NCBI GenBank assembly: GCA_024663395.1
Contig: JANFAH010000032.1
Span: 496,001 to 560,000 of the forward strand
Direction of reading: 5' to 3'
DNA length: 64,000 bases
Origin: Pisolithus tinctorius
Lineage: Eukaryota; Basidiomycota; Agaricomycetes; Boletales; Pisolithaceae
The translations under genes and the position numbers were made by a program. The first letter of the stretch is position 1; the number at the start of each line of letters is the position of its first letter. This document shows positions 1-64,000 of this stretch, one piece after another. The notes beneath the pieces were generated by a model. That model made no database searches and was not told the DNA's origin. It saw nothing but the letters and a program-made list of their open reading frames with translations.

Positions 1-911
1 CCACCGATTAAGCCATGCAACTTTGGGTGTCGCAAAGGTCTTGCACCGCCTCTTTGCCCTCGCTTTGGATCTCCCTGAAACGTACTTTGATGACAAGGTA
101 CCACCGTTCCCACATGCACACTCATGATCTTCACCAGGGTTTTTAGCTCAGACATAACCCAATGATGCGGGGTCTTCATTATCCCCCTCAAACAGGTCCC
201 GAAGACGAGCGCATCATGGGAATCGGTGCCCACTCAGAGTGAGCATCTCATATGCACCCCCGAATATAGTCTGACAAACTTCCTAACAGTTTCGAGGTGG
301 GGGTTCTCACTACGGCGTCCAACTTTGTGATGATGGGACTGATATAATTTCCAGTGTTTCACCATCTTATGGCAAGAACCTGGTATCCAGGCCCTCCAGA
401 TCCTAAACTCGGAGAAGCAATGGATAAATGCCACCCCGGTTCCCGGTACTCTGGTCATCAAGTACGTGCCAGACCAAATCATGATTGGCTTCGCATAAAT
501 TAGCCAACTGATTACGCTTAGTATCGCCGACCTGCTTTCGCGATGGACGAGTGAGTGCCAATGGCGACATATCTACCGATTTTTTGTCTCACATGCACCC
601 GTAAAAGATGACGTATTTAGGTCAACTGTGCACAGAGCGATTAACAGGAGCGGTGTAAGCCGTTATTCTATCCCGATGTTCATCGGTGCAAATTCCGACG
701 TCGTCGTCGAGGTATGTTGGCCTTTGATTCTTGCCACGAGACCCAAATCATATAGTTCTTCCAGCCCATACCGAGTTGTGTATCTCCTGAGAGACCAGCC
801 AAGTACGAAACCATCAAATCAGGAGATTACGTCCGGAAGCGCATTCAGGAAATGTACCAACAAGGTGTCGCCACCTCCAATGGCGCGACTAGACAAAATG
901 ATAAACAATAA
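1..911 (+). CDS. 2OG-Fe(II) oxygenase (isopenicillin N synthase-like), copy 1, 5' end outside the window
   Basis: This is the C-terminal part of a non-heme iron, 2-oxoglutarate-dependent dioxygenase. Exons are <1-97, 147-238, 290-296, 355-461, 522-550, 608-711 and 765-911. All introns are GT..AG and the exons from 147 on add up to 162 codons without a break. The catalytic set is present: H-S-D of the HxD motif (the Asp codon is split across the intron into a 7-nt exon at 290-296), the distal His in STVHRAINRSG, and the RYS pair that binds 2-oxoglutarate. The C-terminus reads PIPSCVSPERPAKY, typical of fungal members. The substrate is unknown; this family includes oxidases of small metabolites. 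A related copy lies downstream (2419-3963), and the 3' flank (about 933-1000 versus 3990-4060) is also recognisably duplicated. The part visible here looks intact. Confidence 0.85.
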
Positions 912-1406
912 ATGGTTTACATATGTACGCTTTTGAACACACTTCCTGGACTTTATCGTATATGTCGCTGGTTGCTGGTACTCGAATGCTTTATAGGACG
1001 AACTTGCATCTGCTACAGGAAGCTCCACACCAGGCTGAATAACGAACCTCCATTATCTGCACAAAATCACTTGTACGAACGTCGGCGACCTTTCTTGTGG
1101 CCGCGAACGCAACCGGGCTCCCCTGATTTGAGCCAATAGGAAATTTCACCAGTTGGATAAATTTACCGGTGGACTCCGACGCTGGGAGTGAGACGTGGGT
1201 AGGCTGGAACCTCGTTTCCATTTCTGATAAGACATGTCCCGCACCAAAGGCATCATCTGTTCGAGCCGCACACTCAACGTTCAACGGTCAACTGCCAGGT
1301 CTATGCAGCTTAAGCATTCCATGCAGGTTTGTAGAATAAGACAAAACACATTTGGTTTATCTCACATTATGCACCTCTATCCAGAGGGAGTGCTGATAAC
1401 TCGTCG

Positions 1407-1486
1407 GGAAGTGTTTCACCATCTTATGGCAAAAACCCGATATTCAAGGTCTTCAGGTACTAGACTCAGGGAAGCAATGGATAAAA
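1407..1486 (+). pseudogene. Fragment of a third 2OG-Fe(II) oxygenase copy
   Basis: The segment encodes CFTILWQKPDIQGLQVLDSG followed by KQWIK. It lines up with the CFTILWQEPG..QWINATP exon of the two neighbouring oxygenase copies (355-461 and 3443-3549). The flanking exons, including the HxD-bearing one, are not found around it. I therefore read it as a surviving exon fragment of a third tandem copy. Confidence 0.75.
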
Positions 1487-2132
1487 GTTCAGTGCTCGGC
1501 GGTGGACTGTGAGCATTGAGTGGAATCCATGAAGCACATCCACGTCAACCGTTATCAATTGTTAGACCCGAATTTAATCACCGACGAGCCACAGATGTTG
1601 GCATGACTGCGGTTGGTCTGATGCGGAGGGACGTTACTCTGCACCAGGCTGGGGGTCCGGTATCACGAGCTTTTGTGTACGACCTGCGCAACTTCGCGCG
1701 CAGAATGTGTCTGGACCGTTCATGTTGGGAGCGACCATGCCCGAAGGCTGGAAGTGTTTGGGCACTCGTAAATGTTTATGCAATGATGTGGATTGGGATG
1801 GAGAAAGAAGAGGCGGGGGACCACAATAATCGCAACTTCGATACACATGAAGCCGAGCAGGGGAGGCGTCAGCGGCACAGGAGGTACACCACACATGCAG
1901 CAGAAGGGGACCTAGCCTTGATTGACCCAGAAGAAGCAACAAACATGCAAAACGCTGACAGAGAACGACTATAAAATAAGAACTGTGGAGTCGTGCGCCC
2001 GTGACACAAAGCACGACACCAGAGGGAAGTAGGCGTACTACGCAAGGTGCAGCGGTTTTGGATACCAGACAAGGAAGGGAAACCCAAAAGGGGATGAAAG
2101 CAAACAACGTCAAATGTGATCAGTGGATACGG

Positions 2133-2230
2133 ATGGCAGTGTAACTAATAATATACCTAGGTCCTGTTCGGAGTTTGAAAACCTACCTAGTCAGCCCGGA
2201 CGGACTGAACACCTATAGTTACACTGCCAT
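2133..2230. repeat. Short inverted repeat, 15-bp perfect arms
   Basis: ATGGCAGTGTAACTA at 2133-2147 is the exact reverse complement of 2216-2230, with a 68-bp loop. It sits about 190 bp upstream of oxygenase copy 2. It could be the remains of a small foldback element; no target duplication is evident. Confidence 0.5.
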
Positions 2231-2376
2231 ACGGATGTATTTTGGCACTGACTCGTCACCACTTCCCCCGTCTCCAAGACTCTTGTGTTCTCTAAGTGGT
2301 TCATATGGTCCGAACTTTGAGGTTTGTATTTGCATGTTTGCGCCAGTTGTTTCTTATCAGCTAGGCGCTCGGGTTG

Positions 2377-2386
2377 TATATTTATA
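2377..2386 (+). promoter_or_regulatory. TATA-like box upstream of oxygenase copy 2
   Basis: TATATTTATA lies 33 bp before the presumed start codon at 2419. The position would suit a very short 5' leader, but nothing else supports it. Confidence 0.35.
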
Positions 2387-2418
2387 CAGAGAATGAGTGA
2401 TTAAGCCACCCCCCTCAA

Positions 2419-3963
2419 GATGTCCGTGGCGATATCTGCGACTTCGGTGAGCAGTGCTTTCGATTCCATTCCTATTATGTGCGTCGCCTCTCGATTCCTA
2501 ATAGTACTACTCGGATTCACTTTTCGGACAGAGATATAGGACATGCGTCGACACCTAAGGAGCGGGCTGCATTGGCTCGGCAGATCAGAGATGCGTGCAT
2601 GAGTGTTGGGTTCTTTTACGGTGGGGGCAGACCCTTCTGACTTGACATTAAACATTTTCCAACGAGCTATTTGCAGTTAAAAATCACGGTATCCCTGAAG
2701 AGACAATCGATGAGGTCCTCTCGGCGATGAAAGCTTACTTTTCTCTCCCGACTGAGACGAAGATGAAGGTAGGCCCATTGTTCTCGCATCACCTTGATCT
2801 TCGCCTCATCCGGTGTAAGCTTTTCCACAAACAGGGCACACATTTCAGAGGATATGAGCCCCTTTTAGATTCCAACATCGACCTAGCCAACAGAGCTGAT
2901 CTGTACGAAGGTTTCATAATCAGTCGGGAAGAACCGGTACCAAAGGAAGGCGATGACAAGAAAGCAGATGGCGATACTACGTTTTCTGGAAACCTATGGC
3001 CCTCGGAACCCTCTGGGTTTCGTGAAGCCTTCGTCAATTACTAGTATGTTTCACAGCGGTATGCTGTTTGAGTGTACTCATTCAGCTCCGTCGTCAAGCC
3101 ACGCAGCTTTTGGTGTTGGAAAGGTTCTGCACCGTCTCTTTGCCCTCGCACTGGATCTCCCTGAAACGTACTTCGATGATAAGGTACCGTCGTTCCTACT
3201 TATAAACTCATCGTCTTCACCCCGGTTTTTTCAGCTCAAGCGTGACCCAATCATGCGGGGACTCCATTATCCCCCTCAAACAGGTTCCGAAGACGACGGT
3301 ATCGTTGGAATCGGTGCTCACTCCGAGTGAGCATCCCACTTGTATTTTTAAACATGTACTGACAATATTCCTTACAGTTTCGAGGTAAGGATTCTCACCA
3401 AGGCGTTCAACTTCGCGAACACAGCACTGAAATAACATGCAGTGTTTCACCATCTTATGGCAGGAACCTGGTGTTCAGGCTCTCCAGATTCTAAACTCGG
3501 AGAAGCAATGGATAAATGCTACGCCAATTCCCGGCACGCTGGTCATCAAGTACGTCCCAGACCGAAAGCGCTTTTCATAAATTACCTGGCTGATTGCACT
3601 TAGCATTGGCGACTTGCTTTCGCGATGGACGAGTGAGCTGCCATTCCGAACACCCTGTCCTATTTTGAGCCTTACATGCTTCTCCTTAAAGATGACATAT
3701 TTAGGTCGACCGTGCATAGAGTGATCAACAGGAGCGGCGTCTGTCGTTATTCTATCGCACAGTTCATGGGTGCAGATCCCCACGTCGAGGTCGAGGTATG
3801 TTGGACTTTGGTTCTTGCCCGCGAAAGCCAAGTCACTCACCTCCTCCAGCCCATACCAAGTTGTGTATCCGCTGAGAGACCAGCCAGGTACGAAACCATC
3901 AATGCAGGAGAACACGTTCGGAAGCGCCTGCGGGAAATGTACCAACACAGTATCACACAATGA
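2419..3963 (+). pseudogene. 2OG-Fe(II) oxygenase, copy 2, with two apparent frameshifts
   Basis: This is a nearly full-length paralog of the copy at 1-911. The start ATG at 2419 opens MSVAISATSVSSAFDSIPI. Later exons encode GFFYVKNHGIPEETI (split by an intron at 2621-2676), GTHFRGYEPLL, ALDLPETYFDD, LHYPPQTG and GIGAHSD. A 7-nt exon at 3378-3384 completes HxD, and STVHRVINRSG plus RYS follow. The exons from 3235 to the stop at 3961-3963 sum to 151 codons without error, and all iron and 2OG ligands survive. Two places do not fit one frame: between about 2480 and 2515, where the frame changes before RAALARQIRDAC, and around the splice near 3045-3110 before VGKVLHRLFALAL. Either these are real disabling indels or base-call errors in the assembly. 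The gene is the tandem partner of copy 1. Confidence 0.8.
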
Positions 3964-4060
3964 GTCGTTTTTGGACTTAAATGTACACTTTTGAATACGC
4001 AGGCCCTAGTCTTTGCGGATATATTTCTGGACGCTGAGTATTTGAATGTTTTGGAAGCAA

Positions 4061-4555
4061 CCGATGCCGGCCCGTCTCTGGGAGTTAAAGCGGTAAAAAT
4101 TACCGCACCAGGGCTGGTACCATCACCAAACTCCTTTTCCTCCATCGTCCTTGCGTAGGTTCTGACGAGCTCACCACTGTAGTGCCTGTATATCATTATT
4201 CACCACTTTTCTCGTTGACACGCCACGAAGACTGGCGGTAGTCGTCAACCGCTTCGTAGAACCTATGGTATCCATGCTTAGTCACGGCACGAAAAGGTTC
4301 CAGAGTCCGGGCTACCAATTGAGGATCAAAATTCCTGGACACTGTCTCTCCCTCAATCTGCGCGTTCGCGAACCCTATGCGTCCGGCTTCACTCTGTTCG
4401 GGAAACGAATTCTTGTACTGGTCCCGAGTGACATTGCTCCAATTGATGACGACGTCAATGTTCTGGGCGAAAGTAGCCTTAAAAGTCCCATAGAACTTGG
4501 ATGACCTTTGGCGTTTCGAGAGAGAAGTGAGGCGTGCGCGAGGACACCTAGACAT
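4061..4555 (-). CDS. Unrecognised protein, two abutting frames
   Basis: On the minus strand, an open frame of 119 codons (4555-4196) encodes a sequence with protein-like composition (for example NWSNVTRDQYKNSFPEQSEA and TKHGYHRFYEAVDDYRQ). A second frame starts exactly where it ends and runs on with YSGELVRTYARTMEEKEFGD. The two may be one protein joined by an intron or split by a one-base indel. I recognise no domain, signal peptide or membrane segment. The gene lies 3'-to-3' with oxygenase copy 2. Coding status is uncertain. Confidence 0.35.
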
Positions 4556-5640
4556 GAAGAGGGGGACGAAACGTTCTGATGCGACAGGTGTTCTGCAGTG
4601 ATCAGTGCTTGGAGGTGATAAGTCTGAGTACCAGGTCCGTTGTGCTGTATATCTTGGACGAGCCTAGCGTCTCAAAGCTCTGCACTTTGGAGACGACCAG
4701 TGTGCCCAAGGTGAATATGGCCCCCACCACTTCCATGAATTTGGTCCATCATACCCTGATAAACAAACCAGATACGAGGTTCAGAGACCGAACACTGTAA
4801 TCCGCCTCAACCGAGTCGTAGCCGCCCATAGGAGATCAGATAGCAGGCACTTCTATAATTACACCAACGTCAGGTACAAGACGTTGTGGGCAATGTGGAA
4901 ACATAATGATTTAAAAAGACGGCCGCGCATACCAGATTCAGAGCCGTGTAGGCTTGTTCACGACTAACGATATCCTTGGGAAATCATAGTAACGGTGAGC
5001 GTTCATTCATTCTGTCAGAGTCTCCATAGAATATAAATATTGAAAAACTCCGAAAAGCCACCGTGGAGGGAATTGGAAGAACCTGCACATGCACAGCAAC
5101 CGGGTGCTGTCAGTTATCGTCCTGAGACCTCACCTCAAACTTGACAGATATTCTGTTATTTCAAACGCAAAGACGTGCGCAGCATGGAAGGGCCACGAAA
5201 CAAGTCAGATCGTGAGGTGGGGTCCAAGACTAATGGGAAGCCTACGTACTGTCCAGTTACAACCCTAGAGCCTGATTTGAACTCCAGTCAGCAATAGTAA
5301 CGTATAACATCGAATTACCGACTCAGCGAATTACTAGGAGTTGCTGGGAGGTACAGATCGCAGCACGGTCCATGTTGCCGGGTCATTGGTCCCTCATTCA
5401 TGCCTATAGCGTCGAAAGCACTCGCCATGCACGAATTTCTTTCTAGAACACAGGTAGAGTAACAGTACAGGCGTTACATGCTACCCAGAACTCACCTCTA
5501 CCGTCCGCACAAGCATATTTCGTCATTCCAAGCTCCTGGTTCCGGGCTGGTTTAAGCCCGAATGTGTTGGGATTCTTGTGGCAGAGTCGTACAGAACGGC
5601 GCTGATGCATGTCATGACTGACAGCCGTGATGAGGAGCTC
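4556..5640. other. No gene seen
   Basis: Only short open frames without recognisable content occur. Composition is CpG-normal. I see no repeats longer than a few bases. Confidence 0.5.
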
Positions 5641-5675
5641 GTCGTTCGTGCGCACCATAGAAATTAGTTATCCGG

Positions 5676-6105
5676 CTAATCGTTTCAGAAGACAGTCTCG
5701 CGGTCATGTGGTTGTCACGATAATCTCACAACGGGACGAGCCTGCCGCGCGTATATCACAGATCTTCCCTTCCTCTGTAACTGTGCAGTTTCACAGACAC
5801 TTCCTCCTACCCTCAATGTGGTCGTCGGCGGGGAAACGTATCTTGCCGGTGTTGATGGCCCTGTCTGACCTAAATGAATGTATGAGGACCGGCACGAGGC
5901 TTTCTGCACCATTACGCCTTACGATGCTCACTGGGCGGCGCGTGAGAAGGAGCTACAGACCGCTGGCTTATCCCGATAGGCCCGGGAAGGTCTTCGTTCC
6001 GAGGTTCCTGGTTTCTTTTTGACGGAGATGATAGGTTACGAAGACGAATACACTGTCCTGTCGGTAGTTCGTTCTGGAAATATGGGCTTCCTTCCACAAA
6101 CATGA
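5676..6105 (+). pseudogene. Unrecognised protein-coding remnant with internal stop codons
   Basis: Two stretches on the plus strand read like protein. The first, ending at about 5863, contains ACRAYITDLPFLCN and LNVVVGGETYLAGVDGPV and then hits a stop. The second begins near 5880 and encodes YDAHWAAREKELQTAGLSR, an in-frame TAG, then GLRSEVPGFFLTEMIGYED and a continuing frame to a TGA at 6103-6105. The family is unknown to me. The stop in an otherwise smooth frame suggests decay, though an intron cannot be excluded. It ends about 350 bp before the helicase start. Confidence 0.4.
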
Positions 6106-6455
6106 TGCTTACCGTTTTAGACAAAGGTGTGAACTGCGTTACCCTCCTTTGACCCAGCAACAGCGTCGGACGCAGTTGTCGGTAGACTCTCGGCTTTGTG
6201 CCGAGGTGTTTCGGTTGGTTAGCTCTGGATGCAGTACATCCATCTGTTGGTTCACATTGCAATCAATTCCAGCTCTTGCATGGACGGTACCTGCATGAAG
6301 GAGAAAGCGTGAATAAGTCAGTAATTATGATTTGGGAGTTGGCATACCAACTCCAATATACCAGCCACAAACGCGGGACCTTCCGCCTGGTTTGGTGCTC
6401 TGCCTTAGCTGCTCACCTGTGTTATCGTCTCCTCGTTTCTGCCGGCTCATCCACC

Positions 6456-9240
6456 ATGAGATCCTCCAGTACTCGTATTATTCACCAAAATCTGGTTGAC
6501 TTAGATATGGACGGCCTGGATGTCAAGTTAATCAGTTTATCTGATGTCAACAGGGACCCCACCGACTTGGAGGCTGTCGTTGCCCGCAACGAAGGCCGTG
6601 CGCTTGGCCTTTCTGCCGCATACTCACCCTTTGGTGGTCTCCGCCTACTTGCTATCGCTGACGCCACGACCGTGGTGATCGTCGATTTTGAGTCGGATAT
6701 CAGCGGGAGCGATAGGCATGTTAGTCCGCCAAACGATCCCGCCGCGGGGCCATTCGATTATCTGCGCGACCTCGTCCTCCAGCGCTCCACCGGCTACGTA
6801 TACAGTTTCGACATGGCTCCATTGGCTCTGTCACTCTGGCAAAGCCATGGTCTTCGTATTTGCCGCTCAGTCGATGTGCAGTGTGCAGGATCTGCCACTT
6901 CCCGCGTCCCGCTCAATACCATCAAGTTTGCTGTCGGTGACACGACCCGCGTATTAGAAGATAACATCGTACGAACTTTCAACGACTACATATTTCGCTG
7001 TGTGCCGAGCGACCCGGTCAACAACCAAACAACAACACCACTCGCTCAACGAGCATGGGTAACACATTATATCTCGCAGCTCGGTTCAATGGAAGGTAGA
7101 TTTGCCGAAGTGCCTCCAATTAACATGACAAAGTTCTCTGATACAGTATGTAGTCCGAGCTCGATGATTATTTTGCTCACTGCACCCTTTTTTTTTGTTA
7201 CAGCTGCTTCGGTTTTTGGCGAAGAGTTCAACAGATGCCTTTCGGCTCGAAGAGCAAAGGCCACGTGAAACCACTCGTACCGTGACAGTGACCTCACGTT
7301 CCAGGGGCCGGGGGCAAGTGACTGCAAGAGTTGATCGATTCCAAAATAGATTCCGTGCAGGTAATAATCAAGTAAGGTCTCCCTGTACTCATCCTTTTCT
7401 GATTTTACATAATGAACTGTGTTGTTTTAGCAAATGCATATTGATGTGCCTTCTACACCCACTGTGGGGGGCTACTCAATCCCTGCAAGCATTCTTGCAG
7501 CTCGTGGTGGGGATGTCAGGCTGAGGACTGAGGGGTCCCTTGGTGCTGGCAGCCAGACAGCCATAATCACTTTGGTTGGAAGGGAGGCCTCCACTGCTGC
7601 AGAGGTCAAGAGGGCTCAGATTATTCTACTCATCTTGCAAGGGAAGATTTCTACAGAGGGTCAAAGTCTCAATCCTTGGGTTCATCAGATTTATCTTGAC
7701 CCCAGTGATAACTTCACATGGCCAGCTGAATGGGCCAATGTCTCATCCCCTGTCAGATTCAACCCAGATGAGGCATTGTACCCTCTCAATTCTTCTCAGG
7801 TAGAGGCAGTGAGGAGGATGCTTGATGAATCTAATGATTCTAGAGCTACCATCATTCAGGGACCTCCAGGCACTGGAAAGACCACTGTCATTGCTGCCTT
7901 TGTTCAGGCTGCTGTGGAGGCAGGGAGAAGAGGTATCTGGTTGATAGCCCAGTCAAATATTGCTGTCAAAAATATTGCTGAGAAGTTGGCTAAGTTTGGT
8001 CTGCAGAACTGGAAGCTTCTAGTGTCATCTGATTTTTTTGAATTTTGGTGTGTGTCTCCCATATGGTGTGTCCACCACACTCATCCATCCTAGGCATGAA
8101 CACCTTTATACAAGCATTCATGCCAATATTATTGTCAGTGATGAGTTTGTTGATAGAGGTGCTCTCTCTGGGCAGTTGTCTGGGTGCCCAGTTGTGCTGT
8201 GCACACTGGGCATGCTCTCTAGTCCTGCCCTTCATCATTCTGGAGCTTTTGGGGAGGTCCAACTCCAGACCATTGTTGTTGATGAAGCTTCTCAAATTGA
8301 GGTTGGCAACTACATCCCCTTGTTTACAACCACCACCACCATCAGGAAAGTGACATTCATTGGAGATGACAAACAATGTGAGTTTTTCAGTGGTGGTTTG
8401 ATGGTACACACTGAAGGTCTTTAGTGCCACCCCATGGCCAAGAACAGATTAGTACATTGCAAAGCATCTTTGAAGTGGAGCATTTGAAGAAAAATAGGAT
8501 CTTGCTTGATACACAGTGTATGTATATATATATATATATATATTCTGATCAGGTTAATGATGACTACTGTGCAGATCGCATGCCACCTCAAATTGGAGAG
8601 TTCATTTCTAAGGCTGTCTATGAGGGGCTTCTCAGGTCCAATGAAGCACATCCTTTGCCTCACACTGATGTTCCAACCTGCCATTTTGTAAATGTACCTG
8701 GGGAGCAACTGCCTCATGGAACTGGTTGGAAGGTGGGAGAAGTTTTTTATTACAAGGGTGAATGCTAATGTGATAATTAGAATCTCCAAGAGTGCCAAGC
8801 AATCCTGAAGCTGGCCCAAATCTTTCAGAATCAAGGGAAGAGGTTCAAAATCATCACCCCTTATAAAGATCAAAAGACATTGATTGAGAATGAACTCAAA
8901 AGTGCTGATGTGCAGTGGGAGGACAAGTGTTTTACTGTTGATTCCTTCCAGGGTAAGATCATTTTCTTCTCTATTTGCCATACTACCCCCTGACATATCA
9001 GCAGGGAATGAAGAAGACTATATTATCATTTCTCTTGTTCGTTCTTCAGAGCTGGGATTTCTTGAATCTCTTCAAAGGAACAATGTAATGCTCACAAGAT
9101 GCAAAAGAGGAATGGTGATTTTCACCAGTAAGAAGTTTATGGAAAGGTATGGGAAAGGGTGTTTGGTTGGCCAGTTGCTTGAATATTATGATGAAGCCTG
9201 GATTGAAATCCAGGAAATGGAGAACACCACCTTCATCTGA
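6456..9240 (+). CDS. SF1 (UPF1/DNA2-like) helicase with fungal N-terminal region, 8 exons
   Basis: Eight exons (6456-7145, 7204-7371, 7431-8047, 8094-8377, 8425-8517, 8575-8732, 8781-8952, 9005-9240) with GT..AG introns join into exactly 806 codons including TGA. The first 290 residues match the N-terminal region typical of this multicopy basidiomycete family (GYVYSFDMAPLALSLWQSHG). The rest is an SF1 helicase: Walker A GPPGTGKT, motif Ia QSNIAVKNIAEKL, motif II VVDEASQIE, motif III GDDKQLPPHGQ, QYRMPPQIG, motif V VDSFQGNEEDY and motif VI NVMLTRCKRG. It should unwind nucleic acid with ATP; no specific role is known to me. An upstream in-frame start at about 6198 exists, but the stretch before 6456 looks non-coding. 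Exons 1-2 are rich in CpG while exons 3-8 have almost none and use AGA/AGG for arginine, although the frame stays intact (see findings). Confidence 0.9.
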
Positions 9241-10055
9241 TATGTGGAAACAGGTAGGTAATTGGGTGTAGAGACATGTTCTTGCTTTCCTTGCTTTGTT
9301 GCATTCTGTGCTATCTTGATGTTTACTTGTTGTGCTTTATGCTTTTCTTTTTGTTGTGTTCTGTGCTATTGTTCTCCCATTCATCTTCCATGTATCATAC
9401 CATACTAGAAAAGAAAAGAAAAAAAAGCAAAAGGGATGCAGTGCATTCTCTGTTGCAACAATGCTACAGTGTGATTATTCACAGCTTTTCAGATGTCATG
9501 ATTTTACAGTGAAGTATATCTATAGCCTTTAACAGAGCCCAGTCTGACATGTTCTGTGGTAGCTTGTACACAATGGCCACTTGGGACAGCAACTCTGGAC
9601 TCTGTAATGTTGACTAAAAGACATACCATCACCAAAATGGCCAACATGATTACCCCTTTCATCTCTTTCCCCACACTTGCTGATACAGATACCCCACATG
9701 CCTGTCAGAGTATAACAAAGGTCATCCATGAATGTATGTGTAGAGATGATTGAGCAGAAATACTTGGAGTCAATGCAGAATTTGATGGAGGAGGGTTCAA
9801 CAAGGTTCATTGCACCAGAAGTTTACAATCATGAGAAACATGTCTTGCATCGGCAGAACAAAATATGCATAACCAACACTATACCCACTCAGGAATGGAG
9901 CACCAAACCTGCCATGTACAGAAAATGGACAGTAAATGACAACAGTCAAATGTATGAAACCTAGCTGTGGGGGACTCAATGAATATAAAAGGCACAAAAT
10001 ACACCCACCCAGTTCTACAGAATTACCAACCCTCATTCAACCCAGTTGCCATGTC
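9241..10055. other. CpG-poor 3' flank of the helicase, no gene
   Basis: AT-rich, CpG-depleted sequence without a recognisable frame. The depletion ends close to 10,050, after which CpG is frequent again. Nothing identifies it as a particular transposon. Confidence 0.5.
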
Positions 10056-12147
10056 CGACTTTACCAGAAAACAGGATCTGCAAGAAATACATCAGGCCAT
10101 CCAGGTTCCCATTTAGTCTTCTGGCTGTTGTATGACCGTGATGGTTCACTTCTTCGAGCAAGCAACGTGTGCCCAGTCGCCTGCCATCAAGCAAGTTCCA
10201 TTAGGTACCCAAGATGTTCTATAAACCTGGACGACCCGGTTCCGGGGCCTGCGATGGCCGCGCAGGTGGGTAGAGCATGTGCACGAAGCACAGAGATTGG
10301 AAGGACAAGGGCGATTCCAGTGGCTAGGAGAGGACCGTTAGATCAGAGTAAGTAACATAAGAGCACCCACTTACGGCATCATCGATATCCCTTCCTTCTA
10401 CGGCCTTTGCAAGTCTGATCCTTCCTGGTCCTACACTCTAGCACAAACGCGAAGCTCTTACCTGCGACCCCGAATGGTCTCTGTGCAGCCCGATGAAAAA
10501 GACCGTCTCAGGGTGGTTTCATATGGGGGAGCCGTGCGTCCATGAACCCGGTAGTAAGCTAATTGCATTGCAAGTTGGATGAAAGCATCCAGAGGGTAGC
10601 CAGCTGCGTGTACATCAACCCAATATTGTGCAAATTACTCAGGGACTTACACATGCGCTGGATCTCGCCTTCACCAAACCTTGTAAAGTACATCATGTGG
10701 TGACTTGAGTCTACGACCAGCACTTTTGCACGGTGCATCGCATCCGCAAATACTGCCTAAATGCACGAAGACGCAACAAAATCAAGTCTTTCTCAATGTG
10801 CACAACCAGCAATGCCGGCCTCTCCATGTCCGCGCATTCTCGACTCGGCTGATTTGTTACCAGCAAGCGGTTTGTTCACCATACCTCCGGAGAGGACCAT
10901 GCCCCGGCCTTCGTCACTACCCGCTCACAGACGATGCTGGGGACCGTTGCACACATGGCTGCGTGTTTACCACAGGCACCGACACGTGTGGTCCGTTGTA
11001 CAGTGAGCCGAGGTTTGCGATAAAGAACAGTTTTATAACGCAGGAGGGGCACGCCTGCATTGCTGGTGCTGAACCTTGGCGGAGGTCGTACGGAACCGGA
11101 TTGGGGAAGACAAGTCCATGTGAGGTTGGGGGGTACCACTCTGTCCGTCTGCGTCACCAGCTGGATCGCTTCCACAGTCAAATTTCTCATACGGGCCCGC
11201 GGAACGGCCTTGTCAGTTAGAAAAGTTAGCGGAAACGACTTTCGGTTGTTTCATCAAGTGACACGAATGATGCAGACCAGTAATCAAGTGAGAGAGCAAA
11301 AAGAGACGCCTGGATCGCATCTAAAGAGAAAGCATTGCACGAAAACAGGGAATGGAGCTGAGCATAGTTCTGTCTGACACCAGATCGATTTCTTCTCCTG
11401 TAAAATGCCTGAGTCTTACCTCGGCCCACACATCCTTGAGTACATCCTCTGGCATTTCCCTGATCGTCCATACAATCTCGTCTACCCACAGAGGTGCACC
11501 GTTCTTCGGGTCGGCAACGCGCAGTGCGTAGATGGAGTTGTGTGCCATAACGACGATGGTCGATGCCTAGGGCGAAGAGGCGGCAGTGGCAATGTAAACG
11601 CAACTACATCGAGGAACGCGACGAACGTTGAATATGACCAATAAGCAGCGTCGTAGCCAGATACCTGACATCTGCGTGAACTGAATGCAGATGAGGATAT
11701 CAGAAAACACACCTACGCGCGTAGTATCCAAGTATAATTCCTGTCTGCTTCCATTCAGCACACCCTCAGTACTGCGATACCATGTTGCATGTATGATGTT
11801 TGAAACCAAGGGTGAAGCAAACGGCCCTCCTCGTCTGCCACGGAGTGAATCCCTGCCCTTGCCACTGGGTCCCTTCGTCATGATCTCCACTGGCACTTCT
11901 ACATTTTCTTTAATCAGAAGCTATCGTCTAACCAACTTTGCGGTGAGACGCCGGTCGTTGAGTGCACGTCTTACTAGATCCACTGAGGAAAGATTGGACA
12001 ACTTTCTGGCGTTCTTCAAATGCTGCAGCAAACGGTGCGCTGCCATCCAATTTGTCTCGGAGCAGCACTAGTGGTTGGATGTGGTCAAGGTACTTCATTC
12101 ACTGTGGTCTTGTGCGAGCGATGCCTGACGTGTTGCTTGGACCATCC
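10056..12147 (-). other. Host-like region with weak minus-strand exons, unidentified
   Basis: Several minus-strand stretches look like exons. At 11548-11402 a frame starting MAHNSIYALRVADPKNGAPL and containing WVDEIVWTIREMPEDVLKDV ends at a good donor (GAG|GTAAGA). At about 11873-11690 a frame contains PFASPLVSNIIHATWYRST, which faintly recalls fungal proteins of unknown function. At 11190-11060 there is MRNLTVEAIQLVTQTD. I could not assemble one gene from these pieces and name no family. The LTR retrotransposon has inserted at the left end of this stretch's putative 5' side (12,148). Confidence 0.35.
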
Positions 12148-12152
12148 GGTGT

Positions 12153-12441
12153 TGTAATGGTGATGTGAAGTTATAAGACTTGCAACGACACCACACCAGG
12201 ATTCTTCTTAAATACTACTCGTTTCCAGAGTGAAAGGTCTGTTTGATTCAAGGTAGAAAAGAGAGTCCCCGTACAGTATGCTACATAGGCCATTTTATAG
12301 GTTAGAGAGCAGGCACGAAATATGTCAGAGTACTGCTACGGGTAAAGTAGGATCAAGAAACAAATGAGATGATAAGTAAGACTGTCATAGAGAATTCACC
12401 ATCTGAACAAACGGTTGACAGTGTCAGACCGAGTCCTTACA
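12153..12441 (-). repeat. 3' LTR (left) of the chromovirus
   Basis: 289 bp, TGTAATGG..CCTTACA on the plus strand. It matches 21,420-21,708 with no gaps and 11 transitions, each at a CpG position. It is preceded by the GGTGT target duplication. Confidence 0.97.
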
Positions 12442-12452
12442 TTCCCCCCTCC
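12442..12452 (-). other. Polypurine tract of the chromovirus
   Basis: On the minus strand GGAGGGGGGAA sits directly before the 3' LTR, as expected for the primer of plus-strand DNA synthesis in LTR retroelements. Confidence 0.85.
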
Positions 12453-12488
12453 AGGGTACAAAGTACCCTTTCTTCGTGTAAAACTTGC

Positions 12489-13637
12489 TTACAAAGCAGT
12501 GTCCCCGGCACTTCCCGCGGTCTCGTCCTGGGGCATCGTTTCATCAACTTCACCCTCCACATCTGCTATGCCGTCGTAATCCTCTCCGTATTCCCCTTCG
12601 TCATCCGGGCCATCGAAGACACTGTCGACGCTTAGATGGTTAATCGTGATATGAGTAGGATCGGCGAGGGTGTCGAAAGGGGGATCCATGTCTAAGGTAG
12701 AGGTCGAGGAACTAGCAACGGTGGCACTCTGACGATTATCAGCAGTGGTTTTAGGTGCCTCGCGACGCCTGCTTGTACGCGAGGTCTCATGATGTCTACT
12801 GGTCCGAGGCCTCTCTGATCCTTGTGTTCTAAACAGCGACGAGTTGGGACGATCACCCAGGGGCCCCCTTGTATGACGATTGTCTCCTCTACGATCTTGG
12901 CGGTCCTGATAACCTCGCTGGGAGCGATTGCACTGGCATCTAGCCCTCTCTGCTGCGTCCCAGAGCAGGCTATTCAATGTCTCAGTCTCTGCAGCATTGA
13001 GTACCTGCCCGCCCTCTATCTCTTCCCTGCTACACAGGTCAGCATCCACTCCCAGAACTTCCTCCCTAGTTGGGGCTGGGCCCGTGATGACAATGTGATG
13101 TCCCGTGCCAGGTTCAAGGTAAGCAAATCACGACCTCGTAGTGGCTCTATGGTGGTAAGCTTCCCTGAACTGACAATATCCAGCAGGGATGTCAAGGGGA
13201 TCTCCCTTGTTTCGCCGCAGCGCTCTGTCGTACACGAAGAAGGACCGAATCTGCTCACAGTGAACCAAGAGTCACTCCTCTGTCTGCCCAGGGCCGGAGT
13301 CAACCCAGATGACAAAATAATCAAAGCTAGTCCGTTCAATGGAATGACTTTGGGCAGGGTTCGACATAGTGGCGGCCTGATGACGTCTCGTGTCAAGTGA
13401 GTGGTTGATAGCTAAACTCTGTAGCTCGCTAACGATGTTGGACAGGGTGCTGTGGAGCGTCACTAGATTTTCAGGGCTGATGACGGGTTGCCTTGCAGGC
13501 CAAGATATCAAGGGAGCGGGGTGCAATTGGCGACATGCCCTCTTCAGGTAGGAGGTGGTTTTACGGGCGTAACAATGACAGTGGGAGTCACACTTGCATC
13601 CCCTGGGCCTGGAGGTGTATAATGCTTGTGAGTTGGA
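12489..13637 (-). pseudogene. C-terminal tail of the chromovirus polyprotein beyond the chromodomain
   Basis: The frame that carries integrase and chromodomain continues here, interrupted by TGA at 13638-13640, 13272-13274 and 13128-13130, and ends at TAA-side position 12489. Each TGA would be CGA with one C-to-T reversal at a CpG. The tail is about 490 residues counted from the chromodomain, first rich in Pro, His and Ser, then containing LVTLHSTLSNIVSELQSLAI and an Arg/Ser/Thr-rich and finally acidic end (DDEGEYGEDYDGIADVEGE). I know no domain for it. It could be a polyprotein extension or, in an intact copy, a separate product. Confidence 0.7.
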
Positions 13638-15869
13638 TCATGTATGCAAACCTGAACGTAGGTGGGCTCGACGAGGGTGACCCGAAGGGCGGCATGAATG
13701 GTTATAGGGACGACTCGAAGACGCAGGAGGTTGGTTGTGTTTAGTGGGGCAATGAGGGTGGTACGGACGAGGATGGGTCTTGGGTTGATGATTTTGAGAG
13801 TGGGAGGATCCAGCTGTAGTGGGGTGTAGGTGAGTGGATGGGGACCTCCAGTTGGGACATGAGTGATTTAAATGGGCCCCACAGATATGCGGTGTCAAGT
13901 GTCCTATGAACACCTGGGAGTCGTCGTCTGACGAGCTCCCATTGCTCTTGTCCCTTAAATTTTCAATCCCATCAACCCCAATGGCCTCGAAATAATCGGT
14001 AAGCGCTTTCAGGTGCGCGACCTCGTCGTAGGGTAACCACGTTCGATCTCCAGCTGTCCACTTCACTTCGAACTTCGCATCTGATCGGCTGCCACGATGG
14101 CTAATTATCTGGTCGACAGCCCATTCTCGGTTTGTCCCTCCGAGTTCCGGAATCTGATCGTCTTTCCATCCAGGGAACTTTCTATCGTTGTTAGGTATGT
14201 GCACCCTTAACAATGATGAATGAAACACGTCATGAATACCTCTTTGCTTTAGGTTATCAGGTAATTCAACACGATAAGAATTATTCCTGAAGTCATCCGA
14301 AATGCGGTACGGTCCAATGAATTTCGGTATGAGCTTTCGCGATGTCCCCCTTGACAAGCTAATATTCTTGGTGGAGACGTACACGAGGTCACCCGTAACA
14401 AATGGGCACACTCAGCGCTTTTTATTAGCACCAACCACTTGTTTCAATCGTGCCTTTAGGATTGCGTCATGGGCGTCCAACAGAGTAAGTTTCATTTTAT
14501 TGGCAAACGCTCTCACGCTTGGGTATTCATCTCTCATCGGGGAGTCCCAGATCATCCATCGAGGCATCCGTCCAGTGTTCAGGAAGAACGGTGCATAACC
14601 AGTTGACTCTGATGTTGCGTTATTGATTGCAAACTCGATGGCAGGTAGTCGTGACACCCAGTCCTTTTGATTCGGCCCGATGCAGCATCTCAGCATCTGG
14701 GCAATGGTTCGGTTGGTGCGTTCCGTAGCGCCATCTGTTTCTGGGTGGTATGCACTCGACATTTTCTGCTTAATCCCAATTAGCTCATTTAGGTGTTTCC
14801 AGAAGGTACTAGTGAACAGGACGTTGCAGTCGCTAATGATCGCTCGAGGTAAGCCGTGGTGTTTATACACCTTGGCAAACATTAATTCTGCTACTTCACG
14901 AGCAGTATAGGTTGTTCGGCTCGGTACGATGTGCACCATGGAAGTTAGCAAATCGATAATCACCATTATCAAGTCATACTTGCCGTTGCGGTCTTTGGAC
15001 TCTGGGAGCGGTCCCACAAAGTCTACTCCAATCGATTCCCAAGGTCTGGATGGTACAGAGAGTGGGTTTAGTAGTCCGAATGGCTTGTGGGTTGGTGGCT
15101 TGCTCCGTTGGCAAGTCTGACATGATGTACAGTATGCGGTGATATCTTTCACCATAGAGTCCCACCACAGGAATTCACGAATATATGACACCGTCTTTCT
15201 GGCGCCTAGGTGGGCGAGCAAGGAGTGGGCATGGTTGATGATGACCTCCCTAAGTTGTTTGCCGTCTACCTCAATATCAGGTATGCAGAACACGGTGTGA
15301 TCCGGGAGTTTCAGACTGATGAATCCATCAGGCATGATATTGAAGTTCTTGAAAGCCTGTGGGTCCTCGATGATCCGTTTGAAGAACGGGTCCCTATCAT
15401 ACTTGTGCTTAGTGGCTTTGAGTATCCCTTCGCTTCCTGGGTATACAACCAATGGTACCCTAGTCATCGGTGCCCTCGTTATGTCACCTTCTGACATGAG
15501 TTGCCCCGTGTCCGGCATAGGGATCCGCATGTCATGCATCGTGTTTACAGCATGTGTGTCCTCAGGTGGGGGACGTTCACTGTCCTCATCCCCCTTCCTT
15601 CGTTCACCTGGGCCAAGAAGAACGAAGCGATTCTTCATTCTCCTAGCAAATTCGATACCGGTTTCAGGCCAGCCAGTCTCCGCGGGCGGTGTTGGAGGGC
15701 GACGATGGCGCATGGTCACTCTCTTGGTAGTGGGCTGAGTAGGCGCATCCTCCGTACGCTCACATGTGTCATCCGCACTGCTCATTGCAGCAGGCAGCTC
15801 CCCCTCCATAGGTCGCTCCTCAATGCTCGTTGGAGAGGGCATCACCGGAGGTTTCAGCACTAATCGCAA
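13638..15869 (-). pseudogene. Chromovirus integrase and chromodomain
   Basis: The integrase has the HHCC zinc-binding N-terminus (HAHSLLAHLGARKTVSYIRE then CTSCQTC), and the DDE core with D in GVDFVGPLPES, D in IISDCNVLFTS and E in HPETDGATERTNRT. After a TGA at 14412-14414 the same frame gives GDLVYVSTKNISLSRG and then a chromodomain (WAVDQIISHRGSRSDAKFEV, KWTAGDRTWLPYDEV) that would target insertion to marked chromatin. It lies in a different frame from the RT part. At their junction (about 15,870) this frame has a further TGA at 15870-15872, so a one-base indel near there is likely. SDCN in place of the usual SDRN fits a CGC-to-TGC change at a CpG. Confidence 0.92.
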
Positions 15870-17935
15870 TCAGTGCACAGAGGATGGTCCCCTGCCTTGG
15901 GCACTTTGGGGGAGTCACTCGGTGAAGTGTCTTCCGGTTGTTTCACTGTTGCCCGCGCTTGGGACCTGGTGGACATCGCCATCGCTTCGACACCAACATA
16001 TAAAGGTGCACTGATGATTTGCTGACGTTCCTCTGTATTGGCAGACTCCTCAATCTCTAGGTCATGATGCAGATATTCGCTGGGTGCACGGATAGTCCCT
16101 GGCACATCAAATTCATACATCTGAGATAGAGTGTCTGGGAGGATGTTATCGACACCAGGTACGTGTTTGATATCAAAGTCAAACTTGGCCAGTTTCTCTA
16201 ACCAGCGTGCTTGTCTCCCAGACAGGTCTTTCTGTTCCAGCAAGTACATCAGACTCTTATGGTCAGTAACCCACGTGAAGTGAGTGCCCTGCAGTATATC
16301 CCGGTGCCTTAACATCGTTTCCACCCCAGCAAGGAGCTCTTGCTCATGAATGGGGTAGTTACGTTGAGCTGACAACATCTTTGCAGAGTAAAAGGTGGCT
16401 ATCTTTGCGGACTTCCAGTCCTTCCCCTGTGCAATTACTCCGCCTATTCCATTTCCGCAGGCGTCGGTCATAACCCAGATGGGTTTGCGGTCAGGTCTGT
16501 ACTCCAAGGGAACGTGGCTGTGACTTGCACAGGTGGCAACGTATTGTTTCACTGTTTCAAACGCTCGCTGCTCAGTAAATGTCCACCGGAAGGGACGAGT
16601 TTCAGCGCTTGCTTCTGCTAGCACACCCAAAGGTACGCAGACTTTGTAGATGTTGTCTGCCAGGTAGCCTACTGACCCAATAAATCCTTTGCATAACGTC
16701 CGGTTGGTGGGGACTTTCCAGTTGAGGATCTGATCAACCTTTTCAGGATCCATTTTTATTCCATCATCAGTGACGACGCGACCCAGGATCTTCACTTCGT
16801 CACACAAGAAATGAAGTTTCTTCTCGCTCAGGTAAAGTTTCTCCCGTGTGAGGATTTCAAGCACGAGTTTGACGTGTCTAATGTGATCCTCCAGGGTCTC
16901 AGAGTAGATGATTATATCATCCAAGTATATGTCCATGAACGTTCCAACATGTTCCCCAAAAATGTGATTCATTAGGGCTTGGTACGTCGCTGGAGCATTG
17001 CAGTTGCCTTGCTGGACTACCAGACTGACCATATTTCCGTCTGGGGTCATAACAGCCGTCCTTTCGACATGCTCAGGGATCACCCAAATTTGTTCATATG
17101 CATCGGCTCCATCAATGATCAACCTATATGGCCTCTTGGCCACTCGCCGTAGGATACCATCCATATCGGGCATCGGTGATGACAACTTGCGCGTATTCTT
17201 GTTTCGCTCATGCAGGTCGACCACCACACAGAGTTGCGGAGGGTTCCCTGCCTTTGGTATTAGCAACATTGGGCAAGTGTTCCTTGCCGCAGTTAGTTCC
17301 CAGCGGCCGGTTCTCAAGTAGGCATTTTTCTTTTCCGCCCAAAGAGGTCTTAATGCCTCTGGACATCTTGATGGCCGCCAAGGGTATATTTTCTTTTCAT
17401 CTATCAGTGGGATCTCGTGATTTATGGCTCGGAATGGGGGAAGGGCCATCGCTCCTACTTGGGAGCATAGAGGCTTTGCTAATTCCTGTAAGTACTTCCT
17501 TGCCTTCTCAAGGTTCTCATGGTAAACATCCATTGCATGTGATTCCAGGGTTGAGACCTGCGCTCCTTTCATCTCGGTGGGCGTAACACTTCCCACAACG
17601 ACTCTAGGCGAGTGTAACCCCACCATTACTTTGTGCTGATAGAGGAACAGTGTCCCTAGAATCAGATTGTAGTTCTGCAAGTTCATGACATCGAAGTATT
17701 GTTCGCAGTCAATCCCTTGATATTGGAAATGGGCCTTAGTGCCAAAGTTCACCTTGGACCACGAGCCCTGAACTGTGAGCTGAATGGTGAGAGGTTTCTC
17801 AAGCGAAATACATTTCACTTTCAATTGTTCTGCAAGCGTCACTGACATGAAATCAGCCAGCAATCCCATATCGATCAGCGCACGCGCCGGGTGGCTGTTC
17901 ACGTGCATGACGACCACCAGAGGCTTCGGTATCTT
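15860..17935 (-). pseudogene. Chromovirus protease, reverse transcriptase and RNase H
   Basis: The frame opens after a TGA at 17936-17938. It contains a retropepsin-like aspartic protease (ALIDMGLLADFMS and NLILGTLFL; the catalytic motif is D-M-G rather than D-T/S-G). Then RT follows with VVVDLHERNKNT, IDGADAYEQIW and the catalytic YLDDIIIYS. RNase H follows with MTDACGNGIGGV, HEQELLAGVE and TDHKSLMYLLEQ. It ends at TAG 15860-15862, where the integrase frame takes over. Substitutions such as DLHERN for DLRERN and EQIW for EQIR are those expected from deamination at CpG in arginine codons. Confidence 0.93.
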
Positions 17936-17938
17936 TCA

Positions 17939-18592
17939 TGTGAAATCTTTGGCTATCGAGGAATTTCTCTGTAGGGTCAACTTATCCTCATCATGGACCT
18001 TAACGCCATTCAACTGGATCATGTCATACGGTGCGTCTTTCAACTGATCTGCAATCCCGTTGGTTTCATCATTTCCAGTGCTCTTGAATAGTGCACAGAT
18101 CCCCAGGTCTTCTTCCTCCAGGGGGTCACTGCTCGTTAAGGCTACACATGCACGAAACAGCCTCTTAGCATGCCAATGCACGATGTCAAAGTCCGGCCTG
18201 GAAATCCTTTCCAGCAGGAGGACCAGGCAGGCCGCCAGGTGATAGTCAAGTACGTCGATTGTCGTCTTATCTTCCCTAACACATGCAAATTGTCCTGAGT
18301 TTCCCCCTTCCAGAATTTGAAGACTGTGCTCCTCAAGCTTAGCGATAATGCAGTCCTCAATAGGGCGTCCCATGGGGTTTGATCTCCAGGTCCGCGCGCA
18401 CTCTTGGCGTCTCAGTTCCATTTTCAGGATACCAGCGCGTTCTCCCTTTCGAAACCAGTACCAACTATCAAGTCGGAAAGCAGGGTTCATTAGCAGGTGC
18501 GTTTCGACTGTAATCTCGTCTCCTGGGCCTAATACATCTCGTTCGCTTTCCACAATCATGTGTCAGCCATCCATCAGATCATAGACCAGGAA
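17939..18592 (-). pseudogene. Chromovirus gag-pol linker segment between in-frame stops
   Basis: About 215 codons in the same frame as gag and RT, bounded by TGA codons at 18593-18595 and 17936-17938, with a third TGA at 18563-18565. It reads PAFRLDSWYWFRKGERAG and CIIAKLEEHSLQILEGG. It has no recognised motif, but its position between the zinc knuckle and the protease is the usual place of a low-conservation linker. Confidence 0.75.
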
Positions 18593-21283
18593 TCAGGAGT
18601 CCATATAAGTGCACAACGAGTTCGGGTCATCGCTGGGGTAGCAGATCCCGGATAGTTGTTCCATGGCCCTGTCCTCCAGGGGGTGCCCTAGTTTTGTGCC
18701 CACCCACCAGATTCCACAGGCCTGCTTGCTCCTATAGGCGTAGACATGTATTCCATCATTCAGGGCTTCTTCTTTGGGAATGGTACTATTGCTAGTCTGG
18801 TAGTCTTCGTCATCTGAGACGCTCTCCAGGTCTGGGAGGTCATCGTCAGGTACACCATCATCTTCCTGGATCGTAGGCCCTCGAGCCTGAATGAAGTTCA
18901 AGGATACCTCAGGGCCATGCCTAGACGAACTTGCCAACTGACGTTGGCACTCAATATCTCCAAAGTCGACACCCACACCAAAACTCGTAACGCCTGAGGA
19001 CTTGCCAGCGTTGAGCACAGTCTGACAATCAGGACAATTCCTCGAGAAATGCCCCGACTTATGGCAGATGAAGCATAGGCCCTCTGCCTTGTGGCGTTCC
19101 TGCTCTTCTTTGCTCAGTTTAGGAGTATCACGCTTCCGTTTATCCTGCCATTTGGTGCGCTTTCCTCCTGGGTTGTGATTATCGGGCATTGCGGCTTCCT
19201 TTCGATAGCCTTCGCCTTTAAACTTCCTCTTCCTTTCACGTCTTCGCTTGTGTCCCAACTTATGGGGTTCGGGACTCTCTGGTGACGTGGCAGCACTTCC
19301 CACCATCCGGTGTTTACTCCTTCGTTGTTTAGACCTGTGAGTATAGTCACCAGCAATGGTTTGGGCGATTTCAAGGATCTCTGCAGAGGCCGAGATCTTC
19401 TTTAGTGATGAGACCTCCGGATTCAACTTTTCTTTCCACAGGTCCCTTTGGAGCTCCTTTCGGAGCCCCGACCAAAACTTGTGGACCTTTGTGCGTTCAT
19501 TGGTTTCTCCAATCATGTTCCATAGCTCATTGAGCTCATACAGGTAGTTCCTTACTGTTTTGGAGTTTTGATAACATGACTGCAGTTTCTCCCTTTGCTG
19601 CATTCGGAAATCAATGGGGAAACAATAGTTGAATAGTTGCATAAAGAAATCTGAGAGTCTCCACTTGTAAGGATCCCCTGAGACTTCCCGCACATAAAAC
19701 TCATGTGCCTTACCCGTCAGGTAGTGGGATAGGATGAACACACACTTCTTGGGTTCGACTCGACCATCTGTAACATATGCGGCCCCTTCGGTAATGAACC
19801 GTTGAAAGGCATGTACGTTGTCAGACCCATCATATTTATTCAGCAGGATGGGCTTAAGAGTCGTCCTGCGACGAGATTTCGAACGCTTCTTGGATTTGTG
19901 TTTCTTTCCCTTACCACTCTTGCGGCGTCGGGATCTACCACGTTGGTGGCTCGAGCTGCTTGACGACCCACCCAAACTTAACAATGATTCGCTGGTTGTC
20001 GAAGAAGAATCGTCATCGCTCGTGCCAGAATAGCTGGATGGATCACTACTGGAGTTTGACGATATGGAGTCATCATTCAAGCTCTCGCTCGTGGTAGATG
20101 CAGACTCAGACGAGCTGGTATCATCGTCACTTGACGAATCTGAGGTGTGCTTCGCCTTCCTTTTATTTTTGGATCTTTTGGAGCGCTTCTCATCCTTTTC
20201 AAGGCACTTAAAGGCGAGTCCAATGTAGCTTTTTGGATTGATTTGTTTTACAGGCTCCATAGCCCTCGGTGTCTTCTGTCGTTCACGCCTCTTGTGATCT
20301 TGACGGACAACTTTATCAACCATCTCCTTTATCGGGTTTGGGGGTTCTCTCAAGGGTTTGGTCACCCTCTTCTTGTTTTTCTTCGAATGCTTTAGCTTAC
20401 TCCTCTTAGGGATCCACTCATCTTCCCTGCCATGCGGTTCTGGGAGTTCATCCTCAGTGGGTTGTGTGGTGCCCTCCGGATCATTCCCCTTTGACGGTCC
20501 AGTTTGGTCACCATCGCTCTCATTTGCCAATCTATTAGCAGCGTTCCACGATGCAAGGGCTGCACATTGCGCATCTGGGTCTATCTCATTCTCGCTAAGT
20601 TTCAGGTTCCCCCAATTCCTAGGATTGGGTCCCTTTCCCTTGCATTCACCCTTAGCGGAGGGCTCATCACTTTCTGATGAGGTCACTTCAGGGTTATCCC
20701 TCGTCATCAACAACGACCTCCTCTGGATTTTCTCTCGTTCATCCAGGGTCAGTTGCCATTCTGCCCTTCGGACGGCATTTGTCTGGTCTGGCCTTAACAT
20801 GCTGTGGGCTCGTCGCTCACGCAACTTCTTATGCACCACCTCTGTCCAGTCATTCTGCTCCACTTCCATATCACTCGTTGGGAAGATGGATAAAGAGTTG
20901 CAGTGGACATTATCAGGTAAGACATTGTTCGTACTATGAGTCACTACTCGGACTCTAACAGTATGAGCCTGTGAGGCCTCCGGGACTCCAATGTCACCGG
21001 GACACACCGGCAAGCTAGTCCTCAAGCCGGGAACGTCAACGGTAGCACCTTGGGGCACTGGACTAGGGCTCCTCAAGCCAGACCTTACCACATCGCTATA
21101 GCTCCGGATGTTACTAGCGGTGGGTTTTTCAATTGGGGTAGAGTACTGACTCCCGAGCAGGGTCAGCTTCGGTAGAGGGGACACACCAACGATCTCAGCA
21201 CCAGGCTGAGTCGTTGGGCTTTGGGGTAGGGATGAAGCTCGAGTGCAGGTGCCTCGGCGTGCAGTAGAACAGGTATTAACCAT
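18593..21283 (-). CDS. Chromovirus Gag with CCHC zinc knuckle
   Basis: An 896-codon frame starts at ATG 21,283 and ends in TGA 18593-18595. The N-terminal half is low-complexity and charged, with a Ser/Asp tract (SSDSSSDDDTSSSESAS) and a basic patch. The retrotransposon gag domain follows (VEPKKCVFILSHYLTGKAHE, KLQSCYQNSKTVRNYLYELN). A CX2CX4HX4C knuckle CFICHKSGHFSRNC comes near residue 740. Gag would form the particle and bind RNA. The large N-terminal extension is longer than in most Ty3 elements. This frame is itself unbroken; the terminal TGA is probably a mutated CGA because the next codons stay in frame with pol. Confidence 0.92.
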   Translation of the reverse strand: MVNTCSTARRGTCTRASSLPQSPTTQPGAEIVGVSPLPKLTLLGSQYSTPIEKPTASNIRSYSDVVRSGLRSPSPVPQGATVDVPGLRTSLPVCPGDIGVPEASQAHTVRVRVVTHSTNNVLPDNVHCNSLSIFPTSDMEVEQNDWTEVVHKKLRERRAHSMLRPDQTNAVRRAEWQLTLDEREKIQRRSLLMTRDNPEVTSSESDEPSAKGECKGKGPNPRNWGNLKLSENEIDPDAQCAALASWNAANRLANESDGDQTGPSKGNDPEGTTQPTEDELPEPHGREDEWIPKRSKLKHSKKNKKRVTKPLREPPNPIKEMVDKVVRQDHKRRERQKTPRAMEPVKQINPKSYIGLAFKCLEKDEKRSKRSKNKRKAKHTSDSSSDDDTSSSESASTTSESLNDDSISSNSSSDPSSYSGTSDDDSSSTTSESLLSLGGSSSSSSHQRGRSRRRKSGKGKKHKSKKRSKSRRRTTLKPILLNKYDGSDNVHAFQRFITEGAAYVTDGRVEPKKCVFILSHYLTGKAHEFYVREVSGDPYKWRLSDFFMQLFNYCFPIDFRMQQREKLQSCYQNSKTVRNYLYELNELWNMIGETNERTKVHKFWSGLRKELQRDLWKEKLNPEVSSLKKISASAEILEIAQTIAGDYTHRSKQRRSKHRMVGSAATSPESPEPHKLGHKRRRERKRKFKGEGYRKEAAMPDNHNPGGKRTKWQDKRKRDTPKLSKEEQERHKAEGLCFICHKSGHFSRNCPDCQTVLNAGKSSGVTSFGVGVDFGDIECQRQLASSSRHGPEVSLNFIQARGPTIQEDDGVPDDDLPDLESVSDDEDYQTSNSTIPKEEALNDGIHVYAYRSKQACGIWWVGTKLGHPLEDRAMEQLSGICYPSDDPNSLCTYMDS

Positions 21284-21391
21284 TTCTTTTTTGTTAAGTG
21301 TTTTCGGATACTTACTCGAGTGTCGACAGGGGATCAGCCTGCAGATGGTTGAGAAGGTATCGAAGGGGTTTGTTTAGAGTTCGAGTTTTCT

Positions 21392-21409
21392 TTTGACCGT
21401 TTGGGACCA
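21392..21409 (-). other. Candidate primer-binding site
   Basis: On the minus strand, 10 nt inside the 5' LTR, TGGTCCCAAACGGTC begins with the TGG that pairs with a tRNA 3' CCA. The spacing is larger than usual and I cannot name the tRNA. Confidence 0.4.
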
Positions 21410-21419
21410 GAAAAAAATA

Positions 21420-21708
21420 TGTAATGGCAATGCGAAGTTATAAGACTTGCAACGACACCACACCAGGATTCTTCTTAAATACTACTTGTTTCCAGAGTGA
21501 AAGGTCTGTTTGATTCGAGGTAGAAAAGAGAGTCCCCGTACAGTATGCTACATAGGCCATTTTATAGGTTAGAGAGCAGGCATGAAATATGTCAGAGTAC
21601 TGCTACAGGTAAAGTAGGATCAAGAAACAAATGAGATGATAAGTAAGACTGTCATAGAGAATTCACCATCTGAACAAACAGTCGACAGCGTCGGACCGAG
21701 TCCTTACA
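21420..21708 (-). repeat. 5' LTR (right) of the chromovirus
   Basis: 289 bp, same length as the left LTR and followed by the target duplication GGTGT. It retains CpG at seven of the variable sites where the left LTR shows TG or CA, and the reverse holds at three; at one further site both are altered (TG in one, CA in the other). Confidence 0.97.
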
Positions 21709-21713
21709 GGTGT

Positions 21714-22053
21714 ATTCCTGCAAAGTAATATTTATCGGCTCTCACCGGCGTCGGGGACAGCTGCTTCATCGTGTACGACTTCTTTGCCAATCGCCCCGAA
21801 GTCCCGTCAACCGGGAGGTTTGTTCACGTGGGCCGATGCCGAGAAGGGTGAGGCGAAATTGACCACTTCAAATCCTCGAACAGCAATGAACCAGTCAAAT
21901 TTCGAACTGGAGCAAACCTCACCTCAGCGGCAACACTACAGCCTGGAACGGTACGGAAGCACCCTCACGGCTGTCTCTCATCGAGCCCTTGGTCTCTCGC
22001 ACTAGGCAGACCAACTATCCTCGAAATTTTTCAGTTGCTAACCGCCCACCATA
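21714..22053. other. Host-like flank of the retrotransposon, no assigned gene
   Basis: This continues the sequence interrupted at 12,147. On the minus strand a short protein-like frame (KKSYTMKQLSPTPVRADKYY) crosses the insertion point when the element is removed, which suggests insertion into or near an unidentified gene. Confidence 0.4.
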
Positions 22054-23400
22054 ATGCATCCGTGCATCTGCGTGGATGTGATATTGCGACTCGTATTTCG
22101 ATACATCGAAGATCGTTCGACGTTGTGTGCGTTAGCCAGGACCTGCCGCGCTTTCAGCGAACCAACTACAGATATCATCTGGGAGACTCTGACCGACATG
22201 GAACCGATCTTGCGCCATCTCCCTTTGCAAGGTTTCTAAGGGAGAGAGGGGCACTTGTAAGGGCCTACTATTTGTTTTGCTATCTGGTCAGGCAGAGTGA
22301 CACCACCAACAGTACCTGTTACTAGCACGTCCACTTAGTGACGATGACTGGAACATCATCTGGCGACTCTTGAGGACGTGTTCGCAGACTTCATTTGTCC
22401 TTTAACCAGGTATCTTTCGACGACTGTGATAATGTTCCTAAAGTTCCTCCACGATTTGGCTTCCTCGCCTCCCCACCGGACCCAAGCTTTCTCTTCCCAA
22501 ACCTTCACGCACCGTTTGCCGCGCCGAGTTTTTTTTTGACAACTCCGGTGCTGAGCGGATCCACACAGAAACTCCAGGCGATCATTCGTTTCTGCCGTCT
22601 TCTTCCGGGACCACACTTGTCTGCCTTCCGATTTGACACCCCTGATACATTCTACGACCATCTCGACATCTCGTCTATACCAACTCTTTGTCCAAACATC
22701 CGCATATTGAGCATAGGAAGACCAGACCTCAACTAGCGTAACTCCGAATTCTCAACAAACCTGTGCATATGCTTTACAGGGTAATTTCCAAGTTCTGCCG
22801 TCTGGCGATTGTTAGGCCTTATGCGACCTCCTGGGATCTGTTCAGAAGTCTTGCTCAGGCGAAGGCATCGCAACGGCTGTGGATGTTTTTTCCTGATAAG
22901 TTTGGTACCGGCCCCTCACATGCTGGCGGTTACACTTTGCACTCTGGATGTCTGGACCCACTCCCTTGCATCGCGCACAGACCTGCTCTGCTGGACTTCC
23001 TTCAATGAAGTCACGGATATACGTATGTATCCACTTTTCGGAGTCCAAAGCTCACGGCAATCTCTCGTAAGCACTAATTGACTTGTCGTCTTTGATTTCA
23101 TCGCAGTTCAAGCATCTGGATTTTGTCCCAGTTTTATCCCTGCCACAACACTCCCTCCGCCTGGCCACGACCTATGTTGGAACCCTACCAAGCTTACCAT
23201 CCCCTCAGGGTCTTTGCAGCGCAGGCACGCCGTAGGTTAACACTCACAGACAATGACATGGTCCGGGTTCGGCCGCACTCGAAGGTGTTCCTCCTATTTC
23301 ACGACAGTATAGTCCGCTCACGTTACGAGGCGTTACCGCCCTTCTATATCATTGTCCAAACTCGAGCACTTTACCTAAGTGTTCAATACAACACGTGTCC
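22054..23400 (+). pseudogene. F-box protein, probably decayed
   Basis: The start ATG at 22,054 opens an F-box (VILRLVFRYIEDRSTLCALA, RTCRAFSEPTTDIIWETL). The first exon probably ends at a GTTTCT donor after HLPLQ. A second exon begins near 22,326 with RPLSDDDWNIIWRLL, the usual second block of fungal F-box proteins. Then, in shifted frames, come FNQVSFDD..FPNLHA and STPTLCPNIRILS-like leucine-rich pieces. F-box proteins recruit substrates to SCF ubiquitin ligases. Past the first two blocks I cannot keep one frame, so either introns are missed or the gene is broken. Confidence 0.65.
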
Positions 23401-24292
23401 CTAAACACGTTGATCGCCTTAACAACCGAACCATGGTGCAGAACACAGCAATAAGGTATATATGAGCCTATGATGCCGCGCTCGGAGATCATTAGTGCCG
23501 AAGAACGGGGTGGTTATCGGCCGGAATGGCTTTGGATATGCACCCGGCATCGATCAACAGAAGCCCATCGTACAAGTAAGTGGCATGTGGCCAGAGCAAC
23601 TATACCGCCTACTGGCTGCTGGTATTTAATCTGATAGCAATCAGAGACGCCTAGCAGTGAGTACATGGTACCTAATGTCTGCTTATCCGCCCGCGTGGGG
23701 TGGAAGTGATGTAACTTAGATCCTGAATGACAACACCTTACCGATCAACTAGCCAAGCTTAGTTTCTTGCAAGAGAGTCATGCTGCCTTGCGTGAACAAA
23801 TACGGGGATCACAATACTGCGATCACCACCACCACTGGTCGGACTGGGTACCTTAAAACATCCCGCTGACCCTCATGTTTGTTGTGTCACTTGGCTGCAA
23901 AGAGTCATAGAGATCCGCGCGGACGAGGGTCTCAGACAAATTTCTGTGAAAAACGAAATGCACTTGAAATTACGACCGCGAACTTACCTTCCCGCAAGGA
24001 TTCCATTATCAAAGCACAGTCAGGAGCGGGAGGGTTGAACAGTGCAATGCACGATCGACTTGTAGGGTTCCCGAGTGCATCTGCTCAAGTAAGTTGTGTA
24101 GAACTTCTTTTAGCGTGACTATCAACCATTAAGCACTCCCCTAAGACGATATCGTGTACAATAATTATCATAGCGCATGCGTACAGACACTATTAATAAG
24201 TTCGACATATGTACACGAACATATTATTTGAACGGATCCTCGGCGACTAAGAGACTGAGTACTAATAACCCCACTCTCCGAGGGCCCGATCG
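23401..24292. other. No gene seen
   Basis: CpG-normal sequence without a recognisable open frame or repeat. It lies between the F-box remnant and the 3' end of PRMT3. Confidence 0.5.
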
Positions 24293-26627
24293 CTATCGGA
24301 CAGTATAGATTTGCACGACAGTCTCGCCAGCAGGTAAAGACTCTCCCAACTGCTTGACCGAATAATGAATCTCCACATCAAGCTCCCTGGAATTCTCCCC
24401 ATTTTTCTTGCAAGAGAAAGTCCCCGACACCACCGTACCTGCGCAACCGTCGATCGTTGACTACCATCAACACACAATCAGAAGAAAAATCACGCACCTT
24501 CCTCTGCAGCGATTGGTTCTCGCAACAGGAACACTGTCTGCTTCCAATGCGTAGGATGACTCAGCGGTCCCGTACTAAAACTTATTATCTTCCCCTTCTT
24601 ATTCTCCTTAGCCTTCCACGCCGACGAACCCATACTCGCGCGCCGTTTAGGGAGCGATTTACCCCCGACTGGCCATATCTCCGCCAACAATGGGTCCCCT
24701 TCTTTTACGATCGTCACAGGCACGGAGGGGTCCAGTGGTAGTTGCTGTTGTTCGCTGCCGCCTTCGCCTCCGTCGTTGTCGGCACCACGGTCCCCGGGGA
24801 CAAAGAACGTGTCGAAGTAGAGAACGAAGGCACGGATCTTGGTGCGCTTTGAGGAGGTGCAGGTGAGTGAGAAGGGGGATTTGAAGTCGAGTTGGCGGGG
24901 TGCGATCGTGCGGAGGTGGAGGTCCTGCAGGAATTCATCACACATGTATGTTAAAGAGAGGGAGGAGGGAGACGGGCTGGTCACTTACCTTGATGATGCA
25001 TGGAGAGCTAACGACCGATTCCGGGGATACGATGTCGACAATGGCATTGTCGTACACCTCTTTCGCCATCTCCGAGAGGTCGAACCCTGAATGAATCAAA
25101 AGGTCAGCTTCAGCCTACCTATATCGCCAAAAACTGCACCATAGACATCGCTCCAGAATCCAACGCGGTCCTTGTACGTTTCGTTTCCCTCACAAAGGAC
25201 AAGCATCATTCTGCATTGACCGGGCGCCATGGTTCCGCCGTTGGGAGACAAGAACCTATCGCGTGCGCGCAAGACGGAGTCGAGCATGGACTCATATAGA
25301 AGTGCGTATCCCATCCATTCGGAGATGATAATGTCGACGTGGGTGATACCATCTGGTAAACTGATCTCTTCGACTTTTCCTCGTATGACGCTGAGTGCAA
25401 AAAAATGAGCCTCCAGCGATAGAATCCACCGGAAACGTACGTGATAACGTCTGAGAGTCCATTCGCCTGAACGATCTTCTCTGCCTTCTCGGCGATATCG
25501 CTAGCGTCGACGGCATAGACGTGTTTCGCGCCGGATTTGGCGGCAAATAAGGAGAGGATACCAGTTCCGCACCCGACGTCAAGGACGATGGCGTTTTCGA
25601 ACAGATGTGGATTCCTAAGGATGAAGGATGCGTACGAGGAGGTTCTAACTTTGTCGTTGATCATCACGGCGTGAATGTCTATTCGCGAAGGTTGAGTGAC
25701 GTATTCCGTTATGGGGAGGATAGATGCAACCGTACCGATTTCGCCATAACTTTGGAAGTAATGCGAGTCGTCATCGCGAACGTCGTCGACTCCATCTTTG
25801 GTCAACGATGACGATGGTCCAGGTTCGCTGACGATCTCAGCAAACCTCGCCACGTCAACTTTCTGAGAAACGATATTTCGGTAGTCTGCGAGATCTTTTT
25901 GTGCTTGGGAAAGTTTCTCCTCGAGGTGTCTGATGCGACGAACAGCGGTGGCGAGATCGGTTGGTTCGTTGGGTTGTTGTAGGTTTGCGGTGGGTGGGCT
26001 TTCGTCGTCAGACCAGTCGTCGTCCAAGTCCAGTTCTATGTATACGAGGGATGTTGGATACCCAAAGATGCATGCGTTGAACGGACTCACGTAGTAAAGG
26101 GTCATCTTCGATGACGGGTAGAAGGTACTCGTCGGAGGTGAAAAACGGTTCTTTGCCTGTCAGACTGGACAGTTGGGAAGGGGTCGGTTTCTGCCAAGGA
26201 TGTGAACATCAGCTCATCTGGCGTCTGCAGTATCCAAACGCACGTCTTTTCGAATGTAGTTGATCAATCTTATTCGTTGATGCAAGTCCAAGTCTGAGTA
26301 ATGATCAAGCACATAAGACATCCACCGTCACCATCATAAGATCGAGAGACACGACCCACTCAATCGCGTGCATGTTTCTGCCAGGCTGAATCCATGGGTG
26401 GATTGATCGTGTCGCAGAGCCTCGTCGACAGATGGAAAATCTTTTTCTTCGTCGAACAAAGATCGACAAGGACGGTTGAGTGCCTGGTCTGACACCCAAT
26501 CGTCGAAATTGTTGTCTTCTTCAGTGTAATCGTTATTCTCTGAATCGCCAGACGATGACGACGATTGCAGGCTGGCGTTGTCGCTGTCGCCTTGAGTGTC
26601 CAGAGGAGTGGCGAATCGGATGCTCAT
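24293..26627 (-). CDS. PRMT3: Protein arginine N-methyltransferase 3, 9 exons
   Basis: Exons on the minus strand (26627-26360, 26293-26244, 26190-26091, 26035-25736, 25678-25441, 25390-25140, 25086-24989, 24924-24498, 24438-24293) join to 626 codons with no frame error and end in TAG. The N-terminus has an acidic stretch and a C2H2-like finger ([13 protein letters not shown]) as in PRMT3. The catalytic core shows [20 protein letters not shown] (SAM binding), the double-E loop [13 protein letters not shown] and the THW loop [11 protein letters not shown]. It should transfer methyl groups from SAM to arginine, in other fungi and animals mainly on ribosomal protein uS5. A coiled segment ([20 protein letters not shown]) precedes the core. 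The upstream neighbour on the same strand, CCDC25, stops only 65 bp before this start codon. Confidence 0.95.
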
Positions 26628-26692
26628 GAGGGATGGTGATGTGAAGAGTGGCAAGTCGATTCATTACGGACGACCACAACTACAGAATACAG

Positions 26693-27683
26693 CTACATGA
26701 ACTCTTCTTCGATGGCTTTACCAGTCAACTTGGGTGCATCCGGATCCTCCTCGACGTTGAACAAAGAATCATACGATCTAGCAGATTTTTCTTCAGCTCG
26801 TTGCCTCGCCAGCTCCGCCTCTTCCTTTTTCTGAGGGAGAGTAGTGAGTATTAGGACAAATGGTTCGGATGTTAGTTACCCTCTGCGCAGCCTGTGCACG
26901 TTTCTCCGCGTTCTCCTTTTTGACACGGTCGATGCGCTCTTGTTCGTGGTCAACCTGTTTCTCGACCTTGGTCTTGCTCAGACGGTTCACGATGGGGTTC
27001 TCTCGCTTCGCAATGTGTACTGGAGCGGTAACTCAGTTTGATTGACGCAGGCATGGCAAACAAGCGCACTTCTCTTGACCTGAGGCACGTATGCATATGA
27101 TAGATGACAAGCGAAGGACAGGAGAACCTACCTGTTTATCGTTGTGGAAAGCTACCTGTCCGATTGCCATGTCACCTTGTTTCTTGGGACAAGGATTGAA
27201 CCCGGACGTTGCGTGCCAATTCCATCATATGGACCGTACCTTCAGGTTGTCAGCAGGGGTATATATGACCGTAATATTGTCCTTCTTGTTCCCTGTATTA
27301 CGAAGCTGGAGCAGGACGTGGTTGACAATCGTAACACTCCCCACCTTCGATAGAATTAGCTTTGACCAGCTGAGCACAGTCGATGAGGACTGCCTGCGGG
27401 ATGTCCTCCCAGGTCATCCCGTCTGGCATGCGGAGGTATACGTGTGCAGAGGAGAGCTTGTCGACGTGGAACCAGACGTCCTGTGGCCAGGCATATTTGA
27501 TGAGGTCCTCATCTAGTTGTGATCAGTGGGGGGTCGCTGTGAGTGCAACGAGTGATACTTTCTACTTTGTCTCTGCCCATGTAAATCGTTACTGGCGGGT
27601 TCGCCGCTGTGAACTGTCTGTTAGACGTGCGTGCCAAGTACGCATTTTGTGGGCTGACCTGTCGAGGAGAAGAACAGGACCAT
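26693..27683 (-). CDS. CCDC25: CCDC25/Jlp2 family protein (NFACT-R domain), 8 exons
   Basis: Eight minus-strand exons (27683-27659, 27606-27559, 27512-27345, 27292-27240, 27182-27132, 27079-27070, 27019-26880, 26830-26693) give 211 codons with stop, matching the usual 208-residue length. Sequence landmarks are [47 protein letters not shown] and [16 protein letters not shown] charged coiled coil ends in [17 protein letters not shown]. The NFACT-R domain of this family resembles the RNA-binding part of NEMF/Rqc2; in animals CCDC25 has also been reported as a DNA sensor. The exon at 27070-27079 is only 10 nt. The start codon lies 58 bp from the first ATG of the divergent RBM25 frame. Confidence 0.93.
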
Positions 27684-27741
27684 TGTTATCAAAGGGTTAG
27701 TGGAGTCGAGAGTCAAAGATATACAGCAGTACAACACCACA

Positions 27742-30278
27742 ATGAATTACATGGTCAACATGGTCTATGGAATGACAGCTGGCGGATATGATCGAAACAC
27801 TAGAAGACAGTGGGGAACACGAGTTTTTGTGACAACGGAGTCCATCCCACCGGCATGGGTTCTAAAACGACTGATGCCTCCAAGTTGGCAACTACTACGG
27901 TTTTGTGGCCCTCTTGGTAGTGCAAGCCGTGGGAACCTTCTCTTGGACGACGACAACGACGACGACGACGAGGATGCAGCCAGCACCCAACAGCAGACTC
28001 GGACTGGGCATGCGACCACCACTGCCATCCTACGGGCAGGGCCGTCCATCTCAGCACTGGCTCAGCAACAACAGCAGCAACAAATGCTACACCAGCCATT
28101 CCACATCATGGCGCCACCAACTCAGAAGCAGACAACCTTGTTCGTAGGGTCGATATCAGGCGGTATATCAGACGACGTTCTCAACAGACTGCTCGGGGTG
28201 CGTGGATTAACGACGACGACGACGACGACGCCCGCTGACCCTGCAGTGTGTCTGACCAGGCATGCGGTCCAATGAAGGCTTTCAAACGTCTCATCACTCC
28301 AGCCAACAAACCACAGGGCTTCGGATTCGTCGAATACGAAGACCCAGACTCGGCAATAAGGTGCATCAATCTGCTCAATGGCGTCGAATTGCCAGCGCTC
28401 GAAGACGGCTGCGCGAGCAAAAAACTACTGGTGTGTCCTCGTCAATCCTTCTCTTAGCCCATTTCAAGCCTACGCCTCCCATGACGATTCACAGATCAAA
28501 GCCGACGAAAAGACTAAACTTTTCATGGACGCTTACTCTGCACAGAAAATGAAAACAGACGTGGGTCGTATCCCGTTCGTGCCCCTGCGCCGATGCTAAA
28601 TGGTTTCAGGCTGACGAAGCAAAAGTGCAAGAGGCCCTCCAAAAAATCACCTCCCTTGTCGAAGATATCAACCGCAGCTCACAAGACGCCGCAAATCGTG
28701 GTCTGATCGACAAAGAGCGCTACGTCATCCCGCCCCACCTCCATGACCTCCAGGAGGCAGATCTACCAGAAGGTCAACGCGGCCTCGTCATCTCCGAGAT
28801 TGCCCAGTTCAGAGAACGTGCCGCAAAGAGGGAACGCGAGAAAGTCAGGGAAGTCAGAGAGAGCATACCGCATATACTCTCTTCGACCGCTACGACACCG
28901 AGCGGACCCAAGATGAGGGAATGGGGCAAGCCACAGCAACAACAAGCATCTACATCCCCCGGCGGAAAGAGTCAGCAGCCACAAGGAAAGGGTTCTCAGG
29001 CTTATAGTAAACCGGTCGGTTTCGTCAAGGCTGAAGATGCAGGGGCCGCTACTGGCTCGTTGAGCACTGGGCTTAAGACGGATGAGGAACTCGAAAAGGA
29101 GCGGAGGGAAGCCAGGAGACGAGATGAGGAACTCTCCTTTAAAGACGTGAGTCCTCAGATAGACTCGTCGTGCTTTGACGGACGCTAACTTTTGTTCAGC
29201 GAGAGCGTCGATACGAACCTCGAGAGCGAGCTCGTATTGCAGCCCTCGAACGGACAATTGCACGACAGAACGCCATCAAGGAAGCTGAAGAACGTGATCG
29301 GGTAGAAATGCAAGCACGACTAGACGTCTGGGACGACGACGAGAGTGACGAGCTGTACTACGTAGACAGGTGCGCCATTCGTTTGAACTATCACATATAT
29401 CGTTTATTTATATACATGATGTGCACCTCAGGGCCCGATGGCGACAAACCCGGTCACGTCGACTAGTCGCAGAGGAAGCTGCAGACGGCGAGTCCCGTGC
29501 GTACGAAGAACGCGAAGCAGAGAACCTCCGTATCGAATCCGAGAAGTTCCTCGCCCGCCAAATGGAAGATATGCAAGCGCTGGCAGAGGAACAGCGCAAA
29601 GCGGGGATGTTGCTTGATGACGGTGCACCGGTCAAACTCAACGTCTCATTGCTTGGTCCTGCCCCTGTCAACAAATTGGAACCGCCATGCTCAGAAGGAA
29701 GTCGTCAAGGGGGCTGCAGCCGTGTTTGGGCAGGAAGAGGAGGAGGAGGAAGGGGGGATTAAGAAGCGGAAGGTGCCGTTGGTCAAGCTCGACTTCAGTG
29801 CTGCGGAAGGCGAGAAGGCAAAGGAACGCTTGGAGACGATTAAGCAGTCCGTTCCGCACGATAAAGAAACGCTATTCAAGGCCAAAGTCAGATGGGACGG
29901 TCTCACCGACGTACGTCTCTCGTGTCAGATCACTTTTTTGATAACACTTACATTGTTTTTTGTTCAGATGATGATCGACAGGAAGTTTGAGCCAATCATC
30001 AAGCACCGGATGGTTAAGTATCTGGGTGAACTCGAAGATGACGACCTAATCATGTTTGTGGTCGAACATCTCAAGGATCACAAGGGTCCTCAGAAGCTCG
30101 TCGAGGGTCTCGAACCTGTACGCATATACACTCACATTCGTTGGTTCATCTCACCATTTCGACGCAGGTCTTGGAAGAAGAAGCACAGGAATTCGCGATC
30201 AATATCTGGAGGCAAGTCATCTTTGAGAGCATGGCTTATGGCGAAGGACTTCAAACCGAGCGAATGACGGTCGACTAA
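27742..30278 (+). CDS. RBM25: RBM25-like splicing factor (RRM and PWI domains), copy A
   Basis: Exons end or start at 28197, 28260-28430, 28495-28560, 28610-29146, 29200-29369, 29432-29910, 29968-30117 and 30168-30278 (TAA). The RRM reads TTLFVGSISGGISDDVLNRL and PQGFGFVEYEDPDSAIRCIN. The middle has the SEIAQFRERAAKREREK block and long Arg/Glu-rich helices. The C-terminus is a PWI domain (MIDRKFEPIIKHRMVKYLGE, EFAINIWRQVIFESM). The family belongs to the U1 snRNP-associated splicing machinery (Snu71 in yeast). The frame upstream of the RRM stays open to 27,742 but is low complexity (Asp and Gln runs), so the true start is uncertain. The exon 29432-29910 is one base too long: CCGCCATGC near 29,687 against CCGCATGC in copy B. 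That is a frameshift or a base-call error. Confidence 0.88.
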
Positions 30279-31256
30279 GCGGATGAGGATGGGAGGACGA
30301 CGTTGATTCTTTGCGCCGACGGTACCTGCAGGGCCAGGTGCGTTGTAGCATTGGCATGATGTCTGCTAAAAGGTTGCGCGTGATCTCGAAGACTTATGGT
30401 CCGAATGCATGCTGTAGGAATGGAGAGTGGGTGGTGGAACGAGGGGTGTGACGATTGATATGATGATGGCAGCGATAATGAATCCATGCGAATTCAGATT
30501 CAGGTATTCGTAAGTACGCCCTTGACTAATTTTATCTCGAATGATATACTTCTCTCTTCTTTCCCTCCATGCAAAACGCGAAAAAAAAAAACCGTTATGT
30601 TGAATGAGGGGAAAATGAATTGTTTGAGCTGCGGTCAACCATGTGATAAGTGTTCATCACCTTTTTTTCCCCTTCCCCCCTGTAACTGCTTGAATATATT
30701 GACCGTAGCACCTTGACCTGAGACCAATTCGGCCGCGTCTACCACCCAAAAGGCGCAAGTACATAATTGACAAGGATTGTATGGCAGTGCTTCAAAACGT
30801 TTTGGCCAGTGATATGGGTGGGATCTGGAGTGCGCCGCCATGTTGAGTTCCACCGCCGTTTTTGGAAGTTGCGCCTATCAGAATGTCTTTGATCATCTAC
30901 ATCACGCTATAGCTCGTCCTCATCATCCAGTGCACTGTGCTTTGGAAGGATCGTCGATGTGCGTTCTTGTAGTAGTCCCATGGTTGTATTGGTACCAAGG
31001 TAAGTTCCGCTCACTAGTCATTGTGGTCATACATCATGAGGTGAGCACGCTCGATCGCATGGTATGCTTCGCGTTAATGTGAATAGTATGGGAGATAACT
31101 CTCTCGAGCTTTTCTTGTCGTGTAGTGCGGGCTTTTTTCGAAGGATCGCCGAGCGCTTATGTGGTAGTCTCGTGATCATGTCTGCGAGAGGTGAGTCCCC
31201 CTCAGCGTCAATTGTTGTCGAGCATAAATGGAGTTCCTCCGGTAAAAGTGATGTGT
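30279..31256. other. 3' flank of RBM25 copy A, no gene
   Basis: Sequence shared with the second copy (45,524-46,486). It contains polypyrimidine and A-runs and no recognisable protein. Because it was duplicated with the gene, it marks the extent of the copied block. Confidence 0.5.
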
Positions 31257-32204
31257 AGGGTTTTGGCCCGACGGTTGACAGTATGTTCTCAAGTGATATT
31301 TGTTCATATGACAGATCCACTCTGTTTCTCATATATCTTTGATGTATTACTTATCCTGTTCATCTGTGTAGACACTTTGTACCTGTCCACTATGTATGAA
31401 GAGACTTGTACAATGTAGGGTACTGGGACTTTGATCCCTACATCAATGCAGATGACAATGTCTAGATAAGTGTGTAGCACATTTAAAGGAAGATCTGTTG
31501 TGTCTACTTTGCAAGTATTACCACTTCACCTCAATGTCACATATTTTTATCCTTTCTGAAACTGGTCTAAAACTGACATATCCTCCCTTGATACCTCCCT
31601 CATGTAGAAAAGAAGTGAGTATCATGTCAAAAATCACCAAAACACCTAAAACATGATTCAATCTCTGCTGAGCTACTTGAGCTTGAGTGGCATCCCTACC
31701 ACATAGTCTGACAGCCCAGCCTGGTGCTGAAGCCATTGAGAATTCCCCACTGTCAAAGGTGACCCTTGTTGGGAGTTGCTCTCCCATCCTGACTGGCTGA
31801 CACTATGTGAAAGTATAGTGATGTCATGTGAGTAACCATCAGAAGTGCAAGTCCAGTGCCCAGAGGTGTGGCCATGGACAAGCCCAGCTCAAGGATAACC
31901 TCCAGGGATCTGCATGGGTATACCTGTAGGTGCATGAGTAACAAACCCACACCTGCACCTGCCAGTGCAGGTATGGGTTAGGCCAGGGGTGTTGTGTGTG
32001 TGATATCCATTGTGTATCCATGATGGGTTACCACACAGGTTAGATTGAAATAGGGATGGCATACATGGAGTACAACTAGCTATGAAATTCAATCTAAAAT
32101 TGTAATGGTCTCTCTAGTGGTCTCTGCATGAACCTCAGGGAGTGCCCCAACCTTCAGAACATCTTTGTTCTTGGCAAGGCCAAGACAACTCCATGATGAG
32201 TGGA

Positions 32205-32288
32205 GTTGGTGTGGAGTGAGTGAGTGTCCAAGTGGAGTAGTGTATGGAGTGACCTGGGACCTAGGATGAATGCATGGTTGTGACAACA
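32205..32288 (-). repeat. Terminal fragment of the 0.73-kb LTR family
   Basis: The last ~85 bp resembles the end of the LTR at 51,007-51,738 (GGAGTTGGTGTGGAGTGAGT ... GCATGGTTGTGACA). It ends in the same TGACA. Confidence 0.7.
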
Positions 32289-32519
32289 ACCATTTGCTAC
32301 TTACTGGTGTAAACACCACCCATCAATGCAGAATGAGAAAGCAGCAAGACATAAACAGCAAAAAACAAAAATACATCCCATCATGGTGATTAAGGCTCAT
32401 TTAGGTTTAGCAGACAGTCAAATGTATTATGCTCTGATCATGTCCCAATGTTGGGTGATTTTGGAAAGATTTGAAATTTATGAGAGAGCCAATAGGAATA
32501 GTTCAAACTCCTGCAGGAC

Positions 32520-32945
32520 CAAAAATAGCACTGACTATTGCCCTGACAACAAGGGCTGCTCATGTAATATGGTTGTCATGGCACCAAGATATAACCATTT
32601 TAAAATGAATTGTCATTGGGACACTTTTTTGAGCATGATGTTGTCAGTCATTATTTAGTAAATAACATAAGGATTTGACAACTTCTGAAGGATTTGTGGT
32701 TCAACCTTGCCTGATTATGTAATGTACATAATCCTGTGCTATGAAAATGGCTTGGGTCTCACTCAGCTAACCCTACTTCACCATGATATGCATTTGTGCC
32801 TCTGCTAGAGCAAATATCCATCTTCTTCCTGAATCTGGCCTTTCTGCTCATCAAATCTCCTCTACATGTGGACTGGGGAGCTCTACTGTGGCCAGGGTCA
32901 TCAAAGAGTTCTACTTGAACTTCCATTCCATGCCAGGTAATCACT
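32520..32945 (+). repeat. Dispersed repeat, arm 1 (inverted relative to 46,955-47,310)
   Basis: Shares recognisable blocks in reverse complement with 46,955-47,310, for example the stretch around CAAATATCCATCTTCTT and the stretch around GACACTTTTTTGAGCATGATG. The copies are about 14 kb apart. The element type is unknown. Confidence 0.7.
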
Positions 32946-33084
32946 TCTCATGCACCTGCTGAACCCTGAGACAAATGAATTATATCATCACCAAAAATAT
33001 CCTGGCCTGCTGATTTTCTAGCTGTGGGAAATGCTGAGGATTGCTGCTCAGTGGGGACTGTGTTGAGAAAATCCCTCCACATTT

Positions 33085-33531
33085 GAGTACATGCTTTTAT
33101 ACTCTATGGAGGGCAGCAGGCAAGTACAGTAACCAGAATTGGAACTGACATATGGAGACTAGTAAAATTTCAAATGAAAACTTCCTAGACAATGAATGAA
33201 GGATGGACAGAGAACATATAGAGGGTGACATAGCAGCAACCAGAAAGGAAATGGTTTAGGTGCCAAACCATGAGGTGTGCACACTGCAGAGTACCTGACT
33301 GCATGGTGTCAAGGAGAAGACCAAAGGCTGGACAGGTAATGGTTACATGACCTCTTTGTAGACCAGTCCACATGGTCTGATAGTAGGCTAGTATCAAGTC
33401 TGCCAGTAGGCAGAGTGGAGAAGGCTGATAATGGGTAGAGACTGAGTGGAGTTGGTGCAGAGTGAGCAAATGGCTAGGCAAAGTAGTATGTGGAGTGACT
33501 AGGGACCTAGGATGATGCATGGTCATGATGG
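33085..33531 (-). repeat. Partial LTR of the 0.73-kb family
   Basis: Runs parallel to the second half of the LTRs at 51,007-51,738 and 60,219-60,952, from ACATGCTTTTATACT through CAGTAACCAGAATTGGAACT to GCATGGTCATGA. It is diverged and lacks the first half. Confidence 0.8.
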
Positions 33532-34689
33532 AGGGGCTGTGGGGTCAGTCTAGGGGGTATGAGGGTGGTTCAGAGTCATGGATATGACAGATTGTCATCA
33601 TCTGCAATGATCATTTTGGCTGTATTGGCATCCCTTGAAAATTTTGACTCAGATCTGGTGGGTATGATGAGAGTACTGGGAATGATAGCCCTATGAGGTT
33701 GACGAAGTATATGAATGAAATCATGCATGGCTTGTCAATGATTGTATGAGGGATGATGGATGAGGCATCAATTGTTTCTAGCACAACCCAACAGCAGTAA
33801 GAGATTGTGGCCAAGTTGGGTATTGGGGGGATGCTACTATAGCCTGTATCAAGATGGATTGTCTGGTAGCTAAGATAGCCTGCCCCTTATGTACATATTT
33901 ATCCACCCACTGTGAATCATCCAGTATGGGAGTGCTTTGAAGGAAGTGAGGAAAGTGTGGAAATTACCATTCAAGAGAGCACAAGGAATTCATCATTTTC
34001 TAAATGACCAGTTTATGGGCTGAAAGGATTTCATAAATCATAGGGGTTGAAACACTGGACATATGCACTCACATAGACGGTTCTCCAAAATGATTTGCAG
34101 AAGAGTCTTGCACAGAGCATTCAAGTTGGCTCCACACTGCTGAACAGCAGTGTTGACTGCCTTGTGGATGGTGGCTTCAATACCAGAACTCTTGTACTCC
34201 TTGACAGCCAGAGGGATAACATCTTTCTGGTTGGGGGCTTGTCCATTTTGCAATACAAAATAGCAATACTCAAAAATGAGCAGGCAGTCTGAAGTAATGA
34301 GTTTGGCTCAAGTAGATGATGACTACTACATACAAACACCATGCTGAGCTATTGAGCAAGCAGTCACTTCTTGTGATGGTGCAGTGGTCTTGCCTTGAGT
34401 TCTAATTTCTGCCTATGGTTGCATATGTGTGATTGTGACAGCAGTAATCTGACCACAAAGTGGGACTTACTACCTGATGTTGCAAGACCAAAGAAGGCAT
34501 GCCAACCATCCATATCACTATAACTGGAAGGTAAATGCATAGGAAAACACTCACATCCTTATGAATCATGACCAAGATGATAGCAAGGACAGCAAGTCAG
34601 CAGGGATTCAGTTAGCGTGCCATGGAATTGCTTACAAGCTGGTATTACACCAGGAAGCAATGAGTGATTAAGTCCACCCAACAGATAGT

Positions 34690-37480
34690 GATCCTCTGAC
34701 ATCACTCACTTCCTGTCATACCACCAGGGACAGCATAAGTGGACAACTTAACATATACCCCACTAATCTTGGCATGAAATCACTCACAAGCTGTCGTGGC
34801 ACAAATAAGGATTGTGCAAAGTGTGACCAGTCAGCAGACATCCAAACAAACCTACCATGAAATGACTCACATGCTGTCATGGCACAAACAAGCACAGTGC
34901 AAATGGGGCCAGTCAGCAAAGATCCAATCAAACCTGCTATAAAATCACTCACACACTGTTATGGCACAAACAAGCACAGTGAAAGCAGGGACAGTCAGTT
35001 GACATCCAACCAAACCTGCAATGAGGTGACTCACATCCTGTTGTGGCACAAAGAAGCACATTGCAAGTGGGGCCTGTAAGCAGATATCCAAACAAACCCA
35101 TCATGAAATCACTCACACCCTGTCATGCACAAACAAGCACAGTGCAAGTGGGGCCAGTCATCAGCCATCCAAACAAACCTGCCATGAAATCACTTACACG
35201 CTATCATGGTGCAAACAAGCACAGTGCAAGTGGGGTCAGTCAGCAGACATCCAACCAAGCCTGCCTGGAAATCACTCACAGCCTGCCATTGCACACCCAA
35301 GCACAGTGCAAGTGGGGCTAGTCAGCAGACATCTAACTAAACCTGCCATCAAATTACTCACACCCTGTCATGGCATGAACAAGCACATGCAAGTGGGCCA
35401 GTTAGCAGACATCCAACCAAACCTGCCATCAAATCACTCACAGTCTGTCATGATGCAAACAAGCACAGTGCAAGTACATAAGGCCAGTCAGCAGATGTCC
35501 AAGCAAACCCACAATGGATTCACTAACAGGCTGCCATGGCACAAACAGGCACAGTGCAAATGTGGCAAGTCAGCAAACATCCAAACAAACCTGCCATCAA
35601 ATCACTCACAGTCTGCCATGGCACAAACAAGCACAGTGCAAGTAAGGCCAGTCAGCGGACATCCAACCAGACCCATGATGCAATGACTCACAGGCTGTCA
35701 TGGCACAAACAAGCACAGTGCGAGTGGGGCCAGTCAGGAGACATCCTACCAAACCTACCATGAAATTGCTCACATGCTGTCATGGCACATGAGCATAGTG
35801 AAAGTGGGACCATTCAGCAGACATCCAACCAAACCTGCCATGAAATCACTCACACACTGTGATGGCACAAACAAGCACAGTGCAAGTGGAGCCAGTCAGC
35901 AGACATCCAACCAAAACTGCCATGAAATCACTCACATACTGTCATGCACAAACAAGCACAGAGCAAGTGAGGCCATTCAGCAGATGTCCAACCAAACCTT
36001 GCTATGAAACCACTCACATACTGCCATGGTACAAACAAGCACAGTGAAAGTGGGCCCAGTCAGCATGCATTCAATGAAACCTGCCATGAAATTGCTCACA
36101 TGCTGTCATGGCATAAATAAGCCACAGGCAAGTGGGGTCAGTCAGCAGACATCCAACAAATATGCTGCAAAATTACTCACAGTCTGTTATGGTACAAACA
36201 AGTACAGTACAATTGGGGCCAGTCAGCAAACATCCAATCAAACCTGCCATGTAATCACTCACATACTGTCATGGCATAAACAAGCACAGTGCATGTGGGG
36301 CCATTCAGCAGGCATCCAACCAAACCTGCCATGACATTGCTCACATACTGTCATGGCACAAACACACACACAGTGGAAGTGGCACTAGTCAGTGGATATC
36401 CAACCAAACTTACCAGCAAACCACTCACATGCTGTCAAGGCACAAACAAGTGCAGTCAAAGTGGTGCCAGTAAGCAGACATCCAACCAAGCATTCATGAA
36501 ATCACTCACAGTCTGTCATAGCACAAATAAGCACAGTGTGAGTAAGGCAGTCAACATCCATCCAGCCAAACCCACTATGAAATCACTGACAGGCTGCCAT
36601 GGCACAAACAAGCACAGTGCAAATAGGGCCAATCAATGAAGACCAGTTGAACCTGCTGTGATATCACTCACAAGCTGTCATAGCACAAACAAGCAAGTGC
36701 AGTCTGTCAGCAAGCATCCAAACAACCTTGCTGTGAAATCACTCACACCCTGTCATGGCACAAACAAGCACAGTGCAAGTGGGGCCAGTCAGCAGACATC
36801 CAACCAAATTTGCCATGATATCACTCACAAACTGTCATGGCACAACAGACACAGTGCAAGTGGGGCCCCATCAGCAAACATCCAACCAAACTTGCCATTG
36901 AAACCACTCACATCCTGTCATGGCACAAACAAGCACAGTGTAAGTGGGGTCAGTCAGCAGATATCCAACCAACCTGCCATCAAATCACTCACATAATGTA
37001 TCCACAACCAAGCACAGAGCAAGCAAGGCCAGTCAGCAAAGATCAAACCAAACCTGCCATAACACACTCACAACCTGTCACACCACAACAATGCATCCCA
37101 TAAATCCAATCTGTCAGTTTAGTATCCTGCTCAACCTGCCATGTCACCCCTTACAAACTGTCATATGACACCAAGATATAACACAACACCAGTCAGTAGA
37201 CATCCACCTTCATCTGCAATGAAGTCACTGACTTTCTGTAACACATGATATGCCACAGTGCATGTCAGTTCACAATATGCAGACAACCATGCCATGGAAT
37301 CCCATACTTCCTGTTATGCCACCAACAAGCAGAATCCAAATAATGTCAGCCAACCTTCAGCCAACCTTCATGAAATTACCCACAACCTGTTATGTCAGAA
37401 AAACATAAGACATGTTCACCACTGGTCAGTAGCAATATACCTACCCTATTTATAATGTCACTCACAAGCTTTTATGCCAA
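34690..37480. repeat. Minisatellite, ~82-bp unit, about 28 clear copies
   Basis: A tandem array of a CpG-poor unit such as GGCACAAACAAGCACAGTGC .. CAGTCAGCAGACATCCAACC .. CATGAAATCACTCACA. Successive GGCACAAAC starts near 34,881, 34,963, 35,045, 35,126 and 35,208 give periods of 81-82 bp. The core runs from about 34,770 to 37,090, and units become degenerate at both edges. Apparent open frames across it are by-products of the repeat and I do not call them genes. Confidence 0.93.
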
Positions 37481-37689
37481 AGATATGTGCACAACATGTG
37501 AGGACATGCACTGCATTTAGCAACCACTGTGGCACTATGATCAGACACTCACATCATGCTTGGGAAACCAACTGAGCATAGAAGATTCAAAAGCTTCTAT
37601 GTCATATCTTTTCCCTTCCTGATTACTGTTCTGATTTTTCCTTCTACCACCCTTTCAGAATATCAATATCAGAATTTGTGATGAGCTCA

Positions 37690-38743
37690 CATGGCTGGCT
37701 TACCAGTTTACAGCATATTCAATACATAATCCAATGCTTGACTGCTGTGTTGATATAAGTAACTCTGCAGGCCTTCTCATTCAATGCACTTGCTGGTGCA
37801 CTGGATCAAAGTAGTGCAACCTGCACTCTCATTATGCAATCTCTGTTGAGAATCTTGTATCAGGTATAACCAGCTGACACAAATGCAATACTTACTTGTC
37901 AGTGGGAGATACATCTTAGGTGGGAATTTGCACTTGGTCCAGTATCTGTTTGACATGTGTCTGCCACTTTTCCAATAACAGAGATTCCCTTTCTGTTGGC
38001 CCTCTCCTCTGCTTCCTCCATCTCCAAACCTTCATCCAGAAGTTCCTCAATGGCAGCAAAATTCAATGCATCCACCTTTGTTAGCAGCACTATGACTGGA
38101 ACTATGCAGATCCTGGTCAGTGAAAGCCATATTTCCTGAAGGGAATGTACCATGTCCTGTGTCACACTCATTGAAGAACTTCTGTTCAGCTGCAGTGACT
38201 GTCCTGTGGTAGTCAGTCATGGGGATACAATACCTATGTATACCTGATGGTCAGTTGAGTCAGTAACTTCTAAGGTAATTCTCACCAAATTGCATGGATA
38301 CGCTTCTTCAGTGTCCTTGCAGCTGCATCGGTCCATAACAAACTTCTTCATCTCCTCAAACTGCTCAGCAGATCCTGCCTCAAACCCCCGAGAGTCATGG
38401 AATACAAAGCCTTGGTTGCTCTTGAACACAAGCTCATCTTCAATGTTATGGTAGCCACGCTAGAGGTAATCAGCTGTAACTTCAGTTGCAGTAATCCAAG
38501 ATACTGTCCTACCCCTGAAGTGCCTTGCACAACATCATTGTCAATCTGCAAATTGTTAGACAAGCATCTAAAAATTCATATCCAGTATACCTTATTTCCT
38601 TCTCCATCAAAGACATCAGGTTTGTCTACACTGTTGCAGACCCTCTGGAGAATGGTCGTTTTGCCAAGCATTCCTCTTCCAATGACCAAAACTCGAAATT
38701 TCTCAATATTTTCCAGGTACTTCTTGGCCTTTTCGGGATCCAT
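37690..38743 (-). pseudogene. P-loop GTPase of a large basidiomycete family, broken
   Basis: From ATG 38,743 the exons 38743-38591, 38545-38513, 38459-38286, 38233-38152 and 38102 onward encode ENIEKFRVLVIGRGMLGKTT (P-loop GX4GKT), GFVFHDSRGFEAGS (G3, DxxG), WYCIPMTDYHRTVTAAEQKF and VPVIVLLTKVDALN (G4). A C-terminal block, LLISTQQSSIGLCIEYAV, sits near 37,700-37,770. Between DRCSC and the expected KRIHAIW (about 38,310) the frame is off by one, and further shifts are needed to reach the last block. Function is unknown; the family is recognised by the RGFEAGS signature. CpG is scarce in the 3' part and more frequent in the 5' part. Confidence 0.8.
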
Positions 38744-39110
38744 ATGAAACGTAGCAGGTGAAGGAGTGGTTTCATTGTCTCAACCTTAAACACACCCCAC
38801 ATCCGCCAAATAATAGTAGTCATACTTATCGTAGTGCCTAAGCCAGTCATTTCGCCAGTGAGATTACTGGCTTCTGTACCTAAATCTTAGGAACAGTTAT
38901 AGTAGACGACAGTAAGCAACGACAATAACAGTACCTGCCACTAGCTGCCACTTCAGCAGCATCATTCCTGGTAACGACCACCGGAACGAAGCCGGTCATA
39001 TCACCAGCTGGATTACTGGCTTCTGCGCTCACATTTTAGCAACGAGTTGGCCGATGATGACAAGTAAATATGATAGTACCTGCAGCTGAAGTTTCAGTGG
39101 TAACCGGATC
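38744..39110 (-). repeat. Two ~148-bp tandem units upstream of the GTPase
   Basis: Blocks starting near 38,845 and 38,993 share GCCAGTCATTTCGCCAGTGA-like sequence followed by GATTACTGGCTTCTG and GTACCTGC. On the minus strand both could encode an EASNxxGDMTG-like peptide. They may be duplicated 5' exons of the GTPase gene. Confidence 0.5.
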
Positions 39111-39975
39111 ACCGTGACTCTTGCGGGAGCGACGAGAGTGAGCGGCCCTGGCACACGGCAAGGAAGCCAGAAACTTCTTTACAAGCCGGGAGCCATGTGG
39201 ATTCGAGAGGTACAAGTCTTCGAAATGTTACGGGTGAGTAAGGCCTGCAATGGATCAGTGACGAGCGTTATTCCCGTGAGGTTTAAGTTCGACGACGACG
39301 TGGAGAGACTGATACTATCAGAGGACGTTTTGAAAACTTCCCACCTACACGAGTAGGAGGCATGTCTTCTCACGTGCCTGCCACTGCGCTTTGGCATAAG
39401 CCTGGTAAATATGTGGGTCTGTAGCAGATGTAAAGGTGACGACACCGTGGCCCACCCTGAATAGGGACTATCAGTATCTAGTCCAACCTTGAGCAGCGTG
39501 CCACCACCCTCGTCCGATCTCGAAGCTACCCTCGGCGAATGCATTGCCGCGGCACTTATCTCACGCCGAAGTCCAACTGGAAATGTTTTTCCACACCTGT
39601 TCGTGCGTCCCTACTCATGGAAGACAGTTCGGTTTGTTTTGTGGTGTGCGCAGGAAGGACAGTCCGTATTCGCTATTCAACCCTGGTCAATCTTGACCTA
39701 CTGAAGGTTGAGTAGAGAGGAACTGATCAATACGAAGCAGCCGTTTTAGTGAGGTTGAGGCGTCATATTTGGCATGCGATACGGATCCAGAAGGGACCCA
39801 GCGTGAATGGGTGCGTTTGTACGTTCGGGCAGGAAGAGTTGTCCTTCAAGTAGCGATCGGCGGCCACCGTTAGATGCTCCGAAGCTGTTGGTGTAAAGGT
39901 GCACGCTGTCACTGATCGTGGTCTGCTAAAGCATTGAGGTGACAGCTTTCAACATGTTACCGAAGGTGACCAACC
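39111..39975. other. No gene seen
   Basis: CpG-normal sequence. A short plus-strand frame ending at 39,356 (VRFKFDDDVERLILSEDVLK) looks protein-like, but I know no family and see no complete gene. Confidence 0.4.
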
Positions 39976-40448
39976 GTACAACCGTTTCGGAAATTCTTGT
40001 CCGAGTGGCGCAAACGCTCATTAAAATCAAAAATCAAAAATCAGAAAAACCAACAACACGCTGCAGAACGCGATGTTCACTATAGTATATTGCAAAATCA
40101 GTGCCGGCGTGAAGCAGAGAGCGTCAGAACTGCTGAGGAAGGCTAAGAGATGGAAGAAGTTGCAGATGCGCTAGGTGCATCGGCCTGCAGCACCAACTGT
40201 TGGGCTGCAAATATGAGCAGCCCAGATCATGTCGAACGGCTGTCCATCTGATTGAGCCATGTATCAATAGCATAATAGCATAATAAAGAGGTAGAAAGGG
40301 TAGAATCAGCCTCCAAAAATGAGCAAAGCCTGTGCTTGAACTCCTAGGAGCCCAAGCTCGAGATTATCAATGATATAGCACTATGGACATCTGTAATGAC
40401 AGTCCTGACGAGCTCGACAAGTCCGTAGATGAGGAAATATTCAACCAC

Positions 40449-40545
40449 AAAAAAAGTTGATCGAGCTCAGATTTGAACTCATGCCCTTAGCAAAAAAAAA
40501 ACAAGTATATAATTTCCATTAGACTACATAGGAATCTGTAAGTAT
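40449..40545 (-). ncRNA. tRNA-like SINE head (left unit)
   Basis: On the minus strand: A-box TAGTCTAATGG (40,526-40,516), B-box GAGTTCAAATC (around 40,479-40,470) and a T7 run (40,455-40,449). The T stem and acceptor stem do not pair well, so this is not a functional tRNA. Confidence 0.55.
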
Positions 40546-40614
40546 TAACGACGACTGTCCTATGGCTAGACGGCTCTATTCAGTGATATAAACTTATTAT
40601 AACAAGCTATTGAT

Positions 40615-40707
40615 AACCGCTTGGCGTAACGGTAATACTATGAGTAATTTTTTGCTTAGGGCATCTCAGGCATGAGTTCAAGTCCGGGTATGCTCGATTT
40701 TTTTTTT
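40615..40707 (+). ncRNA. tRNA-like SINE head (right unit)
   Basis: A-box TGGCGTAACGG (40,622-40,632), B-box GTTCAAGTCC (40,676-40,685) and a T10 run (40,698-40,707). The box spacing and order fit a Pol III internal promoter. The head differs from that of the left unit far more than the bodies differ. Confidence 0.55.
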
Positions 40708-41189
40708 AGTTCAATAATTCCCTATCACGGACTTGTCGAGCTCATCAGGACTTGTCATTACAGATGTCCCATAGTGCTATATCATTGATAATCTCGAGCT
40801 TGGGCTCCTAGGAGTTCAAGCACAGGCTTTTGCTCAATTTTTTTGGAGGCTGAATTCTACCCTCTCTACCTCTTTATTAATGCTATTATGCTATTGATAC
40901 ATGCTCAATCAGATGGACAGCCGTTCGACATGATCTGGCTGCTCATAGTTTGCAGCCCAACAGTTGGTGCTGCAGGCCGATGCACCTAGCGCATCTGCAA
41001 CTTCTTCCATCTCTTAGCCTTCCTCAAGCAGTTCTGACGCTCTCTGCTTCACGCGGCACTGATTTGCAATATACTATAGTTGAACATCGCGTTCTGCAGC
41101 GTGTTGTTGGTTTTTCTGATTTTTTTGATTTTTTGATTTTTAATGAGCGTTTGCGCCACTCGGACAAGAATTTCCCGAAACGGTTGTAC

Positions 41190-42990
41190 CGAACTGCGTT
41201 CGAACTCGGGCGTCTCCCCTCAATAACCAATTGCTATTTACCCTCAACGATCTACATGCCTGCATGCGTCTCCTCAGTCTCCTACGAGCTCCCATCTGTA
41301 TATATGCGATAGTTCGAACGGAAAAGTAGATCGGGCATGCACACCAACGCTGTTTACATGTCGAGTTCGGCGTTTTACTACGGGTGGGCGAAGGAGAACA
41401 AGGTGTGTTCAAGGGTGGTCGAGAAGGTTACGAAGACTGGTTTCCTAGTGCCATCGTCAAGGCTGGGCACCCCACACTAGAAAGACCATCAACCTCTGTA
41501 ACTCTACGCAATCCTCGTTCCAGTCTCGTTGCCAATGCCTGACGCAGTATGGCGACCTGACGTCTTTGGAAGCCTCTTGCCGTCGGTGGCAGGGGGCGGA
41601 TGCCGAAGCAATTCGTCAAGGCCACCGCTGCGCTGCGGGCGGCTACACACGCAAAACACACTGATACTTGCCCTTGGATGTACGCGCTCCAGTCCTGTTT
41701 CCCATGCAGCAACACTCACTCCATAATCTTTTGTACATATCCTCAGCACTCACTTGTGTTCGTCATAGATACGGCCAACGCTGAAGAAACTGGCGGTGGG
41801 TGGCGAATCCGGTTGCCCCAAAGCCTCCATCGCAAACTCTTGTTTTCCCTCTAGCAACTACCGCGCAGCACCGTTACAGGAGGATCAACCCAGCTCTCAG
41901 CCTTCCGAGCACACCTGTCCGATTAAACTCACGCATCCTGAAAAAATCAAGCCTTTCAAACTTTGGAACTTGCTATCCACCCGTTAGCAGTCGCAGTATT
42001 ATTTCAAGGCTCGCACAATAATCGTTGTAGCCAGTAGTTATAGAGATGTCTAGACCGCCTCCCCTGGCTTCATCATCTGGGAAAGATTCGTTACCTGTGC
42101 GGAACGGGAATAACGATACAAACGATCCACACGTCGTCGTTCTGGTTGCTTTACTTCGTATCGGTGCCGAGTGCCTTCCGCCGAACGTGACTGGATATCG
42201 GCTTAGGCCGCCGACTTCGTCCCGATGAAAGGAGAGATGTAAGATGCGAGGAGTTGACTTGCGCTAGTCTCCCGCGCAACATTACTATGATGACGTCTTC
42301 GTGGGGAATATCATGTATGGTACATCAGCAACGGCTCACCCGAGACTGGGAAACACCAACGGCGCTGGGACAAGCACTATCACACTGTAGGACACACTTT
42401 TAAGGAGCTCGGAAATATTAGATGCGGAGATAGCTAACGACTTCCGAAAAAATACGACATGCATGTGTATGCTATTACAACCAAGCAAAAGAAACTTTAG
42501 CTTTCGACAGTGAGGAAATGCGTTACAAGAGCAGTATGTTCAAGTGTAACAAATGCGCTGCAATGCCGGCGATGTGAGATATTACCCAGGTGTACCCTGA
42601 TATCATAACGAGAACTTCTGTCTTCTCATACTCCTTATAAGAATAGCCGATTGTGCATGGGCTGTCTCGCCAAAGGGTCAGCCTGCTGGGATTCGATTGA
42701 GTAAAGTGCACAGGTAGAGCTACTCTCACCTTCGCTGTGTACGTGGATCCCAGCCGTTGTCGTGTTTACAACAGTTACGCATGATAGTGGCATGACCTAC
42801 TTTGGGTGATTAGCATCCAAGGACCTGCCCTTCCATGAAGGCCTACTTCATGGTTGCCAGGAGAAGGGAGACGGGCGGAGAAGTTGGCGTGGCGGGTTCA
42901 GCGCTGCAGGTCAGATGGAAAGACGCTTCATCACAAGGCAAGTTTATCAGCCACACAGGAAGCTTACCAGAAATAATTGAGAGGTAAGCC
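41190..42990. other. No gene seen
   Basis: CpG-normal sequence. Open frames on both strands around 41,430-42,230 are short and match nothing I know. The second RBM25 segment starts at its right end. Confidence 0.45.
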
Positions 42991-45900
42991 GAGCCGAGTG
43001 TCAAAGATATACAGCAGTGCAACACCACAATGAATTTACATGTACAGTACGGACTATGGACTTACAGCGAGTGGGTCTAAGCAATATCAGAAGGACAGTG
43101 GGGAACAGGAATTTTTGTAGCGATGAAGTTCATCCCACCGGCATGGACTCCATCATCACAAAACCGATCGCGACCATGATGCCGTCCGAGCTGTGAGTTT
43201 TGTGGAGCCCTCAGTAGTACCAGCCGTGGGAACCTTCTCTTGCACGACGACGACGACGACGAAGCCTGCACCCAACAGCAGACTCAGACTGGGGATGCGA
43301 CCACCGCTGCCATCCTACAGGCAAGGGCCGTCGATCTCAGCACTGGCTCAATAGCAACAACAGATGCTACACCAGCCATTCCACATCATGGTGACACCAA
43401 CGCAGAAACAGGACAACCTTTGTCGTAGGGTCGATATCAGGCGGTAGGTCAGACGACGTTCTAACAGACCACTCGGGGTACGTGGATTAACGTCGTCGTC
43501 GTCGCCGGCAGACCCGCATTGTGTGTGACTAGGAATGTAGTCCAATGAAAGCGTTTTCAAGTGTCTCATCACTCGAGCCAACAAACCACAGGGCTTCGGA
43601 TTCGGTGAATACGAAGACCTGGAGTCGGCATTAAGGCTGTATCAATCTGCTCAATGGCGTCGAATTGCCAGCACTCGAAGACGACTGCGCGAGCAAAAAA
43701 CTACTGGTGCGTCCTCGTCAATCCTTCTCTTAGCCCATTTCAAACCTACGCCTCCCATGACGATTCACAGATCAAAACCGACGAAAAGACTAAACTTTTT
43801 CATGGACGCTTACTCTGCACAGAAAATGAAAACAGACGTATGTCGTATCCCGTTCGCGCCCCTGTGCCGATGCTAAATGATTTCAGGCTGACGAGGCAAA
43901 GGTCGTGAGAGGCCCTCCAAAAAATCACCTCCCTCGTCGAAGATATCAACCGCAGCGACAAAGAGCGCTACGTCATCTCGCCCCACCTCCATGACCTCCA
44001 GGAGGCGGACCTACCAGAGGGTCAACGCGGCCTCGTCATCTCCGAGATTGCCCCAATTCAGAGAACGTCCCGCAAAGAGGGAGCGGGAGAAAGTCAGGCA
44101 AGTCAGAGAGAGCATACGCATATACTCTCTTCGACCGCTACGACACCGAGCGGACCCAAGATGAGGGAATGGGGAAAGCCACAGCAACAACAGGCATCAC
44201 ATCCCCCGGCGGAAAGAGTCAGCAGCCACAAGGAAAGGGTTCTCAGGCTTATAGTAAACCGGTCGGCTTCGTAAAGGCTGAGATGCAGGGCTGCTACTGG
44301 CTCGTTGAGCACTGGGCTTAAGGACAGATGAGGAACTCGAAAGGAGCGGAGGGAAGCCAGGAGACGAGATGAAGAACTCTCCTTTAAAGACGTGAGTCCT
44401 CAAATAGACTCGTCGTGCTTTGACGGACGCTAACTTTTCTTCAGCGAGAGCGTCGATACGAACCTCGAGAGCGAGCTCGTATTGCAACCCTCGAACGGAC
44501 AATTGCACGACAGAACGCCATCAAGGAAGCTGAAGAACGTGATCGGGTAGAAATGCAAGCGCGACTAGACGTCTGGGACGACGACGAGAGTGACGAGCTG
44601 TACTACGTAGACAGGTGCGCATTCGTTTGACCTATCACATACATCGTTTATTTATATACGTGATGTGCACTTCAGGGCCCGATGGCGACAAACCCGGTCA
44701 CGTCGACTAGTCGCAGAGGAAGCTGCAGACGGCGAGTCCCGTGCGTACGAAGAGTGCGAAGCAGAGAACCTCCGTATCGAGTCCGAGAAGTTCCTCGCCC
44801 GCCAAATGGAAGATATGCAAGCGCTGGCAGAGGAACAGCGCAAAGCGGGGATGTTGCTTGATGACGGTGCACCGGTCAAACTCAAACGTCTCATTGCTTG
44901 GTTCCTGCACCTGTCAACAAACTGGAGCCGCATGCTCAGAAGGAAGTCGTCAAGGGGGCAGCAGCCGTGTTTGGGCAGGAAGAGGAGGAGAGGAGGGGGG
45001 ATTAAGAAGCGGAAGGTGCCGTTGGTCAAGCTCGACTTCAGTGCTGCGGAAGGCGAGAAGGCCAAGGAGCGCTTGGAGACGATCAAGCAGTCCGTTCCGC
45101 ACGATAAGGAGACGCTATTCAAGGCCAAAGTCAGATGGGACGGTCTTACCGACGTACGTGTTTCGTGTCATATCGCTTTTTTTATAATGCTTATATTGGT
45201 TTTTGTTCAGATGATGATCGACAGGAAGTTTGAACCAATCATCAAGCACCGGATGGTTAAGTATCTGGGTGAACTCGAAGATGACGACCTAATCATGTTT
45301 GTGGTCGAACATCTCAAGGATCACAAGGGTCCTCAGAAGCTCGTCGAGGGTCTCGAACCTGTACGCATGTATTCACGCCTCAACTTTGCTTCATCTTATA
45401 GTTTCATCGCAGGTCTTGGAAGAAGAAGCACAGGAATTCGCGATCAATATCTGGAGGCAAGTCATCTTTGAGAGCATGGCTTATGGCGAAGGGCTTCAAA
45501 CCGAGCGCATGGCGGTCGATTAAGCGGATGAGGATGGGAGGACGACGTTGGTTCTTTGCGCCGACGGTACCTGCAGGGCCAGGTGCGTTGTGCATTGGCA
45601 TGATGTCTGCTAAAAGACTGCGCGTGATCTCGAAGACTTGTGGTCCAAATGCATGCTGTAGGAATGGAGAGTGGTGGTGGGACGAGGATGTGACGGTTGA
45701 TATGATGATGGCAGCGATAATGAATCCATGCGAATTCAGATTCAGGTATTCGTAAGTACGCCCTTGACTAATTTTATCTCGAATGATATACTTCTCTCTT
45801 CTTCCCTCCATGCAAAACGCGACAAAAAAAACCGTTATGTAGAGAGAAAATGAATTGTTTGAGCTGCGGTCAACCATGTGATAAGTGTTCATCGCCTTTT

Positions 45901-46486
45901 TTCCCCTTCCCCCTGTAACTGCTTGAATATATTGACCGTAGCACCTTGACCTGAGACCAATTCGGCCGTGTCTACCACCCAAAAGCGCAAGTACATAATT
46001 GACAAGGATTGTATGGCAGCGCTTCAAAATGTTTTGGCCAGTGATATGGATCTGGAGTGTGCCGCCATGTTGAGTTCCACCGTCATTGTCATTGGAAGTT
46101 GTGCCTATTAGAATCTCTTTGATCATCTACATAGCGCTATAGCTATTCTCGTCTCATCATTCGGTGTGTTGTGCTTTGAAAGGATCGCCGAGCGTTCACT
46201 GTAGTAGTCTCGTGGTCGTGTTGGTAAGAAGGTAAGTTCCGCTCACTGGTCATCGTAGTCATGCATCATGGGCGGACACTCTCGGTCGCATGGTAGGCTT
46301 CGCGATTATGTGAACAGTATGGGAGATAACTCTGTGGAGCTATTCTTGTCATGTAATGCAGGCTTTTTTCGAAGGATTCCTGAAGCGCTTATGAGGCAGT
46401 CTTATTCTCATATTGGTGAGAGGCGAGTCCCTGTGAGCGTCAATTGTTGTCGAGCATGAATGGAGTTTCTCCAGTAAAAGTGATGT
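42991..46486 (+). repeat. Segmental duplication, copy B
   Basis: About 3.5 kb similar to 27,703-31,256 in the same orientation, with many single-base indels. Its right end coincides with the start of a CpG-poor transposon block. Confidence 0.9.
43340..45523 (+). pseudogene. RBM25-like, copy B, disrupted
   Basis: All parts of copy A can be followed: the RRM region (PANKPQGFGF-like sequence near 43,575-43,620), the SEIAQFRER block (about 44,035-44,080, with an extra C), the Arg/Glu-rich helix exon, and a PWI region (from 45,211) ending ERMAVD at 45,523. Relative to copy A there are many one-base insertions and deletions, for example in the RRM around 43,400-43,480, at 44,279 and near 44,884-44,903. 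No single frame remains. The PWI exons are nearly unchanged. Confidence 0.88.
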
Positions 46487-47559
46487 CACCAGTTCACCTC
46501 GTGATTGTACATATGTCCATGTGATCTTTGAAAATTTTCCTCTTATGAGTGCTTGGCTATTTTATGGTTGCAAGTGATATTGGGTAGGTGCTTCTCATCT
46601 CCCAGTGATCATGGGTATTTGTGTTTGTGAAACATTCCTGTTGAAAGTTGGACAATTGCTGTGCATGTTGGTGTAATAATTTTGGTAGACAAAACAGGAT
46701 CCAATGTCATGTAGTGTGGTGATGCTTAGTCACAACATATGGGTAGCCTGCATGCCAAAACACCATTACTCATGTAGAGCCCAGGGCAGGCCTGTCAGAA
46801 TAGTTCAGCCATAACAAATGAATGAGCCTGTGGGCCCAGAGTGACAGCAATGTGTGAGCAGGCCCATGAGTGGGTGATTGCTACATATGGGTGGGCCTGT
46901 GGAGGGTACAGTAGTGGAAAGCTGGTGAGGATGTCCTAGTTTGAGGTTTTCCTCATCTAGCTGGAACTTTATGATGACCCTGATGCAGTAGAGTTCCCCA
47001 GACCAGTTTTAGAGGAGATTTGATGAGTGGAAAGGCTATATTCAGAAAGAAGATGGATATTTGCTCTAGCAGAGGCAAAAATGCATTTCTTGGTGAAGTA
47101 GGGTTGGCTGAGTGAGTTCCAAGCCATTTATATGGCTCAGGATTATATGCATTCCATAATCAGCCAAGTTTAAAGCACAACATCATGCTCAAAAAAGTGT
47201 CCCAATGACATGTCATTTTAGAATGGTTATATTGCAGTGCCATGGCAACCAAATTACATGAGCAAGCCCTTGTTATAAAGGCAACAGTTAGTGCTGTTGG
47301 AGTGAAATGACTCCAATCCATGTACGGACATAGGCACATGAGTGCATCACTTACATAAGCACTTAGAGTGCACAGTACACTAGTAAATTTTACCATAGTC
47401 CCTCAGTAGCTTGTCAAACTACTGAGGTCTCTTATGGATTCTACTGGTTAGGAGGCCCAAGCTTGAACTCTGATTGCAGAAGACTTGTGAAGCTACCAAA
47501 AGTCCATACAGCTAATTAAGAATTGTGCCTACACTCACAAAGGACATCCACAACTGGAT
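46487..47559. other. CpG-poor repeat debris
   Basis: Contains the second arm of the dispersed inverted repeat (46,955-47,310). Otherwise no gene is seen. Confidence 0.5.
46955..47310 (-). repeat. Dispersed repeat, arm 2 (inverted relative to 32,520-32,945)
   Basis: Reverse-complement similarity to 32,520-32,945, including the block around AAGAAGATGGATATTTGCTC and the block around CATCATGCTCAAAAAAGTGT. Confidence 0.7.
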
Positions 47560-48712
47560 TATGTACCTATGGAGAATGGGTGTTGGAGGCTGCAAATGAG
47601 TGAGGACTACTGGGTTACCTGGATGGGTCAGTGAAGTGCCCTATCAACCCAAAAACACTTGTGGGATATGGCAAAGCATGGATACCTCAGACAGCTGAGG
47701 AAATGGCCAAGTCAAAACCCAGAAGGTCACCAAGAGGACTTGGTGACAGCAGAATGCTTTTGTGAAGTGCATCATTGCCTGTGAAATGCCAAACTCAATC
47801 TTCACACAAGTTTTGAAGCTCAAGATGGCAAGAGAAGTCTTCTCTTACCTCAAGAACCAGCTTGGAGAGGTTCCAAAGTTCCAAGGCTGGATGAGTGGCA
47901 AGGAACTGCAAGACATGATGCCCACACCACATGTGAGGTCCAATGGACTGTCAAGGGAGCCACCTGGGAAGGAAAGGCTCAGAGATGATGGACACACAAT
48001 GGCAAGAAGCAGTGGCAAAGGGGGGGCTAGGGTCACAGTCAAGGTGACCCCAAGGGTTGTGACAAAGGGTGGAAAGTTTGAATTGAAGTCCATGAAGTCC
48101 ACTGAGAATGCACCTTGCCAGCACACATCCACAGTTGAAGTTGATGGTGAGACATCTGGGGTGCTTAGTGAAAATGAAGCCATGAAGAGAGGTCTGGGCA
48201 AGGAAGCTACAGATGAGACCAATGGCCAGGATATCACAGCCATGGAGATGGCAAACATTGAGGCAGATGGTGGGGACACAGAGATTTGCCACACATCAAA
48301 CAGGCTAGAACACAAACAACTGAAAAGCACTGACAATGAAAGACTGGCTGGGATTGTTGAGGCAAAAGTGTTACCAAGTGGCAGAGCACCTGGCTACCCA
48401 CAGGCTTGGAGGACAGAGCTCAAAGGGGAGTGGGATGGCAGTTGTGCAAGCAGCATCATGGATCAACCAAGCAGCAGCACAGATGTACCACAACACTACA
48501 TAGATGACCCCAGTGGCAACACAAAGGATGCCAGTGGCAGCACATCTGTGCTGCAGCACCACACAGGTGACCCTGGTTGCCACACACATGAAAGAAGGGC
48601 AAAAATGAGTGCCACAGACACCTCAAACTGCCCTCAGCCACCAGCCAACCATCTGAGGGAAGGCATCAGCACTACAGCTGTTAAACAGCATGTGGGGGCT
48701 GACAAGCTGTGA
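47560..48712 (+). pseudogene. Ty1/copia-like Gag remnant
   Basis: The first part contains LLGYLDGSVKCPINP, like the N-terminal block of copia Gag proteins (LGYLDGT..). After a frame break comes CEMPNSIFTQVLKLKMAREV followed by FSYLKNQLGE, like the ..TAKEVWDHLKNQF block. The frame from 47,762 stays open for 316 codons, with a low-complexity, Asp/Thr/Ser-rich remainder ending HVGADKL. No zinc knuckle, integrase or RT follows, so only the gag end survives. The region is CpG-poor. Confidence 0.55.
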
Positions 48713-49789
48713 GGAGGGGTCAGGTGGGCATGCAAAACCTGAGGATGCAGCTGAGGACATGTCAAGTCAGCTCTACATCAACAAGATGTTATCAAAGTAG
48801 GACCTGCCTGGATGCAAATCTACCAAATTCATTGAGCAGAAGCATGCACCACCAAGAATATGCCATGAATGCCTACCAATTATAATCAGTCAACACCCTT
48901 TGTAATGAGCAACAAACCCAAATCACAAGTTAAACCAAAACAAGTGCTGCTTGAGGGGGAGTGTAGTGGTAGTGCAAGCAGTTGCACAAGTGGCCAAGAT
49001 GCCAGTGCAAGGGATCTGTGAGGCAACACAAACAAGGCTACCTCAGGCTTGCAGAAGGAAGTCAAGTCAGACAACTATACAGAGCATACAAACAGGCATG
49101 TGGAGTCTTGGATCACAGCAGAAGAAAGCCAAGAAGGCATGACTGGAGATGTTGTCACAAAAGCTATAAACAGCTACACAAATGAGTCAGCATGAAACAA
49201 GAGCTATCAGCACGTTGTTACAAAGGTTGGATTGGCATGAGATGTACCTGAACATTGCCATGATGCAATGGAGCCTGCACAGGACCACACTGTCCAGAGC
49301 AAAGCCAAAGAACCTATAGATGAACCTCAGAATGTGTGACCACACAAAGAGGTCATCCAGAACCTACCAGACCAAATGTTGAATGTCCCACCTACTTATC
49401 AAATGAGCAACTGTGGGGATTACAGAAATGCAAACAGCCACAACCCAAGCAAGATTGCACAGTGGCAACCTTACAAGAGACCTCTGATAGCCAGCTCAAA
49501 CTCAAGGGAGGTGTGTTGAGAGGCAAGAAGAGTCATCTCAAGGAGATTGTGGAGAGACTGGAAGTGACAAAGGTCAGTGGCGGAATGGTCAAGAATGGAA
49601 AAACCCACCAGATGTGGAAAAGTGGCCAGTGAAGGCCAAAAGTGACCAGGACAGAGGCTGTGGTCACTATGCTGACTCACATGGAGACAGAAATGTATTG
49701 CCACCTGTGAATGAGACTCGATGTGCCTGTGGAGACACCCTCAACAGGCTGGAGCTGCATAGTAGTGCACCAGGGGGCACAGGACTGTA
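48713..49789. other. CpG-poor sequence without identified gene
   Basis: Continues the composition of the copia-like remnant. A 98-codon frame at 49,336-49,632 (+) has no known family. Confidence 0.45.
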
Positions 49790-50160
49790 TGTCAAGTGTC
49801 ACAACCATGCATTTATCCCAAGTCCCTACTCACTCTGCACCCTACTCTGCCAGTCATTCACTCACTCCACACCAACTCCACCTGCCCTCTACCATTTATG
49901 AGCCTTCTCCACTCTGTCTGCTGTCAGACTTGTACTGGTCTACTGTTGGACCATGCAGACTGTCCCCCAAGAGGTCATGTGACCTTCCTTTGGCCTTCTC
50001 CTTGACACTGCATGGTGAGGTACTCTGCAGTGCATGCACCTCATGGTTCAGCACCTGGACTGTTTCCTTTTGGGTCTGCTGTATGTTTCTCCATCTACCC
50101 TTCATTCATTGTCCAGGAAGTTTTACTTATGTAGAACATCTCCATGGGACCATGTACTGA
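49790..50160 (+). repeat. Partial LTR of the 0.73-kb family, reverse orientation
   Basis: Reverse complement of the second half of the LTRs at 51,007 and 60,219. It starts at TGTCACAACCATGC, the complement of the usual GCATGGTTGTGACA end. Confidence 0.75.
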
Positions 50161-50239
50161 AATGTCTACATGGATGCATCAAAATTGTCATGACAGTACC
50201 TCAACCCCAGCCAGACTCACCCTCACATTCATCCAGTCT

Positions 50240-50986
50240 GGCCTCAGTGTGAGTCAAAGTGTGGCTCAGTGGTGAAAACCAACCAAAACCAACACAAAAG
50301 ACAAAGAAAGTGAGTGGTTGTGTGCCTATGTGGTACCTAGATGATAGAACCTTTTGTCTGGGTGGGTTGTTGTGAGCTACAACACTCAAAGATGTGTGCC
50401 AAGCATTGTGGGTGCTCCTGACAAAGAGGGAGCAAGAATGCAATAGAATGCAATGGGGTAGATTGCTGTCAGCCTGCAGAAGGATGAATAAAGACTTAAT
50501 TTGATGTTCTGAGCTGTACTGAGCTCAGGGAGGACTTGGAGCAAAGCTGATTGATGATGGACAATAATAGGCAAAGTAGATGATAGTTAGACCCTTAATA
50601 ACATCTCAACTATTGAAGCTGCTGAATGAATTACTGAGAGATGATAAAATGCAAGAAAGAGGGGCTCTCTGATGTCTTCTTCTTATTCAGCTATCTAAGT
50701 ACAGTGATTTATATACAGTACAGGGGCATTGCCTATGGAAAACAAGGTGCAAAACTTGGTAAGTGATTGGTAACTGATAAGTAAGGAATGTAAGCAGTGG
50801 GTAATCATCTTAGAAAGCATTGGTGAGCATTGGTAAGGATAAGTAAGCCAAAAGGCAAAAGGCAAAGAATCAGTAAGCAAAATCAAAAGATTGGTAAGTA
50901 TTGGCAATAGGTGAGTCAAGGACAGTCAGAATGTCAAAGTATGAGTCAAGTAATGTCAGAAACTGGGAAAGTGCACTGGAATCACA
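50240..50986 (-). repeat. Second copy of the palindrome's central segment (inverted)
   Basis: Reverse complement of 56,215-56,985: shared blocks include GTGTTGGTTTTGGTTGG and TTGCCAATACTTACCAATC. It ends ATCACA followed by TTAGGGGGAGG, like the right junction of the other copy. The left boundary is approximate. Confidence 0.7.
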
Positions 50987-51006
50987 TTAGGGGGAGGCTG
51001 TGCATG

Positions 51007-51738
51007 TGTCAGGTCCAGGCCTACTCTGACCAACTCTGACACTTAACAAGGTCTAGAGAGTGGTTTGGAAGCAAGTCTGACACAAAGGAACAGAACTCCA
51101 ACTGGCAGAGTGATGGCAGGAATGAAGTCTGCCAAAGCAAAGGTGGAGTGGAGTGAGGGTGTTGGATTTAGCTTGTGCACTACCCCCTTGCATGATCTCG
51201 GCCCTCATATTTCAGAGGGAGAGTACAGACAGAGAGTCAGAGGTAACTCCGACAGACAGAGGTCAGAGACAGAAGGAGTAGGAACTAAGTTGATATTTGT
51301 ACTGAGGAATGGTGGAGTATGATACATGCTTTTATACTACTACAGAGGTACAGTAACCAGAATTGGAACTGACATATGGAGACTCATAAATTTTCAAGTA
51401 AAACTTCCTGGATGATGAATGAAGGGTAGATGGAGGACATATGAATGGGTAACATAGATCATCCAAAAGGAAACAGTCCAGGTGCTGGACCATGCAGTGC
51501 ATGTGCTGTGGAGTACCTGACTGCATGCTGTCAGGGAGAAGTCCAAAGGTAGTCACATGACTCCTCAGAGAGCAGTCCACATGGTCCAGCTGAAGAGCAG
51601 TACAGGTCTGACAGCAGTCAGAGTGGAGATGGTTTGTAAATGATAGAAGGTGGGTGGAGTTGGCACAGAGTGGGTGAATGACTGACAGAAAAGGGTGTGG
51701 AGTTAGTGAGGACACAGGATGAACGCATGGTCATGACA
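51007..51738 (-). repeat. 3' LTR of a minus-strand Ty3/gypsy element
   Basis: 732 bp, TGTCAGGTCC..GTCATGACA. It matches the solo LTR at 60,219-60,952. A polypurine tract on the minus strand lies directly inside it (51,739-51,750, CCCCCCCC on the plus strand), so it is the 3' LTR of the element whose integrase lies at 53,377-54,560. A TATA-like TTTTATACT in the complement fits minus-strand transcription. I find no matching target duplication or 5' LTR. Confidence 0.85.
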
Positions 51739-51929
51739 GTGCCCCCCCCCTTAGGGCCTGAACCCCTGAAGGCCATATGTACAGGATGAGATCAACATGA
51801 GTTGATCATTTGAAATTACTTTGATGCCTCGAGGATGATGGCTTTAGCTGTGGCAGAGCTCTGTTGGAGTCTGAAGAACTGCTTAAAAACACATGTTAGG
51901 GTACTGAACCTTTGTCCTTTCCCCCCATC

Positions 51930-53185
51930 ACCATGTCTTCCCAATGCCAGAGCAAAACCCCCCAGCCAACCCCCAGCCATGTCTGTGACTACTCCCAAGT
52001 CGCAGATGAAGAGCTGGTCATCCTCACCAATGACTCCACCAACACCAAGTGAGAGAAGTCCATGGAGAAGGTGCACTGACAAGAGGAGGCCAAGTGGAGG
52101 GAGAGAGAGCACAAGGCCAAGTGTGAGGAGGCCAAGAGGCAGAAGGTGGAGGAGGAGTGGTTGGAGGCAGAGCAGAAGAAGAGAGCAGAAGAGGAGGCTC
52201 AGAGGAGGAGGGTGATGGAGGAAGAGGAGGCTCAAAAGAAGAGGGTGGCAGAGGAAGAGGCAGAGAGGCAGAGGCAGAGAGCCTCTCAGGAGAGGGCCCA
52301 GGCCAGGCAGGATAAGGCTGTGCAGAGGTGAGTAGCAGATTACTGCAAGTCAGGTGGAGCTGACCCCCCCCCTTTTTTTTTTTTTTGACCTTATTCTGTT
52401 TTAGGTTAACCAGTGTGGTGTACAATGTTAACACCACCCAGAAGGTCCCTGGGGCCTCTGTGGTGGTCACCATGACCAAGAGAGCCCCCTGCACTCACTG
52501 TATAGTGAGTCTGATGGTGGGACAGTGCGAGCTGGGACAAGGCAAGACCAGGGCCTGCATGCCCTGTCATAACAAGAAGATGTGCAGTTGGATGGGAAGA
52601 GGTGGTGGCAGGGCCCTCATGGAAGAGAGCAGGGATGGGGAGCTCCCAAGGAGAGAAGAAGAAGAGGATGCAAGGGAAGGGAAAGGAGAAAGCAACAGAG
52701 ATGGAGGAAGCAGATGACAAGTGGGAGATAGGTGGAGAAGATGAGGAGGAGCTGCAGACACTGCACAAGGGACCCTCAGGAGCAGGGGTCTCCTCCTGGT
52801 GGGTGGAGTGGGAATGAGGGTGGCAGCTGCAGGCTGTGGAGAGGTATGCAGAGGCACACGAGGAGGCTGCAACAGCCTTTGAGAGGATGGCAAGGGTGGC
52901 AGAGCAGATGGCAGAGGCCGTGGAGTGGACAGCCAATGAGTGGGGGCTGTACACAAGTGGGTGGAATGGGCAGAGATGAGGAGGAGGGATGATGCATGCA
53001 AGGCCAAGATGGCCAAGTTTGAGCATGCAGGAGGAGGATGGGAGAGGCCTCAGTCAGAGGTGATGGAGGACAAGAATGAGGAAGTGGATGAAGGTGTAGA
53101 GGGGGACAATGAAGAGGAAGTCGAGGGAGAGCAGGAGGGCAGTGAAGAACAGGAGGGTGGCAGAGAGCAGGCGATGGAAGAGTAG
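51930..53185 (+). pseudogene. Accessory protein: Lys/Glu-rich coiled coil with Cys motif, antisense inside a gypsy element
   Basis: The plus strand encodes EELVILTNDSTNTK, then TGA (52,050-52,052), EKSMEKVH, TGA (52,077-52,079), then a long coiled coil (EEAQRRRVMEEEEAQKKRVA). An intron follows (donor after GTGCAGAG, acceptor at about 52,404), then a cysteine segment CTHCIVSL..C..ACMPCHNKKMCSW and a charged tail with a second helical region. Proteins with a coiled coil and CX2C/CX2CX4C pair are common and unexplained in Agaricomycete genomes. It lies between the chromodomain and the 3' LTR, on the opposite strand to pol. Both TGAs would be CGA with one CpG change. Confidence 0.55.
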
Positions 53186-53376
53186 AGTAGTTTTGTTTTG
53201 TTTTTGTTTTTTTTGTTTTTAGTTTGTATATTTTTTGTACCACTACAAAATAGACCTGTGACTTTGTTTGTGACTCTGAGAAGTGAAACAGATAAGTGGA
53301 GAAAATTCTAAAGTACTTAAGGTAGTTTGGTAAGGGGCAGAGTTGGCCTGTGGAGGAAGGTAATGTGGGCAGAGTA

Positions 53377-54560
53377 CTAAGGTGGAGGTTGATATGGGCC
53401 AGGCTTGTGTGGATAGCATTTGTGGAAAGCAGAGACTATGTCAGAAGCATGATCTAGTTCAGTTGCAAGCAACCAAGAGGTTTCTTCATCAGTGTTCTTG
53501 TAACCAGCCCAGTGGACTAGGTACAAGAGTTGGCAGTGGCAGTGATGATGGTCCACCTTAGAGTTGAGTATCTCCAATACTTTGTACTCAAGGTCACCAT
53601 TGACATCCACTGGCAGAGGCAGAGGTTGTTGTTGGTTTGGGAAGGGGTTAGCCACTGTGGCTTCCAGTTGCAAGACATGGAAGACCAGATGTACCAAGCA
53701 CATAGAGTCAGGGAGCTTAAGGGTGATGGAGTGTGTACCTGGCCTGGCCAAGATGGTGAATGGACCTAAGTACTTTTCAGAGAGTTTTTCCAAAGGATGA
53801 GTGGAGCAGAAGTACTTGGCTTTGACATAGGCCTGTTCTCTGACCTTGAACTCAGGCAGAGGTATGCATTTAGCATCTGCTGGACCCTGGTAGTGCTGCT
53901 GAGTGGCAGACATTTCAGAGCAGAGGAAGTCATGAAGGGTGGAGAGCTCAATGACATAGTTGTGAGCCCTCAGAGAGGTGAAGTCTTGGTCAGGGACCAC
54001 AGACAGGTTTGGATGGTATCCCTTGTTAGCGAAGAAGGGAGAAATTCCAGTTGTCACACTTGGTGTGTTGTTGAAAGTGAACTCTGCTAGAGGTAACAGC
54101 TCAGCCCAATTGTCTTGTTGGTAGTTACAGTAGACATGAAGGTACTGCTCGAGGGTCTGGTTCATTTGCTTGGTCTGTCCATCACCTTCTGGGTGGTAAC
54201 CTGAAGTGAAGTGAAGACGCATATCAAGGGCTTTTCCTAGAGAGCAGAAGAAGTGTGAGATGAACTCAGGACCTCTGTCGGAGGTGACATTAGCTGGCAC
54301 TCCATGCTTGGAGAAGACATGGGTAAGGAAGAGCTTAGTGAGTTCAGTGGAGGTGATGGAGTCATGGGTGGGGATGAACACCACTTGCTTTGAGAGGTGG
54401 TCCACTACCATGAGGATGGCAGAGTAGCCATCAGAGTTGGGGAGGTGTTCAATGAAATCTGTTACACCTGCATCAGGGGTCCTTCCTTTTTTGACCCAAC
54501 TCTCAAGTCACATGTGTCACATGCCTTGTTGCATTGTTTGTCCTCGCCATGGTCATCCTC
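53377..54560 (-). pseudogene. Ty3/gypsy integrase core and chromodomain
   Basis: A 344-codon frame contains VVDHLSKQVVFIPTHDSITS, SDRGPEFISHFF (second catalytic D), GYHPEGDGQTKQMNQTLEQY (catalytic E) and NNTPSVTTGISPFFANKGYH. It ends in a chromodomain EYKVLEILNSKVDHHHCHCQ, LLYLVHWAGYKNTDEETSW. The first catalytic D (TDFIEHLPNSDGY) lies upstream in another frame, so an indel has occurred near 54,415-54,460, and the zinc-binding part is degraded. RT and RNase H are absent. VDHLSKQ for VDRLSKQ again fits CpG decay. Confidence 0.88.
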
Positions 54561-55084
54561 AGTCTTAAGGCATCTAGAGCCTTGGGGTCGCTGGTGCTGG
54601 GGGTATTTCCAATACCTACTGATGTGGCATGCATCGTCATCACTCTGACTCACAGCTGCACCTGCAGCTGATTGACAGTATTTCGTTTATGTCTACTTTC
54701 TTCTTCTGACTCACTTATGTTGCCTGGATGTTTAGTTCTTAGTTCCAGTGTCAGGCTCCTTGCTGTGTGTTGATCATGCAGCTGGTATAGCCTTCGTCTC
54801 CATGTCTACCCCCATCTTTGACACCATATGACTCCTTTTCTATTTCATTGTTGACTGCTGTGGATACTTACTGCCTAGATGGCATGACTGGTATGGTACT
54901 CATGTCCTGAGTTATTTAAACCCCCATACCATACCCTGTATCCTCAGTTTTTTGATTACTTGCAACTCAGCTATCATCTTTGACTCATACCTTGTTCCCT
55001 CTTCTGTCATGATCTCAGAAGAACTTGCCAGCAAGAGTGAACCTCTGTCAGTACTTGTCAACAACAAGTTGAGCCATAGGGGTT
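54561..55084. other. CpG-poor spacer, no gene
   Basis: A short frame at 54,952-55,152 (+) runs into the palindrome's left arm. A TATTTAAA-like stretch at about 54,911 resembles LTR promoter sequence, but I could not delimit an LTR. Confidence 0.4.
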
Positions 55085-58000
55085 ACGATAAGTTCAGCCT
55101 GTTGTCACACACCAAAGGTGTTGTGGACATGGTTACAGCTGACTCTGCCTAACTCGTTGACAAGTTGTGCACAATGCCCAAGCATGCAGATGAAGACTAA
55201 AGGCCTCATGCGTAGAAAGACTGTCAGACATTAACAGTCATCCTTCACACAAGAGCGAGTCATCAGTGCTAAAGAGAAAAGAGGAAGCAAGTTAAGTGCA
55301 TGTTAAAGGTTTTTAGCACCCGTGTATGGCATTCTGGTTTTCGTCATATCTCCACCAATTCCAAAGATATCGATTCTGTTCCCCACACTCGCTTAAAGTG
55401 CTCAGCCCCATGATTCTTCCTTCCAAATTTGGAGAGGATCCTCACACCCTGTGTGTTTTCTACAGCACTCCATCCATCAGACACTCATTTTGCTAAGTCC
55501 ATCAATCATGGCCACCTCTTCGTCGATCATCTCACTTGTCTCATTTGCCAGAGACGGTGGCTACGTATATCTGCCAGGCATTCCCACCAGCTTCTGTCCT
55601 GAAGCCCCCTGGTTCATCCCATTGTTGTCAGCCCCATCTCATCCCATGCAGCTTGGTCAGTGTGTTCTCCTGTCAGTATGACCTTCCAGAAGGACATTCT
55701 TTGGTCGCCTCAGGTCTGTCACTCAGCTAGAAAGGTCTTATGTGGTTGTTTTCAGTCTCCCTGGTTGATGAAGCATATGGATCATTCCTCCCTGCTCCCT
55801 GCACCATCTTTGTTCCAATCTCATCCATCATTCTTCCTACATTGCAACAGCTGCAGCATAGTCTACTGTTCTCCAGCCTCCCTGATCGCATTCATGATGA
55901 GTATGACATGCATCTTGCCTTCTTACTGCAAGATCCAGCAGAAGACGTCCCCCCTTCTCCTCCTCCTCCATCAGAGCCCCATTCATGAAGTTTTTGTTAA
56001 CTTCGCTGAGAGGATGGAAGGGTGGGAGATGCGATCACATATGCTCTCATTGCCCCACAGACCCCAATGCCCTAGCCCCCTTTGACACCTGACTCATTGC
56101 CCTTCAATTCTGGAATTAATACTTCCCTATCTGGAAACACCGTCCATCTGTCATGCTGTCTTTGGATCTAGAGATGTCTCTGCTGAGATCTAACTTGCAT
56201 TGCCACCCCCCTAATGTGATATCAGTGTGCTTACTCAGTTTCTGATTCTATTTGACTCATTTTGTGATATTTTGACTATCCTTGACTCATTCATTGCCAA
56301 TACTTACCAATCTTCTTTGCTTGCTTACTTTTCATTTCTCACTTACTCATCATGATTACTCAGTCCTTACTCATTACTTACCAAGTGTTTGTGCCTTGTT
56401 TGTCACAAGCTATGCTCCCCCCACAGTATATAAACCCCCATGTACTTAGCTACCAACAAGCAATCAGGAAGTGAACCAGAAGTCCACCAGCAAGCCAGTT
56501 CAGTGCATATCTCATTGTCGACAGTTGAGGCTCATTTGGAAGAGTCTATCTGTCACCATCCATCATCCTTGGTAGTTGAGGCTCCATCAAGGGTCTATCT
56601 ACCTTCATTCATCATCAGCAGTATCATCAGTGCTTAGTCAGCAACCTCTTGTTTAGTCATTCTTCCACTCCTGCATAACTCATCATTGACTTGTGCCAGG
56701 AGCACATCTTATCAAAGTCCATCATTCCAGAGATCCTTTTGGCTGAACACCTTCTCTCTGTTCAGCATCCCCCATCCAATCATCACTCACTTGTCTTCTC
56801 CTGTGTAACTTGTCATCGACTTGCACTAGGAGCACCTGCCATTGAAATTTCCCCCTCTTAGATTTTTCTGCAGTCCAGGTTCTGTGGAGGTACACCACCA
56901 CGTGCTCTATATTTTGTCTTTGTGTTGGTTTTGGTTGGATTTCACCACCTTTCCACACTTTGACTCACAGTGCACTGATATCACATTAGGGGGTGGTGAT
57001 GCAAGTCAGGTCTCAGTGGAGACATCTCTAGATCCAAAGATGGCATGACAGATGGACAGTGTTTCCAGATAGGGAAGTATTAATTCCAGAATTGAAGGGC
57101 ATGAGTCAGGCATCAAAGGGGGCTAGGGCATTGGGGGTCTGTGGGGCAATGGGAGCATAAGCAATTGTGTCTCCCACCCTTTCATCCTCTCAGTGAAGTT
57201 AACAAAAGCTTCATGAATGGGGCTCTGAAGGAGGAGGAGGAGAAGGGGGGACATCTTCTGCTGGATCTTGCAGTAAGAAGGCAAGATGCACATCATACTC
57301 ATTGTGAATGTGATCAGGGAGGCTGGAGGACAGTAGATTATGCTGCAGCTGTCACAATGCAGGAAGAATGATGGACAAGATTGGAATAAAGATGGTGCAG
57401 GGAGCAGGGAGGAACAATCCATATGCTTCATCAACTGGGGAGACTGAAACAACCACATAAGACCTTTCTAACCAAGTGACAGACCTGAGGCAACCAAAGA
57501 ATGTCCTTCTGGAAGTCATACTGACAAGGAGGACATGCTGACCAAGCTGCATGGGATGAGGTGGGGCTGACAATGATGGGATGAACCAGGGGGCTTCAGG
57601 ACAGAAGCTGGTGGGAATGCCTGGCAGATATATGTAGCCACTGTCTCTGGTGAATGAGACAAGCGAGATGATCAACAAAGAGGCAGCCATGATTGATGGA
57701 CTTAGTGAAATGAGCATCTGATGGATGGAGTGCTGTAGAAATGTGTAGGGTGCAAGGATCCTCTCCAAATTTGGAAGGCAGAATCGTGTGGCTGAGCACT
57801 TTAAGTGAGTGTGAGAATGGACTCAATATCTTTGGAAATGGCAGAGATAGGAAAAAAACTGGAATGCCATACATGGGCACTAAAAACCTTTAATGCATGC
57901 TTAACTCACTTCCTCTTTTCTCTTTAGCACTGACAACTCATTCTTGTGTGAAGGATGACTGCTAATGTCCAGCAGTCTTTCTATGCATGATGCCTTTAGT

Positions 58001-58105
58001 CTTCATCTGCATGCATGGGCATTGCATGCAACTTGTTGATGAGTTAGGCAGAGCCAGCTGTAACCATGTCCACAACACCTTTGGTGTGTGACAATGAGAT
58101 GCAAA
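55085..58105. repeat. 3-kb palindrome: ~1.13-kb inverted arms around a 771-bp core
   Basis: Left arm about 55,085-56,214 and right arm 56,986-58,105 are reverse complements. Both carry the block CACACACCAAAGGTGTTGTG at their outer ends and CCCCCTAA/TTAGGGGG at the inner ends. Each arm keeps a homologous frame, from PSIMATSSSIISLVSFARD to GYVYLPGIPTSFCPEAPWF (left, plus) and its counterpart in the right arm (minus). The core is described separately. The type may be a foldback element or two elements joined tail to tail. Confidence 0.8.
56215..56985 (+). repeat. LTR-like core of the palindrome with 13-bp inverted ends
   Basis: Starts TGTGATATCAGTG and ends with its exact complement CACTGATATCACA. 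It contains TATATAAA at 56,427-56,434 on the plus strand, as an LTR U3 promoter would. A second, inverted copy lies at about 50,240-50,986. No direct target repeat flanks it, because its flanks are the inverted arms. Confidence 0.65.
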
Positions 58106-58299
58106 AAGACTTGATATATTCCTGTGCATAATGTGCAGGGCAGGTACAGGAATCAGTGTGGAAACAGACCAGTATACTATGTGAATGCCTATTCTACTCC
58201 CAACTTGGCCAGGGCTTCCAACAGCTGCTTGACACAAACTCACAAGTGGAGGTTGGCCATGTGTGCAGTGTTGGCCTTGGCCCTTACCAATGTGAGTGC

Positions 58300-59240
58300 C
58301 TGCGACAGAGCCATGGCAGTACTCTTGTCTACCCCACCATGAGCAGGCACCTTGCCCTTACTGTGCCTGCAGGTTTTGACAATTTCAATGTCCTCCTCAT
58401 CCTTGGCCACTGCCTTCTTCAATGGCCCAGCCTTCACAGGATGAGCTGCAGAATGCTTACCTGCAGCACCTCAGCCTTTGTTGGACTTCTTGCAGCCCTG
58501 TTTCATCTGTGTGCACCTGTTTCATTTCTTGCCAACTGGACCAATACACTGGGCCCCTTCAATGGTACACCACACACAAGGCACCTTGTGCAGTATCGAG
58601 CCAGGGGGGACAGGTACCTTTGACTGGTTGTTGTTGTTGCTCTCCACACTGTCTGATGAGAATGCTAAAGGCTCAGGCATCAATAGCAACTATACCACAC
58701 ACTGAGAGTCTCACCTTCTGCACCAGGTGAGTACTCACTTCGATGTGTGACATCTTTGCAGTTGCCATTGATCTCTCTGCCACTTCTTGCTGCTCCCTGA
58801 TGTCCTGCAGAGCAGCTTCTCCCATTCGCATGTCCTTGTCAATCTTGTTCTGCATGATCTCCTTGGCCACCCACTGTTTGTATGCCCCATCTGCCTCTGC
58901 TATTGCCAGTCCATCTGCCATGTCTATCTTGGTATCAATGTCAAGCTCCCTACTGCACTTGACAATTGGGACAACCTCACCCTGGAAGACAGTCAGTGCC
59001 ACAAGTCCCAAATGCATTGGGCACTTACCATTTTCTGCTCCCATCAGCACATCCACATCACCTTCTCTTCCCATAAGTCATCCCTATTGTCTGGCATGCA
59101 CTTGGCCTCAGCAACCAGTGCTGTGGATGCAGCAGCAAACTCAAACTTTGTCTTCAGGGCAGCCTTCTCTGCTTCAACTGGGTCAGGAGTAGCTGCATGT
59201 ATGAGCTGGGACAGACAAGGGGCATGGTTGGCAGACATGG
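58300..59240 (-). pseudogene. Second accessory ORF: helical segment and Cys cluster, frame-broken
   Basis: On the minus strand a frame from 59,238 reads MSANHAPCLSQLIHAATPDP then VEAEKAALKTKFEFAAASTA. After a frame change comes IDMADGLAIAEADGAYKQWV and ALQDIREQQEVAERSMATAK (58,900-58,760). Downstream frames carry scattered cysteines (CTRCLVCG). The layout, helix then cysteines in CpG-poor transposon DNA, resembles the ORF at 51,930-53,185, but I see no direct sequence match. Function unknown. Confidence 0.4.
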
Positions 59241-60213
59241 TTAGAGTGATAGAGGTGATTCATGAAAGGGGGGGGGGAAGGAATCAAATTGATGAGAAGG
59301 TTTGAGCCATGCACTAACAATTATATACTTAGCAGCCATGAGGCACTTATGTCATCAGTCTGGACACCTATACATGGTGTTCAATGGTCTTCTCACATTC
59401 CTTGGCTCCATGCTTCCTTTGCCTCTATGCAGAACTTGCTGGTGTTCTCAAATCCTCAGCACCACACCTTCACCATCACCATGTGGCAAGCTATTTACAT
59501 CCTCTGTGCCACATGGCTGACTGGGGATGGTCAGCATCAAAGTCCCCTGCAGGTGTAGGGAATCTGCATTCCCTGGATGCATAAGCCCCTATCATTGACC
59601 ATTCCATGACTACCATTACATCCCCTTGCCACTTGCATCCACTGTTGTTCATGTGCTACCTTCCCATGCCCTCACTCCCTCTTGCACAGTGCTATACCCA
59701 CAGCCACTGTGCTCAGGTCACTTCTTTTCCCTTGGACTCTTTCCTTTACCATGGTCTCTATTCCTTTTGCACTAGTAGTATACCCTTGGCCCCTGTTCTG
59801 GCCTGTCTTGTATGTGTGCACTGTCATGTGGTTTTTCTTTACTTGTACCTTGTCTTACTTAGGTTCTGGGTTTGCCCAGACTATAAAGCCCTGTACTTAG
59901 ATACAGAATGATACCTTTTGGCACTCAGAAGGTCACCACAAGTTTTTTTTTCCACTTTGTCTACACTGCACATTTCACATACTGCTGCACACAAACTATG
60001 CACACCACTCACATTGCCAGTACTACTCTGCAGACCACACCACACATGTCACAAATCCCTACCACTACAAAGTGCTGGGTCTCACCTTCTAGTCTTGGCA
60101 GTCCAGAATCCCTTGGGATGAGCAGTTTGTTCCCTTCATTTTTATTGTTGTTATCTAAGCCATCTAGCTCATATTATACAGCTACTTGGACTTTTCCTAC
60201 ACTGTCTATGTGA
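59241..60213. other. CpG-poor repeat debris, no gene
   Basis: Pyrimidine-rich sequence with a TATAAA-like site at 59,881. It may include part of an LTR that I could not bound. Confidence 0.4.
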
Positions 60214-60218
60214 CACTT

Positions 60219-60952
60219 TGTCAAGTCCAGGCCTACTCCGACCAACTCTGATGCTATATAAGGTCTAGAGAAGGGCTCAGAAGCAAGTCCAACACAAAAG
60301 AACAGAACTCTGACTGGCAGAGTGGTGGCAGGAACAAAGTCTGCTGAAGCAAAGGCAGAGCAGAGTGAGGGTGTCAGGTTTAGCTTGTGCGCTACCCCCT
60401 TGCATGATCTCAGCCCCCGTATTTCAGAGGGAGAGTACAGACAGAGAGTTGGAGGTAACTCCAACAAACAGAGGACAGAGACAGAAGGAGTAGGAACTAA
60501 GTTGATATTCATACTGAGGAACAGTGGAGTATGATACATGTTTTTATACTACTACAGAGGTACAGTAACCAGAATCAGAACTGACATATGGAGACTCATA
60601 AATTTTCAAGTAAAACTTCCTAGACAATGAATGAAGGGTAGATGGAGGACATACAAACAGGTAACATAGAACATCCAGAAAAGGAAACAGTCCAGGTGCT
60701 GGACCATGTGGTGTGCATGCTGTGGAGTACCTGACTGTGTGCTGTCAGGGAGAAGTCTGAAAGTAGTCACATGACCCCTCAGAGAACAGTCTGCTCAGTC
60801 TGGTAGGAGAACAACACAAGACCAATAGCAGTCAGAGTGGAGATGGTTTGTAACCAACAGAAGTTGGGCAGAGTTGGTGCAGAGTGAGTGAATGACTGGT
60901 GGAAGAGGGTGCAGAGTGGGTAGGGACTTGGAGTGAATGCATAGTTATGACA
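60219..60952 (-). mobile_element. Solo LTR inserted in a gypsy gag
   Basis: 734 bp, TGTCAAGTCC..GTTATGACA, the same family as the LTR at 51,007-51,738. It is flanked by the direct 5-bp repeat CACTT (60,214-60,218 and 60,953-60,957). When it is removed the gag frame LTPEECK continues across the junction. This is a solo LTR left by recombination between the two LTRs of a full element. Confidence 0.92.
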
Positions 60953-61985
60953 CACTTGCATTCTTCTGGGGTGAGCTTCCCATCCTTCCTGAGTTTGCTA
61001 GGCTTGGGCTCAGACGAGTTACTGTTATTATTGTTGCCTGGCTTCAATGAAGCTGGCTTGGACTGGGTAGAACCAGTATTGTTAATGCCAGACTTGGGCT
61101 TGTCTTGGCTGGTCTTGGGCTGGTTGTTGTTACCAGAACTGCTGGACTTGTTGTTGGAGGAACTCTGATGCTTATTTGCTTGTTGGATTTCTTCTCCCAA
61201 TAGCATGCATCTATCTCCTGAGCAAGGTGCCAAAGTTTGTGGAGAGTTCAGGGTTTTCCAACCCAACAGACTTTGTCCTTGATCCAGTCTGGGAGCCCAG
61301 AGTAGAAGTGGTGGTGCAGCACACCATCACCATAGCCTCAGACTTGCAAAGCAAGCCAATTAAAATCAACTACATACTTGTCGATGTGCTGGTTATCTTT
61401 CATGTGTAAGTGGTCAAGCTGACTCTTGGTGTCAGTGACCAGGTTGTGAGGGCTGAAGGTGGTTTGTAACTCTAGGGTGAACTCCCTCCAGGAGTCCATC
61501 CAGAGAGGCCAGTCATCAGGGTCCTCAACCCCAAGCAAGTCCAGCTCAAACCATTCTAAGGCCATGCCTTTCAGGTAAGATTGTGTGAAGATGACTTTGG
61601 CATGGTCAGTCCTGAAAGCCCAAGGATGGTCTTGGAAATTCAGCTTGCACTGAATGAAGAAGGCATAAAGCTTCTTGGGGTCAGTGCCATCAAAGGTATT
61701 GGGCTCATGCAACTTGGTCCTGCTTGAGGACTCAGGACTAGTGTGGGCATTGTGAGCCAACAGTTTGATGGCCTTTGTGAGATTGTCCAGGACCATAATC
61801 ACAGGCTCAGTGTCTGGATCTGGGAAGTCTGGTTTGTCCTCCAGATCATTCCCATCCAGATTATTGTCACTGGGACTGTTGCCAGGGTCATCATCCTTGG
61901 GATTGTTGTTATCATTGTTTTCCAGCCCTTCATCCCCAGGATCATCCCCAGGGATGGGAGCAATGGGACAATCACTGCAGAAACA
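60953..61985 (-). pseudogene. Ty3/gypsy Gag, interrupted by the solo LTR
   Basis: The minus strand encodes an acidic N-terminus (PGDDPGDEGLENNDNNNPKD), LHEPNTFDGTDPKKLYAFFI, KVIFTQSYLKGMALEWFELD and DPDDWPLWMDSWREFTLELQ, as in retrotransposon gag domains. A TGA at 61338-61340 (CGA with one CpG change) is followed in frame by GYGDGVLHHHFYSGLPDWIK, then LAQEIDACYWEKKSNKQ, an Asn/Ser/Lys-rich linker and LTPEECK at the solo LTR. The expected zinc knuckle after it is not recognisable. The gene is CpG-poor. Confidence 0.85.
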
Positions 61986-62406
61986 GGTTTTTAATTGGGT
62001 GTGGTGATAGTCAGGTGATAGGCTGTAGTCATACTATATCCTAAGAGTAGTAAATGCTAATAATATGTCTGAGAATCATTGTGAGGTGTTCTCATTTCGA
62101 AGTGTAATCTGGTCAGATTCACAAACTTATCATCATGACAATTCCAACATGCATCAACTATATTCTAAGCAGATTACACTGCAATTATAGGATATGTACA
62201 TGAGTCATGTCATATAAATCACATCGATCCTCACCATCTTCACTTGTGCTATTCAGAATAATAAGATCAGATTATATCCAGAGTGCCTACTACATGGTGC
62301 ACTTCGAAAATGGTCGCCCCCCCTGGGTGCTGCCCTCACTCGCTGCTCCCCCAGCCCCCTCGTTTGAATCCAGCATGTATGAACGCGTCTTCCATGCTGT
62401 AGACAG
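61986..62406. other. Transition from CpG-poor to CpG-normal DNA
   Basis: CpG becomes frequent again from about 62,090. A plus-strand frame at 62,207-62,428 may be the 5' part of the following gene, but its start is unclear. Confidence 0.4.
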
Positions 62407-64000
62407 ATGTACTCTCAGGTGCATCTGAGTGGGCACGTGTCGGGGCACTCTAATGTCCTCCCTGGCCATCCAGATGATCTGTTTGCGCCTCCTAGTCAAA
62501 GCGACAGACCATCAGCGAATACGAGCGGGCACGCAATGGATCCATTTGTGACTAGTACTCCTGCTCAACAGAATGACCGACCACCAGTCAGTACAGATTT
62601 CCTGTCTGAATAGCCACACACCTTGCCTTACCTCTGTAGCTATTCACACCCTCATTTTCCTTCCAGCATCAGTTCTGTGATGTGGAGATGACCAGTCCTG
62701 TTGATCCACACGAAGCCCTGCCCCATCCCTATCTAGGAGGGAGTCAGCCCAACCAACCAATCAGCTATAAGCCCTACCAGGGGGTCAGAAACAGACACGA
62801 ACATACTATGCCAGTCTATTCCAGTAGGTCTGTTCATAGCCAGTCAAATAGCCATGGACACAGTGAGGTTCTTGTGCAAGGCCATTCCTGTATGTATGCG
62901 CCAAATCATTCTAGAAGCGGGTCCTTTGTGCCAGACCTGCATGGTTACGATTGTGAGCCAATGCACAGCTATGAACGTGAGCCTATGCACAGCTTGCAAG
63001 TGATGGTTGCACAGATAATGGTTGATATCAGAAACCTTACTGAAGGGAAGATGAATCTCGAAGAAGAACTTACCAGACTGAAGGAAGACAACAAAACGGT
63101 GACTTCTCACCTTGACGCTCTTGAACAGAGCTTTGCAGAACTTTGAGAGAAAGGTGAAGTGGCCCTGAAGCAAGCCTCATCAAGGACGAGTTCCAACGAT
63201 CATATGGCTGTAAAGGTATGTCAGTATGCCATGCTACTCGTTGGATGTGCTCACCGGACATTCTTATTTCCCATTACAAGTCTATTATCCAGCCACTGTT
63301 CTGCCAACTATGTGGAATCAACTGTAGCCATAGCAAGAAAGTTTGTGTGGCAGCACTAGCTGCTGTTAAACCTCTTGATAGTGGAGAACCCTTGGAACTT
63401 ACCACCGAAGAGGTCGAGATTTGGCACCCCAATTGGCTTGGGCAGGTGGACGACAAGCTAAACACTAAATTCATTGAAGAGGTCGCTGAGCATGTCTATA
63501 ACAATGAAAAGGTGGCAGTACCGTCATTCAACGATGTTTGTGGGTACTCACTGGCAGGGTAACAGAGCCAGAGGGAGCTGACCCAAGTCAAAAATATCCC
63601 AGACAAGTCGTTCAACGGAGTGTGCCAAAACCTATTTCCAGAGTATCCATAAGAGAGCTAGCGAGCTCCAAACTGAGCAGGGTGTGCGCAAGGCCAAACA
63701 AAGGCTGGAATATGGTCGGCAGTGCACCTGATGTTCCACAGTAAGCTGTGAAACTCACCTGGTTAGCTAATGCCCTTCACGAGCTCTTAGGTTGCTGCAG
63801 TTCAACACAAGGCAGCATTGCAATACGAACAAGATTCTGGCCACAAGGGTGCAGCAGCCCTTATCAAGACAGACCTCGGGTCCGATGTTCTCACCTGTAA
63901 TGACAGCAATGTCAGCGAGGATACTTTGGAAAGAAGAAAGCTTGTGGAGGTTGGGAAATCCGCAAACAAAGTTGTAGGTCATGCTTGGCGATCTATCAAT
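62407..64000 (+). pseudogene. Fungal protein of unknown function, continues beyond the window
   Basis: Plus-strand exons encode a Ser/His-rich N-terminal region (62,407-62,613 and 62,682-63,146), a coiled coil (RNLTEGKMNLEEELTRLKED), then EEVEIWHPNWLGQVDDKLNT followed by KFIEEVAEHVYNNEK. Next comes CAKTYFQSIHKRASELQ and, after an intron (63,738 to about 63,790), ALIKTDLGSDVLTCNDSNVS and SANKVVGHAWRS at the edge. The WLG.VDD..N..FI and TD..SDVL....SEDT blocks are typical of a widespread basidiomycete family of unknown function. TGA codons at 63,144-63,146 and 63,729-63,731 interrupt smooth frames where CGA would fit, and one extra base is needed near 63,618. Confidence 0.65.

What the first reader, a model, noticed from the sequence alone, without database searches (positions are those of the whole stretch)
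12153..21708. All 11 differences between the two LTRs are transitions at CpG sites
The 289-bp LTRs align without gaps. I count 11 mismatches, and each is C/T or G/A within a dinucleotide that is CG in one or, at one site, inferably both copies (TG in one LTR and CA in the other). No transversion and no non-CpG transition is seen. Mutation since insertion has therefore been almost wholly CpG-directed, as expected from cytosine methylation and deamination or a RIP-like process with CpG preference. LTR divergence here cannot be read as an ordinary clock.
Basis: seen in the sequence. Interest (0 to 1): 0.87.

Follow-up and report, generated by a model that had tools for sequence, protein, structure and literature searches.

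The report
CpG-only decay of a fungal retrotransposon
The two end repeats of a retrotransposon in a fungal (likely mushroom-class) genome differ at 11 positions, all C-to-T-type changes at CpG sites, most likely because methylated CpG in mobile elements here decays an estimated 150 times faster than other bases, so ordinary dating by end-repeat divergence would mislead.

Summary
Observation confirmed: the 289-bp LTRs align without gaps and differ at 11 positions, all transitions, in 10 of the family's 14 CpG sites. The element is a Ty3/Gypsy-type retrotransposon coded on the minus strand, TSD GGTGT, in a 92.5-Mb genome whose protein relatives point to Agaricomycetes.

A pattern search found 46 LTR places. 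In 16 TSD-matched pairs (15 exact, one with a C/T mismatch) 90 of 102 differences are CpG transitions. CpG dinucleotides are lost about 300 times faster than another base changes (95% CI 179-582; about 150 per CpG position); one ratio roughly fits young and old copies. Within the element, losses fall on both strands, unclustered, without TpCpG preference. Flanks keep CpG up to the LTR edges. A duplicated 3.5-kb host-gene-like segment in the same window is spared.

Best reading: transposon-confined CpG methylation (DNMT5-like and DNMT1-like genes are present) followed by steady CpG-to-TpG decay, rather than homology-triggered RIP. Methylation itself could not be tested. CpG decay of basidiomycete transposons is already published; the rate, the age series and the spared duplicate are the additions.

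The parts
12148..12152 (.). target-site duplication GGTGT, left
12153..12441 (-). LTR (3' LTR in the element's sense), 289 bp, 7 CpG left
12442..21419 (-). internal region of the Ty3/Gypsy-type element; together with the LTRs, 301 of 711 CpG sites (CpG in at least two of three other copies) are no longer CG, 296 of them TG or CA
13638..14411 (-). open frame with Tf2-1-like SH3 domain (PF24626)
14412..15869 (-). open frame with integrase zinc-binding domain (PF17921) and a sub-threshold integrase core (PF00665)
15860..17917 (-). open frame with aspartyl protease, reverse transcriptase and RNase H domains
17936..18559 (-). open stretch of 207 aa, in the same frame as the gag and reverse-transcriptase frames by its coordinates; no Pfam match
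18593..21283 (-). open frame with Retrotrans_gag domain (PF03732)
21420..21708 (-). LTR (5' LTR in the element's sense), 289 bp, 8 CpG left, 96% identical to the other
21709..21713 (.). target-site duplication GGTGT, right
27695..31254 (+). control: host-gene-like duplicated segment, copy A, CpG o/e 1.04, spared
   Evidence: weak PWI match below cut-off
42983..46486 (+). control: duplicated segment, copy B, CpG o/e 1.04; a 600-bp piece has 13 matches in the genome, itself included
47001..62000 (.). CpG-poor DNA with old repeats and an integrase fragment: 55 CpG in 15 kb, o/e 0.065

Best explanation
The 11 LTR differences are most likely the product of steady CpG-to-TpG decay that is confined to transposons and predicted to follow their CpG methylation by DNMT5- and DNMT1-type enzymes, with the resulting thymines presumably repaired poorly. 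Shown: all differences are CpG transitions; 90 of 102 are so across the family's 16 TSD-matched pairs; the CpG loss rate is estimated at about 300 times the per-base rate elsewhere (about 150 per CpG position); hits are scattered on both strands; no site shows both strands hit (no TA among 711 sites); CpG density is normal right outside the LTRs, and a duplicated host-gene-like segment is spared. Inferred: that the CpGs are 5-methylated, that DNMT5 and DNMT1 do it, that deamination (spontaneous or enzyme-assisted) is the chemistry, and that the process is steady. The 4 in-frame stops that were classed are of the CGA-to-TGA type, so the decay also breaks the element's reading frame.
For: LTR alignment. 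16 TSD-matched pairs: of 224 site comparisons 135 CG/CG, 58 lost on one side, 31 lost on both (16 with opposite strand states, 15 with the same, as expected for independent hits, p = 1.0), against 12 differences in 4178 other positions. Ratio 309 (180-582) (179-574); 250 (143-486) if same-state double losses are dropped; 330 (148-921) without the two oldest pairs; 279 (160-529) without the window pair. Flank comparison of the loci found only C32 and C91 sharing both flanks, so the pairs look like separate insertions. All 602 cells at the 14 CpG sites of 43 full-length LTRs are CG, TG or CA. Whole element: of 711 CpG sites 410 kept, 168 CA, 128 TG, 0 TA, 5 other; no strand runs (138 same-state neighbours, 149.8 expected), no clustering. 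Non-CpG coding differences from another copy sit mostly at third codon positions (80 of 116), so they largely predate insertion under selection; CpG differences are more even over codon positions (19, 22, 29%). 4 of 4 classed in-frame stops are CGA-to-TGA. CpG o/e 0.68-1.22 in 15 of 16 flanking 300-bp bins. Duplicated host-gene-like segment: CpG:other ratio 1.7. DNMT5-like gene matches PDB 7r76 at 1.9e-73; DNMT1-like gene with BAH domain.
Against: No methylation data. The CpG:other ratio exceeds by about tenfold what I recall for mammalian methylated CpG (10-15), so plain spontaneous deamination may need help. CA exceeds TG 168:128 (p = 0.023), CpG hits have an excess at third codon positions (p = 0.003), a following-base preference (p = 0.0003) and a weak preceding-base effect (p = 0.036), so part of the change may predate insertion or be context dependent. 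Against two other full copies the whole-element ratio is only 15.7 and 17.3, which I put down to subfamily divergence. The fit of one ratio to all ages was looked at but not tested, and the CpG losses per pair leave gaps (0-0.04, 0.21-0.46, 0.86). CpG-normal repeats compared are only three pairs in one window, and only one of them was looked at for gene content.
Confidence: 0.72

Rival explanations
1. A RIP-like, homology-triggered mutator with CpG preference acts on repeated DNA during the sexual cycle; copies of different age have been through different numbers of rounds.
For: Strict C-to-T change in repeats, extreme excess over other mutations, stops created in the coding frame. Multiple rounds could hide strand polarity. 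The CpG losses per LTR pair leave gaps (0-0.04, 0.21-0.46, 0.86), as rounds might.
Against: A 3.5-kb segment duplicated 15 kb apart at 89% identity, with relatives of 95-99% on contig C15, keeps CpG o/e 1.04 and a CpG:other ratio of 1.7. No strand runs or clusters in the window copy. PF00145 gave 3 places; the two that were examined are DNMT5-like and DNMT1-like, the third has the DNMT1 score and was not examined; the search can miss genes split by introns.
Confidence: 0.2
2. Ordinary mutation plus chance: the LTRs are short and 11 changes happened to fall in CpG.
Against: Chance 7e-12 for this pair; family-wide odds ratio 87, p = 5e-81.
Confidence: 0.01
3. Sequencing or assembly error: base-calling errors at methylated CpG, or mixed repeat copies, mimic CpG transitions.
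For: Contig C91, a second version of this locus, is noisy (frequent small indels) and carries an internal sequence unlike the window copy.
Against: The window copy has only 2 indel events against one other full copy (19 against another). Pairs with zero difference and pairs with many coexist in the same assembly. Old repeat pairs that also carry other mutations have lost CpG almost wholly, which errors would not do.
Confidence: 0.05
4. The two LTRs differ because ectopic gene conversion brought in another copy's LTR, not because of mutation in place.
For: The C91 version of the locus shows that internal sequence can differ between versions with identical flanks.
Against: Conversion would often import subfamily-diagnostic non-CpG variants; the two LTRs have none between them, though such variants exist in the family. 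Seven further pairs show the same CpG-only pattern.
Confidence: 0.02

Closest known systems
CpG-signature decay of transposons in basidiomycetes with a Masc2-type DNMT1 and no RID (Amselem et al. 2015, PMC4352252; passages read)
   Same: C-to-T at CpG only, in transposons, explained there by methylation followed by deamination.
   Different: There measured as share of copies with a bias in Microbotryum, Melampsora and Puccinia; here measured in LTR pairs of one family in a likely Agaricomycete, with a rate ratio, an age series and a spared duplicate. A DNMT5-like gene is present too. Whether the DNMT1-like gene is of the Masc2 class was not tested.
CpG hypermutation in Tricholoma matsutake repeats (PMC6980582; passages read)
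   Same: Agaricomycete, CpG-biased C-to-T in repeats, masc2 present, rid/dim2 absent.
   Different: No LTR-pair rate or test of duplicated host DNA in the passages read.
CpG-biased hypermutation between nuclei of Rhizoctonia solani AG8 (PMC4014442; passages read)
   Same: Agaricomycete, CpG-to-TpG.
   Different: There genes and repeats are hit alike and CpG is about 40% of C-to-T changes; here a gene-like duplicate in the window is spared and CpG transitions are 90 of 102 LTR differences.
TpCpG RIP-like hypermutation in Microbotryum (PMC5381629, passages read; Horns et al. 2012, seen only as cited)
   Same: CpG-containing target, Gypsy elements.
   Different: No preference for T before CpG here; T is the least hit context.
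Neurospora RIP (as described in PMC5381629) and the Dim2-dependent mitotic mutator of Zymoseptoria (PMC8016269, passages read)
   Same: C-to-T in repeats linked to a DNA methyltransferase.
   Different: Both act on CpA; in Zymoseptoria methylated CpG is not hit at high rate, the opposite of this case.

Membership tests
Ty3/Gypsy LTR retrotransposon | LTRs with TG..CA ends and a short target-site duplication | tested here: met
   TGTAA...TTACA ends, TSD GGTGT
Ty3/Gypsy LTR retrotransposon | gag, protease, RT, RNase H, integrase in that order | tested here: met
   Pfam matches in order on the minus strand; integrase core below its cut-off, its zinc-binding domain above
Ty3/Gypsy LTR retrotransposon | primer binding site next to the 5' LTR | not tested
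   no search for a matching tRNA end was made
CpG decay after methylation (basidiomycete type) | excess of C-to-T at CpG over all other changes in transposons | tested here: met
   90 of 102 LTR differences in 16 pairs; ratio about 300 per dinucleotide
CpG decay after methylation (basidiomycete type) | CpG methyltransferase genes in the genome | tested here: met
   DNMT5-like and DNMT1-like with BAH; activity and class not tested
CpG decay after methylation (basidiomycete type) | 5-methylcytosine at the element's CpGs | not testable with these tools
   no methylation data
RIP (Neurospora type) | preference for CpA | tested here: not met
   all 11 in the window, and 90 of 102 in the 16 pairs, at CpG
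RIP (Neurospora type) | triggered by duplication of any DNA above about 400 bp linked (about 1 kb unlinked) and 80% identity (thresholds as cited in PMC5381629) | tested here: not met
   linked 3.5-kb, 89% duplication spared (ratio 1.7); a linked 0.9-kb pair at 79.6%, at the limit, has ratio 1.1
RIP (Neurospora type) | RID methyltransferase | tested here: inconclusive
   PF00145 gives 3 places, 2 examined and not RID-like by structure-sequence matches; intron-split genes can be missed
TpCpG RIP-like process (Pucciniomycotina) | T before the CpG | tested here: not met
   hit rate 0.167 after T, 0.246 after A, 0.231 after C, 0.201 after G

The most novel reading that the evidence does not exclude
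Probability: 0.27. Interest if true: 0.68.

Novelty: new member of a known kind. Interest (0 to 1): 0.42.

Why it matters
If the reading holds beyond this family, LTR-divergence ages in such fungi would be far too old for young insertions and non-linear for old ones; with CpG sites set apart, the 14 CpG sites per LTR would resolve ages at which ordinary sites show nothing. The spared gene-like duplicate helps to separate a methylation-driven process from RIP in a group where both are discussed. The size of the ratio makes it testable whether 5mC decay in mushrooms is merely spontaneous.

Tried and rejected
C91 as an allele. Contig C91 holds the same flanks and TSD. Between C32 and C91 there is no substitution at 11022-12152 or 21709-36161, while the element has 365 (287 CpG transitions, 59 other transitions, 19 transversions). 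Of the 287 CpG changes, 272 have the CpG in C91, 10 in C32, 5 undirected. At first this looked like an element-bounded mutational burst. Rejected: C91's sequence differs from another full copy by only 31 substitutions, at its gag stretch it is 88% identical to the window copy and so of the other lineage, and C91 carries many small indels. It is either ectopic conversion or misassembly, so the C91 pair was left out of the rate estimate.

Loss of uracil/thymine glycosylase as the cause. PF03167 gave no match, but a UNG model then found UNG exons at three loci, so the first result was a miss, probably because of introns, and nothing is concluded about TDG. HhH-GPD proteins: 9 places. TET/JBP: 150 places listed, all but the last over the cut-off, role unknown.

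Strand-polar RIP footprint: looked for, not found. Searches for an LTR-pair CpG rate in fungi: searches returned 0 papers, searches listed 3 and 2 papers, none on this point by title and abstract; so I found no prior rate ratio, within these searches only.

Dropped before the rate estimate: two C37 pairs (TSDs swapped between two inverted elements) and the C91 pair, out of 19. Kept although its TSD has one C/T mismatch: the pair C11:318947/339526. 8 of 46 LTR places had no partner; 3 partial LTRs were left out of the site table. In one search only stops inside the three frames scanned were classed; a further frame end at 13638 and the frame change near 15860-15869 were not.
Full report
Check of the observation. 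Columns 9 and 10 are the TG/CA case; 35 of 43 full-length family LTRs have CG there. The ends are TGTAA...TTACA and both sides carry the TSD GGTGT. Chance of 11 of 11 in the family's 28 CpG positions is 7e-12.

What the element is. Reading the minus strand, the open frames carry gag (PF03732), aspartyl protease, RT, RNase H, integrase zinc-binding and Tf2-1-like SH3 domains in the Ty3/Gypsy order. The frame is broken; 4 in-frame stops inside the three frames scanned are TGA where another copy has CGA, while a further frame end at 13638 and a frame change near 15860-15869 were not classed. Another copy of the family keeps one long uninterrupted frame, and 3 of the 16 TSD-matched pairs have identical LTRs, so the family was probably active until recently.

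Where it sits. The window is part of contig C32 of a 92.5-Mb assembly of 221 contigs. In the 120 best of 1286 relatives of a host methyltransferase-like frame in the window, the organisms that are named are nearly all Agaricomycetes as far as I recall their taxonomy (Mycena, Stereum, Laetiporus, Trametes and others), none of them close enough to name the species, so the host is likely a mushroom-class fungus. The genome holds a DNMT5-like gene (C5-methylase and SNF2 parts side by side; PDB 7r76 at E 1.9e-73, listed as Rad8; that this entry is Cryptococcus DNMT5 is recalled) and a DNMT1-like gene with a BAH domain on C3; a third PF00145 place with the same score lies on C59. It also holds TET/JBP domains at 150 listed places.

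Family-wide test. A pattern search found 46 LTR places. 19 pairs were formed; 92 of their 104 differences are CpG transitions, in 504 CpG positions against 4991 others. 16 pairs were kept (15 with exact TSDs, one with a single C/T mismatch in the TSD): 90 of 102. Three pairs are identical, 8 differ only by CpG transitions (35 of them), 5 have both kinds. Apart from C32 and C91, no two loci share both flanks. At the 14 CpG sites, 135 of 224 comparisons are CG in both LTRs, 58 lost on one side, 31 on both; the 31 split 16 opposite to 15 same, as independent hits on either strand predict. A two-rate model gives a CpG dinucleotide loss rate about 300 times the per-base rate elsewhere (95% CI 179-582 over two runs), about 150 per CpG position, and 250 to 330 under three variants. 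Non-CpG counts expected from the CpG-based ages are near the observed ones (for example 3.3 expected and 4 and 3 seen in the two oldest pairs, 1.05 and 0 in the window pair, 0.75 and 0.84 expected with 2 seen in each of two others). A steady process therefore suffices, though no formal test was made and the losses per pair leave gaps (0-0.04, 0.21-0.46, 0.86).

Inside the element. Against CpG sites present in at least two of three other copies, the window copy keeps 410 of 711; 168 are CA, 128 TG, 5 other, none TA. Thus a site seems to stop being a target once it is no longer CpG. The states show no runs (138 same-state neighbours, 149.8 expected) and no clustering; loss per kb is 32 to 48%. 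The base before CpG matters little (p = 0.036) and T is the least favourable, unlike the TpCpG process of Microbotryum; C after the CpG is hit more (p = 0.0003). CA outnumbers TG (p = 0.023), that is, more C-to-T on the coding strand.

Two kinds of difference with two histories. Against another full copy, non-CpG differences in coding DNA lie mostly at third codon positions (80 of 116; 3.8% against 0.9 and 0.7%), so they probably arose in the active, selected lineage before insertion. CpG differences are 19, 22 and 29% by codon position, far more even, as expected mostly for unselected change after insertion, with some older share (p = 0.003 for unevenness). A ranked search shows two gag lineages in the genome, the window copy in one (94-96% relatives on C20, C11, C6, C1, C25), several others, C91 included, at 88%. 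This would explain why the whole-element ratio against two other copies is only 15.7 and 17.3 while the LTR pairs, which measure post-insertion change only, give about 150 per position.

Target and limits. CpG o/e is 0.68 to 1.22 in 15 of 16 flanking 300-bp bins; the sixteenth, at 9753 on the left, is 0.08. Per-kb values over the window fall mostly into two groups, 0.59-1.41 in gene-like DNA and this element, and 0-0.07 in CpG-poor repeats, with intermediate bins at borders and near 54-56 and 62-64 kb. Repeat pairs in the CpG-poor DNA have most CpG positions changed (68 of 74 at 51007/60219; 79 of 98 in the inverted pair at 55-58 kb). A duplicated segment with a PWI-like, sub-threshold match, 89% identical over 3.5 kb and 15 kb apart, has CpG o/e 1.04 and a ratio of only 1.7; two more repeats of untested nature with near-normal CpG give 3.1 and 1.1. 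A 600-bp piece of that segment has 13 matches at 80-100% identity, counting itself, copy A and two on C91. So repetition as such does not seem to attract the process.

Mechanism. The likely chain is: transposon recognised as heterochromatin, CpG methylated and maintained (DNMT5, DNMT1), 5mC turned into T and not repaired in time. Only the last step's product is seen; methylation, enzymes and chemistry are inferred. A ratio of about 150 per position is about ten times the mammalian excess that I recall, so spontaneous deamination alone may not be enough; enzyme-assisted deamination is the bolder reading. A RIP-like process is not excluded but needs an extra rule to spare the gene-like duplicate.

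Relation to what is known. CpG-biased decay of transposons in basidiomycetes is published (PMC4352252, PMC6980582, PMC4014442, PMC5381629; passages read). PMC4352252 ties it to Masc2-type DNMT1 without RID and to deamination after methylation. In Zymoseptoria the Dim2-dependent mitotic mutator hits CpA and leaves CpG (PMC8016269, passages). A kingdom-wide RIP survey (PMC12543289, passages) gave nothing on CpG in the passages found. The present case is a new, measured member of the CpG class. I found no LTR-pair rate ratio in print within.

Limits. One family, one genome, no reads, no methylation data. Genome searches score only the best candidates, and intron-split genes can be missed, as the UDG and UNG searches showed.

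Noticed in passing
window 34773-37080: Tandem array of an 82-bp unit, 28 copies at 77% match, in a stretch almost free of CpG (o/e 0.026 over 32001-37400).
   Followed up: partly
window 8-61742 against G000:C91:46000-115299: C91 is a second version of this locus: no substitution in long stretches but many small indels, a diverged left part with a 7.5-kb length difference, and a different copy of the element at the same TSD.
   Followed up: partly
G000:C37:86980-96535 and 104796-114352: Two elements in opposite orientation whose TSDs are swapped (GGTGA..GCAGT and GCAGT..GGTGA), LTRs identical within each pair: an inversion by recombination between them, or a misassembly.
   Followed up: no
window 27695-31254 and 42983-46486; G000:C15 and others: Host-gene-like segment (weak PWI match below cut-off) with 13 matches in the genome for a 600-bp piece, itself included, 6 of them on contig C15.
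   Followed up: partly
whole genome G000: TET/JBP dioxygenase domains at 150 listed places (all but the last over the cut-off), a very large expansion.
   Followed up: no
window 51007-51738 and 60219-60952: Possible LTR pair of an old element, 9.2 kb apart, 84% identical, around an integrase/chromodomain fragment at 53377-54507; 68 of 74 CpG positions changed.
   Followed up: partly
window 55102-58094: Large inverted repeat (arms 1.1 kb, 89%) with CpG o/e 0.28 in one arm and 0.03 in the other.
   Followed up: no
G000:C5:2421924 and C84:142647; C3:3395720 and C59:292638: Same matches with equal or nearly equal scores on a large and a small contig, which suggests that haplotigs remain in the assembly.
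   Followed up: no
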